Part shown: positions 1 through 64,000 of the stretch, one piece after another
Numbering within the stretch: the first letter of the stretch is position 1
How the letters are laid out: every line of letters starts with the position of its first letter
Source: Jaminaea rosea
Taxonomy: Eukaryota > Basidiomycota > Exobasidiomycetes > Microstromatales
NCBI RefSeq assembly: GCF_003144245.1
Contig: NW_020289975.1
Span: 1,631,496 to 1,695,495 of the forward strand
DNA: 64,000 nt
Direction of reading: 5' to 3'
Program-made: the position numbers and the translations under genes
Notes under the pieces: model-generated
Seen by the model: only the letters and a program-made list of their open reading frames with translations
What the model was told of the DNA's origin: nothing
The model's database searches: none

Positions 1-1
1 T

Positions 2-738
2 CCTGATGGGCCTGGCGAGGGGCTTTGGGGTCATATCCTGGCTTACAGCGCAAATGGAACGGCGAGGTGGTTGGATGGGCAGGCGTGGACAACTGGAGAG
101 GGGTGGGTCGCGGCGGGAATGCTGAGGACGCTAGCCAGCATTGCGCAAAGCCCGTACTCAACGCAAATGGCCAGTCAGAAGGCGGATCTTGTGGCGTGGA
201 CCAAGGAGTGAGTGCGAGTGGAAGCGACCGCAGGCCGAGTGAGGACCTTTTCGCTGACCATGCCGATTGCTCAACCTCTAGAATCCTCGACGCCTCTTTC
301 CCCCTGCTCGACTCCTCGAGCTCCCTCTTCCACAACTACATGAACGACACTACCACCTTCCGCGATACGGCGGGCTCGACTTTCCTTGCTTACGCGGCAT
401 ACCGCCTGGCATCGATGAGCCCGAGCGACGATACTCACCTCGCTGCAGCAGAGAAGATCTACCAGGCGACCCAGGGCCAGCTGACGCGTATTGGCTCGTA
501 CTTGACTCCTGTCGTCAACGCGCTCGACTTTGGTGCGCAAGGAAGCACGAGTCCTGAGGCGTTGTCATTTACTATGCTGCTCGAGGCAGCGAGGAGAGAC
601 TATCACGCAGGGAATGTCACGGGCGTCGATGGGCCGGGTACTGGGCGTAATGGAGCGATGCCTGGCATCAAGGGCGGGGTGGCCGCGCCTGTACTGGTCG
701 CTGCGGTCACGGCTACACTGCTTCTGCTCCTGTCGTAA
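2..738 (+). CDS. GH105-like unsaturated rhamnogalacturonyl hydrolase (C-terminal part)
   Basis: The 5' part lies outside the window. Two exons fit, 2-207 and 282-738, with a 74-bp intron (GTGAGT...CTCTAG) that keeps the frame (a GAA codon is split). The first visible exon contains LWGHILAYSANGT and AWTTGEGWVAAGMLRTL, and the second has NYMNDTTTFRDTAGSTFLAYA. This is the pattern of six-hairpin glycosidases of families GH105/GH88, which cleave unsaturated sugars from pectin fragments. The protein ends in a glycine/alanine stretch followed by about 20 hydrophobic residues (VAAPVLVAAVTATLLLLLS), which looks like a GPI-anchor signal, so the enzyme is probably displayed on the cell surface. The family call rests on remembered motifs. 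The exact substrate cannot be read from this fragment. Confidence 0.7.
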
Positions 739-993
739 TCGTCGCAGTGATATGGGAGCTGCTGGCATGCTCTCGATTCCTCTCATAGATAGATAGGTGC
801 TTGTTTGTTGTACAATACATATGTTCAGCCGCCATCTGGGAGAAAGGAGTGAGGAAGTAGCAAAAAGGCGTGAAAGCCAGATTCACAGCCTGCAGCCGTC
901 TGCAGCCGATCAGCTGCATCAGCGCGTCGACCCCACATCCACTCACCCTTGGACCCTCAATCGTCCCTCCTCGTCTCTAAGCCACCAGCATCC

Positions 994-2388
994 ATGGGCG
1001 AACGTCTCACCCTCACCTACTGCACTCGGGGTGATGTGCCCCTGCGAGTGGACATCTACCCCTTCACTCCCGCGACATCGACGACATCGAAATCCTCGAG
1101 CTTCCCGCCTCCTTCGCCCTTCATCCTTTACCTCCACTCCTCGCCCAGAAATCCCTTCTTTGCAGGATCTCGCCGCCTCGTTCCTCCATGGCTGCTTGCA
1201 GTGTGCAAACAGAAAGGCTGGCCGCTGCTGTCAGCAGACTACAGGCTGGCACCAGAGGCAACGCTCGCCGACTCGTGGGAAGATGTTCGATCGCTGTGGT
1301 CCTTCATTGCGGATCAGGGAGCCATGAATTGGTGTATCACGTCGGCGGGCGGGGGCAGTGAGGCCGATTCGGGGGCAGTGTCACTTGCTGATGGATTCCA
1401 AGCTCTACAGCAGCGAGGAGGCGTCGATGCCACCAAAGGCTGCGTCGTCGCCGCTGGCGGGGCTGCCTACCTCGGAGCCCTCGGTGGAGCCCTGCTGAGA
1501 CCGGCACCCGTGTCCCTCGTCCTCACGCACCCAATCCTTGACCCGGCCTCTACCTGGTATACCACGCCATCACCACCGCTTCCTGCGACACCAGGGAGCA
1601 AGCGTCGAACCAAGCGGCTCGAGGCGGTCCTCGCCCGTGCCGGCCAAGCGGACAAGGCCATTGTAGCCGCCTCGGACCTCGAGACGTACGAAGACCAGCA
1701 GGACAGCAGTAAAAGCAGTAGCAGCAACAGTAATACCATCTTTGGCTGGGATCCCTCTCGATGGCGCTCCCGCATGACATCCCGCAGCAAGGAGCGTCCC
1801 GGCCAGATCCATGGAAAGGAGCGCTCCTCACTTTACGCAGCAGTCCGACGAAGCGGGCAGCTCCCGCAGATACTCCAGCCACCATATCGCCTCGCAGACG
1901 TCGTGGCAGGCAAGTGCGGCGTAGCGAGCAACATACCTTACCCGCCGCTGCTCCTCCTCTCAGCGGGAGACGACGAGTACATTGACCCTCTCGGCGCCGC
2001 TCAGTTCCTCAACTCCCTCCGTGCTGCTGACCCGGCGGCTGCGGTGCTCGACCGCCTGCTGGAGCGCTCCCTCGCACACACTCAGCGAGGTGGCTCTCCC
2101 CGAGATACGGTGCCTATTGCCACGGCGAATGCCAATTCGACCGCAAAGCACGGCGGAGAGCTCTTCGATCCCACACGGCGCTTTTTGCAGCGTGTCGTGC
2201 TGGACAGAAGGGCGAGACATGGCTTCGACATGCTTGTGGGGAGGGACGATGAGCGTTTCGCGGGGGAGTTCGATGCAATTGAGGGGTTTCTGGCAAATTG
2301 GATTCATATGGCTTCGCTAGATGCAAAGGGGCGAGGGAGCGGCGAGGGCTCGACGAGCAAGGGTGCAGGGAGGGTGGCGAAGCTTTGA
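994..2388 (+). CDS. alpha/beta hydrolase-like protein, nucleophile apparently missing
   Basis: Single exon, 464 residues. The start is the ATG at 994 (CATCCATGG context); the frame is open to 949 but only with a TTG. The order of parts is that of fungal hydrolase-3/esterase proteins: a strand ending in YLHSSPRNPFFAGSR where HGG is usual, then SADYRLAPEA at about residue 85, then a core strand, an acid-loop motif LLLLSAGDDEYIDP and a final ARHGFDMLVG with the histidine. The position of the nucleophile elbow reads CVVAAGGAAYLGALGG, so the Gly-x-Ser-x-Gly serine is absent. The middle carries a Ser/Lys-rich insert. It could be a catalytically dead relative or use another residue. No signal peptide is visible, so it is probably cytosolic. 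It points the same way as the glycosidase upstream. Confidence 0.75.
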   Translation: MGERLTLTYCTRGDVPLRVDIYPFTPATSTTSKSSSFPPPSPFILYLHSSPRNPFFAGSRRLVPPWLLAVCKQKGWPLLSADYRLAPEATLADSWEDVRSLWSFIADQGAMNWCITSAGGGSEADSGAVSLADGFQALQQRGGVDATKGCVVAAGGAAYLGALGGALLRPAPVSLVLTHPILDPASTWYTTPSPPLPATPGSKRRTKRLEAVLARAGQADKAIVAASDLETYEDQQDSSKSSSSNSNTIFGWDPSRWRSRMTSRSKERPGQIHGKERSSLYAAVRRSGQLPQILQPPYRLADVVAGKCGVASNIPYPPLLLLSAGDDEYIDPLGAAQFLNSLRAADPAAAVLDRLLERSLAHTQRGGSPRDTVPIATANANSTAKHGGELFDPTRRFLQRVVLDRRARHGFDMLVGRDDERFAGEFDAIEGFLANWIHMASLDAKGRGSGEGSTSKGAGRVAKL

Positions 2389-2609
2389 CGCGGCATCGCG
2401 ATGGCTAGGTTGAGACGAGAAACAGGAGGAGATGCACACATCATACACGCAAGCAAGTGCAGACGTCTGTAGCGAATACGAGGCTGACATTTACAGTCTA
2501 ACGAAATGCTACGAGGGAGATGAGGGGAGATATAGATGAGATGACGACGGGAGCACATGGACTGATCCGTTCCTGTCCTTGGATTGCTGTTGTCTGCGAT
2601 TTAATCGCG

Positions 2610-4295
2610 TTACGACATGCCCATGCCTTTGCGGAGAGCCTTGATGAGCGCGCCAGACGCCACATCGCCATCGACCGACCAGACAGCCGATCCACCGAGC
2701 CCTGCCTGCTGGACGAAGGCGCCCTTGTCGTAGAGAGAGTCAGGGTCGTCGTAGGTGATGACCTTGTTGCCATTGGCGAGGTAGGGTGTGTCCGAGCAGT
2801 CGTCCCAGTACTTGGTGAAGCCAGATCCAGCAATGAACTCCGAGCCAGAGAGGCTGAGCACACCCTGAGAGACGAGCGAGGCGAAGTTGACCTGGCCATC
2901 GCCCGAGGTCAGAGCACGGCGATCAGCTGCCGTCTTGGTCGCGTCGTAGCGGGCAGAGAGAGGGCGAGCGTAGTGGCGAGAAGCGAGCAGAGCATTGGGG
3001 TCCGAGAGGGCCAGAGAGTCGACGTCCATGTCACGGGTGACGAGCTTCGTCTTGGACGAGGTAGAGACGTAGCCGTAGAAGGGGGAGCCCAGGATCATCT
3101 TGTTCTTAGGCATGCCAGCAGCAGCCCACTGCTTGACGGCGGCGGCGGCCGACGCACCGGGCTGGGTCGAGTTGCCGCACAAGTTGGCCAAGGGGGCGTT
3201 GGGACCAGGCGAGGAGCTCGAGCCCCAGACGTCGTAGTTCATGATCATGATGTAGTCAAGGGCTCCTGCAGCACGCGCGACACTTGCGACCGACTGACCA
3301 TTGCTTGCAAGCCAAGGGGCTTGAGCAACGGCGGCGGTGATGATGGCTTTCTGGGGAAGTCCAGCGCGGAGGGCCTGGAGCAGAGTCTGGAAGTTGGCCG
3401 TATCTTGAGGGCTGTACGTGCCGGCGGCGGCGTTGTTCGGGTACTCCCAGTCGAGATCGATACCGTCGATGCCGTATGTGTTGTAGAGACTGAGGACGCT
3501 CTTGACGAACTTGGCCCTCATCGTATCGCTGGCTGCAGAGGGGCTGAAGCCATTTGACTGACCCCAACCACCGATGGAGAGCAAGATTTTCGAATTGGCA
3601 GCGTGACCGGCCTTGATGAGACGCTTGAGCATCGTTCCGCTCGAGTCCGAGAGAGAGACGGTGCCGTCCGAGTTGGGCACGGCAAAGGCGTAGGCCATGT
3701 AGCTGTACTTGGTCCAGTCGATCTTCTCGGGGGGCAGAGTGCCAGAGACCCACTCCGGCCAGTAGCCGCCCATGGCAAGGGCAGTTGACAACGGGGCCGA
3801 GGAGGAGGTCGTCTTGCTGCCAGATGCAGAGGTCGATGTCGTCTTTGCAGCCGCCGCAGTGGTCGTGGCCTTTGCTGCAGAGCTCGTTGCCTTGGTCGAG
3901 GTTGCCTTGGTTGAGGTAGCCTTGGTCGTGGATGCCGACTTGGTCGTGGACGAGCCGGCAGCCTTGTTTGCACAAGTGCCCCTCTTCTTTGAGCGACCAT
4001 TGGCGTCACGGCGGCGATGGCCAGAGAGGGCGGCGACGTTCTTGATGCGTGCTCCACCCGGGACGAAGTTGCGTCGGGATCGAGTAGGGCCAAAGAGTCC
4101 GCCGAGAGACTGAGCACCACCACGGCGATGTACGGCCGAGGCTGACGATCGAGGCTCGAAGGCCCTCTCGTCAAGAGACTGTGACGCGAAGCCGCGGGCG
4201 GGCAGTACAGCCTCGGGCTCCAATGAGGGGGTAGCAGATACGGTGCCTACAACTGAGGCAGCAACTACTGCAGCGACGTAAGGAAGGAAGCGCAT
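2610..4295 (-). CDS. secreted GH18 chitinase
   Basis: Single exon, 561 residues. An N-terminal signal peptide (MRFLPYVAAVVAASVVGTVSA) is followed by a basic propeptide-like segment with several Lys-Arg/Arg-Arg sites. Next comes an Ala/Thr/Ser/Lys-rich linker containing STKAT repeats (about residues 105-170), then a GH18 barrel. The barrel shows KILLSIGGWG (the SxGG motif), the full catalytic motif DGIDLDWEYP at about residues 275-284 with the acid glutamate present, and MIMNYDVWGS for substrate binding. It hydrolyses chitin by substrate-assisted catalysis and probably acts in wall remodelling or scavenging. Unlike many fungal chitinases the low-complexity linker sits before the catalytic domain, and no chitin-binding module or GPI signal is visible. 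It is convergent with the hydrolase gene upstream, 221 bp away. Confidence 0.93.
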   Translation of the reverse strand: MRFLPYVAAVVAASVVGTVSATPSLEPEAVLPARGFASQSLDERAFEPRSSASAVHRRGGAQSLGGLFGPTRSRRNFVPGGARIKNVAALSGHRRRDANGRSKKRGTCANKAAGSSTTKSASTTKATSTKATSTKATSSAAKATTTAAAAKTTSTSASGSKTTSSSAPLSTALAMGGYWPEWVSGTLPPEKIDWTKYSYMAYAFAVPNSDGTVSLSDSSGTMLKRLIKAGHAANSKILLSIGGWGQSNGFSPSAASDTMRAKFVKSVLSLYNTYGIDGIDLDWEYPNNAAAGTYSPQDTANFQTLLQALRAGLPQKAIITAAVAQAPWLASNGQSVASVARAAGALDYIMIMNYDVWGSSSSPGPNAPLANLCGNSTQPGASAAAAVKQWAAAGMPKNKMILGSPFYGYVSTSSKTKLVTRDMDVDSLALSDPNALLASRHYARPLSARYDATKTAADRRALTSGDGQVNFASLVSQGVLSLSGSEFIAGSGFTKYWDDCSDTPYLANGNKVITYDDPDSLYDKGAFVQQAGLGGSAVWSVDGDVASGALIKALRKGMGMS

Positions 4296-5761
4296 GATTG
4301 GTGAGGTGGAAAAGTTGAGGAGGAGTAGGAGGGCGAGGAAGAGGAGGTGTCTAGTGAGGAGGGAGCGTGAATGTCGTCAAGACGTGAGAAGGTGGATTCG
4401 TAGCACTGTCGTGGACCAGCCAAGCTCGTAGTTGTGAACGCTAACGTGGGTCGTAAACGTAGCAGAGGAGACCTGCTCCTTGCGTGATGGTCGTTAATGG
4501 ATAAAGGGAGAGAGAAGGGGACGACGGCCGGGCGTGCACAGCAACACCGCGACGTGTGAGTGGGACAAAGGGAACGAAAAGGGAGGAGAGTGACGCTAAA
4601 GGTGGGGAAAAGAAGAAAGGCAAGAAGCGACGGCGTCCTCTCGATCCCATATTAAGACCTACGCAAAGTTGACGACATCTCTCAAGCTCGATCCGAAAAG
4701 GCAACCTGACGTTCGCCAACATCTACCCGCCGCCGATGCCAAGCAGGTGGCCTGTGGGAGCATTTGGCGGTCTCACGGCGAAGACGGCGACTAGTTAGGT
4801 TTGACCGGAAGCAAGCCTCTCGCTCGACGGCCGGCTGCCAGGCTGTGCTCAAGTGAGGATGAGGTACCATTGACTGCCGTAGAGGCCACACGAGCTGACT
4901 TGATGCTGATGCTGCCGTTGCATCGGCTTTGCGTCGAAGAGAGAAGTTGTCGAGTGACGAGCATCGTCCAACGCGGTCCGTCACTTCAAGCGTTCAAGCC
5001 ACGCTCAAGTCCGCGCCGCCGCGGCAGACTTCGACGGCCTGCCCGCCCGCCCGCTTTCGTCAGTCAACTCGATGGTCAGCGCTGGCGGCGGCGGCAACGA
5101 CATCGAAGAGGAAACCGAGAAACGTCGAAGAGAGCTTAACAATTGGCCCACCATAAGTCAGGTCGAGGATGACAGCGACTGGTCTCGTTCTTGCTAACCA
5201 CGTTGCTGAGCCAGGGCAATTGTCAACGTCCAGCGCAGCGGTCAGGGTCCAGAACGCTCGCCCTGTTTCACTCGCATGCTCGAACCCTGATCGAGGTGCT
5301 GTGATACCTGTCTCTCGACGGGAGATAGCAAAGTTCTCGCCAGGAAGCACTCACACCTCCGACATCGAATCGAATCGTGATGCTTCAGGGGCCGCGCCCG
5401 CTTCTGGCTTCGATCCGATTGCGTGGTTCGATCTCTGGGGGGGATGTGGCCGTCGCTGCTCGCCTTGGACTGCCGTGTTGAAAGCGGCGGGCCGTCGTTG
5501 AGCGGGCGTCGTTGAATTTGGCATCCAGTCGCCCTCTCGACTCCACACGCAGCTCCGGATCATAGGCCGTCCCGTGCCTCCCTCCCCTCGACTCTCGACC
5601 CCGCAAACAAAAGGACGACTCCTTGCTTGGCTTGCCTTTCTCCCCCTTTCCTTGCCAACATCGCCTCGCCTCAACCAACGATCTCTCCTCGATATCACCT
5701 CGATCTACATCACGACGCACTTCCACAACATCACATCTCGACTTCTCGACTCCACAGACGC
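4296..5761. promoter_or_regulatory. long divergent intergenic region
   Basis: 1466 bp between the start codons of the chitinase (minus) and the NTF2-like gene (plus). I see no supportable coding sequence. The small open frames here have no family motifs and mixed composition. The chitinase side is purine-rich on the plus strand, meaning a CT-rich leader on the coding strand. The side next to 5762 has CT-rich, AC-rich leader sequence (ACATCACATCTCGACTTCTC) typical of fungal 5' UTRs. It presumably holds both promoters. Confidence 0.5.
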
Positions 5762-7831
5762 ATGAACGTCCCCTTCCCCTCCGCTGCTGAAGGGGCAAAG
5801 ACGACGTCGTCCGGCCCTGGCATGTCCATCGAGATACCGAGTCGTGGCAGTAGCAGTGCTTCATCGTCAGAAGAACGCAAAGAGCAACAGCACGGCATCG
5901 GCACAACCGCGTCAAGTGGCGGCAGCGCCTCGCATCCCAACATTACTACCGCTGCCGGACGCAGCTTCCACCATCATCCTCGACAGCCTGGACCATCCTC
6001 CGAGGGTTACTTCTCTGGCTCCCTCAGCAGCAGCACAAGTAGCGGCGCACCTCCTCGCACGCCTGGGCAGCAGTCTTACCGAGGCCACAGTCGCAACGTC
6101 AGTCAGAGCTCTGCCATCTCTGCCCTCTCCAAGTCGCATCCCATGACGTCTAGCCTAAGTGGGCCAGGAGCAGCTCAGCCGCCACCAAGCGCGATGCCTG
6201 ACTGGGGCGCTCACTCAGGCGACTGGCATGGTGGTGCAGCCGGTGGATTGCCCAGCCCCAGCACTCTGACCGACATTCTCCTTGGCTTGCACTCGACTCT
6301 CTACGGCGCTAAGCGTAGCCCGGAGGAGATCCGCGAGATGGTCTGGCGTTACTACGATGCCGATGCTGCCTTCGAGAGTCCCCTTCTCGCTGCAAAGGGG
6401 AGAGAACAAGTCGCCAACCAATTCATCATGGCTTTCGCGCTCCCTGGCATGGATGTGACCTCTGAGCTGCGGGACGTCATCTGCAGCGACTTCGAATTCG
6501 ATGGCACACGAGCAGGCATCATCGACCAAACGATCTCGGTTACCTTCTTGCCTTCAATCTTTGGCTCAGACGACAGCGTCCCTCCCAGCGCTGCTGGCAA
6601 TTCTCGTGACCTGTCAGGCCACCACTCGCATTCTGCCCATCCAGCTGGCATCACACCGCACCCCTTCGCAGACTACCGTACGCCGGGAGCGTCAGCATTC
6701 GGTCATGCACAGCACAGTCCAGTGACACCGTTCACATTGAGTAGCTTGTGGGCTGGCGGATCTTCTCGACCTCATACTCCCGGGGGCGGCGGCGGCGGCG
6801 CCAGTAGCATGCGCCCCTTTACTACTCCAGCCCCCCGTCAAGACTCCGGTGGCTCTCTGGACGAGGACACCAATCATGGACTGCCCCCTTCCACCGTCTT
6901 TGCATCAGCTGAGCAGACTGGCGGAGGCAGCGTGTCTCGATTGAAGATGCCAACGGACGCTGTCACGCCTCATTGGGCCCATGAGGGCGGACTGGGCAGA
7001 GGCACCGTCGCCAATCTACTCTGGGGGCTCTTTCATCCTCGAGCGATGCTCAAGCGTCTTTGCACCATCAACCTTCGCCTGATGAGCCGCCTCGAATTCA
7101 ACGATGCCGGACACATTGTCCGCCACGAAGACACATGGGGCGTCAGAGAGACCATCGAGGGCACCATTCCCTTTGCCTCACTCCTGTACGCTCTCGAGCG
7201 CCGAGTGGTCGGCTACATCACATCCTGGGCAGTCGACAAGGGCTTCTCCCTTTCAGCCGCCCTCCACCATCGCGGCGCCCTCACTAATCAGCCTCATGGC
7301 ACCGACGCTCGCGGGGATGAGGTTGCCCTGTATGACCGCAAAGACCACGACTTCACAGCCAATGACGCAGCTCATGCCCTCCTCGGCCGCACGCCGCGCG
7401 GGTCGACGTTTATGCAGCACGAGAATTTCCAGACCATCTCGAGATCTCGAGCGCCGTCACCTACGCGATTCGGCTGGGGAGGATCGCAGAGCCACTCTGG
7501 CACGCCCTACGTCACCGGTACACGCAGCCGGGCCCGCTCTTCTGCTAGCCTATATGGGTCGAGGGCGGCGAGCTCGGACAACCTCGTCGGGATGGCGAGC
7601 AGTGGGGGTGGTGGGTCGATGCCGTACTTTGGCACAGCGACTGGGTATGAGCGCGGCGCAGACAAGGAGCTGCCGCCTGACAGCTCTGCCCGCTATCGCG
7701 GTGCTTTGAACAAGCGCCTCGACGGTGGCAGGTCGAACAGCATTACGTCTGCACCGCCGCACGAACTGGCCGGCTCTGCCTTTGCCAGCGACGACTTTGT
7801 GCGCAAGGAGCGCGACTCTAGTGTGCCCTGA
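5762..7831 (+). CDS. fungal NTF2-like-fold protein of unknown function
   Basis: Single exon, 689 residues from the ATG at 5762. The open frame extends to 5627, but the sequence before 5762 looks like leader. After a Ser/Gly-rich disordered N terminus, residues about 165-260 read LLGLHSTLYGAKRSPEEI, MVWRYYDADAAFESPL and GREQVANQFIMAF, which suggests an NTF2/SnoaL-like alpha+beta cone. A disordered insert of about 150 residues follows. A second conserved block then includes RLMSRLEFNDAGHIVRHEDTW and GYITSWAVDKGFSLSA, consistent with the closing strands of the same fold. The C terminus is Ser/Gly/Arg-rich. No catalytic residues, signal peptide or membrane segment are visible. An AATAAA lies at 7844-7849, 12 bp after the stop. 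The function is unknown; the fold call is inference. Confidence 0.7.
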   Translation: MNVPFPSAAEGAKTTSSGPGMSIEIPSRGSSSASSSEERKEQQHGIGTTASSGGSASHPNITTAAGRSFHHHPRQPGPSSEGYFSGSLSSSTSSGAPPRTPGQQSYRGHSRNVSQSSAISALSKSHPMTSSLSGPGAAQPPPSAMPDWGAHSGDWHGGAAGGLPSPSTLTDILLGLHSTLYGAKRSPEEIREMVWRYYDADAAFESPLLAAKGREQVANQFIMAFALPGMDVTSELRDVICSDFEFDGTRAGIIDQTISVTFLPSIFGSDDSVPPSAAGNSRDLSGHHSHSAHPAGITPHPFADYRTPGASAFGHAQHSPVTPFTLSSLWAGGSSRPHTPGGGGGGASSMRPFTTPAPRQDSGGSLDEDTNHGLPPSTVFASAEQTGGGSVSRLKMPTDAVTPHWAHEGGLGRGTVANLLWGLFHPRAMLKRLCTINLRLMSRLEFNDAGHIVRHEDTWGVRETIEGTIPFASLLYALERRVVGYITSWAVDKGFSLSAALHHRGALTNQPHGTDARGDEVALYDRKDHDFTANDAAHALLGRTPRGSTFMQHENFQTISRSRAPSPTRFGWGGSQSHSGTPYVTGTRSRARSSASLYGSRAASSDNLVGMASSGGGGSMPYFGTATGYERGADKELPPDSSARYRGALNKRLDGGRSNSITSAPPHELAGSAFASDDFVRKERDSSVP

Positions 7832-8119
7832 TAAGACGGGGACAATAAAACTCTCATAGCCTCTAATCTATTTTATTCCCGTGTAGTAGCATCGTTCTCC
7901 AAAATATCCATTTGAGTCTCTCCTCGTCGCGCGTGGGAGGTCCAAGGGGAGTGTAATGAGGTCGTCGCGGGCGGCGAAGGGCGGTGGTCGCGGAGAGAGC
8001 CCAAGTGGAGAAGAGCAGCTCGTCTCGAGGACCGCGCACGCTTGAGCCCGTCGGTCCTCGAGTCCACGTCAACCTCTGAGCCTGTCTTTTACTAGCATCA
8101 TCACCGTCCGATTGCAAAG

Positions 8120-11100
8120 ATGCAGACTACAACGGCAGATATGAAGGTCGATGACGAGGGTAAGATTGACGAAGGTCTCTACTCGTGAGTTCAGCGTTGC
8201 AGAGTGAGGACGGAGAGCATATACTCACCCTTTGCGCCGCCACTCCCTCTCACTGACTCGCTCAGCCGTCAACTGTACGTCCTCGGGCACGATGCCATGA
8301 AGAGAATGGCGACCAGTAACATTCTCATCGCTGGCATGAAGGGACTAGGTGTCGAAATTGGTGAGTGCCACTGAAATGTGCAGCCGATGCAATCGAGCAG
8401 CAGCTCATCCTCCACCCCACCTCGCACCGCCTGTCTGATCCTTTCGCAGCCAAGAACATCTGTCTCGCAGGTGTCAAGTCGGTCAACATTTGGGACCCGG
8501 CACCGATCCAGATCAGCGACTTGGGAACTCAATTCTTCCTTCGCCCAGAAGACCTCAAGGCTGGCCCAGGAGGAGCGCCCCTCTCTCGCGCCCAGGCGAC
8601 TGCCCCACGCCTCGCAGAGCTCAACAGCTACGTGCCCGTACGAGCAGTCGATGAGCCTCAGCTCACTCGGGAGGTCTTGTCACGATACCAGGTCGTCGTA
8701 TTGACCGATGCGACCCTCAAGCAGCAGCTCGAGATCAATTCCCTGACCCGGGCTTCGGGCTCGACGCACTTCATTGCGGCGGATGTGCGAGGGCTCTTTG
8801 GCTCGGTCTTCAATGACTTTGGAGAGAAGTTCGTCTGCACAGACCCGACCGGCGAGCAGCCTCTGAGCGGCATGATCGTGTCCGTTGCATCGGACAGTGA
8901 AGGATTGGTGACGACGCTGGATGAGACGAGGCATGGGCTCGAGGACGGAGACTACGTCACCTTCTCCGAGGTCGAGGGAATGCAGGGTCTCAATGGCTGC
9001 GAGCCTCGCAAGGTCACAGTCAAGGGTGAGCAGCGGATCACCGATTGCAGAGCATAGCAGGAGAAGCTGACTATTGCATCCCGCCTGACACTCCCAGGAC
9101 CGTACACGTTCACGATCGGAGACACGTCCAGCCTTGGGACGTACAAGAAGGGCGGCATCTTCACTCAAGTCAAGATGCCCAAGATCATCAACTTCAAGCC
9201 CCTTGCAGACAGCATCAAACAGCCAGAGCATCTCATCTCGGACTTTGCCAAGTTCGATCGTCCTGCCTCGTTGCACGCAGGCTGGCAGGCGCTCAGCGCT
9301 TTCATAGACAAGAATGGGCGACTGCCCCGCGCTCGCAATGCGCAGGACGCAGCAGAGGTCATCGCATCGGCGCAGCAGATCTTTAAGACGGCAGGAGAGG
9401 AGGGCGAGCTTGCGGAGAAGGTTGTTCAGGAGTTGGCATTCCAGGCCACGGGTGATCTGTCGCCCATGGTCGCCTTCATTGGTGGCTTTGTAGCGCAGGA
9501 AGCCCTCAAGGCTTGCAGTGGGAAGTTCCACCCGCTCGTCCAGCACCTTTACGTCGACTCGCTCGAGTCGCTGCCGGACTCAGTACCCAAGCTTCCTGAG
9601 AACGAGTTTGCACCAACGGGCTCACGCTACGACGGCCAGGTTGCCGTCTTTGGCAAAGCTTTCCACGAGAAGCTCACCAACGTACGTCAATTCCTAGTCG
9701 GATCGGGGGCCATCGGATGCGAGATGCTCAAGAACTGGAGCATGATGGGCATCGCGAGCGGGCCTCAGGGCGCCATCGACGTCACCGACATGGACCAGAT
9801 CGAGAAGAGCAACCTCAACAGGCAATTCCTGTTCCGCTCGAAGGACATCGGTGCCTTCAAGGCGGACACAGCTGCGGCTGCGGTGGCGGAAATGAATCCA
9901 GACCTCAAGGGCAAGATCATCAGCCATCAGGACCGCGTTGGCCCAGAGACGGAAGACGTCTACGGCGACGACTTCTTCGAGAAGCTCACCGGCGTGACGA
10001 ACGCGCTCGACAATGTGCAAGCGCGTCAGTACATGGACCGTCGCTGCGTCTACTATCAGAAGCCGCTCCTTGAGTCTGGTACGCTGGGCACCAAGGCCAA
10101 CACTCAAGTCGTCGTGCCCCACCTCACCGAGTCATACTCGTCATCGCAGGATCCCCCTGAGAAGTCGATTCCCGTCTGCACGCTCAAGAACTTCCCCAAC
10201 CAGATCGAGCACACCATCCAGTGGGGCCGTGAGCAGTTCGACGACTATTTCGTCAAGCCTGCGGAGAACGTGAATCAGTACCTCACTCAGCCCGACTACT
10301 TGCAGACGGTGATGGCAAGCGGCAGCAACCAGCGCGAGCAGCTTGAGCAGATCAAGGAGTTCCTCGTCGACTCCCGTCCGCTCACATTCGACGCCTGCAT
10401 TGTCTGGGCGCGCCTGAAATTCGAGGAAAACTACAACAATTCGATCCGCCAACTCCTCTTCTCCCTGCCAGAGGACGCGACCACGTCGACTGGCCAGCCC
10501 TTCTGGTCAGGCCCGAAGCGTGCGCCTAAGCCCATCACATTTGACGCTCAGGACCCGATCCACATGGAGTACATCGTAGCTGCGGCCAACTTGCACGCCT
10601 TCAACTATGGCCTGCGCGGTGAGACGGACCCGGCTGTCTTCCAGAAGGTCCTCTCCAACGTCATCGTTCCCGAGTTTACGCCGCGCTCCAACGTCAAGAT
10701 TCAGATCAACGAGAACGAGGCCCCCGCCACGAACCCGACCAACGATCCCTCGTCCAACGTCGATCTGACCGAGATCGCCTCAAGCCTGCCCTCTGCCGGC
10801 TCTCTTGCGGGTCTGCGCTTGACCCCTGCTGACTTCGAGAAGGACGATGACTCGAATCATCACATCGACTACATCACCGCCGCGTCCAACCTCCGTGCGA
10901 TCAACTATAGCATCGCTCCCGCTGATCGCCACAAGACCAAGGGTATCGCAGGCAAGATCATTCCTGCCATCGCCACGACAACTAGCATGGCTACTGGTCT
11001 TGTCTGCCTGGAGCTCTACAAGCTGGTAGACGAGAAGCGCGATATCGAGCAGTACAAGAACTCCTTCGTCAACATCGCCCTGCCATTCATGGCCTTCTCT

Positions 11101-11466
11101 GAGCCCATTGCTGCTCAAAAGCTCAAGTACAACAGTCCCAAGGGCGAGCAAACCTGGACTCTCTGGTCTCGCTTTGATATCCCCGGCAATCCGACGCTGC
11201 AGGAATTCATCGACCACTTCAAGCGCGAAGAGGGACTGGAGGTCAGTATGGTCTCCAGTGGGGTCTCTATGCTGTACAACTCGTTCCTGAACCCGGCCAA
11301 GATGAAGGAGCGCAAGGGGTTGAAGATGAGCGAGCTTATCGAGCAGGTCAGCAAGAAGCCGCTTCCTGCTCATGCGCGCTATGTCGTTATGGAGGTGATG
11401 TGCGATGATGAGGAGGGGGAGGATGTGGAGGTGCCGTATGTACGAGTCGAGGTCAGGAGCTCCTAA
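8120..11466 (+). CDS. UBA1: ubiquitin-activating enzyme E1
   Basis: Four exons (8120-8184, 8266-8360, 8450-9025, 9098-11466) give 1034 residues, close to yeast Uba1 (1024). All introns are GT-AG and frame-consistent. The inactive adenylation half starts at [16 protein letters not shown] and [17 protein letters not shown]. The active half has [16 protein letters not shown] (nucleotide binding) and [17 protein letters not shown]. The catalytic cysteine is in [19 protein letters not shown] at about residue 606 (yeast Cys600). The C-terminal ubiquitin-fold domain ends [13 protein letters not shown]. The enzyme adenylates ubiquitin with ATP, forms a thioester, and hands ubiquitin to E2 enzymes in cytosol and nucleus; it is essential. 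It follows the NTF2-like gene on the same strand and is convergent with the TED1-like gene. Confidence 0.97.
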
Positions 11467-11762
11467 ATGCGGACACGCGGGACATGGATATGCGATTGCC
11501 ACTCTGCGCAGAGGAGAATAGGATTTAGAGCAGAGCAAGAGGCCTGAAGCAGAGGCTGTGCTCTATTCAGCGTCCAGCGCCATCTGGCTCGAATTGTTCT
11601 CTAGATGTCGCAATTACCACCACCCATGCGACCTGCTTGACCCCTACCAAGAGAAGGAATGCCCATCACACTGTCATCCACTGGACTGTAGCGCACCCTT
11701 GCCTCGCCTTTCTCCGTCCTCGTGCCCGACTTGAGCTCTATTTACATGAAGCGCTCCACCCT

Positions 11763-14479
11763 TTAGAAGCCGAGCAACCACAACAGCAGCCAGAATAGCG
11801 CTGGCGGCCACGCAACGATTGCCAAGTCGACGATGAAAGCCGGCGGGGGAGCAGCTAGGATCTCCTCTGCTTCCGTCGTCGACGATGTTGCTGCCTTCCT
11901 ATTGCGCCTCCAAAGCGGGCGCAGCCGCCTCCGCACGGGCGCGACGAGCCATGCTGTGGGTGACCACCATGGGGCAAGGGTGATCGAGTGGCGATGCAGG
12001 GGTTGCTGGCCTTGACGCCTTCTTCTGCGTCGACGCTTGCTACGTTGAGCTGGGGAGCGAGAGTCCTTGTCCTTGAGGTCGCGACGCTCCTTCTCTAGCT
12101 CACTAGCGTGCGCTGAGCGTGACGCACCACGAGAGCGAGAGCGAGAGCGCGAGGCGTTGCCGCTGTCCTGACGGTGGGAGGACGGGGCGCCCTGCTCCAC
12201 ATCTTCATCGTCGAGGACGAAGATGGCATTGTTGTTGTTGTTGTTGCTGCTGGCGCGACTTGCTCGCCGTGAGTGACCTCTCGAGCTACTCCCACTCCCG
12301 CTTCCACTGCCACTGCTCCCAGACGCTTCAGCTGAGTGACCTACTCCTCCCCTGCTCTGGCTACGACGATGTCCGTTTCCAACCTCTTCGCGGTACTCGA
12401 AGACGACATCCTCCGCGTCGGCGGCTCGGAGTGGATTCTCGTCTTCATCGTCCTCGAAGACGCTGTCGTCACTGTAGTTGTCTTCGCTAGACAAGAGATC
12501 CGACGAGTCACTACTTCCATCCTTTTCGTCGGTCTCTTTGCGGTGCGAGCCACCAGTGGAGCGACTGCCCAGTGTCGTCAAGGGCAAAGATTCAACGTCT
12601 CGCTCCGCTTCGTCATCCCTGTACCTGCCTGAGCCCGATGTGGGGGCAGCTGCTTCCTGTAAAGCGCTCTTTGCGCTCCTTGCTAGTCCTGATAGACCGC
12701 CTCCAGCTGAGCCCGCCCTCCTCGCTCTTCTCAGTAGCGCTACCCTCCTGAGGAACAGGCACACTGCTGCCCCTGCCACGATGAAAGGATACCAGAACGC
12801 CCAAGTCATGAGCTGAGGAGGGAGCTCGCACGCAAGATACTCGATACGAGTCCGAGAATGTAGCGGGGCGACACCTCCTCCGCCCAGTGGAGGCTGTTGA
12901 TCCTGCCACATGGACAGCCTTGCAAAGCCTGGCCTATTGACTCCCGATGTGAGTGAGAGAGCTGGTACCGTGAGCTCGGGCACGTCCACTGATGATCCTC
13001 CAGGGCCGCCCTTGACGCCTTTGTGCAGGTGATGACATACATCGTGGTCATCCGCCGTGAATACCACGCTAGGCTGCACCTTCTCCAGGATGAAGCGCGA
13101 CCATTGCTCCCCAACCAAATTCTCATATGTACCCTCCGCGTTGGTTCCCGGCACGATACGCGGGGCAGAGCTGACTCTCCGGATATTGGCAGGCTCAACA
13201 GGCTGAACCCCCGGAGGTAGGTTGCGAGCTCCTGCCGTGCTGCTACTGCTACCGCTCTCTGCGCTGTTGCCCCCTGGCGGCAAGTCGCAGGACGTCTCCT
13301 CGTTCGGATCGCGCCAGAGGGGCACATGCGTGAAGAGGATTCTCGGCACTCCTCTGTCTTGTGTCTTGGCCAAGCTGTCCAAGAACCACCATGCCCCTCC
13401 AAAACGCCAGTCTGCTTCTGATCCTGGTCTGCCCGGCGGTGAAGGGTCGGCAGCGAAGGGGTCCCGCCCTTGGCGTTGGAGGGAGATAACATCCGTCGTG
13501 TCAAGTAGGATGAGCTCGGCGACCGTGGTTGGACCAGACCCGTCTGGCAGCGTCACATTGAGTGGCACACGCGCATGCATGCTGTGTCTCTTGGTATGCT
13601 CCACCTTTGTGCTGTACCGGCTCTTCTGCTCCTCGCCCGGTCTCAAGACCCTCTGGCTCATACTGGCCAGAGGAGGTGAGATAGCATCTGCGTCCCACCC
13701 AAAATCGTAGACCTGGGTGCCATACAGCTCCTTGAACTTCCATCGAGTGTATTCCCTCGTCTGAAGCTCCCAGTAGCGCTCCTTTCCCCTCGGTGGTTGC
13801 CAGGTGGGCGGAGGGTCGAGGGTGACATCGTGGTTGCCCGCGGTGTAGAATGTGCGATTTGCCCTGTCGCCATCGTTGGTGGGGAAGAGGCGGTCAAAAC
13901 GGTCATACAAGCCGGGAAGGTCATCCTGCACGTAGTAGAGACGGCCCATGTCCGTCAGATCGCCGAGCCAGACGGTAGCCGTCCAGTCCTTGGCTGGACC
14001 GTTGCCTCCTGGTCGGCGGAGAGCGCGCCATACTCGTTGGAGGAAGCGGTCGGTAAAGGTGCGCAGCAGAGGGATGAAGGGGACGGCCAACTTGCTGTAG
14101 GAGGGGTGAGGCATGCCGTTGAGGATCTGTGGGTCGGCGAGGACGAGGATCTGCGCGTGCGATGTGAGGAAGCACGATGCGTGAGCTATCCAGGCCAAAC
14201 AAATTGGACTTGGTGAAACAGACGCACCTGTATCGGAGCCCTCGCAGCATCGTGACTCAACTCGTTCCTACATCTGCGAGCATAAGGCCAGAGATTGCCC
14301 AGTTCGATCGAGTAGACGCAGAGCGCGATGATGAGTCGCAGCACCTGGATCGTTGTTGGCTGCTTGAGGAGATTGTCTCTCACGAAGCGGTTTCGTATTA
14401 TCCATGATGCCGATGATGAGGGAGAGGAGAGTGCCGATGCAGAAGAGACTTCGCCGCTGCCCCCCAGAGCGGGTGCCAT
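11763..14479 (-). CDS. TED1: Cdc1/Ted1-family GPI-glycan metallophosphoesterase
   Basis: Exons 14479-14228 and 14150-11763 (77-bp intron) give 879 residues. Exon 1 supplies a transmembrane segment (LRLIIALCVYSIELGNLW). This is followed directly by calcineurin-type phosphoesterase motifs: LVLADPQI, VWLGDLTDMG, YTAGNHDV, LFTHVPLW and VFTADDHDV. A second membrane segment (WAFWYPFIVAGAAVCLFL) precedes about 300 disordered residues rich in Ser/Arg/Asp/Glu, including six Asn codons at 12229-12246, and a last hydrophobic helix (ALFWLLLWLLGF) ends the chain. Yeast Cdc1 and Ted1 remove ethanolamine phosphate from mannoses of GPI anchors in the ER/Golgi; I cannot decide between them. The start at 14479 is uncertain: the frame is open upstream through a hydrophobic stretch preceded by a good acceptor (ATTTCGCAG, minus strand), so a further 5' exon is possible. 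It is divergent from GPI11. Confidence 0.85.
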
Positions 14480-14964
14480 GAAGATGCAGAGGGAGATGAG
14501 GCGTATGAATGCTGCGATGAGGGCGTGGTGCTGCGAAATCAGGTGACGCGGGCGGGTGGGGCAGGCGACCTGCGCTCAACTTTGACGCGCTCGTCGTGGT
14601 GGTGGTGGTCACTCTAGTCGCCTGCAGCTTCAAAGCCACGCCATGCGATAGAGAGAAAATGCAAGTGAAGGAAGTAGAGATAGAAAGAGTCTGGTGAACT
14701 CAACACCGAGTGCCCTGCTTCGTCCTTAGCTGCCCCGAATAGATCACCGCGCCTGCCGGAAGGACAAACGAGCAGCGGCGCCACATCGACTGGCAGCAGC
14801 CACGACGCGGTCCAAGTCCAACTCGAGGGCGAGTCCGTGCGGCGGCGGCAACTTGAGCAAGGTGCGGAACAAGACCAAGGAAGAGGAAGAGAGCAAGGGG
14901 GAAAAAGACACACTTGCGCTTCTACTCTCGTTACCATCAGATAGCAAGGACACGAGGAGCCAAC
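14480..14964. promoter_or_regulatory. shared TED1-like/GPI11 divergent promoter
   Basis: 485 bp between the two start codons. It holds the leaders of both genes and possibly a 5' exon of the TED1-like gene on the minus strand. A run of GGT units (GTGGTGGTGGTGG, about 14596-14608) is visible. No other coding potential is supported. Confidence 0.5.
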
Positions 14965-15959
14965 ATGGCTAGAGGCAACGCCAGCAAGAAACAACGAGCA
15001 CTTGCGGCAGCCATGTTCGATGGACAAGAGCCATCGCCGGAGCCACTGCCTCGAGGTTCCCACACAGCTCAACTCCTCTTCCATACCTCAGTGCACTCGA
15101 TTCTCCTCGCTCTCTCCTCCTTCATCCTCCCCGCTCACCGACTGGCCACTCGTGATTCTACGCCAAATTTCTCCTCGTCCGCCACCCTAGGAGTCCTCGC
15201 ATCCCTCTCCCACTACTTCACCCTCCCGGCCAGTCCAGAGGCCACCGCCAAGCTGGTGAAGCTGCAATGGGGCACCTTACAGGCCTTGCTACTCACGCAA
15301 GCATGGGCGTGCATCAGGCTTCAAAGATGGTACGACCTCGGAGCCGCTATCGAAGCAGGAGACAGTGAAAAGGCAGAAAGGCTCAGTGGTGGCCGCCGTG
15401 CTGCTGGCGCACGAAGATCAAGGGGGATCGCGGCTGGCCTGATTTCGAATCTGGGAGCAGAGGGCTTCATGGAGGGGTTGGAGCAGTTGACCTTGACGAC
15501 GCTGACCAACTTGCCTGTGGCTTGTGCGGCCATCTACGTGACCGTGGTACTGCTCGGCGCGCCGGTGATGAGCGACATTACGGCTACGTTGCAGCTATCG
15601 CTGGGCGTGGGGCTCGTCGTGGCCTTGCCGCTTCTCAACGTCTTGCCAGCGGATTTAGCAGAGTGGGCAAGGGTCGTGGGGACATTCAGGTAAGAGTCGA
15701 AAGCTAGCAGGTCACGCAGGTCGGTGGACGGGACTAATCACCACTCTTCGGATTCGCTCGCAGCACCCGCTCCCCTCGGGAACGTCTGCTTCTCATTCAG
15801 ACGATCGTTCCTCTCGCGACAAGCTTCCTAGCTTCAGCGGCCCTCAGCTTCGACCACGGCAAGGCCTGGCTGAGCTGGCCTATCCCACCCCTCGTCGGTC
15901 TCTTTGCCGGTGCTATGCTCGGCAATGTGGTGGGGACTGTAGACTATCTTCTGAGATGA
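14965..15959 (+). CDS. GPI11: GPI ethanolamine-phosphate transferase subunit (PIG-F/Gpi11)
   Basis: Exons 14965-15689 and 15764-15959 give 306 residues; the intron (GTAAGA...CTCGCAG, 74 bp) restores the frame as AG|C. The protein has several hydrophobic segments: LLFHTSVHSILLALSSFIL, GTLQALLLTQAWACI, PVACAAIYVTVVLLGAPV, LGVGLVVALPLLNVLP and a last one ending PLVGLFAGAMLGNVVG. The family hallmarks LLGAP, and FDHGKAWLSWPIP just before the last helix (WQVWPIP in PIG-F), are present. PIG-F/Gpi11 is the small ER membrane partner that stabilises the catalytic EtNP transferases Gpi13 and Gpi7 adding ethanolamine phosphate to mannose 3 and 2 of GPI precursors. The start ATG at 14965 gives MARGNASKKQR, a basic cytosolic N terminus. 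It faces away from a GPI-remodelling phosphodiesterase gene. Confidence 0.88.
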
Positions 15960-16327
15960 AAATGAGTAATGGAGACGCAGACCCCGATCGAAGCACCTAA
16001 GGGGATTGCTGGGGAAATGGGCCTGGCCCGTGTGTGATGTTGTCCTCTTCCGATTCATCAGCGCGAGCTCTGCTATAGGACAGGAAAGGGGTGTGGGGCA
16101 GGAGAAGAAAACGTATAAAGAGAGGAGAGGTAGGAGTGAAACAGCTGCTGGTGTTACAGAGCAGGCTGGATGACGTAGGAGATGTGAGGTGGTGGTAGGG
16201 TAGGTGTATGCGACACGATGGCGATGGCGCCCAAGGCAACGAGACCGTGAACAGCAGAAACGAAGGAAAGCCTGCCTTGCTGGGTGCGTCACATGCTGCG
16301 TCGCCAAAGGAATGAGGAGCGTGTCGA
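15960..16327. other. convergent 3' intergenic region (GPI11 / VMA3)
   Basis: 368 bp between two stop codons, holding the two 3' UTRs. I see no gene, hairpin or repeat that stands out. Confidence 0.5.
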
Positions 16328-17076
16328 TTACGAGCACTGCGTAGCGGAGGGAAGGGTGCGGGCAGCTCAGTCAGCGGCTGGACTCCTGCTTCGATCCAAC
16401 GCGAGCGCTACTCACCGCCGGGGCGTCCTGCGAACGGGTGTTGAGAATAAGGGCGACGATGAGCCCGTACAGACCCAGGACCTCGGCGAAAATGAGAATG
16501 AGAATCTGTGTAGCGAGAATGGTCAGAGGTCAGCTTGACTATCACACCTGGCACCTTTACCCGTGCACCCACCATTCCAATGAAGAGCCTAGGCTGCTGC
16601 GCAGTCCCACGCACACCGGCGTCGCCGACAACACCGATGGCGAATCCTGCTGCGAGACCAGAGAGACCGACGGAGAGACCAGCGCCGAGCTGAATGAAGC
16701 CCGAGTACAAGGTCATGGGCGACTTGAGGTCACCGGAGATGAGGACGGAAACAACGAGGCCGTAAATGGCAATGATACCAGCCATGACTACGGGGACAAT
16801 GCACTTGATGAGGAGGTCAGGGCGCAAGACACCCATGGCCGAGATACCGACACCGGACTTGGCTGTGCCGTATGATGCGCCGAGACCTGCGAGCGAGGAG
16901 GAGGCAGGGTGTGATGGTGGTCAGATGTGCACGAGGTGAGGTTCAGGGGTTGGCTCGTGGCGGGACATGTACGTACAGGTGAAGACGATGGCTGCCGTCA
17001 CGCCCATGGCTCCAAAGAAGGGAGCGTAGACGGGGCAGAGCGGGTTGACATCGTTGGAAGCGAGAATCTGCGACAT
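16328..17076 (-). CDS. VMA3: V-type ATPase proteolipid subunit c
   Basis: Four exons on the minus strand (17076-16977, 16886-16573, 16505-16416, 16336-16328) give 170 residues. The product starts [20 protein letters not shown] and continues through [39 protein letters not shown] and [20 protein letters not shown] to [20 protein letters not shown]. The proton-carrying glutamate of the fourth helix is about residue 146 (yeast Glu137). Subunit c forms the rotating membrane ring of the vacuolar proton pump. The last exon is only 9 nt (TGC TCG stop), giving a C terminus SQDAPACS. It is supported by a good acceptor (CGCTACGCAG) and by the family habit of ending soon after this point. It is head-to-head with ERB1. 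Confidence 0.95.
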
Positions 17077-17403
17077 CTTTGCGTCGTTGGTGTGGTGGTG
17101 ATGGTAGTGATGAGGAGGTTAGACGAGTCGAAGCGCTGACCAGATGGCGACGGCGGTGGAGCTCGAGTCGACGTCGACCAGCGAGCCAAGGCCAGCCCAG
17201 CCCGCCTGCCTGCCTGCCTGCCCGCTCCTCGCTCGCCCCGTCCCCCCCTCTCTGAGAGACTCGTCGTCGGAACGGAGGCACCGGCTTGACGCCTTGGAGA
17301 TGAATGGCGCTGAATTTTGGACGGAAGGGCGAAAGGCGGCGAGGCGCATTTCATTCGTGCTCCTCAACCTGCATCATCATCATCAGCAGCATTCGCCATC
17401 ACG
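17077..17403. promoter_or_regulatory. bidirectional promoter between VMA3 and ERB1
   Basis: 327 bp between start codons. It contains a perfect 12-bp palindrome GTCGACGTCGAC at 17167-17178 and a CCTG tetranucleotide run just beyond it. No coding sequence is supported. Both flanking genes are housekeeping genes, so this is probably a constitutive shared promoter. Confidence 0.55.
17204..17222 (+). repeat. CCTG tetranucleotide run
   Basis: About 4.5 perfect copies of a CCTG unit (GCCTGCCTGCCTGCCTGCC) lie in the VMA3/ERB1 promoter. Such a run could vary in length between strains. Confidence 0.8.
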
Positions 17404-20068
17404 ATGCCGCCGTATGCGAATGGCCTGGCGGCTGACTCGCAGTCGAAGCGCAAACGGCAGACGCAAAAAGCCGCAGCTGTCGAAGAAGAGGGATCCGCAG
17501 AACAGACACCTCTGGAGCTCGACCTGCCGGATAGCGACGAGGAAGATGCGGAGGAGCAGGAAGGAGCTGAGGCTGGATTGAGCGGCGATGAAAGCGATCA
17601 GGAAGATTTCCCTGAGATCGATGCCCTCTCGTCTGGAGATGATGAGGAGGATGATGACGACGATGATGAAGAGGCAGAGATAGACAGTGATGAAGTAGAA
17701 GACGAGGACGACGAGGAAGAAGGGACAGACGACACCGAGGAGGAATACGACGAGGATGATGAAGAAGGTGAGCGATGAGCGGCAAAGCCCACGAGCCTGA
17801 TCATAGATGCTGATATCTTGTTCTGCTTCCTCGCCAGCTCGCGCTCGCTCATTTGCCCAACGAAACGCCACCTCAGACGAGGTCAACGAGGAGCTTGACC
17901 GTATGGTGAAGAGAGCAACCGTCAAACCCAATGAGGAGGAGTACCGCCGCACCAAGCTCGGCCTCATGCAGCATCAAGCAGCTCCAGAGCTCAACAAGCT
18001 TCGCAATGCAGATGGCAGCGCAAAGTCACGCATCGAACGCAGCAAGCTCACGGGTGAGGCCAAGCGCGTCTATCCGGACATCGAGCCAGACTACGATAGC
18101 GACAGCAGCACAGAGGACGCACCCAATCGAATCGGTAACGTGCCGCTTGAGTGGTATGACGACATGCCCCACATCGGATACGATGTCGATGGGCGCAAGG
18201 TCATGCGACCGGCAAAGGGAGACGAGCTGGACAAGTTCCTTGCTACGGTCGAAGACCCTACCTCGTGGACAAGCGTCGAGGACAAATTGATGGGCAAGGA
18301 CGTCCAGCTCACCGACGAGGAGCTCGACATCATCCGTCGCTTGCAGAAGGGAGAGATCGCAGACGGGGCCTACGACCCGTACGAGGACTACGTTCCTTGG
18401 TTCACAGGTGAGGGCAAGGAGGAAGTCATGCCCATCAGTGCCCGTCCGGAGCCAAAGAGTCGCTTTGTCCCCTCAAAGTGGGAGCACAAAAAGGTCATGA
18501 AGATCGTTCGTGCTATTCGTCAAGGTCGCATTACGGCCAAGGCGCCCGCAGAGAGCAAGAAGCCGGCTATATTCAACATCTGGGCAGACAGCGACTCACA
18601 ACCTCGTGCCGACCACCCGATGCACCTTCCCGCCCCCAAATTGCCTCCGCCGACCACGGCAGAGTCGTACAATCCACCTGCCGAGTATCTCTTTACGGAT
18701 GAGGAGCGCAAGCAGTGGGAGGAGGCGGAGAAGGAGGACCGAAAGACGTCCTTCATCCCTGCCAAGCACCAGTCGCTGCGTCTCGTGGGAGGGTACCAGG
18801 ACTTCATGCAGGAGAGGTTCGAGCGATGCCTCGACCTCTACATGGCGCCGCGTGTTCAGCGCAAGCGTCTCAATATCACGGACCCGGACCAGCTCCTCCC
18901 AAAGCTGCCTTCACCGCAGGAGCTCAAGCCTTTCCCATCTACTTGTGCAGTGGTGTATCGCCACCCGAACAACTCGAGGGTACGCTGCGTTGCCGTCGAC
19001 CCACGGGGAGCATGGCTGGCGACAGGAGCCGACGACGGGAGGGTGAGACTGTGGGATGTCGAGATTGGGAGGTGCGCGGCTGTCTGGGACCTCAACTACG
19101 CGTCGGCAGAGAAGGATCGCTCTCCCGTGCATTCATTGGGGTGGTGCCCGAACAAGTCGCTCGGCTTGCTCGCGGCCGTAACAACGAACAAGGTCACCAT
19201 CCTTGCACCTCCGCAGCTGAGCCCTGGCGCCTCTACCGCGACTGCCTCCTCTTCATTCCAGTATGCAGTAGCAGGCCAACAGTCCGCCGCTGCCGCAGCC
19301 GTTGCGGCATCTAGCTCATCGGCACCCGCGTCCGTCTCCTGGACCAAGCCGACGGAGCGCGAACGCAGCACAGGCATCGCGGCGCACATCAGCTTCGCTG
19401 GCACGCCCAAGCAGGTGACATGGCACAGCAAGGGAGACTATTTCGCCACCGTCTGCCCGGATGGCGGATCGAGCACTTCCGTCCTCATCCACCAATTGAC
19501 ACGCCACCGCAGCCAAGCACCGTTCAAGCGTGCATCAAAAGGTTCAGCAGTTCAGCGCGTGGCCTTCCATCCGACTAAACCACACCTCTTCGTGGCGACG
19601 CAGCGCTATGTACGCGTGTACGACCTGGCAGCACAGAGCTTGATCAAGACTCTGCAGTCTGGCTTGAGGTGGATCTCAAGTCTCGACGTCCACCCGTCGG
19701 GAAATCACGTCGTGGTAGGATCGTACGACCGCAGGCTGGCGTGGTTCGATCTGGACCTCTCTGCTCGCCCATTCAAGACGCTGCGATACCACACACGCGC
19801 CATCCGTACTGTCGCGACTTCGCGCTCTTACCCTCTGGTCGCTTCGGCGGGAGACGATGGACAGGTGCACGTTTTCCACGCTACGGTGTACGATGACAGT
19901 GAGGTGGCGGGCGACTTTGGTAGGGACCCGCTGATCGTACCGCTTAAGGTGCTGAGGGGGCACGAGGTTAAGGAGGGGCTGGGCGTGTTGGCGAGCGCAT
20001 GGGTGCCCGGCATGCCCTGGATCGTTACGGCAGGGGCGGATGGGACTGCCAGGTTGTGGACTACGTGA
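17404..20068 (+). CDS. ERB1: ribosome biogenesis protein ERB1 (BOP1)
   Basis: Exons 17404-17767 and 17838-20068 give 864 residues (yeast Erb1 807). The N terminus is basic then strongly acidic (long Asp/Glu runs, residues about 40-122). The BOP1 N-terminal domain follows from about residue 220: VPLEWYDDMPHIGYDVDG, YDPYEDYVPWFTG and FVPSKWEHKKVMKIVRAI. From about residue 495 a WD40 propeller begins with RCVAVDPRGAWLATGADDG and ends TAGADGTARLWTT. A low-complexity Ala/Ser insert (GQQSAAAAAVAASSSS) interrupts the propeller. Erb1 forms the PeBoW-type complex with Nop7 and Ytm1, needed for 27S pre-rRNA processing in 60S subunits; Ytm1 is later stripped off by Rea1/midasin, whose gene also lies in this window. 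The intron lies in the acidic region. Confidence 0.95.
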
Positions 20069-20170
20069 GCGGCGAGCATGTCTGAAATAGCCCAACTTCA
20101 TTCATCGCGAACATGGTCACATTTGCATTGCATTGCACAGCAAGCGATTTTCTCCCAACCTGTCTCCACC

Positions 20171-21763
20171 TCACCTCGCGCGAGCGTGCACAATTTGACT
20201 GCCATGCTCCTCGTACTCCTGCTTACTGATCCAAATCTGATGGAAGCTGCCCAAGCTAGCCAAGATACTCCCGCCCAGCCAGGCAGCATGCCTTCGCTCC
20301 ACCGAATTGCCCGGCGCATGAATCTTGACACGCTGAGCAGGCTGACGAATGCTGAGCTCGTACGAGAGCCTGTCCACGAAGCCTGGGAGGAATGTGGTAC
20401 CGCCCACGCAGACGATGTTGGATAGAAGGGTGGCGCGGCTGTCTACGTCGACTGAGGAGATGGAGTCGACTACCATTTGCGCCAGGGGGATGGCTGAAGA
20501 GGCTGTGGATGCTGCAGGTTGAGTGCCAGGTGCTGAAGAAGCAGTGGTCGGCAACACGCCCTGCACCCCATTCCAGAGTTGCGGGTTGAACAGCACCTCC
20601 GAAGCCCTGTAACGCTCAATACCGAACACGTCATTGTACCCATTCGGGAACTCGAAAGATCTTGCCGGTCGGCTGAGCGCCAAGCCCTCGTCCCAAGGCG
20701 AGTCGAGGACCTGTCCAATCGACTCCTTGACCTCATGCAAAAGCTGCCCCTCCTGGAAGGCCTTGTACGACTGACTGGCACCCAAAGCCGCCTCGCGTTG
20801 CTCCCACTGCGCCTCCTTGCCCGCCTCGACCGGCTTGCGCGACTTGACCCTGTAGCGCGGGATGAGCTCCTCGATTGCCCCGCCGGCGCGAGGCGACCTG
20901 GCCGGAGGGTTGCGCAGCTCGTGGGCAAAAGCACGGGAGACTGCTGCTCCTCCAAGGTCATTTTGGCGGAAGATTCCCTTGCGGATCACGAAGCCGTCCA
21001 CTACAGGGATTGCGGACGCGGATGAATAGCCGACGTCGAGGATGAGCGAAGTGGGCTTGCCTGCGCTGAAGGAGGAGAGAACGGTGGAATTTGCCAGATA
21101 GTAGGCAGGGACGCCGAGGCCTTCGAAGGCGAGCTCAGTGAGGTCTTCGCGCATTTCGCGGGGTGAAGAGGTAGTGTCAGTCAGCATGAGAGGATGCTCA
21201 GTTGAGTCTGCTCCGAGCGTTGAGTAGGCGTGGTCTAGCAGGTGGTAGAGGTCGGGCGCAGATTGGACTGGAGACGCGGTGTGAGGAAGGCGTGAGCGAT
21301 ATGATACGTGGGCAATGTCCGCGAGGTCAAGAGCTTTTCACTCACCTATGCCATCCACAACCGTAGGGCTGATCTCCGTTCCCTTCCTATAGGATCCGAC
21401 GCCGAAATCGCCAAAGAATCGCTTCTTCCCCTTGGCATCCGGAGTCGCCTTCTTGGCGAGATACTTTGCACCCCGAATACGAGAGTCGGCAGCTTCGGTC
21501 TTGACAGCCTGCTCCTCCTTGGGGGCATCGCCATTGCCTTCAGCCATAGTCGCATCTCCGTCGCCTTCTGCTGCCGCTGACGGGGCTGGAGCTGGCGCTG
21601 CCGATGAAGAGGAAGCATCGTTCTCGTCCGAGGGAACCCATCCGTACGACGAAGGGATGACGACTCGCGGTGAGTCCTCGCCTGCCCATCCACCACGCAG
21701 CAGGCTTGAGCCGGCATCGAATACCACGGCTGAGACGTCGTCGCCTCCGTAGACTCCAGGCAT
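20171..21763 (-). CDS. ARP4: actin-related protein 4 (chromatin remodeller subunit)
   Basis: Exons 21763-21346 and 21267-20171 give 504 residues (yeast Arp4 489). The start MPGVYGGDDVSAVVFDAGS and the segment SPRVVIPSSYG match the Arp4/BAF53 N terminus. Later blocks are DLYHLLDHAYSTLGAD, SLILDVGYSSASAIPVVDGF, VDSRATLLSNIVCVGGTT, AAWLGGSILASLGSFHQIW and ISKQEYEEHGSQIV. Arp4 is a nuclear subunit of NuA4, INO80 and SWR1 complexes and binds nucleosomes together with actin. An insert of about 70 Ala/Pro/Glu/Asp-rich residues lies where actin has its DNase-I-binding loop. The intron (78 bp) splits a GTC codon as G|TC. It is convergent with ERB1 (102 bp) and divergent from BOL3. Confidence 0.94.
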
Positions 21764-22021
21764 GGCGGCGAGCGAGAGGAGATGAAGGTGATGTGAGTCG
21801 AGGGCTAAGGTTGCGAAGGAAGTCAAGGAGCTCACGGCTGCTGCATCCCCATTCGACCCGTCCATCCGCCTGCAAGCCGCGACGCGGGTCAATCGTCCAT
21901 CCATGGCTCCGTCAAACGAGTCTTCCGATCCGGCGCAATGCATTACGAAGACGGACGGACGGCCAACACTTTTGGGTCTTGACTCCTCGTCCTCCACCAT
22001 CACCTCATCTTCAAAAGCATC
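21764..22021. promoter_or_regulatory. bidirectional promoter between ARP4 and BOL3
   Basis: 258 bp separate the two start codons. No coding sequence is supported. It must carry both promoters. Confidence 0.5.
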
Positions 22022-22568
22022 ATGATCGCCTCAAGAATAGCCCACGCAGCCCCCTTCGCTTTGGCCAGCACTTCCCGTAGCGTCTTGCTGCGTCGCTCCG
22101 CCCCTGCCATCTGCTCTCTCGTCAGTCGTAGCACCGCCACTCCTCTTGCTCCGCAACCTCGCACCTTCTCCACCACCCGACCTGCGCTCGCCAACAACGA
22201 CTTCGACAGCAGCAATGACAAGCAGGCATCCTCCTCGGGACCTGAAAGAGAAATGACGTCGGGTGAGCAGGACATCCACGCTCTCCTGACGAAACGATTT
22301 AAGCCCGCCCATCTCCAAGTGCAAGATGTATCGGGCGGCTGCGGGTCTTTCTATGCGATTGTGGTGGCCAGCAAGGAGTTCGCAGGGCTGAACACGGTAA
22401 AGCAGCACAGGATGGTCAATGAATGTCTCAAGGACATTATTGGAGGTATTCATGGGCTGCAGGTGAGTGCCGGCGCCACAGAAGAGAAGCGGAGCTCAGA
22501 GAGGATCGCGAGCTGACCTGCTGCCTCCTGACCTTTGTTCGCAGCTGAAGACCATCCCTGCGGAGTAG
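22022..22568 (+). CDS. BOL3: mitochondrial BolA-like protein (BOLA3/Bol3)
   Basis: Exons 22022-22462 and 22545-22568 give 154 residues. The N terminus (MIASRIAHAAPFALASTSR, then further Arg/Ser-rich sequence with an FSTTRPAL segment) is a mitochondrial presequence. The BolA domain reads VQDVSGGCGSFYAIVVASKE, then LNTVKQHRMVNECLKD and IHGLQ|LKTIPAE across the intron. It has the cysteine of SGGCG and the conserved histidine of KQHRMVN that can bind an Fe-S cluster with monothiol glutaredoxin. Bol3/BOLA3 helps transfer 4Fe-4S clusters to lipoate synthase and succinate dehydrogenase in the matrix. The second exon is only eight codons and would be missed without the acceptor TTTGTTCGCAG. Confidence 0.93.
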
Positions 22569-22716
22569 TCCGGCCTCAGTGTCAATAAGAATCATCGTAG
22601 CACCCACTGAATTGACGTCACATGGTGTCACTGAATGCCTATTGTACAAAAGGAAAGGATTACATGTGTCATCGCCGTCCCTTCCTGCCGCCTCCCTGGC
22701 ATCAGGGTCGCTCACC

Positions 22717-25314
22717 TTACGGCTCGCTCCTGTCCCACTCCTCGGCGTCGTCGAATTCCGTCTCCCCATCCTCGTCATACTCGTCATCGGATGACGCCAC
22801 GACGCGCTTGGCGCGCTTAGTTGCAGGCGACTGCGAAGTCGCCCCCTCTTCATGCTCCGGCGACGTTGAGTCGGGAATGGCAATGCGCTTGCGTCCAGAG
22901 CGAGGGGTACGCTGTCCTGCCGCTCGCGGCTGTTGGGTGGGCTCCTCATCCGATTCGTCATCGCCTAGACGCTGAGAGAGAGTAGCCTGAGACGATGCGG
23001 AGGCCTTTGGTTTAGACTTGGTCTGTGACTGGCTGCCAGTGCTGACGCGGCCGCGAGCTGCCTTGCTCTGCGATGCCCTCTTCTCTCGCTGCTCCTCTTC
23101 AGCTTCATCCCACGAGTCGTCACTTTCCTCCCTCGCCTTTCTTCTCTTCTGTGCGGGAGACAGCCACTTCTTCGTCGATGTCGTAGTCTTCCTTGGCCCC
23201 TGACTGCTTTGAGCATTTGGCTGGCTTTGGCTGGGGCTCCCCGCACCCTGCTGACTCGCATCCCTGATTGCATCCTTGACCGTTCTCATATATCCAAAGG
23301 GAGACATGCCCAACCTCATGAGCTCGCGCTCCACACCACGCACATTCTTGACTCTGGTGGTAGTTGTAGCTGTGATCGTGACCATAGTGCTGCCACTCCC
23401 GCTGTTTCGATTGGAACGCGAATTCTTGGAGGTTGACGAGGGCGGAGCGGATCTCTTCTGGGGCTGCGATTGCGATTGTTGCGTCGGCTGTGGCAACGAT
23501 GAGGAAGACGAGGAGGCAGGCCTGCGCCCAGTAGCACCGCTTCCAGGCCTGCCTCGCACGGACGAAGCACGACGTCGTGGAGATCGCCTCACAGGTGGTG
23601 ACTGCTTAGGCGAGGTAGACGGCGTCGTGCTTCGTGCTTCGTCGGGCTGCATCGAAGATGCTTCTGTGCGGTCGGGCTCTCCCGCGGGCACAGCGATACG
23701 TACGCGTTTGGTTGGAGTCTGCTTGGCCTTTGAGAGGACGCCGCGCCGCTTCTGTGCAGTCTGAGCTGCTACAGCCGGCAACGGTGAATCGAGCTCGTCA
23801 TCGCTCAAGTCGATATCCTGACCCTCGCCCTCGCCCTCGTTGTAGTCTTCGTCGCTCTCGGTTCCCATCATCGGCGATGTACCATTCAGGTCGTCTGCGA
23901 GCTCGTTGGGCTCATCTTCCGACGGAACAAGATCGGGGCCAGTATCATCATTCGCATCGAAGACGTCCCCTCGCCTTGCTGGTGTGGGCTTGTTGCGCAG
24001 CTGAGGCTTTTGCTGTTGCTGGCGACGCTGTGATTGCGCAGGCGTCCTGTTGGTCTTTGCCTTCCCAATACGCTTCGGCGTAGACACCTCCCTGCCGTCC
24101 ACATCCTCCAAGCCGAGCAAATCATCGACGAGCACGTCGATCCAGTCGTCGGGAAAGCCTTTGCTAAACGCCTCAGCAGTCCTTGCAGACAGGCCCTGCT
24201 GCCTGGTCCTGTGTCTGTCAGCGGGCCCCACAAGCCCGTACAGAGACCCCGTCTGCGTCTCGACCAGATGGGCCTCCCGTCGCACCGCAATGGGGGTGGA
24301 GTGCCACTGCACCCTGTCTTCGTCCTCGCGCTTGAATCCCTCCACGTAGATCCACTGCTTGAGCGCTGCTGCGTCGGGGCGACGTTGAAGGACTTGAGCA
24401 GGAATACGAGCAGTTTGCGAGCGGGTGAGGAACCAGCCTTCGAGGTATTTGACAGATTGGGAGATGATGGGACGCGAAACGGCTTGCGAGAGTTGCGAGG
24501 CTTCGGAGGCAAGAGGGGGCGTTGGTGGGGTTTCCTCTTCTTCATCGGCCTCTTCATCGGGGGGCAGGCCGTCCAAGGGTGGAGGGTCGCCAGCTGAATG
24601 ATCCATTGCTCCCAAACCACCCAAGTCGTCCTCGTCCTCTTCATTGCTCTGCTCCTGTACGACGTTACCCGCGCCTGGCTCGACGGAGTCCGTCTCTCGC
24701 TGCGAGCCATTGTTGCTTCTTCGATGCGCCGGCCTCACACTGCCGCGATCAGCGCTTCTGGCATCAGGAGAAGCAGCCATGAGCCATTTCACGTCTTCCT
24801 GGGTGAGCGGACGACCTCCGAGCGCTCGAAGAGCGGCAAAGGGGTCGATAGGTCGGCGAGGGTGCTGGTATGGAGGGTGACGGTCGATGCGTTTCGATCC
24901 TCTTGCCATTGGCTCTGACCAGCTGAAGGTCGATTCGGATCGATGGCGCGTGCGTAAGTTCTCGTAGACGTGCCTGACAGACTCTGGCGTGCCAGGATGG
25001 TAGATGAGGTCCTCACGATGACGGCTGCTTCCGCTTGGAGCAGGATAGCCTCCGCCGTTGCCGCCCCAGTAGGGGCGCGTATCCTGCGCTTGCGGATCAT
25101 AGTAGGAGATGCGCCTTGACTGGGGAGTTGAGGGAGTTTGTGGGCTCCATGGCCAACGAGCGCTAGGCGGTCTGGCCGACTGCGATGACGAGGAGGGCGA
25201 GCGTGCTGAGTGACCGCCGGAGCCATCGCCCCTGCCAAGGAGCGAGTCGCGCCTTCGTCCCCTGGTGACGTGAGGCGGTAGTGCCGGGACGACGAAGTGG
25301 TGGTCGTCCGACAT
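22717..25314 (-). CDS. SANTA-domain protein, candidate KNL2/Mis18BP1-like factor
   Basis: Single exon, 865 residues. Residues about 285-400 show VKYLEGWFLTRSQ, WIYVEGFKRE, VQWHSTPIAVR, VETQTGSLYGLVGP and FSKGFPDDWIDVL. This is the pattern of the SANTA (SANT-associated) domain known from KNL2/Mis18BP1, which help load the centromeric histone CENP-A. The rest is predicted disordered and strongly charged: acidic stretches, Gln-rich runs, an AT-hook-like SSVRGRPGSG in a basic region, and a Lys/Arg-rich tail ending EFDDAEEWDRSEP. I do not see the Myb/SANT domain or a CENP-C-like motif that accompany SANTA in animals and plants. The domain call is by motif; the centromere role is inference. It is convergent with BOL3 (148 bp). 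Confidence 0.75.
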   Translation of the reverse strand: MSDDHHFVVPALPPHVTRGRRRDSLLGRGDGSGGHSARSPSSSSQSARPPSARWPWSPQTPSTPQSRRISYYDPQAQDTRPYWGGNGGGYPAPSGSSRHREDLIYHPGTPESVRHVYENLRTRHRSESTFSWSEPMARGSKRIDRHPPYQHPRRPIDPFAALRALGGRPLTQEDVKWLMAASPDARSADRGSVRPAHRRSNNGSQRETDSVEPGAGNVVQEQSNEEDEDDLGGLGAMDHSAGDPPPLDGLPPDEEADEEEETPPTPPLASEASQLSQAVSRPIISQSVKYLEGWFLTRSQTARIPAQVLQRRPDAAALKQWIYVEGFKREDEDRVQWHSTPIAVRREAHLVETQTGSLYGLVGPADRHRTRQQGLSARTAEAFSKGFPDDWIDVLVDDLLGLEDVDGREVSTPKRIGKAKTNRTPAQSQRRQQQQKPQLRNKPTPARRGDVFDANDDTGPDLVPSEDEPNELADDLNGTSPMMGTESDEDYNEGEGEGQDIDLSDDELDSPLPAVAAQTAQKRRGVLSKAKQTPTKRVRIAVPAGEPDRTEASSMQPDEARSTTPSTSPKQSPPVRRSPRRRASSVRGRPGSGATGRRPASSSSSSLPQPTQQSQSQPQKRSAPPSSTSKNSRSNRNSGSGSTMVTITATTTTRVKNVRGVERELMRLGMSPFGYMRTVKDAIRDASQQGAGSPSQSQPNAQSSQGPRKTTTSTKKWLSPAQKRRKAREESDDSWDEAEEEQREKRASQSKAARGRVSTGSQSQTKSKPKASASSQATLSQRLGDDESDEEPTQQPRAAGQRTPRSGRKRIAIPDSTSPEHEEGATSQSPATKRAKRVVASSDDEYDEDGETEFDDAEEWDRSEP

Positions 25315-25829
25315 TGCGCGCCTATCTCATGCAGGGCCACCTGCGAGCTCGAGAGGTGGTAGTAAGGGCAGATGGATGTCGACGATGCACCGTCGATGGG
25401 CGGATGGAGACAAAAGTCGCGACGGTACGTTTCCCACGTCTCGCACCAAAAGCGGGCGGGCAGGCAGACGGACGGGAGCAGCGCCAAAGTGCTGCCGGGC
25501 GAGACATGGCGCTGAGATGCTCAGACGCTCAGACCCACCTTTTGGTCATGGCTCGGAGGCCAGCTTCAAGATGAGCTTGCCAGCGCGGCTGATGGGCCAC
25601 TCGACGACGAAAAGCAATGCTACTGGTGTTGAGCACTCACCTTGCTTCCTGACCATCCATCTCCCTCCGTCCACGGACGATGACGTCCTTGAGCAGCGGC
25701 CGTCGTTGCATCGGAAGAATTGGGCTCTTTGGCTCACGACCCTTGATCTTGGGCTCGCACCACTTTGCTGCTTCTTCTCCTTCTCACTACCACAAGTCAA
25801 GTCCGAAGCAGCTCTATAGACACGCAAGA
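25315..25829. promoter_or_regulatory. divergent intergenic region
   Basis: 515 bp between the SANTA-protein start and the ATG of the ABM-like gene. Open frames here have no recognisable motifs. The last 60 bp before 25830 look like a CT-rich fungal leader. Confidence 0.45.
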
Positions 25830-26523
25830 ATGGTCTACACGCTCAGTGAGATGGAGAGGGAGGTAGCTCGACGACGGCAGACCCTCAGCTCACCTTCATT
25901 TTCGACGCTCTTCCCTGACCCTCGGCCCCAGTCTGCCACGCTGAGGTGAGCTCCAGGGTCGAGCTCTGACGATGAGTTGTTCATGCTGACGAAACATTGT
26001 TGCCGCTGATCACGATAGGTAAAGCCCGGCTGCGAACAGAAGATGGTCGATAAGCTGCGAGAGGCTGCGTGAGCTCCGTCGCATGACCAAACATGACCTC
26101 AGGGCGGCAGAGAGATCTGACCATACGCTCTCGCTCCCTCTTCCCACAGCGCCATCTACAAGAAGGACCGCGAGACCATCGACTGGTGAGACTTTGATTC
26201 TCTGTTTCTTTCGTCAACCCGCAGCACGGTGCTGACGAGTTCTCCCTGCCCTCCCCGCTTCACAGGCTCGTTCACCAGGACGAGAAGGAGCCCACCAAGT
26301 TTGCCATCGTGGAGCGCTTCGAGCATGAGAGCTCGCAGAAATACCACCTCGAGAATCCTTACTGTGCGTGCGACGAAGCTCCCCAGCGCCTCCATGGAGT
26401 CTCATTCACAACTGACATTGCGCTCCCTCCTTGTCATCGCTGCGACCAGGGGCCACCTTCAACCCGGCCGTTGAGCCCTGGCTCGCCAAGCCCATCCAGA
26501 TCCTGCGCTTCAACGAGCTCTAG
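25830..26523 (+). CDS. small ABM-like (dimeric alpha+beta barrel) protein
   Basis: No long open frame marks this gene. It is assembled from five exons: 25830-25845, 26020-26068, 26150-26185, 26266-26363 and 26450-26523. All have GT-AG borders and the frame is kept through four introns to a TAG, giving 90 residues. The product starts MVYTLSKARLRTEMVDKLRE and goes on with AAAIYKKDRETIDWLVHQDE, KFAIVERFEHESSQKYH and NPYWATFNPAVEPWLAKPI. The strand-helix-strand order and the FAIVERFEH...H pattern resemble antibiotic-biosynthesis-monooxygenase-like proteins. These are small cytosolic dimers, some of them cofactor-free oxygenases, and many are uncharacterised. The function is therefore unknown. The first exon holds only five codons plus one base. 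It lies upstream of, and in line with, the CBS-PB1 gene. Confidence 0.75.
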
Positions 26524-26910
26524 ACGCGGGCGAACTGCTTCTACTTTTCTTGATCAATGGAAAGTCTTGTCGCATCTTGCTTCTGCCTCACCGTTACCAA
26601 ATTGGCTCTCTTCGCTGATCTCTGAGGCGTGGTGTTGGACTTTCTCAGCCGTTGCAGCGGGGGTTGAATTGGCCGTCGCCTTGCTCTCCCTCGTCTCAGG
26701 CGGCGTGGCTCGCCTCCGCGCGTGCAGGCTGTCAGTCAAAGTTGTGTGTTGATTCGAGGCCGCCGGACCTCGGCGTGGCCCACGCTGCCACTTCGTTCCT
26801 TGAATGCCCATCACGCACTTTGCCTCTTGACCCTCTCTTCCATCTCACCTGCTCAGCTGCAATCTCTTGCTGCTACCCGGTGAAGCGCTTGAATTGGTGT
26901 GCCACCGTTC
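26524..26910 (+). promoter_or_regulatory. intergenic region upstream of the CBS-PB1 gene
   Basis: 387 bp between the stop of the ABM-like gene and the ATG at 26911. No gene is visible. It presumably carries the terminator of the first and the promoter of the second. Confidence 0.45.
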
Positions 26911-29412
26911 ATGTCCCGCATCCCCGTTCCTAGCCGCCAAGTTCCCTCATCACCATCCATCGACTTCAAAGAGAATCGTCCCTTTTCACCCGATCACTCG
27001 TTCTCGCCCTCTCGCAACACCTCAAACCCGAAGATGAGCAGCTCAGCCGTCAGCGGAGCATCCGGCTACCGCAACTCGCCCATGTCGGGTGCTGAAGCTA
27101 CCGATACTAGGAAGCGTCAAAGCAAGAGGGACGAGGTGAGTGGCTGCGCGGGACAAGAGATAGCGAACGCCAACTGGGGAGCACCGGCTCACATCCTCTC
27201 CCTTCCCTTTGCCCTCACCACCGCAGGCCATCCGCAAGAAGATCGAAGCCGATCTGAATCGCAAAGCAGGCAAGCCCACTGGTGGACGTGGTACGCCCGC
27301 TCGCAACTCTCGACGCAAGCCTGCCGCCATTGCTGGTACCGTCTCTGCTCTGCGCCCTCTTCCTGCTCTCACCGTTCCGCAGAGCATCAGCGTGGCCGAT
27401 GCTAGTCAGCTGTGTGCTGCAAAGAGGACAGACTGCGTCCTCGTCGTCGACGACGATGAGCACCTCGCTGGCATCTTCACAGCAAAGGATCTCGCATTCA
27501 GGGTCAGTGGCAGCTCAGCGTCGGTATCGATAAGCCGATCTCACTCACACCCTCGCCGCTGCCGCCTTCGCAGGTCGTCGCCGGAGGTCTCGATGCTCGC
27601 AACACGCCCGTCTCTGCCATTATGACCAAGTCGCCTATGGTCACTCGCGACACTACCTCCGCAACTGAAGCGCTGAACACCATGGTCACTCGCGGATTCC
27701 GCCACCTCCCCGTCTGCAACGAAGAGGGAGACGTCGTGGGACTTCTTGATATCGCCAAGGTCTTCTACGAAGCCCTCGAGAAGCTGGAGCGCGCTCACGG
27801 CTCGTCGCAGAAGCTCTACAATGCGCTCGAAGGCGTGCAGAGCGAATGGGGAGGCGGCATCGCAGGCCCTCAGCAGGCTATGATGGAGTACGTCGAGGCT
27901 CTCCGACAGAAAATGTCCATCCCGGACCTCACGACCATTCTCGACAGCCGCACACTGCCCTGCACCGTTTCTGTCCGCACCACGGTACGAGAGGCCGCCA
28001 AGCTGATGAAGGAGCATCGCACCACTGCCGTCTGCGTAATGGAAAACGCCGGTGGACCCGGTCAAGGTCAGATCACGGGCGGCACGCCGGTCAGCGGCAA
28101 GATCGCGGGTATCTTCACCAGCAAGGACGTAGTATTGCGAGTTATCGCAGCCGGGCTTGACCCCAAGACCTGCTCCGTCGTGCGAGTCATGACCCCTCAC
28201 CCGGACACGGCTCCTCCCTCTCTTTCCATCCAGGAAGCTCTGCGCAAGATGCACGATGGACGCTACCTCAACTTGCCCGTAGTAGACGTCGATTCACGTC
28301 TTGTAGCCGTAGTGGATGTGCTCAAGCTCACCTACGCAACGCTTGAGCAGATCAACTCGATGAGCGAAGAGTCTGGCGGCGAAGGTGGAGGAGCTGGGCC
28401 GATGTGGAATCGTTTCTGGGCACTTGGACAGTCAGGCTCGGTGGGCAACGGTACGGCTGGAGATGGTGACGAATCCGCGATCAGCGGCTCGCATCGCCCC
28501 TCTGAGGTGGAGATGCCCGGCACTCCCGGCAGGTACGGTGGAGTGAGCAATGACTCGGACTTGCATCCAAACGACTCAGCCTCTGCAGTGGGCGGAGCCG
28601 CAGCACACGATGATGGTCTCTCCGGCGTGGGCGGCCGTGGACCTGTCGCGTCAGCCGCAGAAGTAGACGACGGCACCTACCTCTTCAAGTTCGTGACCCC
28701 TTCCGGACGTACGCATCGCTTCCAAGCACGATACGACCAATTCGAGACCATCCGCGAGATCGTCACGATCAAGCTCAGCGGCGACCCATTCTTCGACGAG
28801 GATGACACCGCTGCAGCAGAGGGAGAGGCGACAGCCACGCCAGACCCGAACGACTTCACGCTGGCGTACAAGGATGACGAGGATGATGTGGTCCTGATGA
28901 CCGCGGACGGCGATGTGCAAGACTCGGTCAAGACGGCGCGCAAGCAATCTCGAGACCGTGTTGTTCTTCTCTTGCAAGGAGGCAAAGGCTGGAACGAGGC
29001 CCTCGCCCGTGCAAAAGCGGCGGAGGCGGCTGCAACCAGCGCAGCTTCACCTGGTGTGGCGGCGAAGAAGCGCTCTGGAACGGTTGAGGCGCAACTGCAG
29101 CGCGTGGAAGAGGAGGAGGAGCGCGAGGACGAGCAGCACCAGGGGGATGGTGCGGCCAATGGTAGCGTGAAGCCTCGAGTCTCTGATGGACAGCAGGTGC
29201 TTGAGCAGCCGCCATCAGCTACCGAGACCTCGGAAGCGGCAGCAGCAGCGGCAAATGCCAAGGAGGCAAAGAAGGCAAGCAAGAAGGCGGATGAGGAGCT
29301 CCTCTTTGGCTTCCTGCCGAAGGACCTGGCTCTACCTGCCGCTATTGGGTTCGCGGGTGTGGCGGTGCTTGTTGGACTGGTGGCGACGAGGGGGTCTGCG
29401 CAGCAGCATTGA
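26911..29412 (+). CDS. CBS-PB1 domain membrane-anchored protein
   Basis: Exons 26911-27135, 27227-27502 and 27574-29412 give 779 residues; an internal ATG at 27034 is an alternative start. Four CBS motifs form two Bateman pairs: SVADASQLCAAKRTDCVLVV with AGIFTAKDLAFR; PVSAIMTKSPMVTRDTTSA with GFRHLPVCNEEGDVVGLLDI; TVREAAKLMKEHRTTAVCVM with GIFTSKDVVLRV; and RVMTPHPDTAPPSLSI with NLPVVDVDSRLVAVVDVL. A PB1 domain follows (YLFKFVTPSGRTHRF to RDRVVLLLQGG). Then come Glu/Ala-rich disorder and one C-terminal hydrophobic helix (PAAIGFAGVAVLVGLVA), which makes it tail-anchored. CBS pairs usually bind adenine nucleotides and PB1 mediates pairing. Related fungal CBS/PB1 proteins exist (for example Mug70 of fission yeast), but their job is poorly known. 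Confidence 0.9.
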
Positions 29413-29723
29413 TGATCAACGGGCGGAGGATTTGGCTTTCGATTTCTCTCTTGATTTTGTCCGAACAGCTCGGCTTGCCAGCTTGACGTGTCTTGCCCCT
29501 ACTCGTACTTTTCCCCATATGATCCGATCCTGTACGATCGGGTCCCACCTCTCTATGCTCGTCAAGATATCGATCACAACGGCAAAAGGAGCGTCGGGGC
29601 CAGCTCTCGTGCAGTGAAGTGCGTCGCGTGATCGAGAATGACTGAAGCTGAGAGCAGTGAAGCAAAGAGAGAGAGAGGTGGTACAATCGAGAGATCGACG
29701 GCGTCCGCATCCCGCTTACAAAA
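29413..29723. other. convergent 3' intergenic region
   Basis: 311 bp between the stop codons of the CBS-PB1 and UGO1-like genes, holding both 3' UTRs. No gene or structure stands out. Confidence 0.45.
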
Positions 29724-31835
29724 TCAAATTTCAGCCCACAACCCTCCGCCTGCCCCACCAACGCCAACGCCACCGCTTCCTGTAGTCTGCACCCTCTCAC
29801 CCGTGACCACCGTGAGCAAGAATACGACCAAGTTCGCACCCGCCGCCATGGTGAACCCGCGATAGAGGCTTCTAAGCCCACCCAGTGTGGCGTAGGTGGG
29901 CTGCTGTGGCGCGAGGATCACGCTGCGCCCCATCATGGGGTGCAAGCCCGGACGCTGAGGCGTTGCAGGATCCTCACCTGGGCCCGGAGCAAAGGCACTG
30001 TCCTCTGTCTCGGTGCGCTGATGACGGGAGTGATGGGTCTTGTCCTTCTGCTTGGAATCTTCCTTGGCGCCTGCTGTCGTGGAGAGGTAGGCCGTCTCCT
30101 CGGTCAGGATACGGTAGATCGCCTCGACGACGCCCACGTAAGGCTTGGGGCGAGTCTCCACACAGGTGCGTAGACCCTTCAGCGTGCCCGTGTTGCCCGT
30201 TCCGGTCGCAGTTGCGGGTGACTTGCCCTTAGCATTGCCCCTCGGCGGTGTCGAAGGAGCCGTCGCGGCAGCTGCCTTGATAGTGTTTGCCCCTCCCTCC
30301 GCCTTCCTCCTCTGGATTTGCAGCCGTCGCCTGACTGTCTCAATCGGCAAGCTGAAGAGCAAACTTGCCGTGTCCACGCAGAGCTCTGCAAAGGCATGGG
30401 AGACCGGCGAAGTCATAGCATCGAGGTGCAGCCAGCGCTCGATGAGGAGCGGGCTGGAGAAGCTCAACAGGGGCCTGAGCGTCAGGTCGAGCAGAGCTGG
30501 AGCCAGAAGATTAGGGTGCAGGAACATACTCTTCCACCCTCCCTCCTCTGCCGAGATCTTCTTGAGCGCGTCCCATGGTCCTGTGTACTTGCGATGCCTT
30601 GGCAAGGTGGATTGGACGATCAGCCTCGTGCGGACGAGGTCGAGAGGCGAGAGGAGAAGGTGCGTAACTACGTGACTTGAGACGAGGAGGGCGAGGGTGC
30701 GCTTGGGATGGGGCACGTAGGGGAGCGGAAGGGTAGAGAGGGACATGGGTATCAAGGGAGAGAGAGTTGCCGAGACGACTGGCTGGATGCCTGAGGCGAG
30801 GAGGTCGTAGATGAAGGAGGTGAAGGCGCCTAGCATCCAGCAAGTGAAAGGCAGGGGAAGTCAGCAACCCAGTAGGCTCACCATAGCCGTGCTTACTCAC
30901 CTTTCCACAAACCAGGCCAGCCCTCTTTCCCCCTCACGACGGACTTCATCATCTCCCACACTCCGCCTCGCACAACGACCGGCATGACGAATTCGGGCCG
31001 CGACCCTGACTCTGCGCCATCGCGTACGGATCGACGCACGAGATAGCCGCTCGCATCTTTAGCGGGTCGTCTACGAGGCTCTTTGCGGGACAAAGAGGAG
31101 GCAGGGCGTGGCTTGTCTGCTGATGAGGCGTCACGGAAGTAGGCTTCGGCATCGGATGGTGACGAGAGCTGCGAGGTGAGGGTGAGTGGTATGTGTGAGC
31201 GCTCTCCACGCGCAGAAGTGGGCGGTTCTGCCACTGTCACGCACCTCGTCCTCGTCATCTCCGCTCAGATCACTATCCTCACCGTCCTCGTCGTCGTGGT
31301 AGCGCGGCTCTCTCCTCCACTCCTGTGCCTCTGGAGCCATGTCGAGGTCCTCTTCATCCTCCTCATCCTCCTCGCTCTCTTGTTGCCGCAAACGACTGCC
31401 TGGCGCTCTCTTGAGCGCCGGTTGCGGAAGGTCTTGAGCGATCGAAGCGACGAAGCTATTCCAGACCTCATCCTTTGGTACCCATTGGACCTGGAGGAGT
31501 AGCTTAGCCACCTCGAAGGGCATGGCGACGCATGTTGACGAGTACTGCAGGAGCAGTCCCAAGAGGCCAGCCTTTGTCATGTCCGATATGGACGAGCCGA
31601 ATTGCGCTGCAGAGAGGGTATCATCATTGTCGTTGACGTATCGATTTGGGCGGCGAGGGATGGTGACTGTCGCAGAGGGCGAGGAGGATGTTGTATGCGC
31701 CGCTGAGGATGCCGAGGAGGAGGCGGCGCCAGATGGCCCTCGACTAGATGAAGAGGAGGAGTAGATGTGAGGCTCATCGTGTGGCTGATAGTAGGGACGA
31801 AGAGGATGTGGGCCTTGGCCTGGTGAGCCTGACAT
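29724..31835 (-). CDS. UGO1: Ugo1-like mitochondrial outer-membrane carrier protein
   Basis: Exons 31835-31245, 31168-30901 and 30829-29724 give 654 residues. Three degenerate carrier repeats can be seen by their PxD/ExxK/R motifs: [16 protein letters not shown] (exon 1), SPLDLVRTRLIVQ, and LPIETVRRRLQIQ (exon 3). Acidic low-complexity segments (EESEEDEEDEED-like) separate repeats one and two. The protein is longer than plain carriers (about 300) and yeast Ugo1 (502). Ugo1 links Fzo1 and Mgm1 during mitochondrial fusion and sits in the outer membrane, with SLC25A46 as animal relative. The N terminus is Ser/Pro-rich with no presequence, as expected. A more remote carrier-family member cannot be excluded. 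It is head-to-head with MDN1. Confidence 0.8.
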
Positions 31836-32128
31836 GGTGGGTGTTGGTTGGGCGGCGATGGGGCGAGGCTGATGATGTCGAGGGGCCGGACATGCGCTCA
31901 GCGAGCGAGCCGGCCTGCTCGTGTTGCTCAGTCGTCAGTCGCAGTCCGTGCTCGACTGACTGCCCCAAACGGCCGCGGCTCGACTTTTGTCGCTGCTCGA
32001 GAGGGCCGCCTCGAAGATTTTGGCCGACGCCTCGTCAGTCCGTCGAAGCAGCCTTGGCCACCAATTCGCTCCTCTCACTTCAACAATCCTCCATCGTTCA
32101 CAGAGCCTGTCTCGTCCCGCTCGCTCTG
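31836..32128. promoter_or_regulatory. bidirectional promoter between UGO1 and MDN1
   Basis: 293 bp between start codons. The plus-strand frame of MDN1 is open across it but has no supported coding content, and that open frame runs on antisense into UGO1 exon 1. Confidence 0.5.
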
Positions 32129-35100
32129 ATGGACATCACCTTTCAGCAACAGCCGTCAGCGCTGCGGCTTGATCTGGCTGCGAGCTCGGCCGCTCTGCTC
32201 GAAAGCATCGCGAGCTCACACGCCTCTAATGGTTTGCCCACCGAGGTCAAGACGCTCCTCGAGCAATGGGCAGCTGGACAGAGCACCAGCGAGGCCAATC
32301 CATCTCACCTTCTTCAGAGCCTCTCACGAGTCCTCGCCATCCCATCGCTGACTCATCTCGTTGCAGCTCACTTTGCGCCGCTCCTTGTCGACATCGCTGC
32401 GCGCCTTCTTCCATCCAATGACACCTCGGCCTCATGGCTCGACCAGCATACACGACAAATCTTTCACTCCCTCGCTCTTCTACTGCTACCATTCCCGCAG
32501 CTTCTGCCACTAGTGCGCCATTTCCTAAGACACGAAGCGCTACGAGCGCAGCCCCTCCATCAAACCATCACGTCAACGCTGCGCCAGGATGCGCCACAGC
32601 TGCTCCTCTCGTTCGTCCGCCTCCTTCATGCGGCGCCTCCTCTCGCCGACGTTCTGAGCGAACAGCTGCCAAACGCATTCTTGCATTCCGTCTTTTCTGG
32701 TAGAGACGATTACGATCATTCGACAAGATTACTCGCTGTTCAAGCCCTCGCAGGGCTCACCTCGATCTCAGAGGCGCAGCGCAAGGAGCTCGAGACTAGA
32801 TTCGTGGGAAGGCCTGCACTGCCAAAGCTATCCGACGACGGCAAAGCACTTCTTGGCTACGCTCTTGAGCCAGAGACGGACGAGGTTGACGCTTCTCTAG
32901 TAGGAGCAGAGAATGAGATCGTCGACGTCTGGATCCTTCCAGTACTGGAGAAGAGGAGAAAAATTGGCGTCAAGGCGTTGGCCAGAGGGCCAACACCATA
33001 CTACGAAAGCTCGATAGGCCTCGTCACGTCTCATCATCTTCATCACTCTGTGAGAGACATTGCGGGCGTACTTCATTTTCAACCAGACCGGGCGCAGCGC
33101 CCGCCTTCATCGCAGCGCTTCGTTGTAACTCCTGGCCAGGAGCCAACAATCAATTGCATCGCGCAAGCCCTCGAGCAAAGCTTGCCTGTTCTAATCACGG
33201 GTCCGCCATCATCAGGAAAGACCTCCCTCGTCTCACACCTCTGCTCGCTTCTACATCCAGCAGCCGGCAAGTCGGCGGACCTTCCCGTCGTGACGCTGCA
33301 GCTGGGAGACCATTCGTCACTCGACGCCAAGTCACTTCTGGGCAGTTACACCTCATCGTCTCGCAAACCTGGTACCTTCGAGTGGGTAGAGGGCGCCCTC
33401 ACGCGAGCTGTGCGATATGGGAAATGGCTCGTCCTCAAGGACATCGACAAGGCGACGAGCGAGGTGCTCAGCGTCATCAAGCCCCTCGTTGAGGCTCTCG
33501 GCCCCTACAAGACCCTCGGAGCAACACCAGAGCTCTCGCTCGGGCCGAGAGGCAAGGTCAAGGCTGGATCGTCCTTCCGCCTCTTTGCCCTTCGTTCTAC
33601 TACACCGTCGAAGAATCGTCTCGGACGATCTTTGTTCCCTCCGCCTTCTTTCCTCGGCAATAAGCATTGGATCTCTCTCTTCTTGCCGTCTCTGGAGACG
33701 TCGGACGTGCACGAGATACTCGCAGGGACCTTCGTAAAGCTGGCAGCAATCGCTGATGGCGAGGCCTTGAGCACCCTCATCGAAGCATGGACGTCGGTAG
33801 TCCGAACAGCGAGCGGCAGTGGTGGCCAGTCAAAGGGGCGCTCAGCCGCCACACGTGTCCCTACGTTGCGAGACCTGATCAAGTGGTGCCGCCGAGTCGA
33901 AGCTTTTGCAGACCCGACCAGCAGTAGCCACGCTCTCTTCTCCGATCAGCGCAAGGTTGAGCGCGCTTTCGTTGAGGGAGCTGAGATCTTCTTGGGCAAC
34001 TTGCAGTCTCTCGTCATCACAACCTCTACCGGAGTGGCTTCACCTCACCCTTGCCTGGCTGCGCTGGCGTCGGCGCTCGGCCTGGATGCAGAGCGGGGAT
34101 TGTGGCTGCTTAACGAGAAGACACCAGACGTTGCAATTAGGGGTGGCTTGGCATTCAGTGAGAGCGATCAAGCTACAGTGAGAGTCGGTCGTATGGACCT
34201 GTCCAGGCGCAAAATAAGCTCGCATGCGTCAGTCTCTCGCACGTTCGCCATGACGCGACCAGCCGCTCAGCTCCTCGAGCGCATCGCAGCTAGCGTCGCC
34301 ATGAAGGAGCCTGTGCTTCTGGTGGGCGAAACAGGTACAGGAAAGACGACTACAGTGCAGCACCTTGCATCTTTGCTTGGTCGCGATATGATCGCGCTCA
34401 ATCTCTCGCAGCAGACTGAGGCGTCCGACCTTCTCGGGTCCTTCAAGCCTGTAGAGCCTCGTATCCCTGCGACCGAGTTGCATAATGCGTGGTTCGACCT
34501 CTTCGAGACAACCTTCTCCTCGAAGAGAAATGCGCGATTTGTTGAGACAGAGCGCAAGGCGCTGCAAGGGGGCAAGTGGCCTCGCCTGGTCACACTGTGG
34601 AAAGAGAGCATTCGCATGGCTGAAGAGCGAAAGGATCGCAAGAGCAAGCTCGTAGCATCAAGCGAGGGCGCAGAGGCAGCTGCGGCTGGGACAACGACGA
34701 CCAAGAAGAGAAGGACAGAGCGTGGACCGACCCCTGGTACACCGTCTGAAGACCAAGAGCATCAACGGGAAGCAGTGCTCAACGCGTCGTGGGCTTCGTT
34801 CGCCGAGCGAGTCCACGATTTTGCCGCTCAACACGCCTCGAAGCGCCGCAACTTCGTCTTCTCCTTCGATGAAGGTCCACTAGTCAAAGCCCTGCGCGAG
34901 GGATCATGGGTCCTTCTCGACGAGATCAACCTGGCAGCCTCAGAGACGCTCGACTCTCTTGCAAGCGTACTCAACTCGCCCGACAGCAGTGTGACCCTCT
35001 TCGAGCGAGGCGACATTGAGCCCATCCCACGTCACCCTGACTTCCGGCTTTTCGCCTGCATGAACCCGGCGACGGATGTAGGCAAAAAGGATCTGCCTGT

Positions 35101-38100
35101 CAACCTGCGTAGCCGCTTTACTGAGCTCTATGTACAGAGCCCGGACAGTGATCGCGAGGCTCTCATTGCGATCGTCGAGAAGTACATCGGCCACCTCGCT
35201 GCTAGCGATCGTTCGGCGGTCATGGATGCCGCGGAGTGCTACACGGAAATCAGGAAGCTGGCCAATGATCACCAGCTTGCCGATGGTGCCAATCAACGCC
35301 CGCACTACTCCATTCGTACTCTTGCTCGATCTCTCACTTTCGCTGCGGACCAGTGCGCTGCCTTCGGCCTGCGACGAGCGCTCTGGGAGGGCTTTGTCAT
35401 GGCTTTTACGATGCTACTCGACGACAAGAGTGCAAAGGTCGTCAAGGAAATTCTCGACCGATCCTTCATCGGAAGAGCTCGCAACGCTAAGCAAGCGGCC
35501 ACCTTCGTGCCGCCTCGTCCCAAAGGTTCTGCAGAGTATGTGCATGTCAGCCCCTTCTGGCTTCAGACTGGATCGCAACCCCTCGAAGCTGCTGAAGACT
35601 ACATTTTGACGCCATCCGTTCAGGCCAAGCTGGTCGGTCTCGCTCGAGCCATTCTAGCCCGCAAGAGTCCCGTCCTGATCCAAGGTCCAACTTCCGCAGG
35701 TAAGACCAGCTCAGTCGAGTACCTTGCCAGACGCACGGGACATCGCTTCGTCCGCATCAACAACCACGAGCACACGGACATCCAAGAGTACCTTGGTTCC
35801 TATGCGTCTGACCCAGACAGCGGCCGCCTCGTCTTCCACGAAGGCCTCCTAGTCAAAGCCCTCCGCCGCGGCGACTGGATTGTGCTCGACGAGCTCAATC
35901 TCGCACCTACAGACGTATTGGAAGCGCTGAATCGCCTGCTAGACGACAATCGCGAGCTCATCATCCCAGAGACCGGAGAAGTCGTACGCCCACACCCGAG
36001 CTTCATGCTCTTTGCCACACAGAATCCGCCAGGTGTGTACGCTGGGCGCAAGGTGCTCAGTCGAGCCTTCCGAAACCGCTTTCTCGAGCTGCACTTCGAT
36101 GACGTGCCTCGCCCTGAGCTGGAGACCATCCTTACCAATCGCTGCTCAATCCCGCCGAGCTACGCGTCAAAAGTGGTATCGGTGTTCGTGGAGCTGCAGA
36201 CTCGCCGGCAAGCGGGTCGAGTTTTCGATACCAAGCAGGCCTTCGTGACGCTGCGAGACCTGTTCAGATGGGGACAGCGTGAGGCCACGGGATATCAGCA
36301 GCTGGCTGAGAATGGGTACATGCTCATTGCAGAACGAGCTAGACGAAGCGATGATAAGGCGATTGTCAAGGAGGTCATCGAGGGCATCATGAATGTCAAG
36401 ATCGATGAGGCTAGCCTGTACAATCTCAAGGGCAAAGGTAGGAAGGCAGCGTCGGATCACATTGGCGCAGATGTCGTTGAGGCCATCGTCTCTGCGTGCG
36501 ACGAGAGTGGAATCGTTTGGACAGCGGCCATGTCACGCTTGCTTTGCCTGGTCGCTCTGGCACTCAAGTACAATGAGCCAGTCCTTCTCGTAGGCGAGAC
36601 CGGTGCTGGCAAGACGTCAGCATGCGAGATCGTCGCCAAGGCCTTTGGGCATCGCCTGCATAGCGTCAGCTGCCACCAGAATACCGACACTGCGGACCTC
36701 CTCGGCGGACAACGTCCTCTGCGCAATCGCGGTGCGCTTCAGGCTCAAGCTCGAGCTCAAGGGCTGGAGGTTCTCGCAGAGCTGGCAGACGCCGACAACA
36801 TGCCGGCCGATGACAGCGATCTCGAGACGGTAGCTATCGCCGTATCCAAGGCGGCGCAGCGTACCTCCGATGAAATCGTCAAGCAGCGCCTCGCCTCCGC
36901 CATCCAGCAAATCAACCAAGCCAGCGCCCTCTTCGAATGGCGAGACGGCCCCCTCGTCGAAGCTATGCGAGGCGGAGAGCATCTCCTACTCGACGAAATC
37001 TCCCTCGCCGAGGACAGCGTTCTCGAACGCCTGAATAGTGTCTTGGAGCCTGGTCGCACCCTTGTCCTCGCTGAGAAGAGCTCGGTTTCGACCAAGAGCA
37101 GCGAAGGCCTCGATGCGGCGCAGATCACGGCAGCGGACGGCTTTGAGGTCGTCGCGACGATGAATCCCGGCGGAGACTACGGCAAGAAGGAACTGAGCCC
37201 CGCGTTGCGCAATCGTTTCACTGAGATTTGGGTGCCGCAGGTGGACGATCGTGAAGATATCCTGGCCATCTTTGAGGCTAAGTGGGCGGATCAAGCGGAG
37301 GCGCTGCGTGACTGGGGCCGCCGTATTCTTGAATTTGCCGACTGGTATGCAAGCCAGGTGGGCGGCAAGGAGCAGGCTGGGATCGGCCTTCGAGACTTGC
37401 TTGCTTGGGTTGCATTCATCCGTAATGCGGTCGTTTCCGGCTCGCTGGACGCATCCACAGCTTACGCCCATGGCGCGATGCTTGCCTTCGTCGACGGGGT
37501 TGGCACCACGTCCTCGACTATGGCGATGACGACCACAGGACTCAAAGTACTTCGCCAGCACTGCTTGGAGCAAATCCGCTCCTGGACAGGTGGCGTCTCC
37601 CCAATCGCAGAGCCGGTCCTCGCTGCTACGCCCACGACATTCGGCATCGGCCCTTTCCACATCGCACGAGGGCCCCTTATGGACACGTCAGCGACTTTCA
37701 GCTTCGAAGCGTCCACGTCAGCCTCGAATGCGCTCAAAGTGCTCCGCGCCCTCCATATCCCGAACAAGGCCATTCTCCTCGAGGGCAGCCCTGGCGCAGG
37801 CAAGACTTCACTCATCGGCGCCCTTGCCGCAGCCTCAGGCAATGCTCTCACCCGCATCAATCTGTCCGATCAGACCGAGCTGGGCGATCTCTTTGGTGCT
37901 GACCTGCCCGTTGAAGGGGGCGGGCCAGGCGAGTTTGCATGGAAGGATGCCGCTTTCCTCCGAGCGATGCAGAGTGGCGAGTGGGTGCTGCTCGACGAGA
38001 TGAATTTGGCCAGCCAGTCTGTACTCGAAGGGCTCAACTCTTGCCTTGACCATCGCGGGTCCGTATACATCCCTGAGCTGGGCCGTGCCTTTGACAAGCA

Positions 38101-41100
38101 CCCGGACTTTCGACTCTTCGCAGCACAGAACCCTCACCAGCAAGGAGGGGGGAGAAAAGGACTGCCTAAGTCCTTCCTCAATCGCTTCACCAAGGTCTTC
38201 GTCGAGGAGCTGCGCGCTGATGACATTCTGGCTATCTGCAAGCACCTCTACCCTACTTTTGCGCACGAGGAGCTCGTGAAGATGATCCGCTTCAATGCCG
38301 AGCTGCACAACGAGGTGATGGTCAAGCACTCCTTTGGGCGTCAGGGAGCGCCGTGGGAGTTCAACTTGCGAGATCTGCTTCGTTGGCTGGCTATGATTCA
38401 CTCAGATCTGGGCCTCAACTGGACTCACCAGCCTATCGACCACCTCGCTGCTCTCTACATTCAACGTTTCCGCTCAAAGAGCGATCGTCAAGCAGCAGCA
38501 GCCCTCTATGAGAGCATCTTCGGCACGAAGGTTAACCCAGATGCCCGTCCATGGCCGACGCTGTCATCTCGCCACGTCCAATTCGGTCACGCTCTGTTGC
38601 CGCGCCATCCCACGGGAAGCACGAGCGACATCGATCTCGCCGTGTTGCCCGGCCATCTACCCGCTCTCGAAGCTCTCGCAGATTGTGTTCGCCTGCAGTG
38701 GATGTCGATCCTCGTTGGCTCGAGCGCGTGTGGGAAGACTAGCCTCGTCCGCATGCTAGCCTCATTTGTGGGCGCTCCTCTCGAGGAAGTCCGAATGAAC
38801 AGCGGCGTCGATACGATGGATGTGCTTGGCACCTTCGAGCAGATGGACCCGCATGGCAAGACACGGCAGCATCTGCAAGCTGCCAAGAGGCTTGTTGGAG
38901 AGCTAAAGGTCGGCGCGCTTCGGCGTCTCGGAGCCGTCTACGAGCAGCTGGCCGTTGCCGAGGATGCAATTCAGCAGGGACTATCGGCTCTCACAGGAGA
39001 CCGATGGGCTGACCAGCATCTTCAAGCTGTCCTCAAATCGCTCAGCGCTATCAGCAGCTCCAACGCGCTCTCGTCTGAGCAGTCTCAAGCCTTTGTCATG
39101 CTGCACGATGCCCTTGCTTCCAGTGACCCTACCCACCAGAGCGCTGCCGGGCGTTTCGAGTGGAACGACGGCCCGCTGCTTCGAGCGATGAAGAATGGCT
39201 CGTGGCTGCTGCTGGACGACGCCAATCTTTGCTCTGCTTCAGTGCTCGACCGACTCAACTCGCTCTTCGAGCCAGGAGGAGCCCTTGTGCTAAGCGAACG
39301 TGGTGTGGTTGACGGCGAGATCCCCGTCGTTCGACCTCACGCCAACTTCAGGCTTTTCATGGCCATTGACCCGCAGCATGGCGAACTCAGTCGTGCGATG
39401 CGCAATAGAGGACTGGAGATTTCGCTGCCGCCTCTTCCAACGCAGGATGCTGCTCTTCTCAGCGGTCTTAACGCCTTCTCGTCGACCGGAGCTGCGCCCG
39501 TGCTTTCGTCGCGTTATGATACGGATCTAGCGATGGGTGAGCTCATCCTGTACAGCTCGGCAGAGTACAGCGACGTGTTTGAGAAATTTGCCTTTGCCAC
39601 TCTACCCTCCAAGTCGGTCGGTCTCTTCTCACGCCTGGCTACTGCTACCTCTCAAGACGACATTGTCCAGCTGCAGACCTTTCTGCGAAGGGTTGGCGTC
39701 GATCACGCAGCTACGCGTCCAAGAGTAGAGTGGAATCAGGCCCACCAAGACCTCGAGGCTTTCGTCGCCCAGCAGTCGCTCGATCTCGGCGTGAACCCCA
39801 ACTGCTGGGACGACAAGCTCGAAAGGATGCCCCTCTTTAGGCTAGGGCTCGACGTCGCCGCCTCTGCTCTTCATCTGCTACGACTGCTTCACGCAGCTCG
39901 CAAAGCGGCTGATTCTACGTCGGTAACATCAGGACGATCCGTTCTCGAGCGCTACGCCATGCTCGCCCTCTCTGACAAGCGGACGAAGAGTCATGACGGC
40001 GACGACGGTCGAGAGATTGGACAGATCCTCGCATTTGCTGGGCATGCTCAGAAACTCACAAGCCAGCTCGTCTTCAGCAATGAGGCAACGCCCGAACTCC
40101 TCGAAACGCTGCGAGAGATGGTTCGCCTGCTTTACTTTCTCGTCAACAGCTTTTCGCAGCAAACAGCATTCGACCACTCGACGGCGCATATTGTCATGGG
40201 CCAGGTACAAGAGTACGCGGGTAGCCTAGCAGCTCTACTGCCTACAGCAGCAAGCTCATGGCCTTCGATGGGCCATCGCTCCGCCAACCTCTCGTCGGGT
40301 CATGCTATGAGAGAGATATGGGAGCTCAGCATGCCTGCCCTTGCCTTTGCGGAGGCAGCTCAAGGCTCCTCGCTCCTTCACGTGCTTCTCTCCAAGGTGC
40401 AGCGCAGCGAACACAATGCCGAGCTCGTCTCGTCTGCGGTGGACCTCGCAGCGACAGTGCGCTTGTCAGGCAACGAATCGTGGACTGCATCACAGAAGTC
40501 GGACGTGCTCGCCATGATTGATCGAGTAAATCGGCAATTGCAAGCTCAGCCGATGCTAGCAAGAGGCACAACTGTGACATCATCGTGGGAGGTGCCGCTT
40601 CTTTCTGCCATCCAGTTGCATTCCGGAACATTTGCCGGCACGGTCAGCGACCAGTCCGTCTGCACAGAGCTCTACAAGCACAGCCTCACACAAGCAGCCT
40701 ACCCCGTGCGTTGTGCGATTGCCGCCCGAGCTCTCGACTGGAGCATGCAAGCATCATCAGGAAGAGTCGCTGCGGCATCGCTCGAGGACAGCTTTCTGTG
40801 GACAGCGCCGCTCCTCTCGCAGTCGCACGTCGACGAGTTGCTTCAGCCATTCCTGCTCCATATGGCGCTCTTCCCTTCAACCAGGTCTCGAATCAACATG
40901 AGTCACCTGGCCCGGCATCGCAAGACCACGGCCAAGATGGGTCGACTGGTCATGGCTTCTCGCGCGACGACGACCTCAACTCGTCATCGAGCTTTACGTG
41001 TTGAGCTCATCGCCTTCGTCAAACTACTTGCCACCAAGCTTGGCTCATCCGCTCACGATGAGGTCTGCGCTGCCGTGCCACAGCTGCAAGGCGCTCTCGA

Positions 41101-44100
41101 CGCCCTGAGCGGCGCCTCTGAGGACGACGTAGCCGCCACTGGACAAGCTTACCTGGACGTTGCCTCGGAGATGCTGAGACTCTACGTGCCCAATGTGCCG
41201 CTGGATCCGTTGGCTCTGATGCGTACCGGCGAGTCGTTGGCTCGATCCAAGCTCGACGGCCTGGTGGAGCACGAAGTCATCTGGACCAACTTCGAGAAGC
41301 AAGTCACCGGCCACATATCGAGTCCCATGGCAACGTCAATCCAAGAGGCGGTCAAGAAGACTACAGAAGAATGGCGCTCAACACAGAGCAAGACGGCCGT
41401 CGATCGTCGACCCGACGCGACTCGCCTCGCCCAGCTTTTCCGCACCGTAGCGTCGGTCGTCTCGCAGACGATATCGAAGGACAGGGTCTCGGATCTTCGC
41501 AACTTGATCGCCGCAGGAGGGCTGCAAGACCAAGTCATCGCGCGGGAAGACCATCTCCAGCGCTCGCTGCAAAGCCTCCGTCGCGCACTCGTCGAAGAGT
41601 ACACGGACCTTGCTGACCTCTGCTCGCCCATCGTCAAGATCGTCGACCTCTTTCAGGTCGGCTTCCGTGCCTTGCTCTGGAGCGAGCAACACCGTCATGC
41701 GCCTGCAAAGCAGCAGCGCCACGCCAAGCTCGTCGATGCACTCGTCGCCTTCCCTACGACGCGCGCTTGTGAAGCCTTTTTGGCATCCGAGCTGCCCGTC
41801 AGAGTCAAAGCTGGATCGAGTGAGGGCTCACTGGCAGTGCCGATGCTCTTGACCGTTCTTTCCAGTGTTAGCTGCGAAGTTCAAAATGGAAGGACGCTCC
41901 CCGCAGTACTCAAGATTCTCAGCCGCACATACGACCAGCTCTTCTTCATCTGGACAACTGACCGCGAGCACGAGCGCAAAGCAGCTGAAGAGCAGAGCAG
42001 CCTCTTCAAATCGCGCAACAATGTTGACGCTGATATTCCTGACGATGAGGAGCTGCTCGAAGCCGAGTTCAGGAGCATGTTTCCAGAGTACGGCGACATC
42101 ATGGATCGCGATGAGCAGAACGCCGCAGACCAAGGATCAGCGTCAGGATCAAAAGGGCTCTTCTTTGCCCCAGAATATCAAAAGCAGCTTTGGGAGCTTC
42201 ACTGCGAGCTCTTCGCGGCCACTCAGCAGGAGGGCCGTCTCGACTCAACCGCACTCAATCGCATGCGACTTCAACTGGCACGCAGCTTGATGACCTCTTC
42301 TTACGGCAGTGCAATGTGCGAGGACCTCGACAAGAAGAGTGGTGCCTTCCAGCTGCACGTCTTGGCTCGCGAAGCCGGTCTTGACGACGGCAGCAGCCAC
42401 CGCAATGCAGCCGAAGTCAACTTCTACCTGGATGCCAACGTAGACGAGACAAGCAAGGCGACGAATATCGTGGAGGCCATGCGCGCACGACTCAGTGAAC
42501 TCGTTGAGGAATGGCCGGAGCAGATGGTGCTGCAGCACATTCGCGACCGCTGCGACGCCATTCTTGCCCTCGACTCGGCCAGCCCCGTAGCCAAGGTGCT
42601 CTCTGCGCTCGAACAGCTCCTCGTCCACTCGCAGGACTGGGAAGGCTACGCCAATTCATCGAACTCACTCGCTGCTCATCGCACTCGAATCTCAGATCAG
42701 ATCATCGCCTGGCGTCGCTTGGAGCTCTCCAGCTGGGCCAAGTTGCTCGAAACGCAAGCGCAAGACTACAAGGCGTCGGTCAGCATCTGGTGGTTCCGTA
42801 TCTACGAGGTCGCCGTTCGAGGCATGCAGTCAGCTGTCGCAGATGGCGCTGCTGCGGAGCACCTTCGCTCCCTCGTCTCACTCCTCGATGAGTTCGTGAG
42901 ATCGAGCACGCTCGGAGACTTTGCCGCTCGTCTGGACCTCGTCAGAGCGTTTGGCGGGTTCCTCGATCTACTCTTCGTTCATGCACCGAGCACAGAGACA
43001 GAAGGTCTTGACAGAGTTGGGCGCATCTTCGCGAACGTAGTCGCCTTCTACGGACAATTCAGCGCTACCATTGCCGAGACGCTAGACCGACAGCGCAACA
43101 AGATCGAGAAGGATATACGCGACTTCATCAAGCTCGCGAGCTGGAAGGACGTCAACATCCACGCGCTCAAGCAGAGCGCCCAGAAGTCCCACCGACGCTT
43201 GCACAAGTCAACACGCCAATTTCGTGACGTACTGCGCCAGCCCGTCGACCCTATCCTGGCCGGAGCTTCTGAAATCAGAAAGCAGGCGGAGGATCTTACT
43301 GTGCCAGCTCAACGAAGTCTCTCGCACGGCGTCTTTGACGTGTCAATGGTCAGCAAGACACTTGCCCAGCTGCCCGCGGGACCACAAGGCGATGCAGAGC
43401 GACCTCGGCATCTTGTTAATCTTGCTCGCACTCTCGAGATTTTGGCCAAGAAGACGGATGGGCACCTGCTCCCGGCACTGTCTGCCGTTCATCACGAAGC
43501 CATCGACGGCCTCGCAACGGTCATCGTTTCTGAGTCGCAGAACTTCGCCAAGGCGACGCCGGCTCTTGCGAAGGAGGATAACGAGAAGACGATCAAGGAC
43601 TTGACGAACCAGAAGCGCAAGGCTTGGACCGACTTGCTGAAGGAGCTGCGCCGGATCGGCTTTACGCCCTTTGTCAACGCGGACGTCGCCTCACACAACC
43701 AAGATCTTGCGGCTGTCTACGAGCGACGTCTCCTCGAGCCGGCCGAGAAAGACTTGAATAGCTACTACTACCGCCTACTGGCCCTTCTGCCCCGCATGAG
43801 GCAGTCATTGCACACTGCGAATGGCGACATTCCCATCCAAGAGCTGCAGCGAGGTGTCTCATATTGCGAGCACGCCATGAGTATCGTCTTCAAGGAGCGA
43901 GCGCGTCTTGCCAAGCTCCACGACTCTCGAGCTAAGCTGCAAGCCACGGTCGCTAGACTCTCAGTGCTTGGTTCAGACGCCGTCGCTGTGCCATGTCCGG
44001 CTCACCTTTCAGCCCACGTCGATGCCTTGGGAGCTCTGTCGAGGCGGGCGTCTGCTGCGCTCCGTGAGATCCATTGCGAATCGGCGGTCAACATTCAGCT

Positions 44101-47100
44101 CTCGCCCTTCAAGATGGCAGGCCTGCAAAGCTTCCGAGACGGACTGGCCGACGAGATGAGCCTGCTCTCGAGTAACGCAGATAAGCTCGCCAAGCTGTCA
44201 TGCGCTTTGAACGGCTCGTGCAGCGCCTTCTGGACAAAGGCGGAGCATGAGCTTGTCAAGCAGTCATTCAGCGACCTCGAGCGCATCGCAGGGAAGCTCG
44301 AAAGGGCAGAGGCTGCCGTCAAGGCCCTTTGCGTGCCAACGAGCCAGTGGCTTACCTCACAGCTCGCTGCTTTGCCAGCGACGTCCTCTCACCAGCCTCA
44401 AAGCAATGGCGCCGGCGGCGACCCAGCATCCCTCAGCGACCGCCTCATTGGCTCTGTCTTAGTGATTGCTCAGGATGTACAGCAGCTTGCTACTCCTGCC
44501 ACCGAGCAGGGCGATCATTTGCCCGACAAGACGATCGTGGAAGATTGGCAGATGCTTCAGGCCGCTGAGCGCCAACTTCGTCACGATGAGGTCGCCGACT
44601 GCATTGCGGGCTGCCTTTCCTCCATCGCGACATCGCCTGGCTCCTCTGGCCTCAACGAGCTTCCTCGCATCTCTCCTTTCGTCGCCAACTACAGTCGGCT
44701 CCTTTCAGCCCACATCGACGCCTCTCGCTCATGGCAGCGTAGCATACTCAAGCTCACCTACCTGCTTTCATCGCTCGTCGCTTCGCTCGCTCTCTATGGC
44801 TTCTGCAAGCCGCCGGCTCAAGACACTTCAGAGGATGCTGAGGCGGGGACTGATAGCCAGGACCTCGAAGGTGGCACAGGGCTCGGCGATGGAAGTGGCG
44901 CCCAAGACATCACTGATCAAGTGGATGACGATGAGAACATTGAAGAGCTGGAAAAGGGCGATGATGCTGAGGGCGAGAAGGGCGAGACACAAAGGGAGAA
45001 GGGCGCCAAGGAGGCTCAAGAAGACATCGGTGGCGACCTTGAGGACATTAGCGCTGATGAAGGCGATGATGGCGCCGAGGAGGAAGACAAGGACGACGGC
45101 GAGCAGGAAGATCCTGATGAGCACGTCGGCGACGTTGATCCACTGGACCCGAATGCAGTCGACGAGAAAGTCTGGAGCGGAGAGCAGGACGAAGAGCAGA
45201 AGCAGGGCGATGACAAGGATGAGACGAACAAGGACCTCGATGGCGGCAAGGAAGGGCAAGAAGATTCGGTCGCCAAGGACGAGGGCAAGCGGGATGACAA
45301 AGCGCAGAAAGAGTCGGCATCGGATCGCAAAGAAGGCGGCGAGCAGCAACAGGATGGTGAGGATAGTGAGGGTGAAGAGGGCGACGAGGGGCAGCCAGAG
45401 GATGATGGAGAGGGCGAAGAGCTGGCTCCCGAGGAAGATGACGGTCAAGAGCAACAAGGTCCCGGTCGCAAGCTTGATGAACAGGTCGATGACAGCGAGA
45501 AGCTTGACATTGATGAGGACATCAAGATGTCAGACCAGGAAGGTGGTGACGACGATGAGGACGACGATGAAGTGGACAATCTCAGCGACATCGACCTGCC
45601 AGAGGAGGGGCAGCAGCAGGATGCCAAGGGGGGGCAGGAAGATGACCTACCTGCGGATGCTCCTGAAGAGCTTGAGAAGCTGAATGATCAGGGCGAGCAG
45701 CAGCAGCAGGGCGATGAGGCCGCTGATGAGGAAGCAGAAGTAGCCAAGAACGCCGGAGAAGACGCGATGGATGCGGACGATTTGCAAGACGAGGAAGGGG
45801 AGGAGCAAGACGATCTCCCTCGAGCTCAAGGCCAAGACGGTGCTGCGATGGATCAAGAGCAAGACGCGATGCTCGACGACGCAGATCCAGCAGGTGACAG
45901 CCAAGCTGCGGGCGACATACCTGCCTCTGCCGAGCAAGCGCAAGGCTCTGCTGGCCAGCAAGGTCGTCAAGCTAGGCAGTCGCGACCAACAGCGCCGCAA
46001 GGGCAGTCTGACAACAAAGAGGCCGCCGAGCGAGATGAGCAGCAGACTGGCGACCAGGAGCAAGCGGTCGATGATCCCTCAGCCAGCGCTGCTCGCGGTG
46101 CACGGGCTGACACGCAGGCTCAAGACGAGCAGCAGACGGCCGCCGAAGAGGGTGCCGAAGAGGAAGACAACAAGGCTAACCCGATTCGCAGCCTTGGCGA
46201 CGCCCTCAAAGAGTTCCGGCGCAACCTCGACTCCATCGCAGAGGCTACTGCTGATGAGACGTCGAAGCCAGAAGCCAAACCCGAGGGTGAAGCAATGCCT
46301 GAAGACGGCGAAGTCGAGCACATTGCCAACGATAATGATGCAGAGATGCAAGCTCTAGGCGCCGCCGAAGACGAGGAGATTGCTCAGAAGATGCCCGAGA
46401 AGTCGGTGCAGGATGCCGAGCAAGAGGGAGACGCGAAACCAGCTGCACAAGAGGAAGACGTGGCAATGCAGGAGCCTCTTGGTCATCTTGAGCCAGCACC
46501 GCTGCCTAATGTGGACGAGGGTATGCAACAGCAACAGGAGCAGAGCAGGTCGGACGATTCTCAGCGACAGCAGCAGCCTGGCGGTGCTCTCATGCCCAAT
46601 GACATCGACAGACAAGCACGTCAGCTCGGCGTTGACGAGGAGCGTGAGTCGTCTCCTTCTATTGGACAAGTCGACGGAGAGGCCGAAGAGGAGCAGGTCG
46701 ACCCTCTGCCTGAAGATGAGCGCCAACAAGCGGACGAAGCTCTCGAATCCGCCCTTGCCGACTTCCGTGACCTCTCAACCGACGAGGAGCGTCTAGCGAA
46801 AGCCGGCGAGCTCTGGCGCTCCTACACGGCCATGACTTCAGACCTTGCGTTCGCCCTTTGCGAGCAACTCAGGCTCATCCTCACACCCACACTGGCCGCT
46901 CGACTGAATGGCGACTTCCGAACGGGCAAGCGTCTCAACATGCGCAAGATCGTACCCTTCATCGCGTCAGACTTCGCAAAGGACAAGATCTGGCTCAGGA
47001 GGACGAAGCCGTCGAAGCGCGAGTACCAAGTGTTGCTTGCGCTGGACGACAGTCGCAGTATGGCCGATAATCACAGTGTGCACTTGGCCTACCAGACTCT

Positions 47101-47716
47101 CGCCCTCGTAACCGGGGCGCTGAGCCGTCTCGAGGTGGGAGATGTCAGTATCTGCCGCTTTGGCGAGTCGGTCCGTACGCTTCATCCTTTCGGACATGGG
47201 CAATTCGGCGAAGACAGCGGCTCTTCAGTCTTGCAACAGCTCTCCTTTGAGCAGAGAGGGACCAATGTCGCTCGGCTGCTGGAGCATACGCTCGAATCGC
47301 TTCAAGAAGCGCGGGACTCTCGCGGCACCTCGAGTGGCAGCTCAGCTGCTGATCTCTGGCAGCTCGAGATCATCATTTCAGACGGAGTGTGCCAAGATCA
47401 TGAGAAACTGCGCTCCTTGCTTCGTCGTGCTAGCGAGCAGCGAGTCATGATCGTCTTCATCATCGTCGACTCAATGCGCGGGGGCGGTGACCAGCAGGGC
47501 AAGTCATCCTCGTCAGCATCCTCTTCGATCTTGTCCATGTCCTCGGTCAAGTACGAGGTCGATCCAGCTACAGGCAAGATGGAGATCAAGATGGATCGCT
47601 ACCTCGATTCGTTCCCTTTCAGCTACTACGTCGTGCTTAGGGAAGCAGAGGCCTTGCCTGAGGTCCTAGCTACAACTCTGAGGCAGTGGGCGGAGAAGAT
47701 AAGGGAGGCGGAGTGA
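32129..47716 (+). CDS. MDN1: midasin, giant AAA+ ATPase of 60S ribosome assembly
   Basis: One uninterrupted exon of 15,588 bp, 5195 residues (yeast Mdn1/Rea1 4910). The start is the ATG at 32129 (MDITFQQQPSALRLDL). Six P-loops are visible: GPPSSGKT (about residue 354), GETGTGKT (732), GPTSAGKT (1185), GETGAGKT (1487), GSPGAGKT (1884) and GSSACGKT (2194). Matching Walker B sites are WVLLDEINLA, WIVLDELNLA, HLLLDEISLA and WVLLDEMNLA; AAA1 (LVLKDIDKA) and AAA6 (LLLDDANLC) are degenerate. A long helical linker follows, then a Glu/Asp/Gln-rich flexible arm (about 4230-4870) and a C-terminal MIDAS domain with LALDDSRSMADNHS (about 4970). Midasin pulls Ytm1 and Rsa4 off pre-60S particles in nucleolus and nucleoplasm; its MIDAS grips their UBL domains. 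It is head-to-head with UGO1. Confidence 0.98.
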   Translation: MDITFQQQPSALRLDLAASSAALLESIASSHASNGLPTEVKTLLEQWAAGQSTSEANPSHLLQSLSRVLAIPSLTHLVAAHFAPLLVDIAARLLPSNDTSASWLDQHTRQIFHSLALLLLPFPQLLPLVRHFLRHEALRAQPLHQTITSTLRQDAPQLLLSFVRLLHAAPPLADVLSEQLPNAFLHSVFSGRDDYDHSTRLLAVQALAGLTSISEAQRKELETRFVGRPALPKLSDDGKALLGYALEPETDEVDASLVGAENEIVDVWILPVLEKRRKIGVKALARGPTPYYESSIGLVTSHHLHHSVRDIAGVLHFQPDRAQRPPSSQRFVVTPGQEPTINCIAQALEQSLPVLITGPPSSGKTSLVSHLCSLLHPAAGKSADLPVVTLQLGDHSSLDAKSLLGSYTSSSRKPGTFEWVEGALTRAVRYGKWLVLKDIDKATSEVLSVIKPLVEALGPYKTLGATPELSLGPRGKVKAGSSFRLFALRSTTPSKNRLGRSLFPPPSFLGNKHWISLFLPSLETSDVHEILAGTFVKLAAIADGEALSTLIEAWTSVVRTASGSGGQSKGRSAATRVPTLRDLIKWCRRVEAFADPTSSSHALFSDQRKVERAFVEGAEIFLGNLQSLVITTSTGVASPHPCLAALASALGLDAERGLWLLNEKTPDVAIRGGLAFSESDQATVRVGRMDLSRRKISSHASVSRTFAMTRPAAQLLERIAASVAMKEPVLLVGETGTGKTTTVQHLASLLGRDMIALNLSQQTEASDLLGSFKPVEPRIPATELHNAWFDLFETTFSSKRNARFVETERKALQGGKWPRLVTLWKESIRMAEERKDRKSKLVASSEGAEAAAAGTTTTKKRRTERGPTPGTPSEDQEHQREAVLNASWASFAERVHDFAAQHASKRRNFVFSFDEGPLVKALREGSWVLLDEINLAASETLDSLASVLNSPDSSVTLFERGDIEPIPRHPDFRLFACMNPATDVGKKDLPVNLRSRFTELYVQSPDSDREALIAIVEKYIGHLAASDRSAVMDAAECYTEIRKLANDHQLADGANQRPHYSIRTLARSLTFAADQCAAFGLRRALWEGFVMAFTMLLDDKSAKVVKEILDRSFIGRARNAKQAATFVPPRPKGSAEYVHVSPFWLQTGSQPLEAAEDYILTPSVQAKLVGLARAILARKSPVLIQGPTSAGKTSSVEYLARRTGHRFVRINNHEHTDIQEYLGSYASDPDSGRLVFHEGLLVKALRRGDWIVLDELNLAPTDVLEALNRLLDDNRELIIPETGEVVRPHPSFMLFATQNPPGVYAGRKVLSRAFRNRFLELHFDDVPRPELETILTNRCSIPPSYASKVVSVFVELQTRRQAGRVFDTKQAFVTLRDLFRWGQREATGYQQLAENGYMLIAERARRSDDKAIVKEVIEGIMNVKIDEASLYNLKGKGRKAASDHIGADVVEAIVSACDESGIVWTAAMSRLLCLVALALKYNEPVLLVGETGAGKTSACEIVAKAFGHRLHSVSCHQNTDTADLLGGQRPLRNRGALQAQARAQGLEVLAELADADNMPADDSDLETVAIAVSKAAQRTSDEIVKQRLASAIQQINQASALFEWRDGPLVEAMRGGEHLLLDEISLAEDSVLERLNSVLEPGRTLVLAEKSSVSTKSSEGLDAAQITAADGFEVVATMNPGGDYGKKELSPALRNRFTEIWVPQVDDREDILAIFEAKWADQAEALRDWGRRILEFADWYASQVGGKEQAGIGLRDLLAWVAFIRNAVVSGSLDASTAYAHGAMLAFVDGVGTTSSTMAMTTTGLKVLRQHCLEQIRSWTGGVSPIAEPVLAATPTTFGIGPFHIARGPLMDTSATFSFEASTSASNALKVLRALHIPNKAILLEGSPGAGKTSLIGALAAASGNALTRINLSDQTELGDLFGADLPVEGGGPGEFAWKDAAFLRAMQSGEWVLLDEMNLASQSVLEGLNSCLDHRGSVYIPELGRAFDKHPDFRLFAAQNPHQQGGGRKGLPKSFLNRFTKVFVEELRADDILAICKHLYPTFAHEELVKMIRFNAELHNEVMVKHSFGRQGAPWEFNLRDLLRWLAMIHSDLGLNWTHQPIDHLAALYIQRFRSKSDRQAAAALYESIFGTKVNPDARPWPTLSSRHVQFGHALLPRHPTGSTSDIDLAVLPGHLPALEALADCVRLQWMSILVGSSACGKTSLVRMLASFVGAPLEEVRMNSGVDTMDVLGTFEQMDPHGKTRQHLQAAKRLVGELKVGALRRLGAVYEQLAVAEDAIQQGLSALTGDRWADQHLQAVLKSLSAISSSNALSSEQSQAFVMLHDALASSDPTHQSAAGRFEWNDGPLLRAMKNGSWLLLDDANLCSASVLDRLNSLFEPGGALVLSERGVVDGEIPVVRPHANFRLFMAIDPQHGELSRAMRNRGLEISLPPLPTQDAALLSGLNAFSSTGAAPVLSSRYDTDLAMGELILYSSAEYSDVFEKFAFATLPSKSVGLFSRLATATSQDDIVQLQTFLRRVGVDHAATRPRVEWNQAHQDLEAFVAQQSLDLGVNPNCWDDKLERMPLFRLGLDVAASALHLLRLLHAARKAADSTSVTSGRSVLERYAMLALSDKRTKSHDGDDGREIGQILAFAGHAQKLTSQLVFSNEATPELLETLREMVRLLYFLVNSFSQQTAFDHSTAHIVMGQVQEYAGSLAALLPTAASSWPSMGHRSANLSSGHAMREIWELSMPALAFAEAAQGSSLLHVLLSKVQRSEHNAELVSSAVDLAATVRLSGNESWTASQKSDVLAMIDRVNRQLQAQPMLARGTTVTSSWEVPLLSAIQLHSGTFAGTVSDQSVCTELYKHSLTQAAYPVRCAIAARALDWSMQASSGRVAAASLEDSFLWTAPLLSQSHVDELLQPFLLHMALFPSTRSRINMSHLARHRKTTAKMGRLVMASRATTTSTRHRALRVELIAFVKLLATKLGSSAHDEVCAAVPQLQGALDALSGASEDDVAATGQAYLDVASEMLRLYVPNVPLDPLALMRTGESLARSKLDGLVEHEVIWTNFEKQVTGHISSPMATSIQEAVKKTTEEWRSTQSKTAVDRRPDATRLAQLFRTVASVVSQTISKDRVSDLRNLIAAGGLQDQVIAREDHLQRSLQSLRRALVEEYTDLADLCSPIVKIVDLFQVGFRALLWSEQHRHAPAKQQRHAKLVDALVAFPTTRACEAFLASELPVRVKAGSSEGSLAVPMLLTVLSSVSCEVQNGRTLPAVLKILSRTYDQLFFIWTTDREHERKAAEEQSSLFKSRNNVDADIPDDEELLEAEFRSMFPEYGDIMDRDEQNAADQGSASGSKGLFFAPEYQKQLWELHCELFAATQQEGRLDSTALNRMRLQLARSLMTSSYGSAMCEDLDKKSGAFQLHVLAREAGLDDGSSHRNAAEVNFYLDANVDETSKATNIVEAMRARLSELVEEWPEQMVLQHIRDRCDAILALDSASPVAKVLSALEQLLVHSQDWEGYANSSNSLAAHRTRISDQIIAWRRLELSSWAKLLETQAQDYKASVSIWWFRIYEVAVRGMQSAVADGAAAEHLRSLVSLLDEFVRSSTLGDFAARLDLVRAFGGFLDLLFVHAPSTETEGLDRVGRIFANVVAFYGQFSATIAETLDRQRNKIEKDIRDFIKLASWKDVNIHALKQSAQKSHRRLHKSTRQFRDVLRQPVDPILAGASEIRKQAEDLTVPAQRSLSHGVFDVSMVSKTLAQLPAGPQGDAERPRHLVNLARTLEILAKKTDGHLLPALSAVHHEAIDGLATVIVSESQNFAKATPALAKEDNEKTIKDLTNQKRKAWTDLLKELRRIGFTPFVNADVASHNQDLAAVYERRLLEPAEKDLNSYYYRLLALLPRMRQSLHTANGDIPIQELQRGVSYCEHAMSIVFKERARLAKLHDSRAKLQATVARLSVLGSDAVAVPCPAHLSAHVDALGALSRRASAALREIHCESAVNIQLSPFKMAGLQSFRDGLADEMSLLSSNADKLAKLSCALNGSCSAFWTKAEHELVKQSFSDLERIAGKLERAEAAVKALCVPTSQWLTSQLAALPATSSHQPQSNGAGGDPASLSDRLIGSVLVIAQDVQQLATPATEQGDHLPDKTIVEDWQMLQAAERQLRHDEVADCIAGCLSSIATSPGSSGLNELPRISPFVANYSRLLSAHIDASRSWQRSILKLTYLLSSLVASLALYGFCKPPAQDTSEDAEAGTDSQDLEGGTGLGDGSGAQDITDQVDDDENIEELEKGDDAEGEKGETQREKGAKEAQEDIGGDLEDISADEGDDGAEEEDKDDGEQEDPDEHVGDVDPLDPNAVDEKVWSGEQDEEQKQGDDKDETNKDLDGGKEGQEDSVAKDEGKRDDKAQKESASDRKEGGEQQQDGEDSEGEEGDEGQPEDDGEGEELAPEEDDGQEQQGPGRKLDEQVDDSEKLDIDEDIKMSDQEGGDDDEDDDEVDNLSDIDLPEEGQQQDAKGGQEDDLPADAPEELEKLNDQGEQQQQGDEAADEEAEVAKNAGEDAMDADDLQDEEGEEQDDLPRAQGQDGAAMDQEQDAMLDDADPAGDSQAAGDIPASAEQAQGSAGQQGRQARQSRPTAPQGQSDNKEAAERDEQQTGDQEQAVDDPSASAARGARADTQAQDEQQTAAEEGAEEEDNKANPIRSLGDALKEFRRNLDSIAEATADETSKPEAKPEGEAMPEDGEVEHIANDNDAEMQALGAAEDEEIAQKMPEKSVQDAEQEGDAKPAAQEEDVAMQEPLGHLEPAPLPNVDEGMQQQQEQSRSDDSQRQQQPGGALMPNDIDRQARQLGVDEERESSPSIGQVDGEAEEEQVDPLPEDERQQADEALESALADFRDLSTDEERLAKAGELWRSYTAMTSDLAFALCEQLRLILTPTLAARLNGDFRTGKRLNMRKIVPFIASDFAKDKIWLRRTKPSKREYQVLLALDDSRSMADNHSVHLAYQTLALVTGALSRLEVGDVSICRFGESVRTLHPFGHGQFGEDSGSSVLQQLSFEQRGTNVARLLEHTLESLQEARDSRGTSSGSSAADLWQLEIIISDGVCQDHEKLRSLLRRASEQRVMIVFIIVDSMRGGGDQQGKSSSSASSSILSMSSVKYEVDPATGKMEIKMDRYLDSFPFSYYVVLREAEALPEVLATTLRQWAEKIREAE

Positions 47717-48051
47717 CGCTTTGTTGATATGTAGAGGTTGATTGTGGTCGCATATGATGTAAGAGCAAGCAAGCATGAATCGATTAGAAGACACGTTTAG
47801 CATCATGACCTCGACTGGACTGGACGCCTTTCGCAGCTGAGTCCATGGCCCGTGCATTCGGCCGAGGGAATTGAGCTCGTCGTCGGTCCTGGATCAACTT
47901 CTTCCCGGGCCCTTGCCGGTCGGCGTGTCCACCACTTTGTGGCCTGAACTGTGTAGCCGTCTTTCCTTCTCAATCAACACACTATTCAACACTAAACGAC
48001 GCCCGCTCCAACGTAGGTCAGCAAGGCGACACAAAGCACGAACCTATTCTC
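47717..48051 (+). promoter_or_regulatory. intergenic region MDN1 to RidA gene
   Basis: 335 bp holding the MDN1 3' UTR and the promoter/leader of the RidA gene. No gene is visible. Confidence 0.45.
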
Positions 48052-48721
48052 ATGCTCACTCTTCGATCCACTACTGCCCTCCGCACCCTTTCCTCTTGCC
48101 GCCTCGCCATCCCACTTGCACCTCGTCCTCTCCCCCGCCGTAGCTTCACCACAACAATTGCCAGCATGTCCGCCCCTTACAAGTCCATTTCGACCGACCA
48201 GGCTCCCAGCGCCATCGGCCCTTACTGCCAGGCCACGGTCCACAACGGCACCATCTACTGCTCGGGCAACATCCCCTTTGACCCCAAGACGATGCAGACC
48301 GTCGAGGGCGGCGTTGAGGCTCAGACTCAGCAAGGTGGGTGACAGGCCAGACATGAGGGTGATGAACGTCTTCTCTCGATAGCTGACTCGACGCTCGTCC
48401 TCTTTGCGTCGCTGCTGCAGCCATGACCAACCTCCTCAACGTCATCCAGGCCGCTGGAGGCGACAAGTCTACTATCCTCAAGACGACCGTCTTTATCAAG
48501 GACATGAACGACTTTGCCAAAATCAACGCTGTCTACGAGAAGGTGAGAGCTCCGATTATGTGACGAGTGCCGTGTGCATGCGCTCACTCGTTGCGTCCCT
48601 ACGTTCCCACGCTGCAAAGAACCTGGCCCCCTACAAGCCCGCCCGCTCCGCTGTCGAGGTCGCTCGTCTTCCCAAGGACGTCCTCGTCGAGGTTGAGTGC
48701 ATTGCCACCGTCAAGGCTTAG
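48052..48721 (+). CDS. MMF1: mitochondrial RidA/YjgF-family enamine deaminase
   Basis: Exons 48052-48334, 48421-48542 and 48620-48721 give 168 residues. A presequence (MLTLRSTTALRTLSSCRLA to RRSFTTTIA) precedes the RidA core: YKSISTDQAPSAIGPYCQAT, IYCSGNIPFDPKTM, NLLNVIQAAGG, ILKTTVFIKDMNDFAKIN, KPARSAVEVARLPKDVLVE and VECIATVKA. The arginine of KPARSAV matches the one that holds the 2-imino acid carboxylate. RidA proteins hydrolyse reactive enamines/imines made by PLP enzymes; yeast Mmf1 does this in mitochondria and supports isoleucine synthesis and mtDNA upkeep. An internal ATG at 48165 (MSAPYKSIS) could give a cytosolic form without the presequence, as the separate Hmf1 does in yeast. The last splice site (GCAAAG|AAC) is weaker than the others. 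Confidence 0.92.
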
Positions 48722-48928
48722 AAACTTGCGTTGCAATGACCAAGATACAATTGAAGAAGACATATTCTGCCTCCATGATCATCGTCGGTATGCCCGCTCG
48801 CTCGCTTGCGTGAGGCGCCTTATCAATCGAGAATCGAGAAAAGAAGACTCCGCCCGATCCTCTGCCTCTTCTCTTTCCCTGCTCATTCACCACTGCCATC
48901 TTGCCATCCCTCTTCTCTTACACTCATC

Positions 48929-51207
48929 ATGTCTTCGAGTCCTTACAAAGTTGCCCGCGAGCTCATAGATGCAGCGCATCGCAAAGACCCAGCCTACCTT
49001 GCTCGCTCGACGCATGCTCAGGGTGCGGCCGAAGACTCTTCGTCATCAAGTGATGCCGACGAGTATGCAGAGACGCACCAAGACGAGCTCAGCTATGCAG
49101 ATGGCGTCGAGGCGTGGGCTATGAAACTTCTAGACAGTGATCCTCAGACCTCAAATCATTTGAAGTCCCTGAGCTCAGAAGGGGGACTCGAGCTCGTCCG
49201 CCTTGCTGCACGCTGTCAACATTTGGAACGCTTTCTCACACCTCGCTCTACTTTCCCAGAGGGCAAGGCCGGCTACCTGAAATGGCGAAGGAGCCTCTAC
49301 CACATCCAAGCGGATCGGGCCAAAGAGTTACTGGCTGAAGCTGGAGTCTCGAGCGATGAGCAGGAGCTTGTGAGGAAGTGGGTAAGCAAGACGGACCTCA
49401 AGGTTGGATCCGCGGCCGCCGGGAGCAAAGGATCGGACCCAGGCACGCAGTTGCTCGAGGACGCGGCCGTTCTCGTCTTTCTTCAGGATCAATTGGCTGG
49501 CTTCGCTCAACAACACAGCGACTATACAAAGGACAAGGTTGTGAGCATTCTTGCAAAGTGAGTCAGGGCGCAGCGCATCGAATGGGTCTAATCTACATTG
49601 GCTGACACTCCTCCTGCTCCTCTCGCCCCTTGCAAGGACCTGGAAGAAGCTCTCGCCCAACGCCAAAGAAAAGGCAAAGGGACTACCCATGAACGAACCA
49701 CTGAAAGGCATCGTAGCAGAGGCAGTTGCCCAGGTAGAGGAGAAGGAGGCGGCAAAAGTAGCAGCAGAGATGTCCGACCAACAAGCAGAGTGAGCAGACT
49801 GGAGAAACAGCCTTGTGAGCACCCTTGGCCCCCCTTCGTCCTTTCCTGCTGCGACGAGTCAGTGCCAAGGTAGTGTGCAGCATTGGCTGACCATTCGATC
49901 TCCTCGCCTATAGCTCGACCTCTGCTGCCACTTCATCTTCATCTCCACCAGAGGCATCAAAAGCAAACTCTTCCTCTGGTCCTTACCAGCTACGCCCCAA
50001 GACAGCCGCCGAAGCAGAAGCGCTCCTCCTCGCCGCCCAGCAAGCGCGACGCAACCTCAACAATGACGACGAAGACGATCTCGCACCTCAAGAAGGTCCC
50101 TTCGGCTCACGTCTCCTGCGGAGCGGCGACAACTACCTCACCCACAACGCCTGGGACCATGTCTCCCCTCCTCCCGAATACCAACAGACAATCGACACCC
50201 TCCTAGCCGCCCAGCGCGAAACACGCATCGATGAAGACGAAGCAGCCACAAAATACCACGCAGACGCCGCTTCCCATTGGGATCGATTCTACTCCTTTAA
50301 CGAGCACAAGTTCTTCAAAGATCGAGCATGGCTACATCTCGAATTCCCGGAGTTGGTCGACTTGACTCGAAGTAGGGCAGGGAAGAAGAGGGTGTTTGAG
50401 ATTGGGTGCGGAGCAGGCAATACCATCTTCCCATTGTTGGGGAGAAACGAGAATGAGGAGCTCGAGGTGTACGCGTGCGATTATAGTAGGGAAGCGGTTC
50501 AGGTTGTCAAGGCGAATGCGATGTACAAGACGATGAACCCAGAGGAGGACGCCGTGGCGGGCGATGGACAAGGAGAAGAAGCGCTGGCCGCCGCTTCACC
50601 GCCAGCAGTGGCCAACGATGACAAAGAAGCCGACACCTCCACCATCACCCCCGTCACCCGACCTAAAGGTCACTGCCACGCCTTCGTCTGGGACCTCTCG
50701 TCTCCCTCGGGCGTCCCTTCCGACTCAGGCATTACCCCGGGCACCCTGGATGTAGTTGTCCTCATCTTCGTCCTCTCCGCCCTCCACCCCCGCGAATGGA
50801 GCCAAGCGCTGCAAAATGTCCACTCCCTCCTTAAGCCTGGAGGGCTGCTCCTCTTCAGGGACTATGGGAGGCACGATCTCCCCCAGTTGAGGTTCCGGAA
50901 GGGGAGGATGTTGGATGAGAACTTCTATGTGAGGGGAGATGGGACGAGGGTGTACTTCTTTACGCCGGAGGAGTTGCTCGAGATCTTCAGGGCGTCGGAC
51001 CCGCCACAGGGTCGATTGCAAGCCCAAGAGGAGAAGGACAAAGCTGCATCGACGACAACAATGGAGTCCGCGGCGGGAGACCAAGCCTCTCAGCCGCACC
51101 TCTTCCGCACTCTCCAGCTCGCAGAGGACAGGCGTATGCTCGTCAATCGCAAGGAGAAGAAGCAAATGTACAGGCGATGGATGCAGGCTAAGTTTCAGAA
51201 ATTGTAG
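48929..51207 (+). CDS. TRM140: DUF4202 domain fused by splicing to METTL2/Trm140 tRNA m3C methyltransferase
   Basis: Exons 48929-49557, 49637-49789 and 49914-51207 are in one frame and give 691 residues. Residues about 5-230 match DUF4202: KVARELIDAAHRKDP, RLAARCQHLERFLTPRSTFP, KAGYLKWRRSLYHIQAD, LEDAAVLVFLQDQLAGFA and KTWKKLSPNAKEKA. Exon 3 encodes a METTL2/Trm140-type enzyme that makes 3-methylcytidine at tRNA position 32: FGSRLLRSGDNYLTHNAWDH, HWDRFYSFNEHKFFKDRAWL, SAM motif VFEIGCGAGNTIFPLL (about 420), FVWDLSS, LIFVLSALHP, LLFRDYGRHDLPQLRF and NFYVRGDGTRVYFFTPEEL. The methyltransferase frame has no ATG in exon 3 before its SAM motif, so its start must come from exon 1 or 2 (48929, or internal ATGs such as 49770). 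If the second intron is kept, translation stops at 49791 and yields a 261-residue DUF4202 protein. Two overlapping genes are the alternative reading. Confidence 0.75.
49788..49913 (+). promoter_or_regulatory. intron whose splicing decides between stop and fusion
   Basis: Exon 2 ends GCA GA and the intron runs 49790-49913 (GTGAGC...CGCCTATAG, 124 bp), with a branch-like GGCTGACC near its end. Retention reads GCA GAG TGA, a stop within two codons. Removal joins GA|C and continues in frame into the methyltransferase. The splice site therefore acts as a switch between two products. Confidence 0.6.
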
Positions 51208-51379
51208 ACTAATGTTGATGAATGAGTGGTACAGATAGTTCAGTGGCAATGGACATGATATAATACAGTGGAAGAGGATGCTGTGATGAGTACAAGATGG
51301 AGAGCTGGATGACCGTGGCTGGAAGAAGCGGCCAGCCAGGAGGCATTGGATGGTTCGTGAGTCAATGGCGGTGTACGCG

Positions 51380-52816
51380 CTACGCAACACTCTTCCCTTT
51401 CGAACGCGAAGCCAGATGCAAGCCCAGTCCATAGCCAGCCATTGCTCCCGGCCCTTTACGAGCAGCAAGGCGAGACGGTCTATGCCGCATCGACTGCGTG
51501 GCGGGCGGCGTCCGTGTCGATTCGTCGAGAAGTCGTTGCTGTTGCCGCTTGTGTGCGAACGCAGCGATGGGATCGCTGTACCCGAGGTCGTACACCTCGT
51601 CGCCGTCGTCGGCCTCATAGCCATCATCGCCACAAAGGGCGACCAAGTTGCATCTTGCGGTCCTCCTCCCGCCGTCAGCATGCCTCTCCAATAAGCAAAC
51701 GCGAGTGCCCTCCGTGTCCAACTTCTTCCATCTCCTCGCATTCTTGCTCGCCTCACCACCAGCAGCATCACCGCACCTTTGCAAGTCCACCTCTTCTTCG
51801 CGCATCGCCACCTCTCTCCTCCTGGCACTCCCCTTCGGCAATCCTAGGGCATCACACATCTCCTCATCCTGCGTCCTTCTCACTGCCAGCCCGCTCGTTC
51901 TAACCAACAGGTCCCAAGCACTCTCTGTTGCCTGCTTTTCTTGCTCTTGCAGCTGTGCCAAGCGGTCAAGGCGGCGGATCTCTTCGTCGAGGATGGCAAG
52001 GGCGACGGAGACGGAGAGAAGCTTGGACGCGCCACAGAGGCAGAGATGCCTCCGCCGGGTCGGTGGAGCTTGTCGCGAAGGGAAGGAATGCGAGCAAAAG
52101 GGGCACATAGTCAGGAGGAGAAGCTTGCTGTTTGGAAACGAGGTGAGATCGAGTGGGGGAGGTGGAGGAGGGGGCCGAGGTCCTGGTGGCTTGGTAATGG
52201 CTTTCTCTGGGGAGGCCGATTTCCTGTGTCGCTTGATTGATTTGGGTGGAGAGGCAGCAGACGAAAACGCTGCCTTTATGGGCTCTGAAGCGTCGTCTTC
52301 CTCTGCTTTTGACGGGCCCTTGACACGCTTCTTTGCAGGTGGGCGGGGCTCGTCAGACGTAGCCTCGATGCTAGCATGCAACGCGCCCCCCGGTTTCACC
52401 GGGACGCTAGATGCCGCATGGCCCTTTGTAGGAGACTTGCTAGCTCTTGCACGTGATGGGGCTGGCCGTCTTGAAGACGAAGACGATGCTTTGATGTCTG
52501 CATTGCCTGCGAAACGCGCCAGATGGGAGCGAAACTCGAGAACGCTCTCGTCCTCCTCGTCTCGAACGCTGGAACCGACTTCAAGGAAGCCATCGCTGCT
52601 GCTGCTGCCCTGGCTAAGCGACGGCACTTGTTCTTGTTCGCAGTCAGAGTCGCTCGCGTAGACGAAGATTGTGACTTTGCGCGGCGTCTTGCTCGATGAT
52701 GGAGTCTGCGCGTTGTGGTCGCGCCTGGCGAGCGTGCTGGACGATGAGGCGTGCTGCGCGGCTGCTATTGCCATGGGCGGCGAGGGCGACATGGTGAGGT
52801 CGATGACGGCGGCCAT
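51380..52816 (-). CDS. unknown protein with SUMO-binding-like motif and C2HC-like finger
   Basis: Single exon, 478 residues. I do not recognise the family. The N terminus MAAVIDLTMSPSP has the VIDLT core of SUMO-interacting motifs followed by SP phosphosite-like positions. Residues 80-230 are Ser/Pro/Lys-rich and disordered with a run of prolines (RPPPPPPPLDL). A compact segment LLTMCPFCSHSFPSR followed by RRRHLCLCGASK resembles a small zinc-binding finger (C-x2-C...H-x-C-x-C) like those in Rad18/FAN1-type DNA repair proteins. A predicted coiled coil (LAILDEEIRRLDRLAQLQEQ) follows. The C terminus is basic. These traits suggest a nuclear, possibly genome-maintenance, protein, but that is inference only. 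It is convergent with the Trm140 gene (172 bp). Confidence 0.6.
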   Translation of the reverse strand: MAAVIDLTMSPSPPMAIAAAQHASSSSTLARRDHNAQTPSSSKTPRKVTIFVYASDSDCEQEQVPSLSQGSSSSDGFLEVGSSVRDEEDESVLEFRSHLARFAGNADIKASSSSSRRPAPSRARASKSPTKGHAASSVPVKPGGALHASIEATSDEPRPPAKKRVKGPSKAEEDDASEPIKAAFSSAASPPKSIKRHRKSASPEKAITKPPGPRPPPPPPPLDLTSFPNSKLLLLTMCPFCSHSFPSRQAPPTRRRHLCLCGASKLLSVSVALAILDEEIRRLDRLAQLQEQEKQATESAWDLLVRTSGLAVRRTQDEEMCDALGLPKGSARRREVAMREEEVDLQRCGDAAGGEASKNARRWKKLDTEGTRVCLLERHADGGRRTARCNLVALCGDDGYEADDGDEVYDLGYSDPIAAFAHKRQQQRLLDESTRTPPATQSMRHRPSRLAARKGPGAMAGYGLGLHLASRSKGKSVA

Positions 52817-54050
52817 GGCAGCCCTCGAGCTGGCTGCCAGCTCGACGCTGGGTATGGCGATGAGGGTCTGCGAGGTGTTGGTTGATTGGTTGGTTGGTTA
52901 CAAAAGCTCCAGGCGTCGGAAAGGCGAATGGACCCAGCTGCTGTCTGTCCGCCGTCCTGGGTCTCCCGCGTGGCCGATCCCTCCGCCCGAGCGGACCAAC
53001 GGCCTGCTGCAGCGTCGAACGAGGGAGCGGAGGGTCAATTTAGCCTTCAGGACAAACGCGAGATAAGACTGGCCTTGACCATGAGCACGGGCAGGTGGCC
53101 GACGAGTTCCAATGAGCCGGACCTCGCGACGTGAATGTGAGCTTGGGCTGACTTGCTACGGAGGCCTCGATCAGCTGCGGACAGCGGTCGTCTTCGAATG
53201 CCGTGTTGCGAGACGGACAGTTTGATGACACCATCGTCGGCATGAGTGCCGCACCGGCAATCCTCGCCGCCGACGATGTCGGACCATCGTCTCTCTCGTG
53301 CATCACACTGTGAGACGGTCCGGCTGGTCTCTTAGCGCTCGTAACAGCGTGACCACTCAGAAACAGCCATTTGTCAAGGTAATGGTGATGATGGACCATG
53401 TCATTGCCGCCCAATGGTTTTCACGAAGTGCTGTTTGCGCTGTTTCGTCAACGACGAGGCTTCTCCTCCCGACGTATTGGCGTGAGAAGACGTCTCGGGG
53501 GCCAAAAAAGGCCCCTCGCGTTTCGCCGGACGTTCAGAGGCCAGGAACGAACGCAGGCAGCCCGTCCGCCCGCCTGCGAGGATGCGAGGCTCACTCATGC
53601 GACTCAATGAGTCCGTTTCCATCGTGCTGCACTTTGCTTCCCCATCCTCACAACTAACAGCCACGCTCGTCGGCTCATCAGCGGCACGAGAGCTTTCTGA
53701 TCATCATCGTCGTCGTCTTCATCATCCCTCGTCACTAGTCACTGGTCAACAAACAAAGGAGGTACATATCCATATGTGAGTGGATGACTTGCGCCGGACC
53801 AACTGCAGTCGGAGGCGGCAGCGGCGGCTGTTCCTCTCTCCCACTTTGATGCCTCTTTCTCGCCGCGTCCGAGCACTGCTCAAGGCAATGAGGCACCTCC
53901 ATGGCCCATAAGATGATGATGCGGCCATTGAGAGCATTTGATATTTTGTCCGTCCGTCCTCGCGTTCCATAGTACAGCCCGCTGACGCAACACCTACCCA
54001 TCCTATCCACCAATACCAACTACCACCACCTCCCTCTCACGCGCGCGCCA
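52817..54050. promoter_or_regulatory. long divergent region upstream of the GATA factor
   Basis: 1234 bp between two divergent start codons. No supported gene is present. A TTGG-rich stretch lies at about 52877-52901, a GATAAG at 53062-53067 and TC/CATC-rich runs near 53700. Long 5' regions are usual for nitrogen regulators, so most of this is probably GATA-factor promoter and leader. Confidence 0.45.
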
Positions 54051-57000
54051 ATGTCCCAGCAGTCAAGTTTCGTCCCCGTCTCACTCCTCCCGACAGTTCC
54101 CTCGCGGCCTCCACAGGCTCCCCTCGCACCACCAGTCGAGACGCTCATCTCCGCGTCGGCCTCGACGTTACCTCCTCCCTCTCCATCGCCAGACCTGCTC
54201 AACGACCTCTCCGCTCTAGCGTCCATACCGGTCCACATCCCCACTACCCCCTCGCGGTCGCCTCGCGGTCAGAGTCGAGCCACCAGCATGGATGGCTTCG
54301 GCGACGCTGATCAGCGACACAAGACGCTGCCCTACGCCCACATGGGCTCAGCAGGCGGCAGCAGCGGCGGCACCGGTACTCCTACGCAAAGCGTTGCCGG
54401 CGGCGGCGGAGGCCCGAATGGCAGCATGATGTCGTCTGCCATGCCCATTCCGGCCAACTCGACGTACTACACCAATGGCTATCACGCTGGATCGTACGGC
54501 GTCAACCCTCATCTGGACTATCACCAGCAGACGCCATCTTCGTATCACAATGGCGATACTGGACATGGCTACACGCAGAGTGCCCTCTCCAGTGGACCGC
54601 ATTCGCCCATCGGTCCACCTGGCCCTGGATCCTCGGTAGCGCCATCGATGTCCCTTCTATCGCAGGCATTGCAGATGGCCAATGCTCGCCAAAATCACGG
54701 CATGGACCCCAACCAGGCTGGACAGCATCACGGGCCTGATTGGCAGCAGTATGACGCTTCTCAGTTCGGTCCTGGTCATCACGCGATGCAGCCTACCACA
54801 AGCCATGGCGCTTCGTATCCGCAGCCATCGCCATACAACAACACTGCCGTAGGCGGCTCACACTTCTCGTCCCATGCTTGGCAGCCTCAGATGCATTCTG
54901 CCTCTCCCTACACGCCATCTCACCCTGGCTCGACCGACCACAGCCGTCGACCCAGTATATCGCATCAGCCGGGCGCCCCTCCCTTGGCAGGCATGAGCCA
55001 TCAGCAGGCCCTGCACCTGCAACAACAGCTTCGCGACGGCGGCACGGGACCTTCTTCGGCCCACCAGTCGCCCGGCGGTAGCCAGCCTTCGATCGAGGGC
55101 GCAAACGATGCATGGCAGCATCGTCCGGACATGTTGGCCTATCGTCAGCCTGCTGAGCCTCTGTTCTCCCCTGGTATTGGGTCAGCGGGCTATGAGGATC
55201 AATTCAGTCTCGCAGCAGCAAACGCAACGCAGGCGGCAGCAGCGAGCGGAACTGGTAGCGCCGCATCGCATGGGGGACGCAGCAGGGCGGGCACGCACAC
55301 CTCGCAGGGAGGCGGTTACACACCAGCAAGTAGCGGATCCGGCGTCGCAGCGGGAGAGCCTTCATCGGCAGCCGACTTTTCCAACGCCCTCGAAGGCCCA
55401 TCGGGCTCCACCTTTCCCGCTCGCGGTCGACGAGGTTCTTCGGGGGCAGACGGCACCGCCGCTGATGATGAAGAAGTCGATCCAGAGGTCATGGCCAAGA
55501 AGGACCCGCTTGCTACCCAGGTATGGAGGATGTATGCCAAGCAGAAGAATCACCTTTCGAACGGTGCCAGGATGGAGAACATCACGTGGAGGATGATGGC
55601 TATGACATTGCGCAAGAAGAAGGAAGAAGAAAAGGCGCAAGCTGAAGCGGCTGCAGCAGCGGCAGGAAGCAGCTCAAGGGCAGCATCGACGGGGCTGGAC
55701 TCTAGTGGCGCTTCGTCGAACCCTCTGTCGAGGCAGGCGAGTGGAAGCGGTCACGCATCGTCGAGCTCACACCAACCTGTCAGCGCGATGAAGGCGTCGT
55801 CATCGCTGCAGGGCCTCACTTCGATCGACGGCGTGCCAAAGGGAAGCAAAGGTCGTGCCCGCTTCGCTGAGGTTGTGCAAGAGGAGGAGCGAGGGAGGAG
55901 AGGGAGGAGTCCGAGGACGCCAGAGAGCCACGCGTGAGTGCAGGGAATCGCAGTGGCAGATGGCATGCGGGCGGCACTAATACACACATTCCCACTTTTA
56001 CAGGACGCCTAGCAGTGGAGGAGCGCAAACGCAGGCATCTGCAGACGATGTCATGGACTGGAGGGCCAAGAGCAAGAGCCGTTCACGTTCTCGATCAGTC
56101 AGCGCTATGGACTGGCAACCTCGTGCTCGCTCTCGCGCTCCCGAACTACGCCTCAGTCCCATCAACGACTCAGATCCCACTGACCCAGACCTGCTCTCGA
56201 GGTCTGCTCCGACATCTGCGGGCTTCGACCTGACCAACTTTGAGGCGTTCAATGACGGATGGGATGAGCGAAGAATCGAAGAGTTCTTCTCATTGGGCTC
56301 GCTACCGCAAGACGTCTCGTCAGCGGGCGGACTAGCGGACAGCTCCTTCGCCTCGCAAGCATCGTCGTCACGCGTACCCGCTGAGAGCGAGGAAGATCGC
56401 AAGACTCACATGCTGGCAGCAGTTAGACAGGCCGTCGACAAGCCGCTATTCACCGCCGAGGACACTCGTCGCGGCCGAGAGCCCTCACCACCCGCTGGCA
56501 TGCGCAAGTCAAGCTGGGATCTCTCTGCCATCGGCTCAGCCAATCCATACGGCCAGCCCTTCTCGACGCTCGGCAGTGTACCGGGCATTGCAGACTACAG
56601 CTCCAATCCGACGAACAGCGACCCGCAGTACGGCTTCTTGCCCAGATTGGTCCGCAAGACGAGCTTCGACCACAATGTTGGGCGAGAGAGAAGCCAGTCT
56701 CGTGCGCCTCGCAGCACAGCCATGCTCGAAGTCAACGACCGGAAGCGACCATTGCGAGATGAACCTTCTCCCGCTCGCCCGCCCTTCAGTGTGCCGACAA
56801 CTAGGGATCAGCGAATTGCCGCAGGTCTTTCGGGCAACATCCCTTCGTGGGCGGCCACCGGTGCGACGATGACCAGTGCGATCCCATCGACGACATTCGA
56901 CTTTGCCGTCCCGCCCCCTCGCTCTCATGCCCCCTATGACAGCCTGAGCTCATCAGTACCCTCACTGCCGCCCGGCTTTCAGAGCTATCTTGAAAACCTA

Positions 57001-58056
57001 AACGGCCAGCAAGGGTCAGCCCTCTCCTCTCCCGCTGACAATGTGGCTGCGGGTCCCTTCTCGCAAGGTAGCACAGCCAACTCGTCCACGACGGATATCC
57101 ACGGCCTGGCTGCGGCAGCTACCGCGAGCAGTAGTGCCGTCACTGGCGCGGGCCAAGTAGCGACAGCAGCATCGCAGCACGAGCCTGGCTCCCTCGAGAT
57201 GATCATGCGCATGCTCTACAATCCAGCCTCGATGGCACCAGGGCAACCCTCCTCGTCCGTCACACATATCGACCCCAACCAGGTCTTTGCGAGTGGCGCG
57301 GCCCACAGCCTTCCTGCTCACCCTGTGACCGGTCTGGCGGATGACGCCGCTAGCTGGGCATACAGTCCCTCGGGGAGCACGCCGGGCAATCCGGAGACTC
57401 CCCCGCCTAACGTGAGCGGAAGTGCGGGCGCAGGCACGGCTTCGTCTTCCTACCAAAGTTCGCCCCTCTCGGCCTCCAACGTGGGTGCGGCCTCGTCAAG
57501 GCATCCCTCGGCGGATTTGGGTGCGAGTGCAGGGGCTGCTCGAGGAGTAGCGGGAGGTGCCGCACGATCCCGAGGCCCGTCGCGTACGTCGAGCTTCGCA
57601 GGCACGAGCGGTGCGTCACTCAGTTCGACCAGCCCATATGCTCGGCCCGACGCTGGTACCAGCAGCGCCACATCGAAAAAGTCCGCCCCCACCACCTCTT
57701 CCACCCCGGCCTCGAGCGCCGCACCCAAGAAAAGCTCGAGGTCTGACGCTCAATCAATGGCGAACGCGGACCCGCCCACCGTCTGCTCCAACTGCACGAC
57801 AACCAAGACTCCCCTCTGGCGTCGTGACCCCGAGGGCAAGCCGTTGTGCAATGCTTGTGGGCTCTTCTTGAAGCTGCACGGAACATTGAGGCCTCCGTCG
57901 ATGAAGAACGAGGTCATCAGGAGGCGCAACAGGGGCAAGGATAAGGATGGAGCTAGCGGGGCCGCAGGAGGCGGCGCGGCAAGCAAGGGTGGTGCGGCTC
58001 AAGCGACTTCATCGGCTGCACAAGCTGATGCAAAGAGGAGGAAAGAGGAGAAGTGA
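54051..58056 (+). CDS. NIT2: AreA/Nit2-like GATA transcription factor
   Basis: Exons 54051-55933 and 56004-58056 give 1311 residues. The 70-bp intron (GTGAGT...TTTTACAG) joins GC|G and links two long open frames that would otherwise look like separate genes. Residues about 485-523 ([34 protein letters not shown]) are the DUF1752 block found in AreA-type regulators. At about residue 1221 a single class IV zinc finger reads [18 protein letters not shown] and [13 protein letters not shown], followed by the basic tail [12 protein letters not shown]. AreA/Nit2 activates genes for secondary nitrogen sources by binding HGATAR sites in the nucleus. The rest is Gln/Ser/Pro/His-rich disordered activation-type sequence. 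An SR-like run ([14 protein letters not shown]) follows the intron. Confidence 0.93.
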
Positions 58057-58478
58057 GGCGAGCTAGCGAATGAGAGAGCTCAAGGAGCGGGCAGCGGACG
58101 ATGCGATACCATTTCATAGATTAAAGCCTTTGAGCCACCTCCACCATCATCATCATTGTTTCACCACCATCGACTACGAGATAGGCCAGTAGAACGCTTC
58201 CCACTTGTACACCTTTCATTCCAAATTGCCTCGGTCATCGGTCTAATCTCTGTCTCGCTTCCAGTGTGGCTCGAGTAATGTTGATATCGATCTCGAGACG
58301 AGCACATCATTGACGGTGGTCTGGATCAGGGAAGGATGTCTAGATTGACGAAAGCTGGAAGAGGACCATGAGCATGAAGAGCTGAGATGTCGAAGTGCGT
58401 GATGAGACGGTTCAAGGGGGAAGTGGCGATGCGCGACATCGCCTGAACCCCCACGCTATCCTCGCCTCCGGTCCACAT
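58057..58478. other. convergent 3' intergenic region (GATA factor / UFD1)
   Basis: 422 bp between stop codons, holding two 3' UTRs, with an AC/CAT-rich stretch (CACCATCATCATCATTG) near 58143. No gene is seen. Confidence 0.45.
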
Positions 58479-60177
58479 TCAGTCCGAGTCATCAACAACA
58501 ATTGCGCTCTCTCTCCCACCACCCGTCGTCCCACCACCTCCTCCACCAGCTCCTCTTCTCTCTCTCTTCCTGCTCGACCTAGCGCCGCGACTGGAAGCAG
58601 CGAGCGTCTGCCCTTGCCCAGAGAAAGGCTCGGACGAGGCCGGAGCTCCACCTTCAGCTGCGCCCGCTTGCTGCTGCTGCTGCTCCTTGTCATCCTCCTT
58701 CGGCGGAGGCGGTCTCCTAGGCGCCCTGCCACTCAAGGTCTGCCCCTGCCCCTCGAAGGTGATCCTCGTCTGCCCAAGCTTCTGCTCGCCCTCCTTCTTC
58801 TCATCCTTCTCTCCTCCCAACGGTATGTACTTATACCCAAAGAACAGCTGCCCAAAAGGCAAGTCCAAGCGTGCGGGCACCTTCTTCTCGCCTACTTGCG
58901 TGTCATTGGTCACGATATTGGGCCCGTCGCGCGTGCGACGGATCATGCTGAATTGGTCAACGGCTTCGATGGGTCGCTCCTTCTTGCCCTTGGACTTTTT
59001 GCCTGAGAGAGACTGACCAGAGCCGCGGAAGGGTGCCGATGGGAGGTTTGAGGAGGAGCCAGATGGACCGGCAGTAGAGGCATCGCCTGCGCTGGAATCT
59101 GCGCGAGAGGGCCCGCCAACGGAAGGCGTTGAGCCACGCGAAGAGTGTACCTCGACCTTGTTGGTATCAATGTTGAGCTTCGAAGCCATAGTGGGCGGGG
59201 GTGGGCGTGGCTTCGGTGCAGGCTCCACATACCCCTTGGGTGGGGCGAAATCGACCTCCAAGTCAGTATCGATGATTAAGATGCCCTCGGCTTCGGGGAC
59301 AGTCTCCATGATCAAGATCTCGAATGTGAGGCAGTTGTACGAGATCTCAACGATGTCTCCCAGAGTGAGGCAGGAGAAGTTGCGGAATGCTTGCTCGAGG
59401 ACGGCTTTGGGGTCGCTGATTTCGAGGAAGTCGACAGTCTGGGCTTGGATCTTGACGAATTTGCCCTTGGGGAGAGTGGTGCCGTTAAGACGGACAGGAT
59501 CGCCTTCGTTGAGGCCGAGTTGGCGCATCATCTGGACGTTCGTGAGTGCCGGGAGCAAGAGCGTCAGTGGGTACACTTGAGCGTTTGAGGCGTCGCCGCC
59601 ACTCACCCATGCTGGAAGGTGGACATTGCCTTCATCTGCAATGAACTCGAGGACTCCTGCGTGGGTCTTCTTGTCGCTGCCGTGTGGACTGATTTGGAAA
59701 AGGTAGGGCGAGGCGATGTCCATTTGGGCTGCGAGTGAGGTGAACAAGTGTCAACAATCTGCTATCTCAACTTCATCTGCGGTGATGCGACACTCACTGA
59801 GACGAGCGAGGGCCGAAGTAGGCATGATGACTACGAGTAGGTGGCGAGAGGTCAGCTCCCACTGGATCCAGCTCAATCGGCAGGGAGACTGGAAGGACTC
59901 ACTCTTGCCTCCATAGCTGACGTTGAGTCTTTCTTTGCCTGGCAACATGGCCATGCTGTATGCTCGATAGTACTCCTCATATGCATGAGCTGGAGCTCCT
60001 ACTCGACGATCAAAGGGGTCATCCATATAGCCTCCAAATCGACGACCGAAACCACCGAAGCCGCCGCCGCCGCCAAAGCCACCGACATCTCCGAACTGTA
60101 TGCGTGGGAGTGTGTTCAAAGATCAGCATAATGTGATGGGGCCCTCTCTCTGAATCAGGGCTAGTCACCATCGACAT
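58479..60177 (-). CDS. UFD1: UFD1, Cdc48 substrate-recruiting cofactor
   Basis: Five exons on the minus strand (60177-60169, 60095-59903, 59830-59798, 59728-59607, 59531-58479) give 469 residues. The UT3 domain reads AYSMAMLPGKERLNVSYGGK, IIMPTSALARL, QMDIASPYLFQIS, HAGVLEFIADEGNVHLPAW, MMRQLGLNEGD, FLEISDPKAVLEQAFRNFS and DLEVDFAPPKGYVEP. With Npl4 it recruits ubiquitinated proteins to Cdc48/p97 for ER-associated and nuclear degradation. The C-terminal part has three SHP-type Cdc48-binding boxes (FRGSGQSLSG, FEGQGQTLSG, FSGQGQTLAA) and ends SAIVVDDSD, which fits the C-terminal SUMO-interacting motif known in yeast Ufd1. The N terminus is Gly/Phe-rich. The first exon has only nine bases (ATG TCG ATG). 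The fourth intron is 75 bp without a stop. It is head-to-head with CCT4. Confidence 0.95.
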
Positions 60178-60433
60178 GCTGAGTAGAGTGGCAGTGAAAG
60201 TGATGGTTCAGATGCTGAGGCGACGCGGCGTCGCAATCGATTGCATGACCCTGAGTCTTGTTCCGTCGAGCGTGAGCGTGGAGGCAGTCAGACCAGGTGA
60301 TTGACCTTGTCGGAGCGGAACGAAGGCCAAAGAGCGCCCTCAGACGGACAGGACACGAAGAGGGACAAGGAGGAGGAGCTTCTTGTCCGTCGTCAACCAA
60401 CACCTTCCATCACACCAACCTCATACCAGAGCC
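60178..60433. promoter_or_regulatory. bidirectional promoter between UFD1 and CCT4
   Basis: 256 bp separate the start codons. No coding sequence is supported. Both neighbours are proteostasis genes, so joint control is plausible. Confidence 0.5.
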
Positions 60434-62327
60434 ATGTCCGCTACTGCTGGACCTGTGCCTACATCATTGGCCCCCTCTGCTGGAGGAGGTGGTGGTCAGC
60501 CGCGCCAGCAAGGTAGCTTCAAGACCCAGGACAAGCCGGATGAAGTGCGCCGCTCGAATCTGGGCGCTGCAAAGGCCGTCGCTGATGCCATTCGAACATC
60601 GCTGGGTCCCAAGGGAATGGTGAGTCAAGCATGGCATCACCGCTCGCTCAATTGGTCGCTCATACTCTTTCTGCTCGCCTACAGGACAAAATGATCCAGA
60701 CACCCACAGGCGACGTAGTCATCACAAACGACGGCGCCACAATCCTCAAGCACATGGCCGTCATGCACCCTGCGGCTCGTATGCTCGTCGAACTCTCTCA
60801 AGCCCAGGACGTGGAGGCAGGAGATGGTACCACGTCCGTCGTAGTAGTCGCTGGGTCACTCCTCGGAGCCGCAGAGAAGATGCTCAACAAGGGCATTCAC
60901 CCGACTATTATCGCCGAGTCCTTCACGCGAGCCGCCGCGAAAGCTGTCCAATTCCTTGAAGAGATTGCCACGCCTGTCGACCTCAATGACAAGGAGAGCC
61001 TGCTGCGCGCTGCGAGCACGTCGCTGAATTCCAAGGTGAGCGGGCAAGAGGCTCGAGAGCGTTTGACTTGGCTACTTGCTAATCGCTGCCCTCTGCCTCG
61101 CACCCATAGATCGTCTCGCAATACTCGTCCGTCCTCGCCCCGATAGCAGTCCAGGCAGTCACGCGTCTCATCGACCCCTCAGCTTCTGCTACTCTCCCTT
61201 CCAAGTCGTCAACCGATGCTTCCTCCTCTTCCGCTCCCGGAGCAAGCAGCGCCGCTCCTACGAGCAAGGCCGCCCTCTCCTCCCAGGACAAGTCGGCCTC
61301 TGCCTCGGTCGACCTGCGTGATATCCGCATCGTCAAGAAGGTTGGCGGAACAATCGACGACACAGAGCTCATCGACGGCGGTCTCGTCCTCGAGCAGAAC
61401 GTCGTTTCTGGCTCTGGCGGGCCGACGCGAATGGAGAAAGCCAAGATTGCAGTTTGTCAGTTCCAACTGAGTAGCCCCAAGCCGGACATGGACAACCAGA
61501 TCGTGGTAAACGACTACAGGCAGATGGACAAGATTCTCAAGGAGGAGCGACAGTACCTGCTCAACATGTGCAAGAAGATCAAGAAGACGGGATGCAATGT
61601 TCTGCTCCTGCAGAAGTCCATCCTGCGCGACGCGGTAAATGATTTGGCGCTGCACTTCCTTGCCAAACTGAAGATTCTTGTGGTCAAGGACATTGAGCGA
61701 GAGGAAGTCGAGTTCATCACGCGTACGCTCGGAGCAAAGCCTGTGGCGGACATTGAGGCCTTCACCGACGACAAGCTGGCTAGCGCAGATCTGGTCGACG
61801 AGGTGCAACAGAACGGGGCGAGAGTGTGCAAGATTACCGGTATCAAGAACATGGGACGTACGGTCTCCATTCTTTGCACCGGAGCCAACTCCCTCGTCCT
61901 TGAGGAGAGCGAGCGCTCCCTCCACGACGCTCTCTGCGTGGTGCGATGCCTCGTCAAGAAGCGCGCCCTCATTGCCGGCGGAGGTGCTCCAGAGGTGCAC
62001 GTCTCTCGCCTCCTAGCAGCGCACGCTCAAACCCTCAAGGGAATGGAAGCCTACTGTTTCCAAGCGTACGCAGAGGCACTCGAAGTCATCCCTACCACTC
62101 TGGCGGAGAATGCCGGGTTGAACCCCATTGCCATCGTGACGGAGTTGAGGAACAGGCATGCGTTGGGCGAGAGGACGGCGGGAATCAATGTTAGAAAGGG
62201 GCAGATTACCAACATTCTCGAGGAGAACGTGTTGCAGCCGCTCTTGGTGAACACGTCTGCGATCTCACTGGCTAGTGAGTGCGTGTCGTTGATCCTCAAG
62301 ATTGACGACTTGCTGCTGTCGAGGTGA
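60434..62327 (+). CDS. CCT4: chaperonin CCT subunit delta
   Basis: Exons 60434-60619, 60685-61035 and 61110-62327 give 584 residues, longer than the usual 525-540. Group II chaperonin motifs are present: [105 protein letters not shown] and [16 protein letters not shown]. Delta-specific features are [18 protein letters not shown] and [21 protein letters not shown]/TRiC folds actin, tubulin and WD40 proteins in the cytosol with ATP. Between RLIDP and SVDLRDI, about residues 203-244 (61179-61304), sits a 42-residue Ser/Ala/Lys insert that explains the extra length. It is head-to-head with UFD1 and convergent with the HUA1-like gene. Confidence 0.97.
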
Positions 62328-62442
62328 GAGAGAGAGAAGTAAAATGATAATAGATTGAGGAGCATGTGGCAGCTATGGGTATCACATTTGACTGCCAGTA
62401 ATCAACGCTGTCCTCTCGCTCGACGTATCCGTGTGCCGCTCG

Positions 62443-63648
62443 CTACAGTATCCTTCCCATTCCCCTACAAGCACTACAAGGACCCTCGTCTCCCCAGAAC
62501 CAACTTGTCTTTGCACCCGAGCCGTTGCACTTCCAACACAAGTAGCCGCCGATACGCGGGTCTCCTGGTTGTACGACGAGGGGTCGGGCCGGCTGGACGT
62601 GGCCGTGAGGGCTGAAGGGAGGCTGATGGTAGGGTTGATAGGAGGACTGGTAGGCGTTGTAGGATGAATGATGAGGTTGGTAGGAGCCTCCCCATCCTTG
62701 CTGGTGCTGTTGGTGCTGCTGGTGCTGGTAGGGCTGGTGAGGCGGAGGGCCAAAGTGTGGCGGCCCTGCTCCGCCGCCGTAGGATCCTGACCCTCCTGTA
62801 GGCGTCGGCGGGTGCATCGGTGGGCTGTGGTGCATCCCCTCCGGCCTCGTCGATGGCCCCGCAGCGGCCTGCTGCTGTTGAAATTGCTGCTCTCTCTCCT
62901 CCTGCTGCAATCTAGTCTGTGGCGGCAAAGCCATTCCCTCCGGCGCCCTCAGCACGTCTTCATAAGCGGGCGGGGCTTCTCCAAGGGCATCATCGTTGGC
63001 TTCGCCAGCGTCCTGCGCACGGTTGACGCGAGGTGGGGAACGCGGCCTGTGAGGTATGTGCGATTGCGAAGGGGGATGAAAGGGGGGCTGGTAGGTGCGA
63101 CTGTGGTGTTGAGGAGGCGGAGGGTGTGAAGGGCTCGAGTATTGGGAGTGAGAACGAGTAGGCAGAGAACGTGGGGGGCCGGAGGGAGGTTGGAAGGTAT
63201 CGTGCCCCCTCATCGCTGACTCGTGTGACTGCCTCAATTGTGCAAGAGGCAAGAAGGATGAGTCTGTCAGCGTCGATGTAGATGATGAGCTAGATGGCTC
63301 AGCTGGTGCGCTGTCGTCCAGCCGGGCAGCGGCCATTGCTGTTGCGAGGTCGTCTGTACGTGATTGCTGCGCTGCGGCGCTGTCGACTCCAGTCTGCTGC
63401 TCAAGAGGATTCTGCGACGGCGCTGAAGCTTGTTGAGACGATGTAGCAGGACTTTGACTTTGACCAGTGGCATGCTGCATCAATCCTGTCGTACTCCGTT
63501 CCCCTTCGACAGAGGCTTCGTCCCGAAACGGGTTGCGCGAGCCTAGCGGTCGAGTCGAAGTGGCTGGCGAAGCTGACGCTGAGCTCGAGTTGGGCCACAC
63601 TCCGGTCGCCATCGGCGAAGTCATTGGATGACCGCCCGTTTGAGCCAT
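62443..63648 (-). CDS. HUA1: HUA1-like protein with CxxCxGxG zinc ribbon
   Basis: Single exon, 401 residues. Most of the chain is Pro/Gln/Ser/His-rich and disordered. The C terminus reads PGDPRIGGYLCWKCNGSG and EGPCSACRGMGRIL. These are two CxxCxGxG half-sites like half a DnaJ zinc module, at the very end of the protein, as in yeast Hua1, a cytoplasmic protein proposed to act in actin-patch assembly. Visible short motifs fit trafficking: NPF in LGSRNPFRDE (EH-domain ligand), PPAY in GEAPPAYEDVL (ligand for WW domains of Rsp5-type ubiquitin ligases), and proline runs that could bind SH3 domains. Family membership rests on the terminal motif. The rest cannot be aligned by eye. Confidence 0.75.
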   Translation of the reverse strand: MAQTGGHPMTSPMATGVWPNSSSASASPATSTRPLGSRNPFRDEASVEGERSTTGLMQHATGQSQSPATSSQQASAPSQNPLEQQTGVDSAAAQQSRTDDLATAMAAARLDDSAPAEPSSSSSTSTLTDSSFLPLAQLRQSHESAMRGHDTFQPPSGPPRSLPTRSHSQYSSPSHPPPPQHHSRTYQPPFHPPSQSHIPHRPRSPPRVNRAQDAGEANDDALGEAPPAYEDVLRAPEGMALPPQTRLQQEEREQQFQQQQAAAGPSTRPEGMHHSPPMHPPTPTGGSGSYGGGAGPPHFGPPPHQPYQHQQHQQHQQGWGGSYQPHHSSYNAYQSSYQPYHQPPFSPHGHVQPARPLVVQPGDPRIGGYLCWKCNGSGAKTSWFWGDEGPCSACRGMGRIL

Positions 63649-64000
63649 AGATACGCTGTTGGCGGGTGTCCTGAATGCTGGATATCGTAGAGAGACGAAG
63701 GATGGAGGTCGCCTCCGAGCAACGCAACAGAAAGCTGCGAGGTCGGACCTCGGAAGCAGCCGCCGGTCCGCGTGGAGGGGAAGATCCGACTACCTCTCAC
63801 TCTCACGCAAGAGAACAACGAGTCATGATGCAAAATGGTATACAATGATCATGGAGAAATGTAGACAGATGCAGCTTACCATCTCCACTCTACCCGTCCA
63901 CGCGTCGCGCCTCTCACCCCCTTGAAAGGCTTGTAGTCTACGCCCCCCACCTGCAGGCTTGCCACTCGCAGACCAGAAAGGGAGGAGCTCCCCGCCGGCA
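63649..64000. promoter_or_regulatory. upstream region of the HUA1-like gene, window end
   Basis: 352 bp with leader and promoter of the HUA1-like gene on the minus strand. Small open frames on both strands show no motif. A neighbouring gene may begin beyond 64000. Confidence 0.4.

Follow-up and report, generated by a model that had tools for sequence, protein, structure and literature searches.

Does a single spliced gene in the 64 kb stretch of DNA analysed here (the window) code for both a DUF4202 domain and a tRNA m3C methyltransferase, and if so, what kind of event joined the two? Three exons on the forward strand, at 48929-49557, 49637-49789 and 49914-51207, give one open frame of 691 residues in the splice model, with the introns removed, and the frame ends at a TAG stop codon at 51205-51207. 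The reading frame of this DUF4202-methyltransferase fusion gene is solid. We consider it quite probable that the locus is a single three-exon gene whose two-domain product arose by ordinary gene fusion and is bifunctional or co-regulated, rather than the output of a regulated switch. To judge from the sequence, it appears to be a real but ordinary fusion with an unusual partner.

Exon structure and the intron 2 junction

Exon 1 (48929-49557) opens with an ATG that has an A at position -3 and, according to the splice model and the Pfam match, codes for most of the DUF4202 domain (48953-49715, residues 9-236). This domain is split by intron 1 and completed by its removal. Intron 1 (49558-49636; 79 nt, phase 2, GTGAGT...CTGAC...CAAG) has the A of its CTGAC branch site 31 nt before exon 2 and a second CTRAY motif 45 nt before the intron end. 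Exon 2 (49637-49789, 153 nt) codes for the end of DUF4202 and the start of a linker. From either of its two in-frame ATGs, at 49689 and 49770, the reading frame runs on into exon 3 without a stop, and skipping of the whole exon (from the donor at 49558, with a loss of 153 nt) keeps the frame. Intron 2 (49790-49913; 124 nt, phase 2, GTGAGC...CTGAC...TATAG) provides the junction that makes the fusion, with its branch-site A 23 nt before exon 3. The 9-mer TTGGCTGAC is found at the branch site of both introns and is otherwise absent from the forward strand of the window.

Exon 3 (49914-51207) comprises a low-complexity linker followed by a whole m3C32-type methyltransferase domain (50098-51204, residues 323-691). 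The initial annotation had pointed out that this exon has no ATG ahead of its SAM-binding motif, and the first in-frame Met, at 50521, does lie downstream of that motif (FEIGCG, 50395). Its claim that splicing yields an uninterrupted 691-residue DUF4202-Trm140/METTL2-like fusion was equally borne out, as no stop is left in the frame when 49558-49636 and 49790-49913 are removed.

We listed the AG dinucleotides from 49880 to where the conserved enzyme begins, at PFGSRLL (50098), and only one of these 16, the acceptor at 49913, has a CTRAY site within the preceding 45 nt. That this acceptor fits the donor at 49790 alone, as had been proposed, holds for introns of up to 200 nt, for which 49790 is the sole consensus donor. 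It does not hold if long introns are allowed, in which case the 1.5 kb upstream offers seven consensus donors that join the acceptor in frame with an upstream ATG. When 49713-50097 was dinucleotide-shuffled 4000 times, a consensus intron with an open in-frame join arose in 20 cases; of about 4000 random segments of equal length from the window, 30 had the same kind of join. The intron 2 junction thus exceeds chance expectation.

Codon preference, trained on nine long frames elsewhere in the window, agreed with the frames of all three exons; it was positive per codon in the exon frames of exon 2 (+0.35) and of the exon-3 linker (+0.26), as well as in the tail of exon 2 past the DUF4202 domain (+0.30). 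Continuing the exon-2 frame through intron 2 gave a slightly negative value (-0.08 per codon). Counting against the model, a second frame of the exon-3 linker gave +0.09, and the final seven codons' worth of intron 2, read in the exon-3 frame, scored +0.42, though this stretch is too short to weigh.

The two domains of the predicted protein

The match to DUF4202 (PF13875) scores 171 bits against a cut-off of 35.1 (E 2.6e-50) and covers positions 3-183 of the 183-position profile. An alignment of 25 DUF4202 rows, window protein included, contains 15 invariant columns; the bacterial proteins have the same invariant residues as the window protein. Identity to the latter is 54-61% for all but one of the 15 Verrucomicrobiota rows, 49% for that one and 36-40% for the other nine rows. 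AlphaFold gave confident, all-helical models both of a full-length bacterial relative, L015 (61% identical, pLDDT 95.7), and of the window exon 1 (pLDDT 87.6). In a Foldseek search with L015, the top 22 matches look HD-type, yet the best E value is 0.044 and the query TM scores are 0.41-0.57; going by their labels, these matches are presumably members of the HD superfamily, and the one at rank 18 is titled so. Comparison of DUF4202 with 11 HD groups by hhalign gave probabilities below 2% throughout, in what is a weak comparison, with rows L037, L042, L043, L045 and L050 on the wrong strand. A profile search of the PDB with DUF4202 returned no credible relative among its eight matches up to E 10 (best 0.09), and no NCBIfam family matched three DUF4202 proteins. 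An HD-like fold for DUF4202 is best described as likely but unproven.

The nearest solved relative of residues 323-691 is METTL6 (E 2e-44 to its chains), with a class I methyltransferase core; the identity amounts to 66 of 135 residues over two aligned blocks. The available text of PMC8373065 and PMC11479938 describes FFKDR and WD.FY as N-terminal motifs of m3C32 enzymes, and both are kept in the window enzyme, as FFKDRAW at residue 394 and as WDRFY in the METTL6 alignment. According to the accessible part of PMC11479938, F32 and R51 of METTL6 contact SerRS, H195 and R199 are among those that bind the A37 modification, and of these A37-binding residues R199 and R259 alone are conserved across the m3C32 family. 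The window enzyme is like human METTL6 and S. pombe Trm141 in its nearest solved structure and in keeping FFKDR and R199. Unlike METTL6, it has E370 and F389 at the SerRS-contact positions F32 and R51, which are thus not kept, and Leu in place of H195; the two aligned blocks do not extend to T248 and R259. About 40 residues (323-361) precede the METTL6-like block and look like part of the enzyme, and we take their PFGSRLL...NAWDHV to resemble METTL2. In its type, in these preceding residues and in the absence of the METTL6 SerRS contacts, the window enzyme is like human METTL2A/METTL2B and S. pombe Trm140. Since F32 and R51 are not kept and residues 323-361 are additional, it appears to fit the tRNA-Thr-acting Trm140/METTL2 type better than the SerRS-dependent METTL6/Trm141 type. 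Its predicted activity would be methylation of C32, most likely of tRNA-Thr. An NCBIfam search with the methyltransferase gave matches that were all below their cut-offs.

DUF4202 in bacteria and the origin of the fungal domain

DUF4202 is patchily distributed in bacteria. It scored above the cut-off in 52 of 387 Verrucomicrobiota, 33 of 398 Pseudomonadota and 12 of 396 Actinomycetota genomes and in none of 14 control genomes. DUF4202-like stretches were present in 23 of 72,556 plasmid records, and the viral contigs held no relative of DUF4202 or of the methyltransferase. In a tree of 91 rows, the window DUF4202 falls in a clade of 30 rows (support 100/100), of which the other 29 are 15 named Verrucomicrobiota and 14 further genomes drawn from that phylum; where named, these clade mates are largely Opitutaceae. 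Kinship of the window DUF4202 with a Verrucomicrobiota group is thus supported by sequence comparison. Grouping of the 29 rows to the exclusion of the window and of 29 other rows was not rejected in a test on 59 of the 91 rows (p 0.204), so that nesting of the window domain inside Verrucomicrobiota is not established. A bacterial origin of the domain, at no particular date, is plausible.

Our first set of bacterial DUF4202 loci was gathered by means of patterns derived from the window protein, a procedure biased towards near relatives. Among 66 further bacterial loci, 62 have open frames shorter than 300 residues and four have frames of 424-450 residues. Two of these four, L082 (450 residues) and L103 (444 residues), both in the Pseudomonadota sample, are fusions of DUF4202 to CbiX, which we take to be a sirohydrochlorin chelatase-like domain; the other two, L105 and L107, have no second Pfam domain. 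No fusion of DUF4202 to a methyltransferase was found among the bacterial DUF4202 loci examined, which differ in this respect from the window gene. In another genome of the Pseudomonadota sample (G456), DUF4202 is followed by a CbiX match at a distance of about 400 nt. In four of the nine actinobacterial tree rows, DUF4202 is immediately preceded by a sulfite/nitrite reductase gene on the same strand (L020:4169-5830, L024:4046-5845, L112:2049-3524 and L113:2-1477).

In the 45 DUF4202-bearing genomes of Pseudomonadota and Actinomycetota, whose positions were compared by eye, twice, CbiX or NIR_SIR occurs near DUF4202 in 10 genomes within 15 kb and in seven within 5 kb, where at most 1.34 and 0.45 would be expected; the two radii were chosen after the data had been seen, and some of the genomes are close kin. 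The 52 Verrucomicrobiota genomes, many of them assemblies in many pieces, gave no CbiX or NIR_SIR within 15 kb of DUF4202. As this phylum is the nearest to the window DUF4202, we regard the sirohaem/sulfite reductase context as a lead for the DUF4202 family at large rather than as a finding on the branch of the window.

The neighbour domains were counted among the 25 commonest families of each scan. In the first set (97 of 118 frames, the rest left out by hand), Peptidase_M48 was the commonest among the matches listed, in seven frames, and these matches also include the tRNA synthetase core (3), anticodon-binding (3), RF3 (2) and NIR_SIR (2) families. For the 66 further loci (167 of 183 frames, the rest left out by hand), the matches listed include RtcB (1), NIR_SIR (2) and two glycyl-tRNA synthetase subunit families, once each. 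The suggestion in the initial annotation that DUF4202 acts with tRNA modification did not gain from these comparisons. The domain is present in bacteria, in whose DUF4202 fusions and some of whose neighbours CbiX and sulfite reductase are found. In the available text of a review (PMC5372738), m3C32 is called eukaryote-specific, and bacterial DUF4202 therefore presumably has another role.

Competing readings of the locus and its surroundings

In the single-gene reading that we favour, the mRNA would be spliced at both introns, as the open frame and the splice signals suggest. The protein would have an N-terminal DUF4202 domain with an all-helical, HD-like fold and intact family-conserved residues, connected through some 86 linker residues to a complete Trm140/METTL2-like tRNA m3C32 methyltransferase, and DUF4202 may retain a separate activity of its own. 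Human METTL2 and METTL6, however, are single-domain enzymes, and bacterial DUF4202 proteins end about where the domain part of exon 2 ends. Both observations would agree with two overlapping genes or isoforms, namely an mRNA that keeps intron 2, stops at 49793 and codes for DUF4202 only, and an enzyme mRNA that starts at the ATG at 49770 or 49689, from either of which the frame is open into exon 3, and has intron 2 spliced out. We think such an arrangement unlikely, as the exon-2 tail after the domain has the codon preference of coding sequence, and intron 2 is canonical, with a stop that comes automatically with its donor and phase. A wrong gene model would be of another kind, with a distant 5' exon for the methyltransferase or a locus that is an assembly chimera. 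Six other consensus donors could indeed be joined over 356-1104 nt, but such introns would be far longer than intron 1 (79 nt) and than the two modelled for the adjacent RidA-like gene (about 86 and 77 nt); besides, one of the six donors is upstream of the gene, and the other five sit within the DUF4202 domain or ahead of its end. We find this explanation scarcely credible.

Retention of intron 2 does lead to a stop, as had been predicted (TGA, 49791-49793), and would leave an intact DUF4202 domain with about 25 extra residues. It could thus be imagined that retention sets how much DUF4202 is made alone and how much as fusion, in the manner of Abp140 frameshifting, but we hold a regulated device of this sort to be very improbable. 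A stop of this kind comes with any GTGAG donor in this phase and is therefore no sign of a selected end. Introns 1 and 2 have the same phase, and the GTGAG donor of intron 1 likewise creates an immediate TGA (49559-49561), so that retention of intron 1 would truncate DUF4202 in the same way. Moreover, the signals of intron 2 are good, and the CTTAGGC site for a +1 shift is absent from the gene, both spliced and unspliced. The idea of a designed switch to DUF4202 alone and that of a second Abp140-like mechanism accordingly found no support; the locus looks like a case of constitutive splicing and ordinary domain fusion.

The likeness to Abp140 is that an m3C32 methyltransferase forms the C-terminal part of a longer protein. 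In S. cerevisiae Trm140/Abp140, +1 frameshifting attaches the enzyme to an actin-binding N-terminus, as described in the accessible text of PMC5009743 and PMC8373065, whereas the window gene joins it to DUF4202 by splicing. The Trm140 of S. pombe is without the actin-binding part, according to the same portion of PMC8373065. Some m3C32 enzymes use partners for certain tRNAs: METTL6 relies on SerRS for its choice of tRNA (available text of PMC11479938), and METTL2 on a separate protein, DALRD3, for tRNA-Arg (available text of PMC7237682). A DUF4202 partner of METTL2 or of S. pombe Trm140 goes unmentioned in the available portions of PMC8373065 and PMC7237682. Our literature search, which covered few subscription journals, found neither the words DUF4202 or PF13875 nor anything on Trm140 together with a basidiomycete; other sources may well list the DUF4202-methyltransferase fusion as a prediction already.

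For an m3C32 enzyme, having its partner built in would be out of the ordinary, and it would offer an experimental handle on DUF4202. It might also be imagined that DUF4202, derived from bacteria, serves sirohaem/sulfite-reduction metabolism as an HD-fold enzyme or sensor and that the fusion ties tRNA-Thr methylation to the sulfur (methionine/SAM) state. This seems quite improbable to us; if true, tRNA modification would gain a new input and DUF4202 its first function. If, on the other hand, the fusion is only a chance joining of neighbours, it would be of modest interest. For DUF4202, more may be learnt from the bacterial context, with its CbiX fusions and the sulfite reductase genes nearby.

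As to the surroundings, no tRNA genes were found in the window with bacterial settings, and Rfam gave no match there at the gathering score. A RidA-like gene (Ribonuc_L-PSP, 47875-48718) lies just upstream on the same strand, with its stop 207 nt before the fusion gene; its two introns were modelled at about 86 and 77 nt, with the donors GTGGGT and GTGAGA. Before it, 31748-47716 is a single open frame of 5322 residues, whose first half matches AAA and lid domains of midasin (Mdn1). The other genes of the window, which suggest a fungus, include those for GATA factors, UFD1, TCP-1, an actin-related protein, BOP1, a ubiquitin-activating E1 and a GH18 chitinase-like protein.
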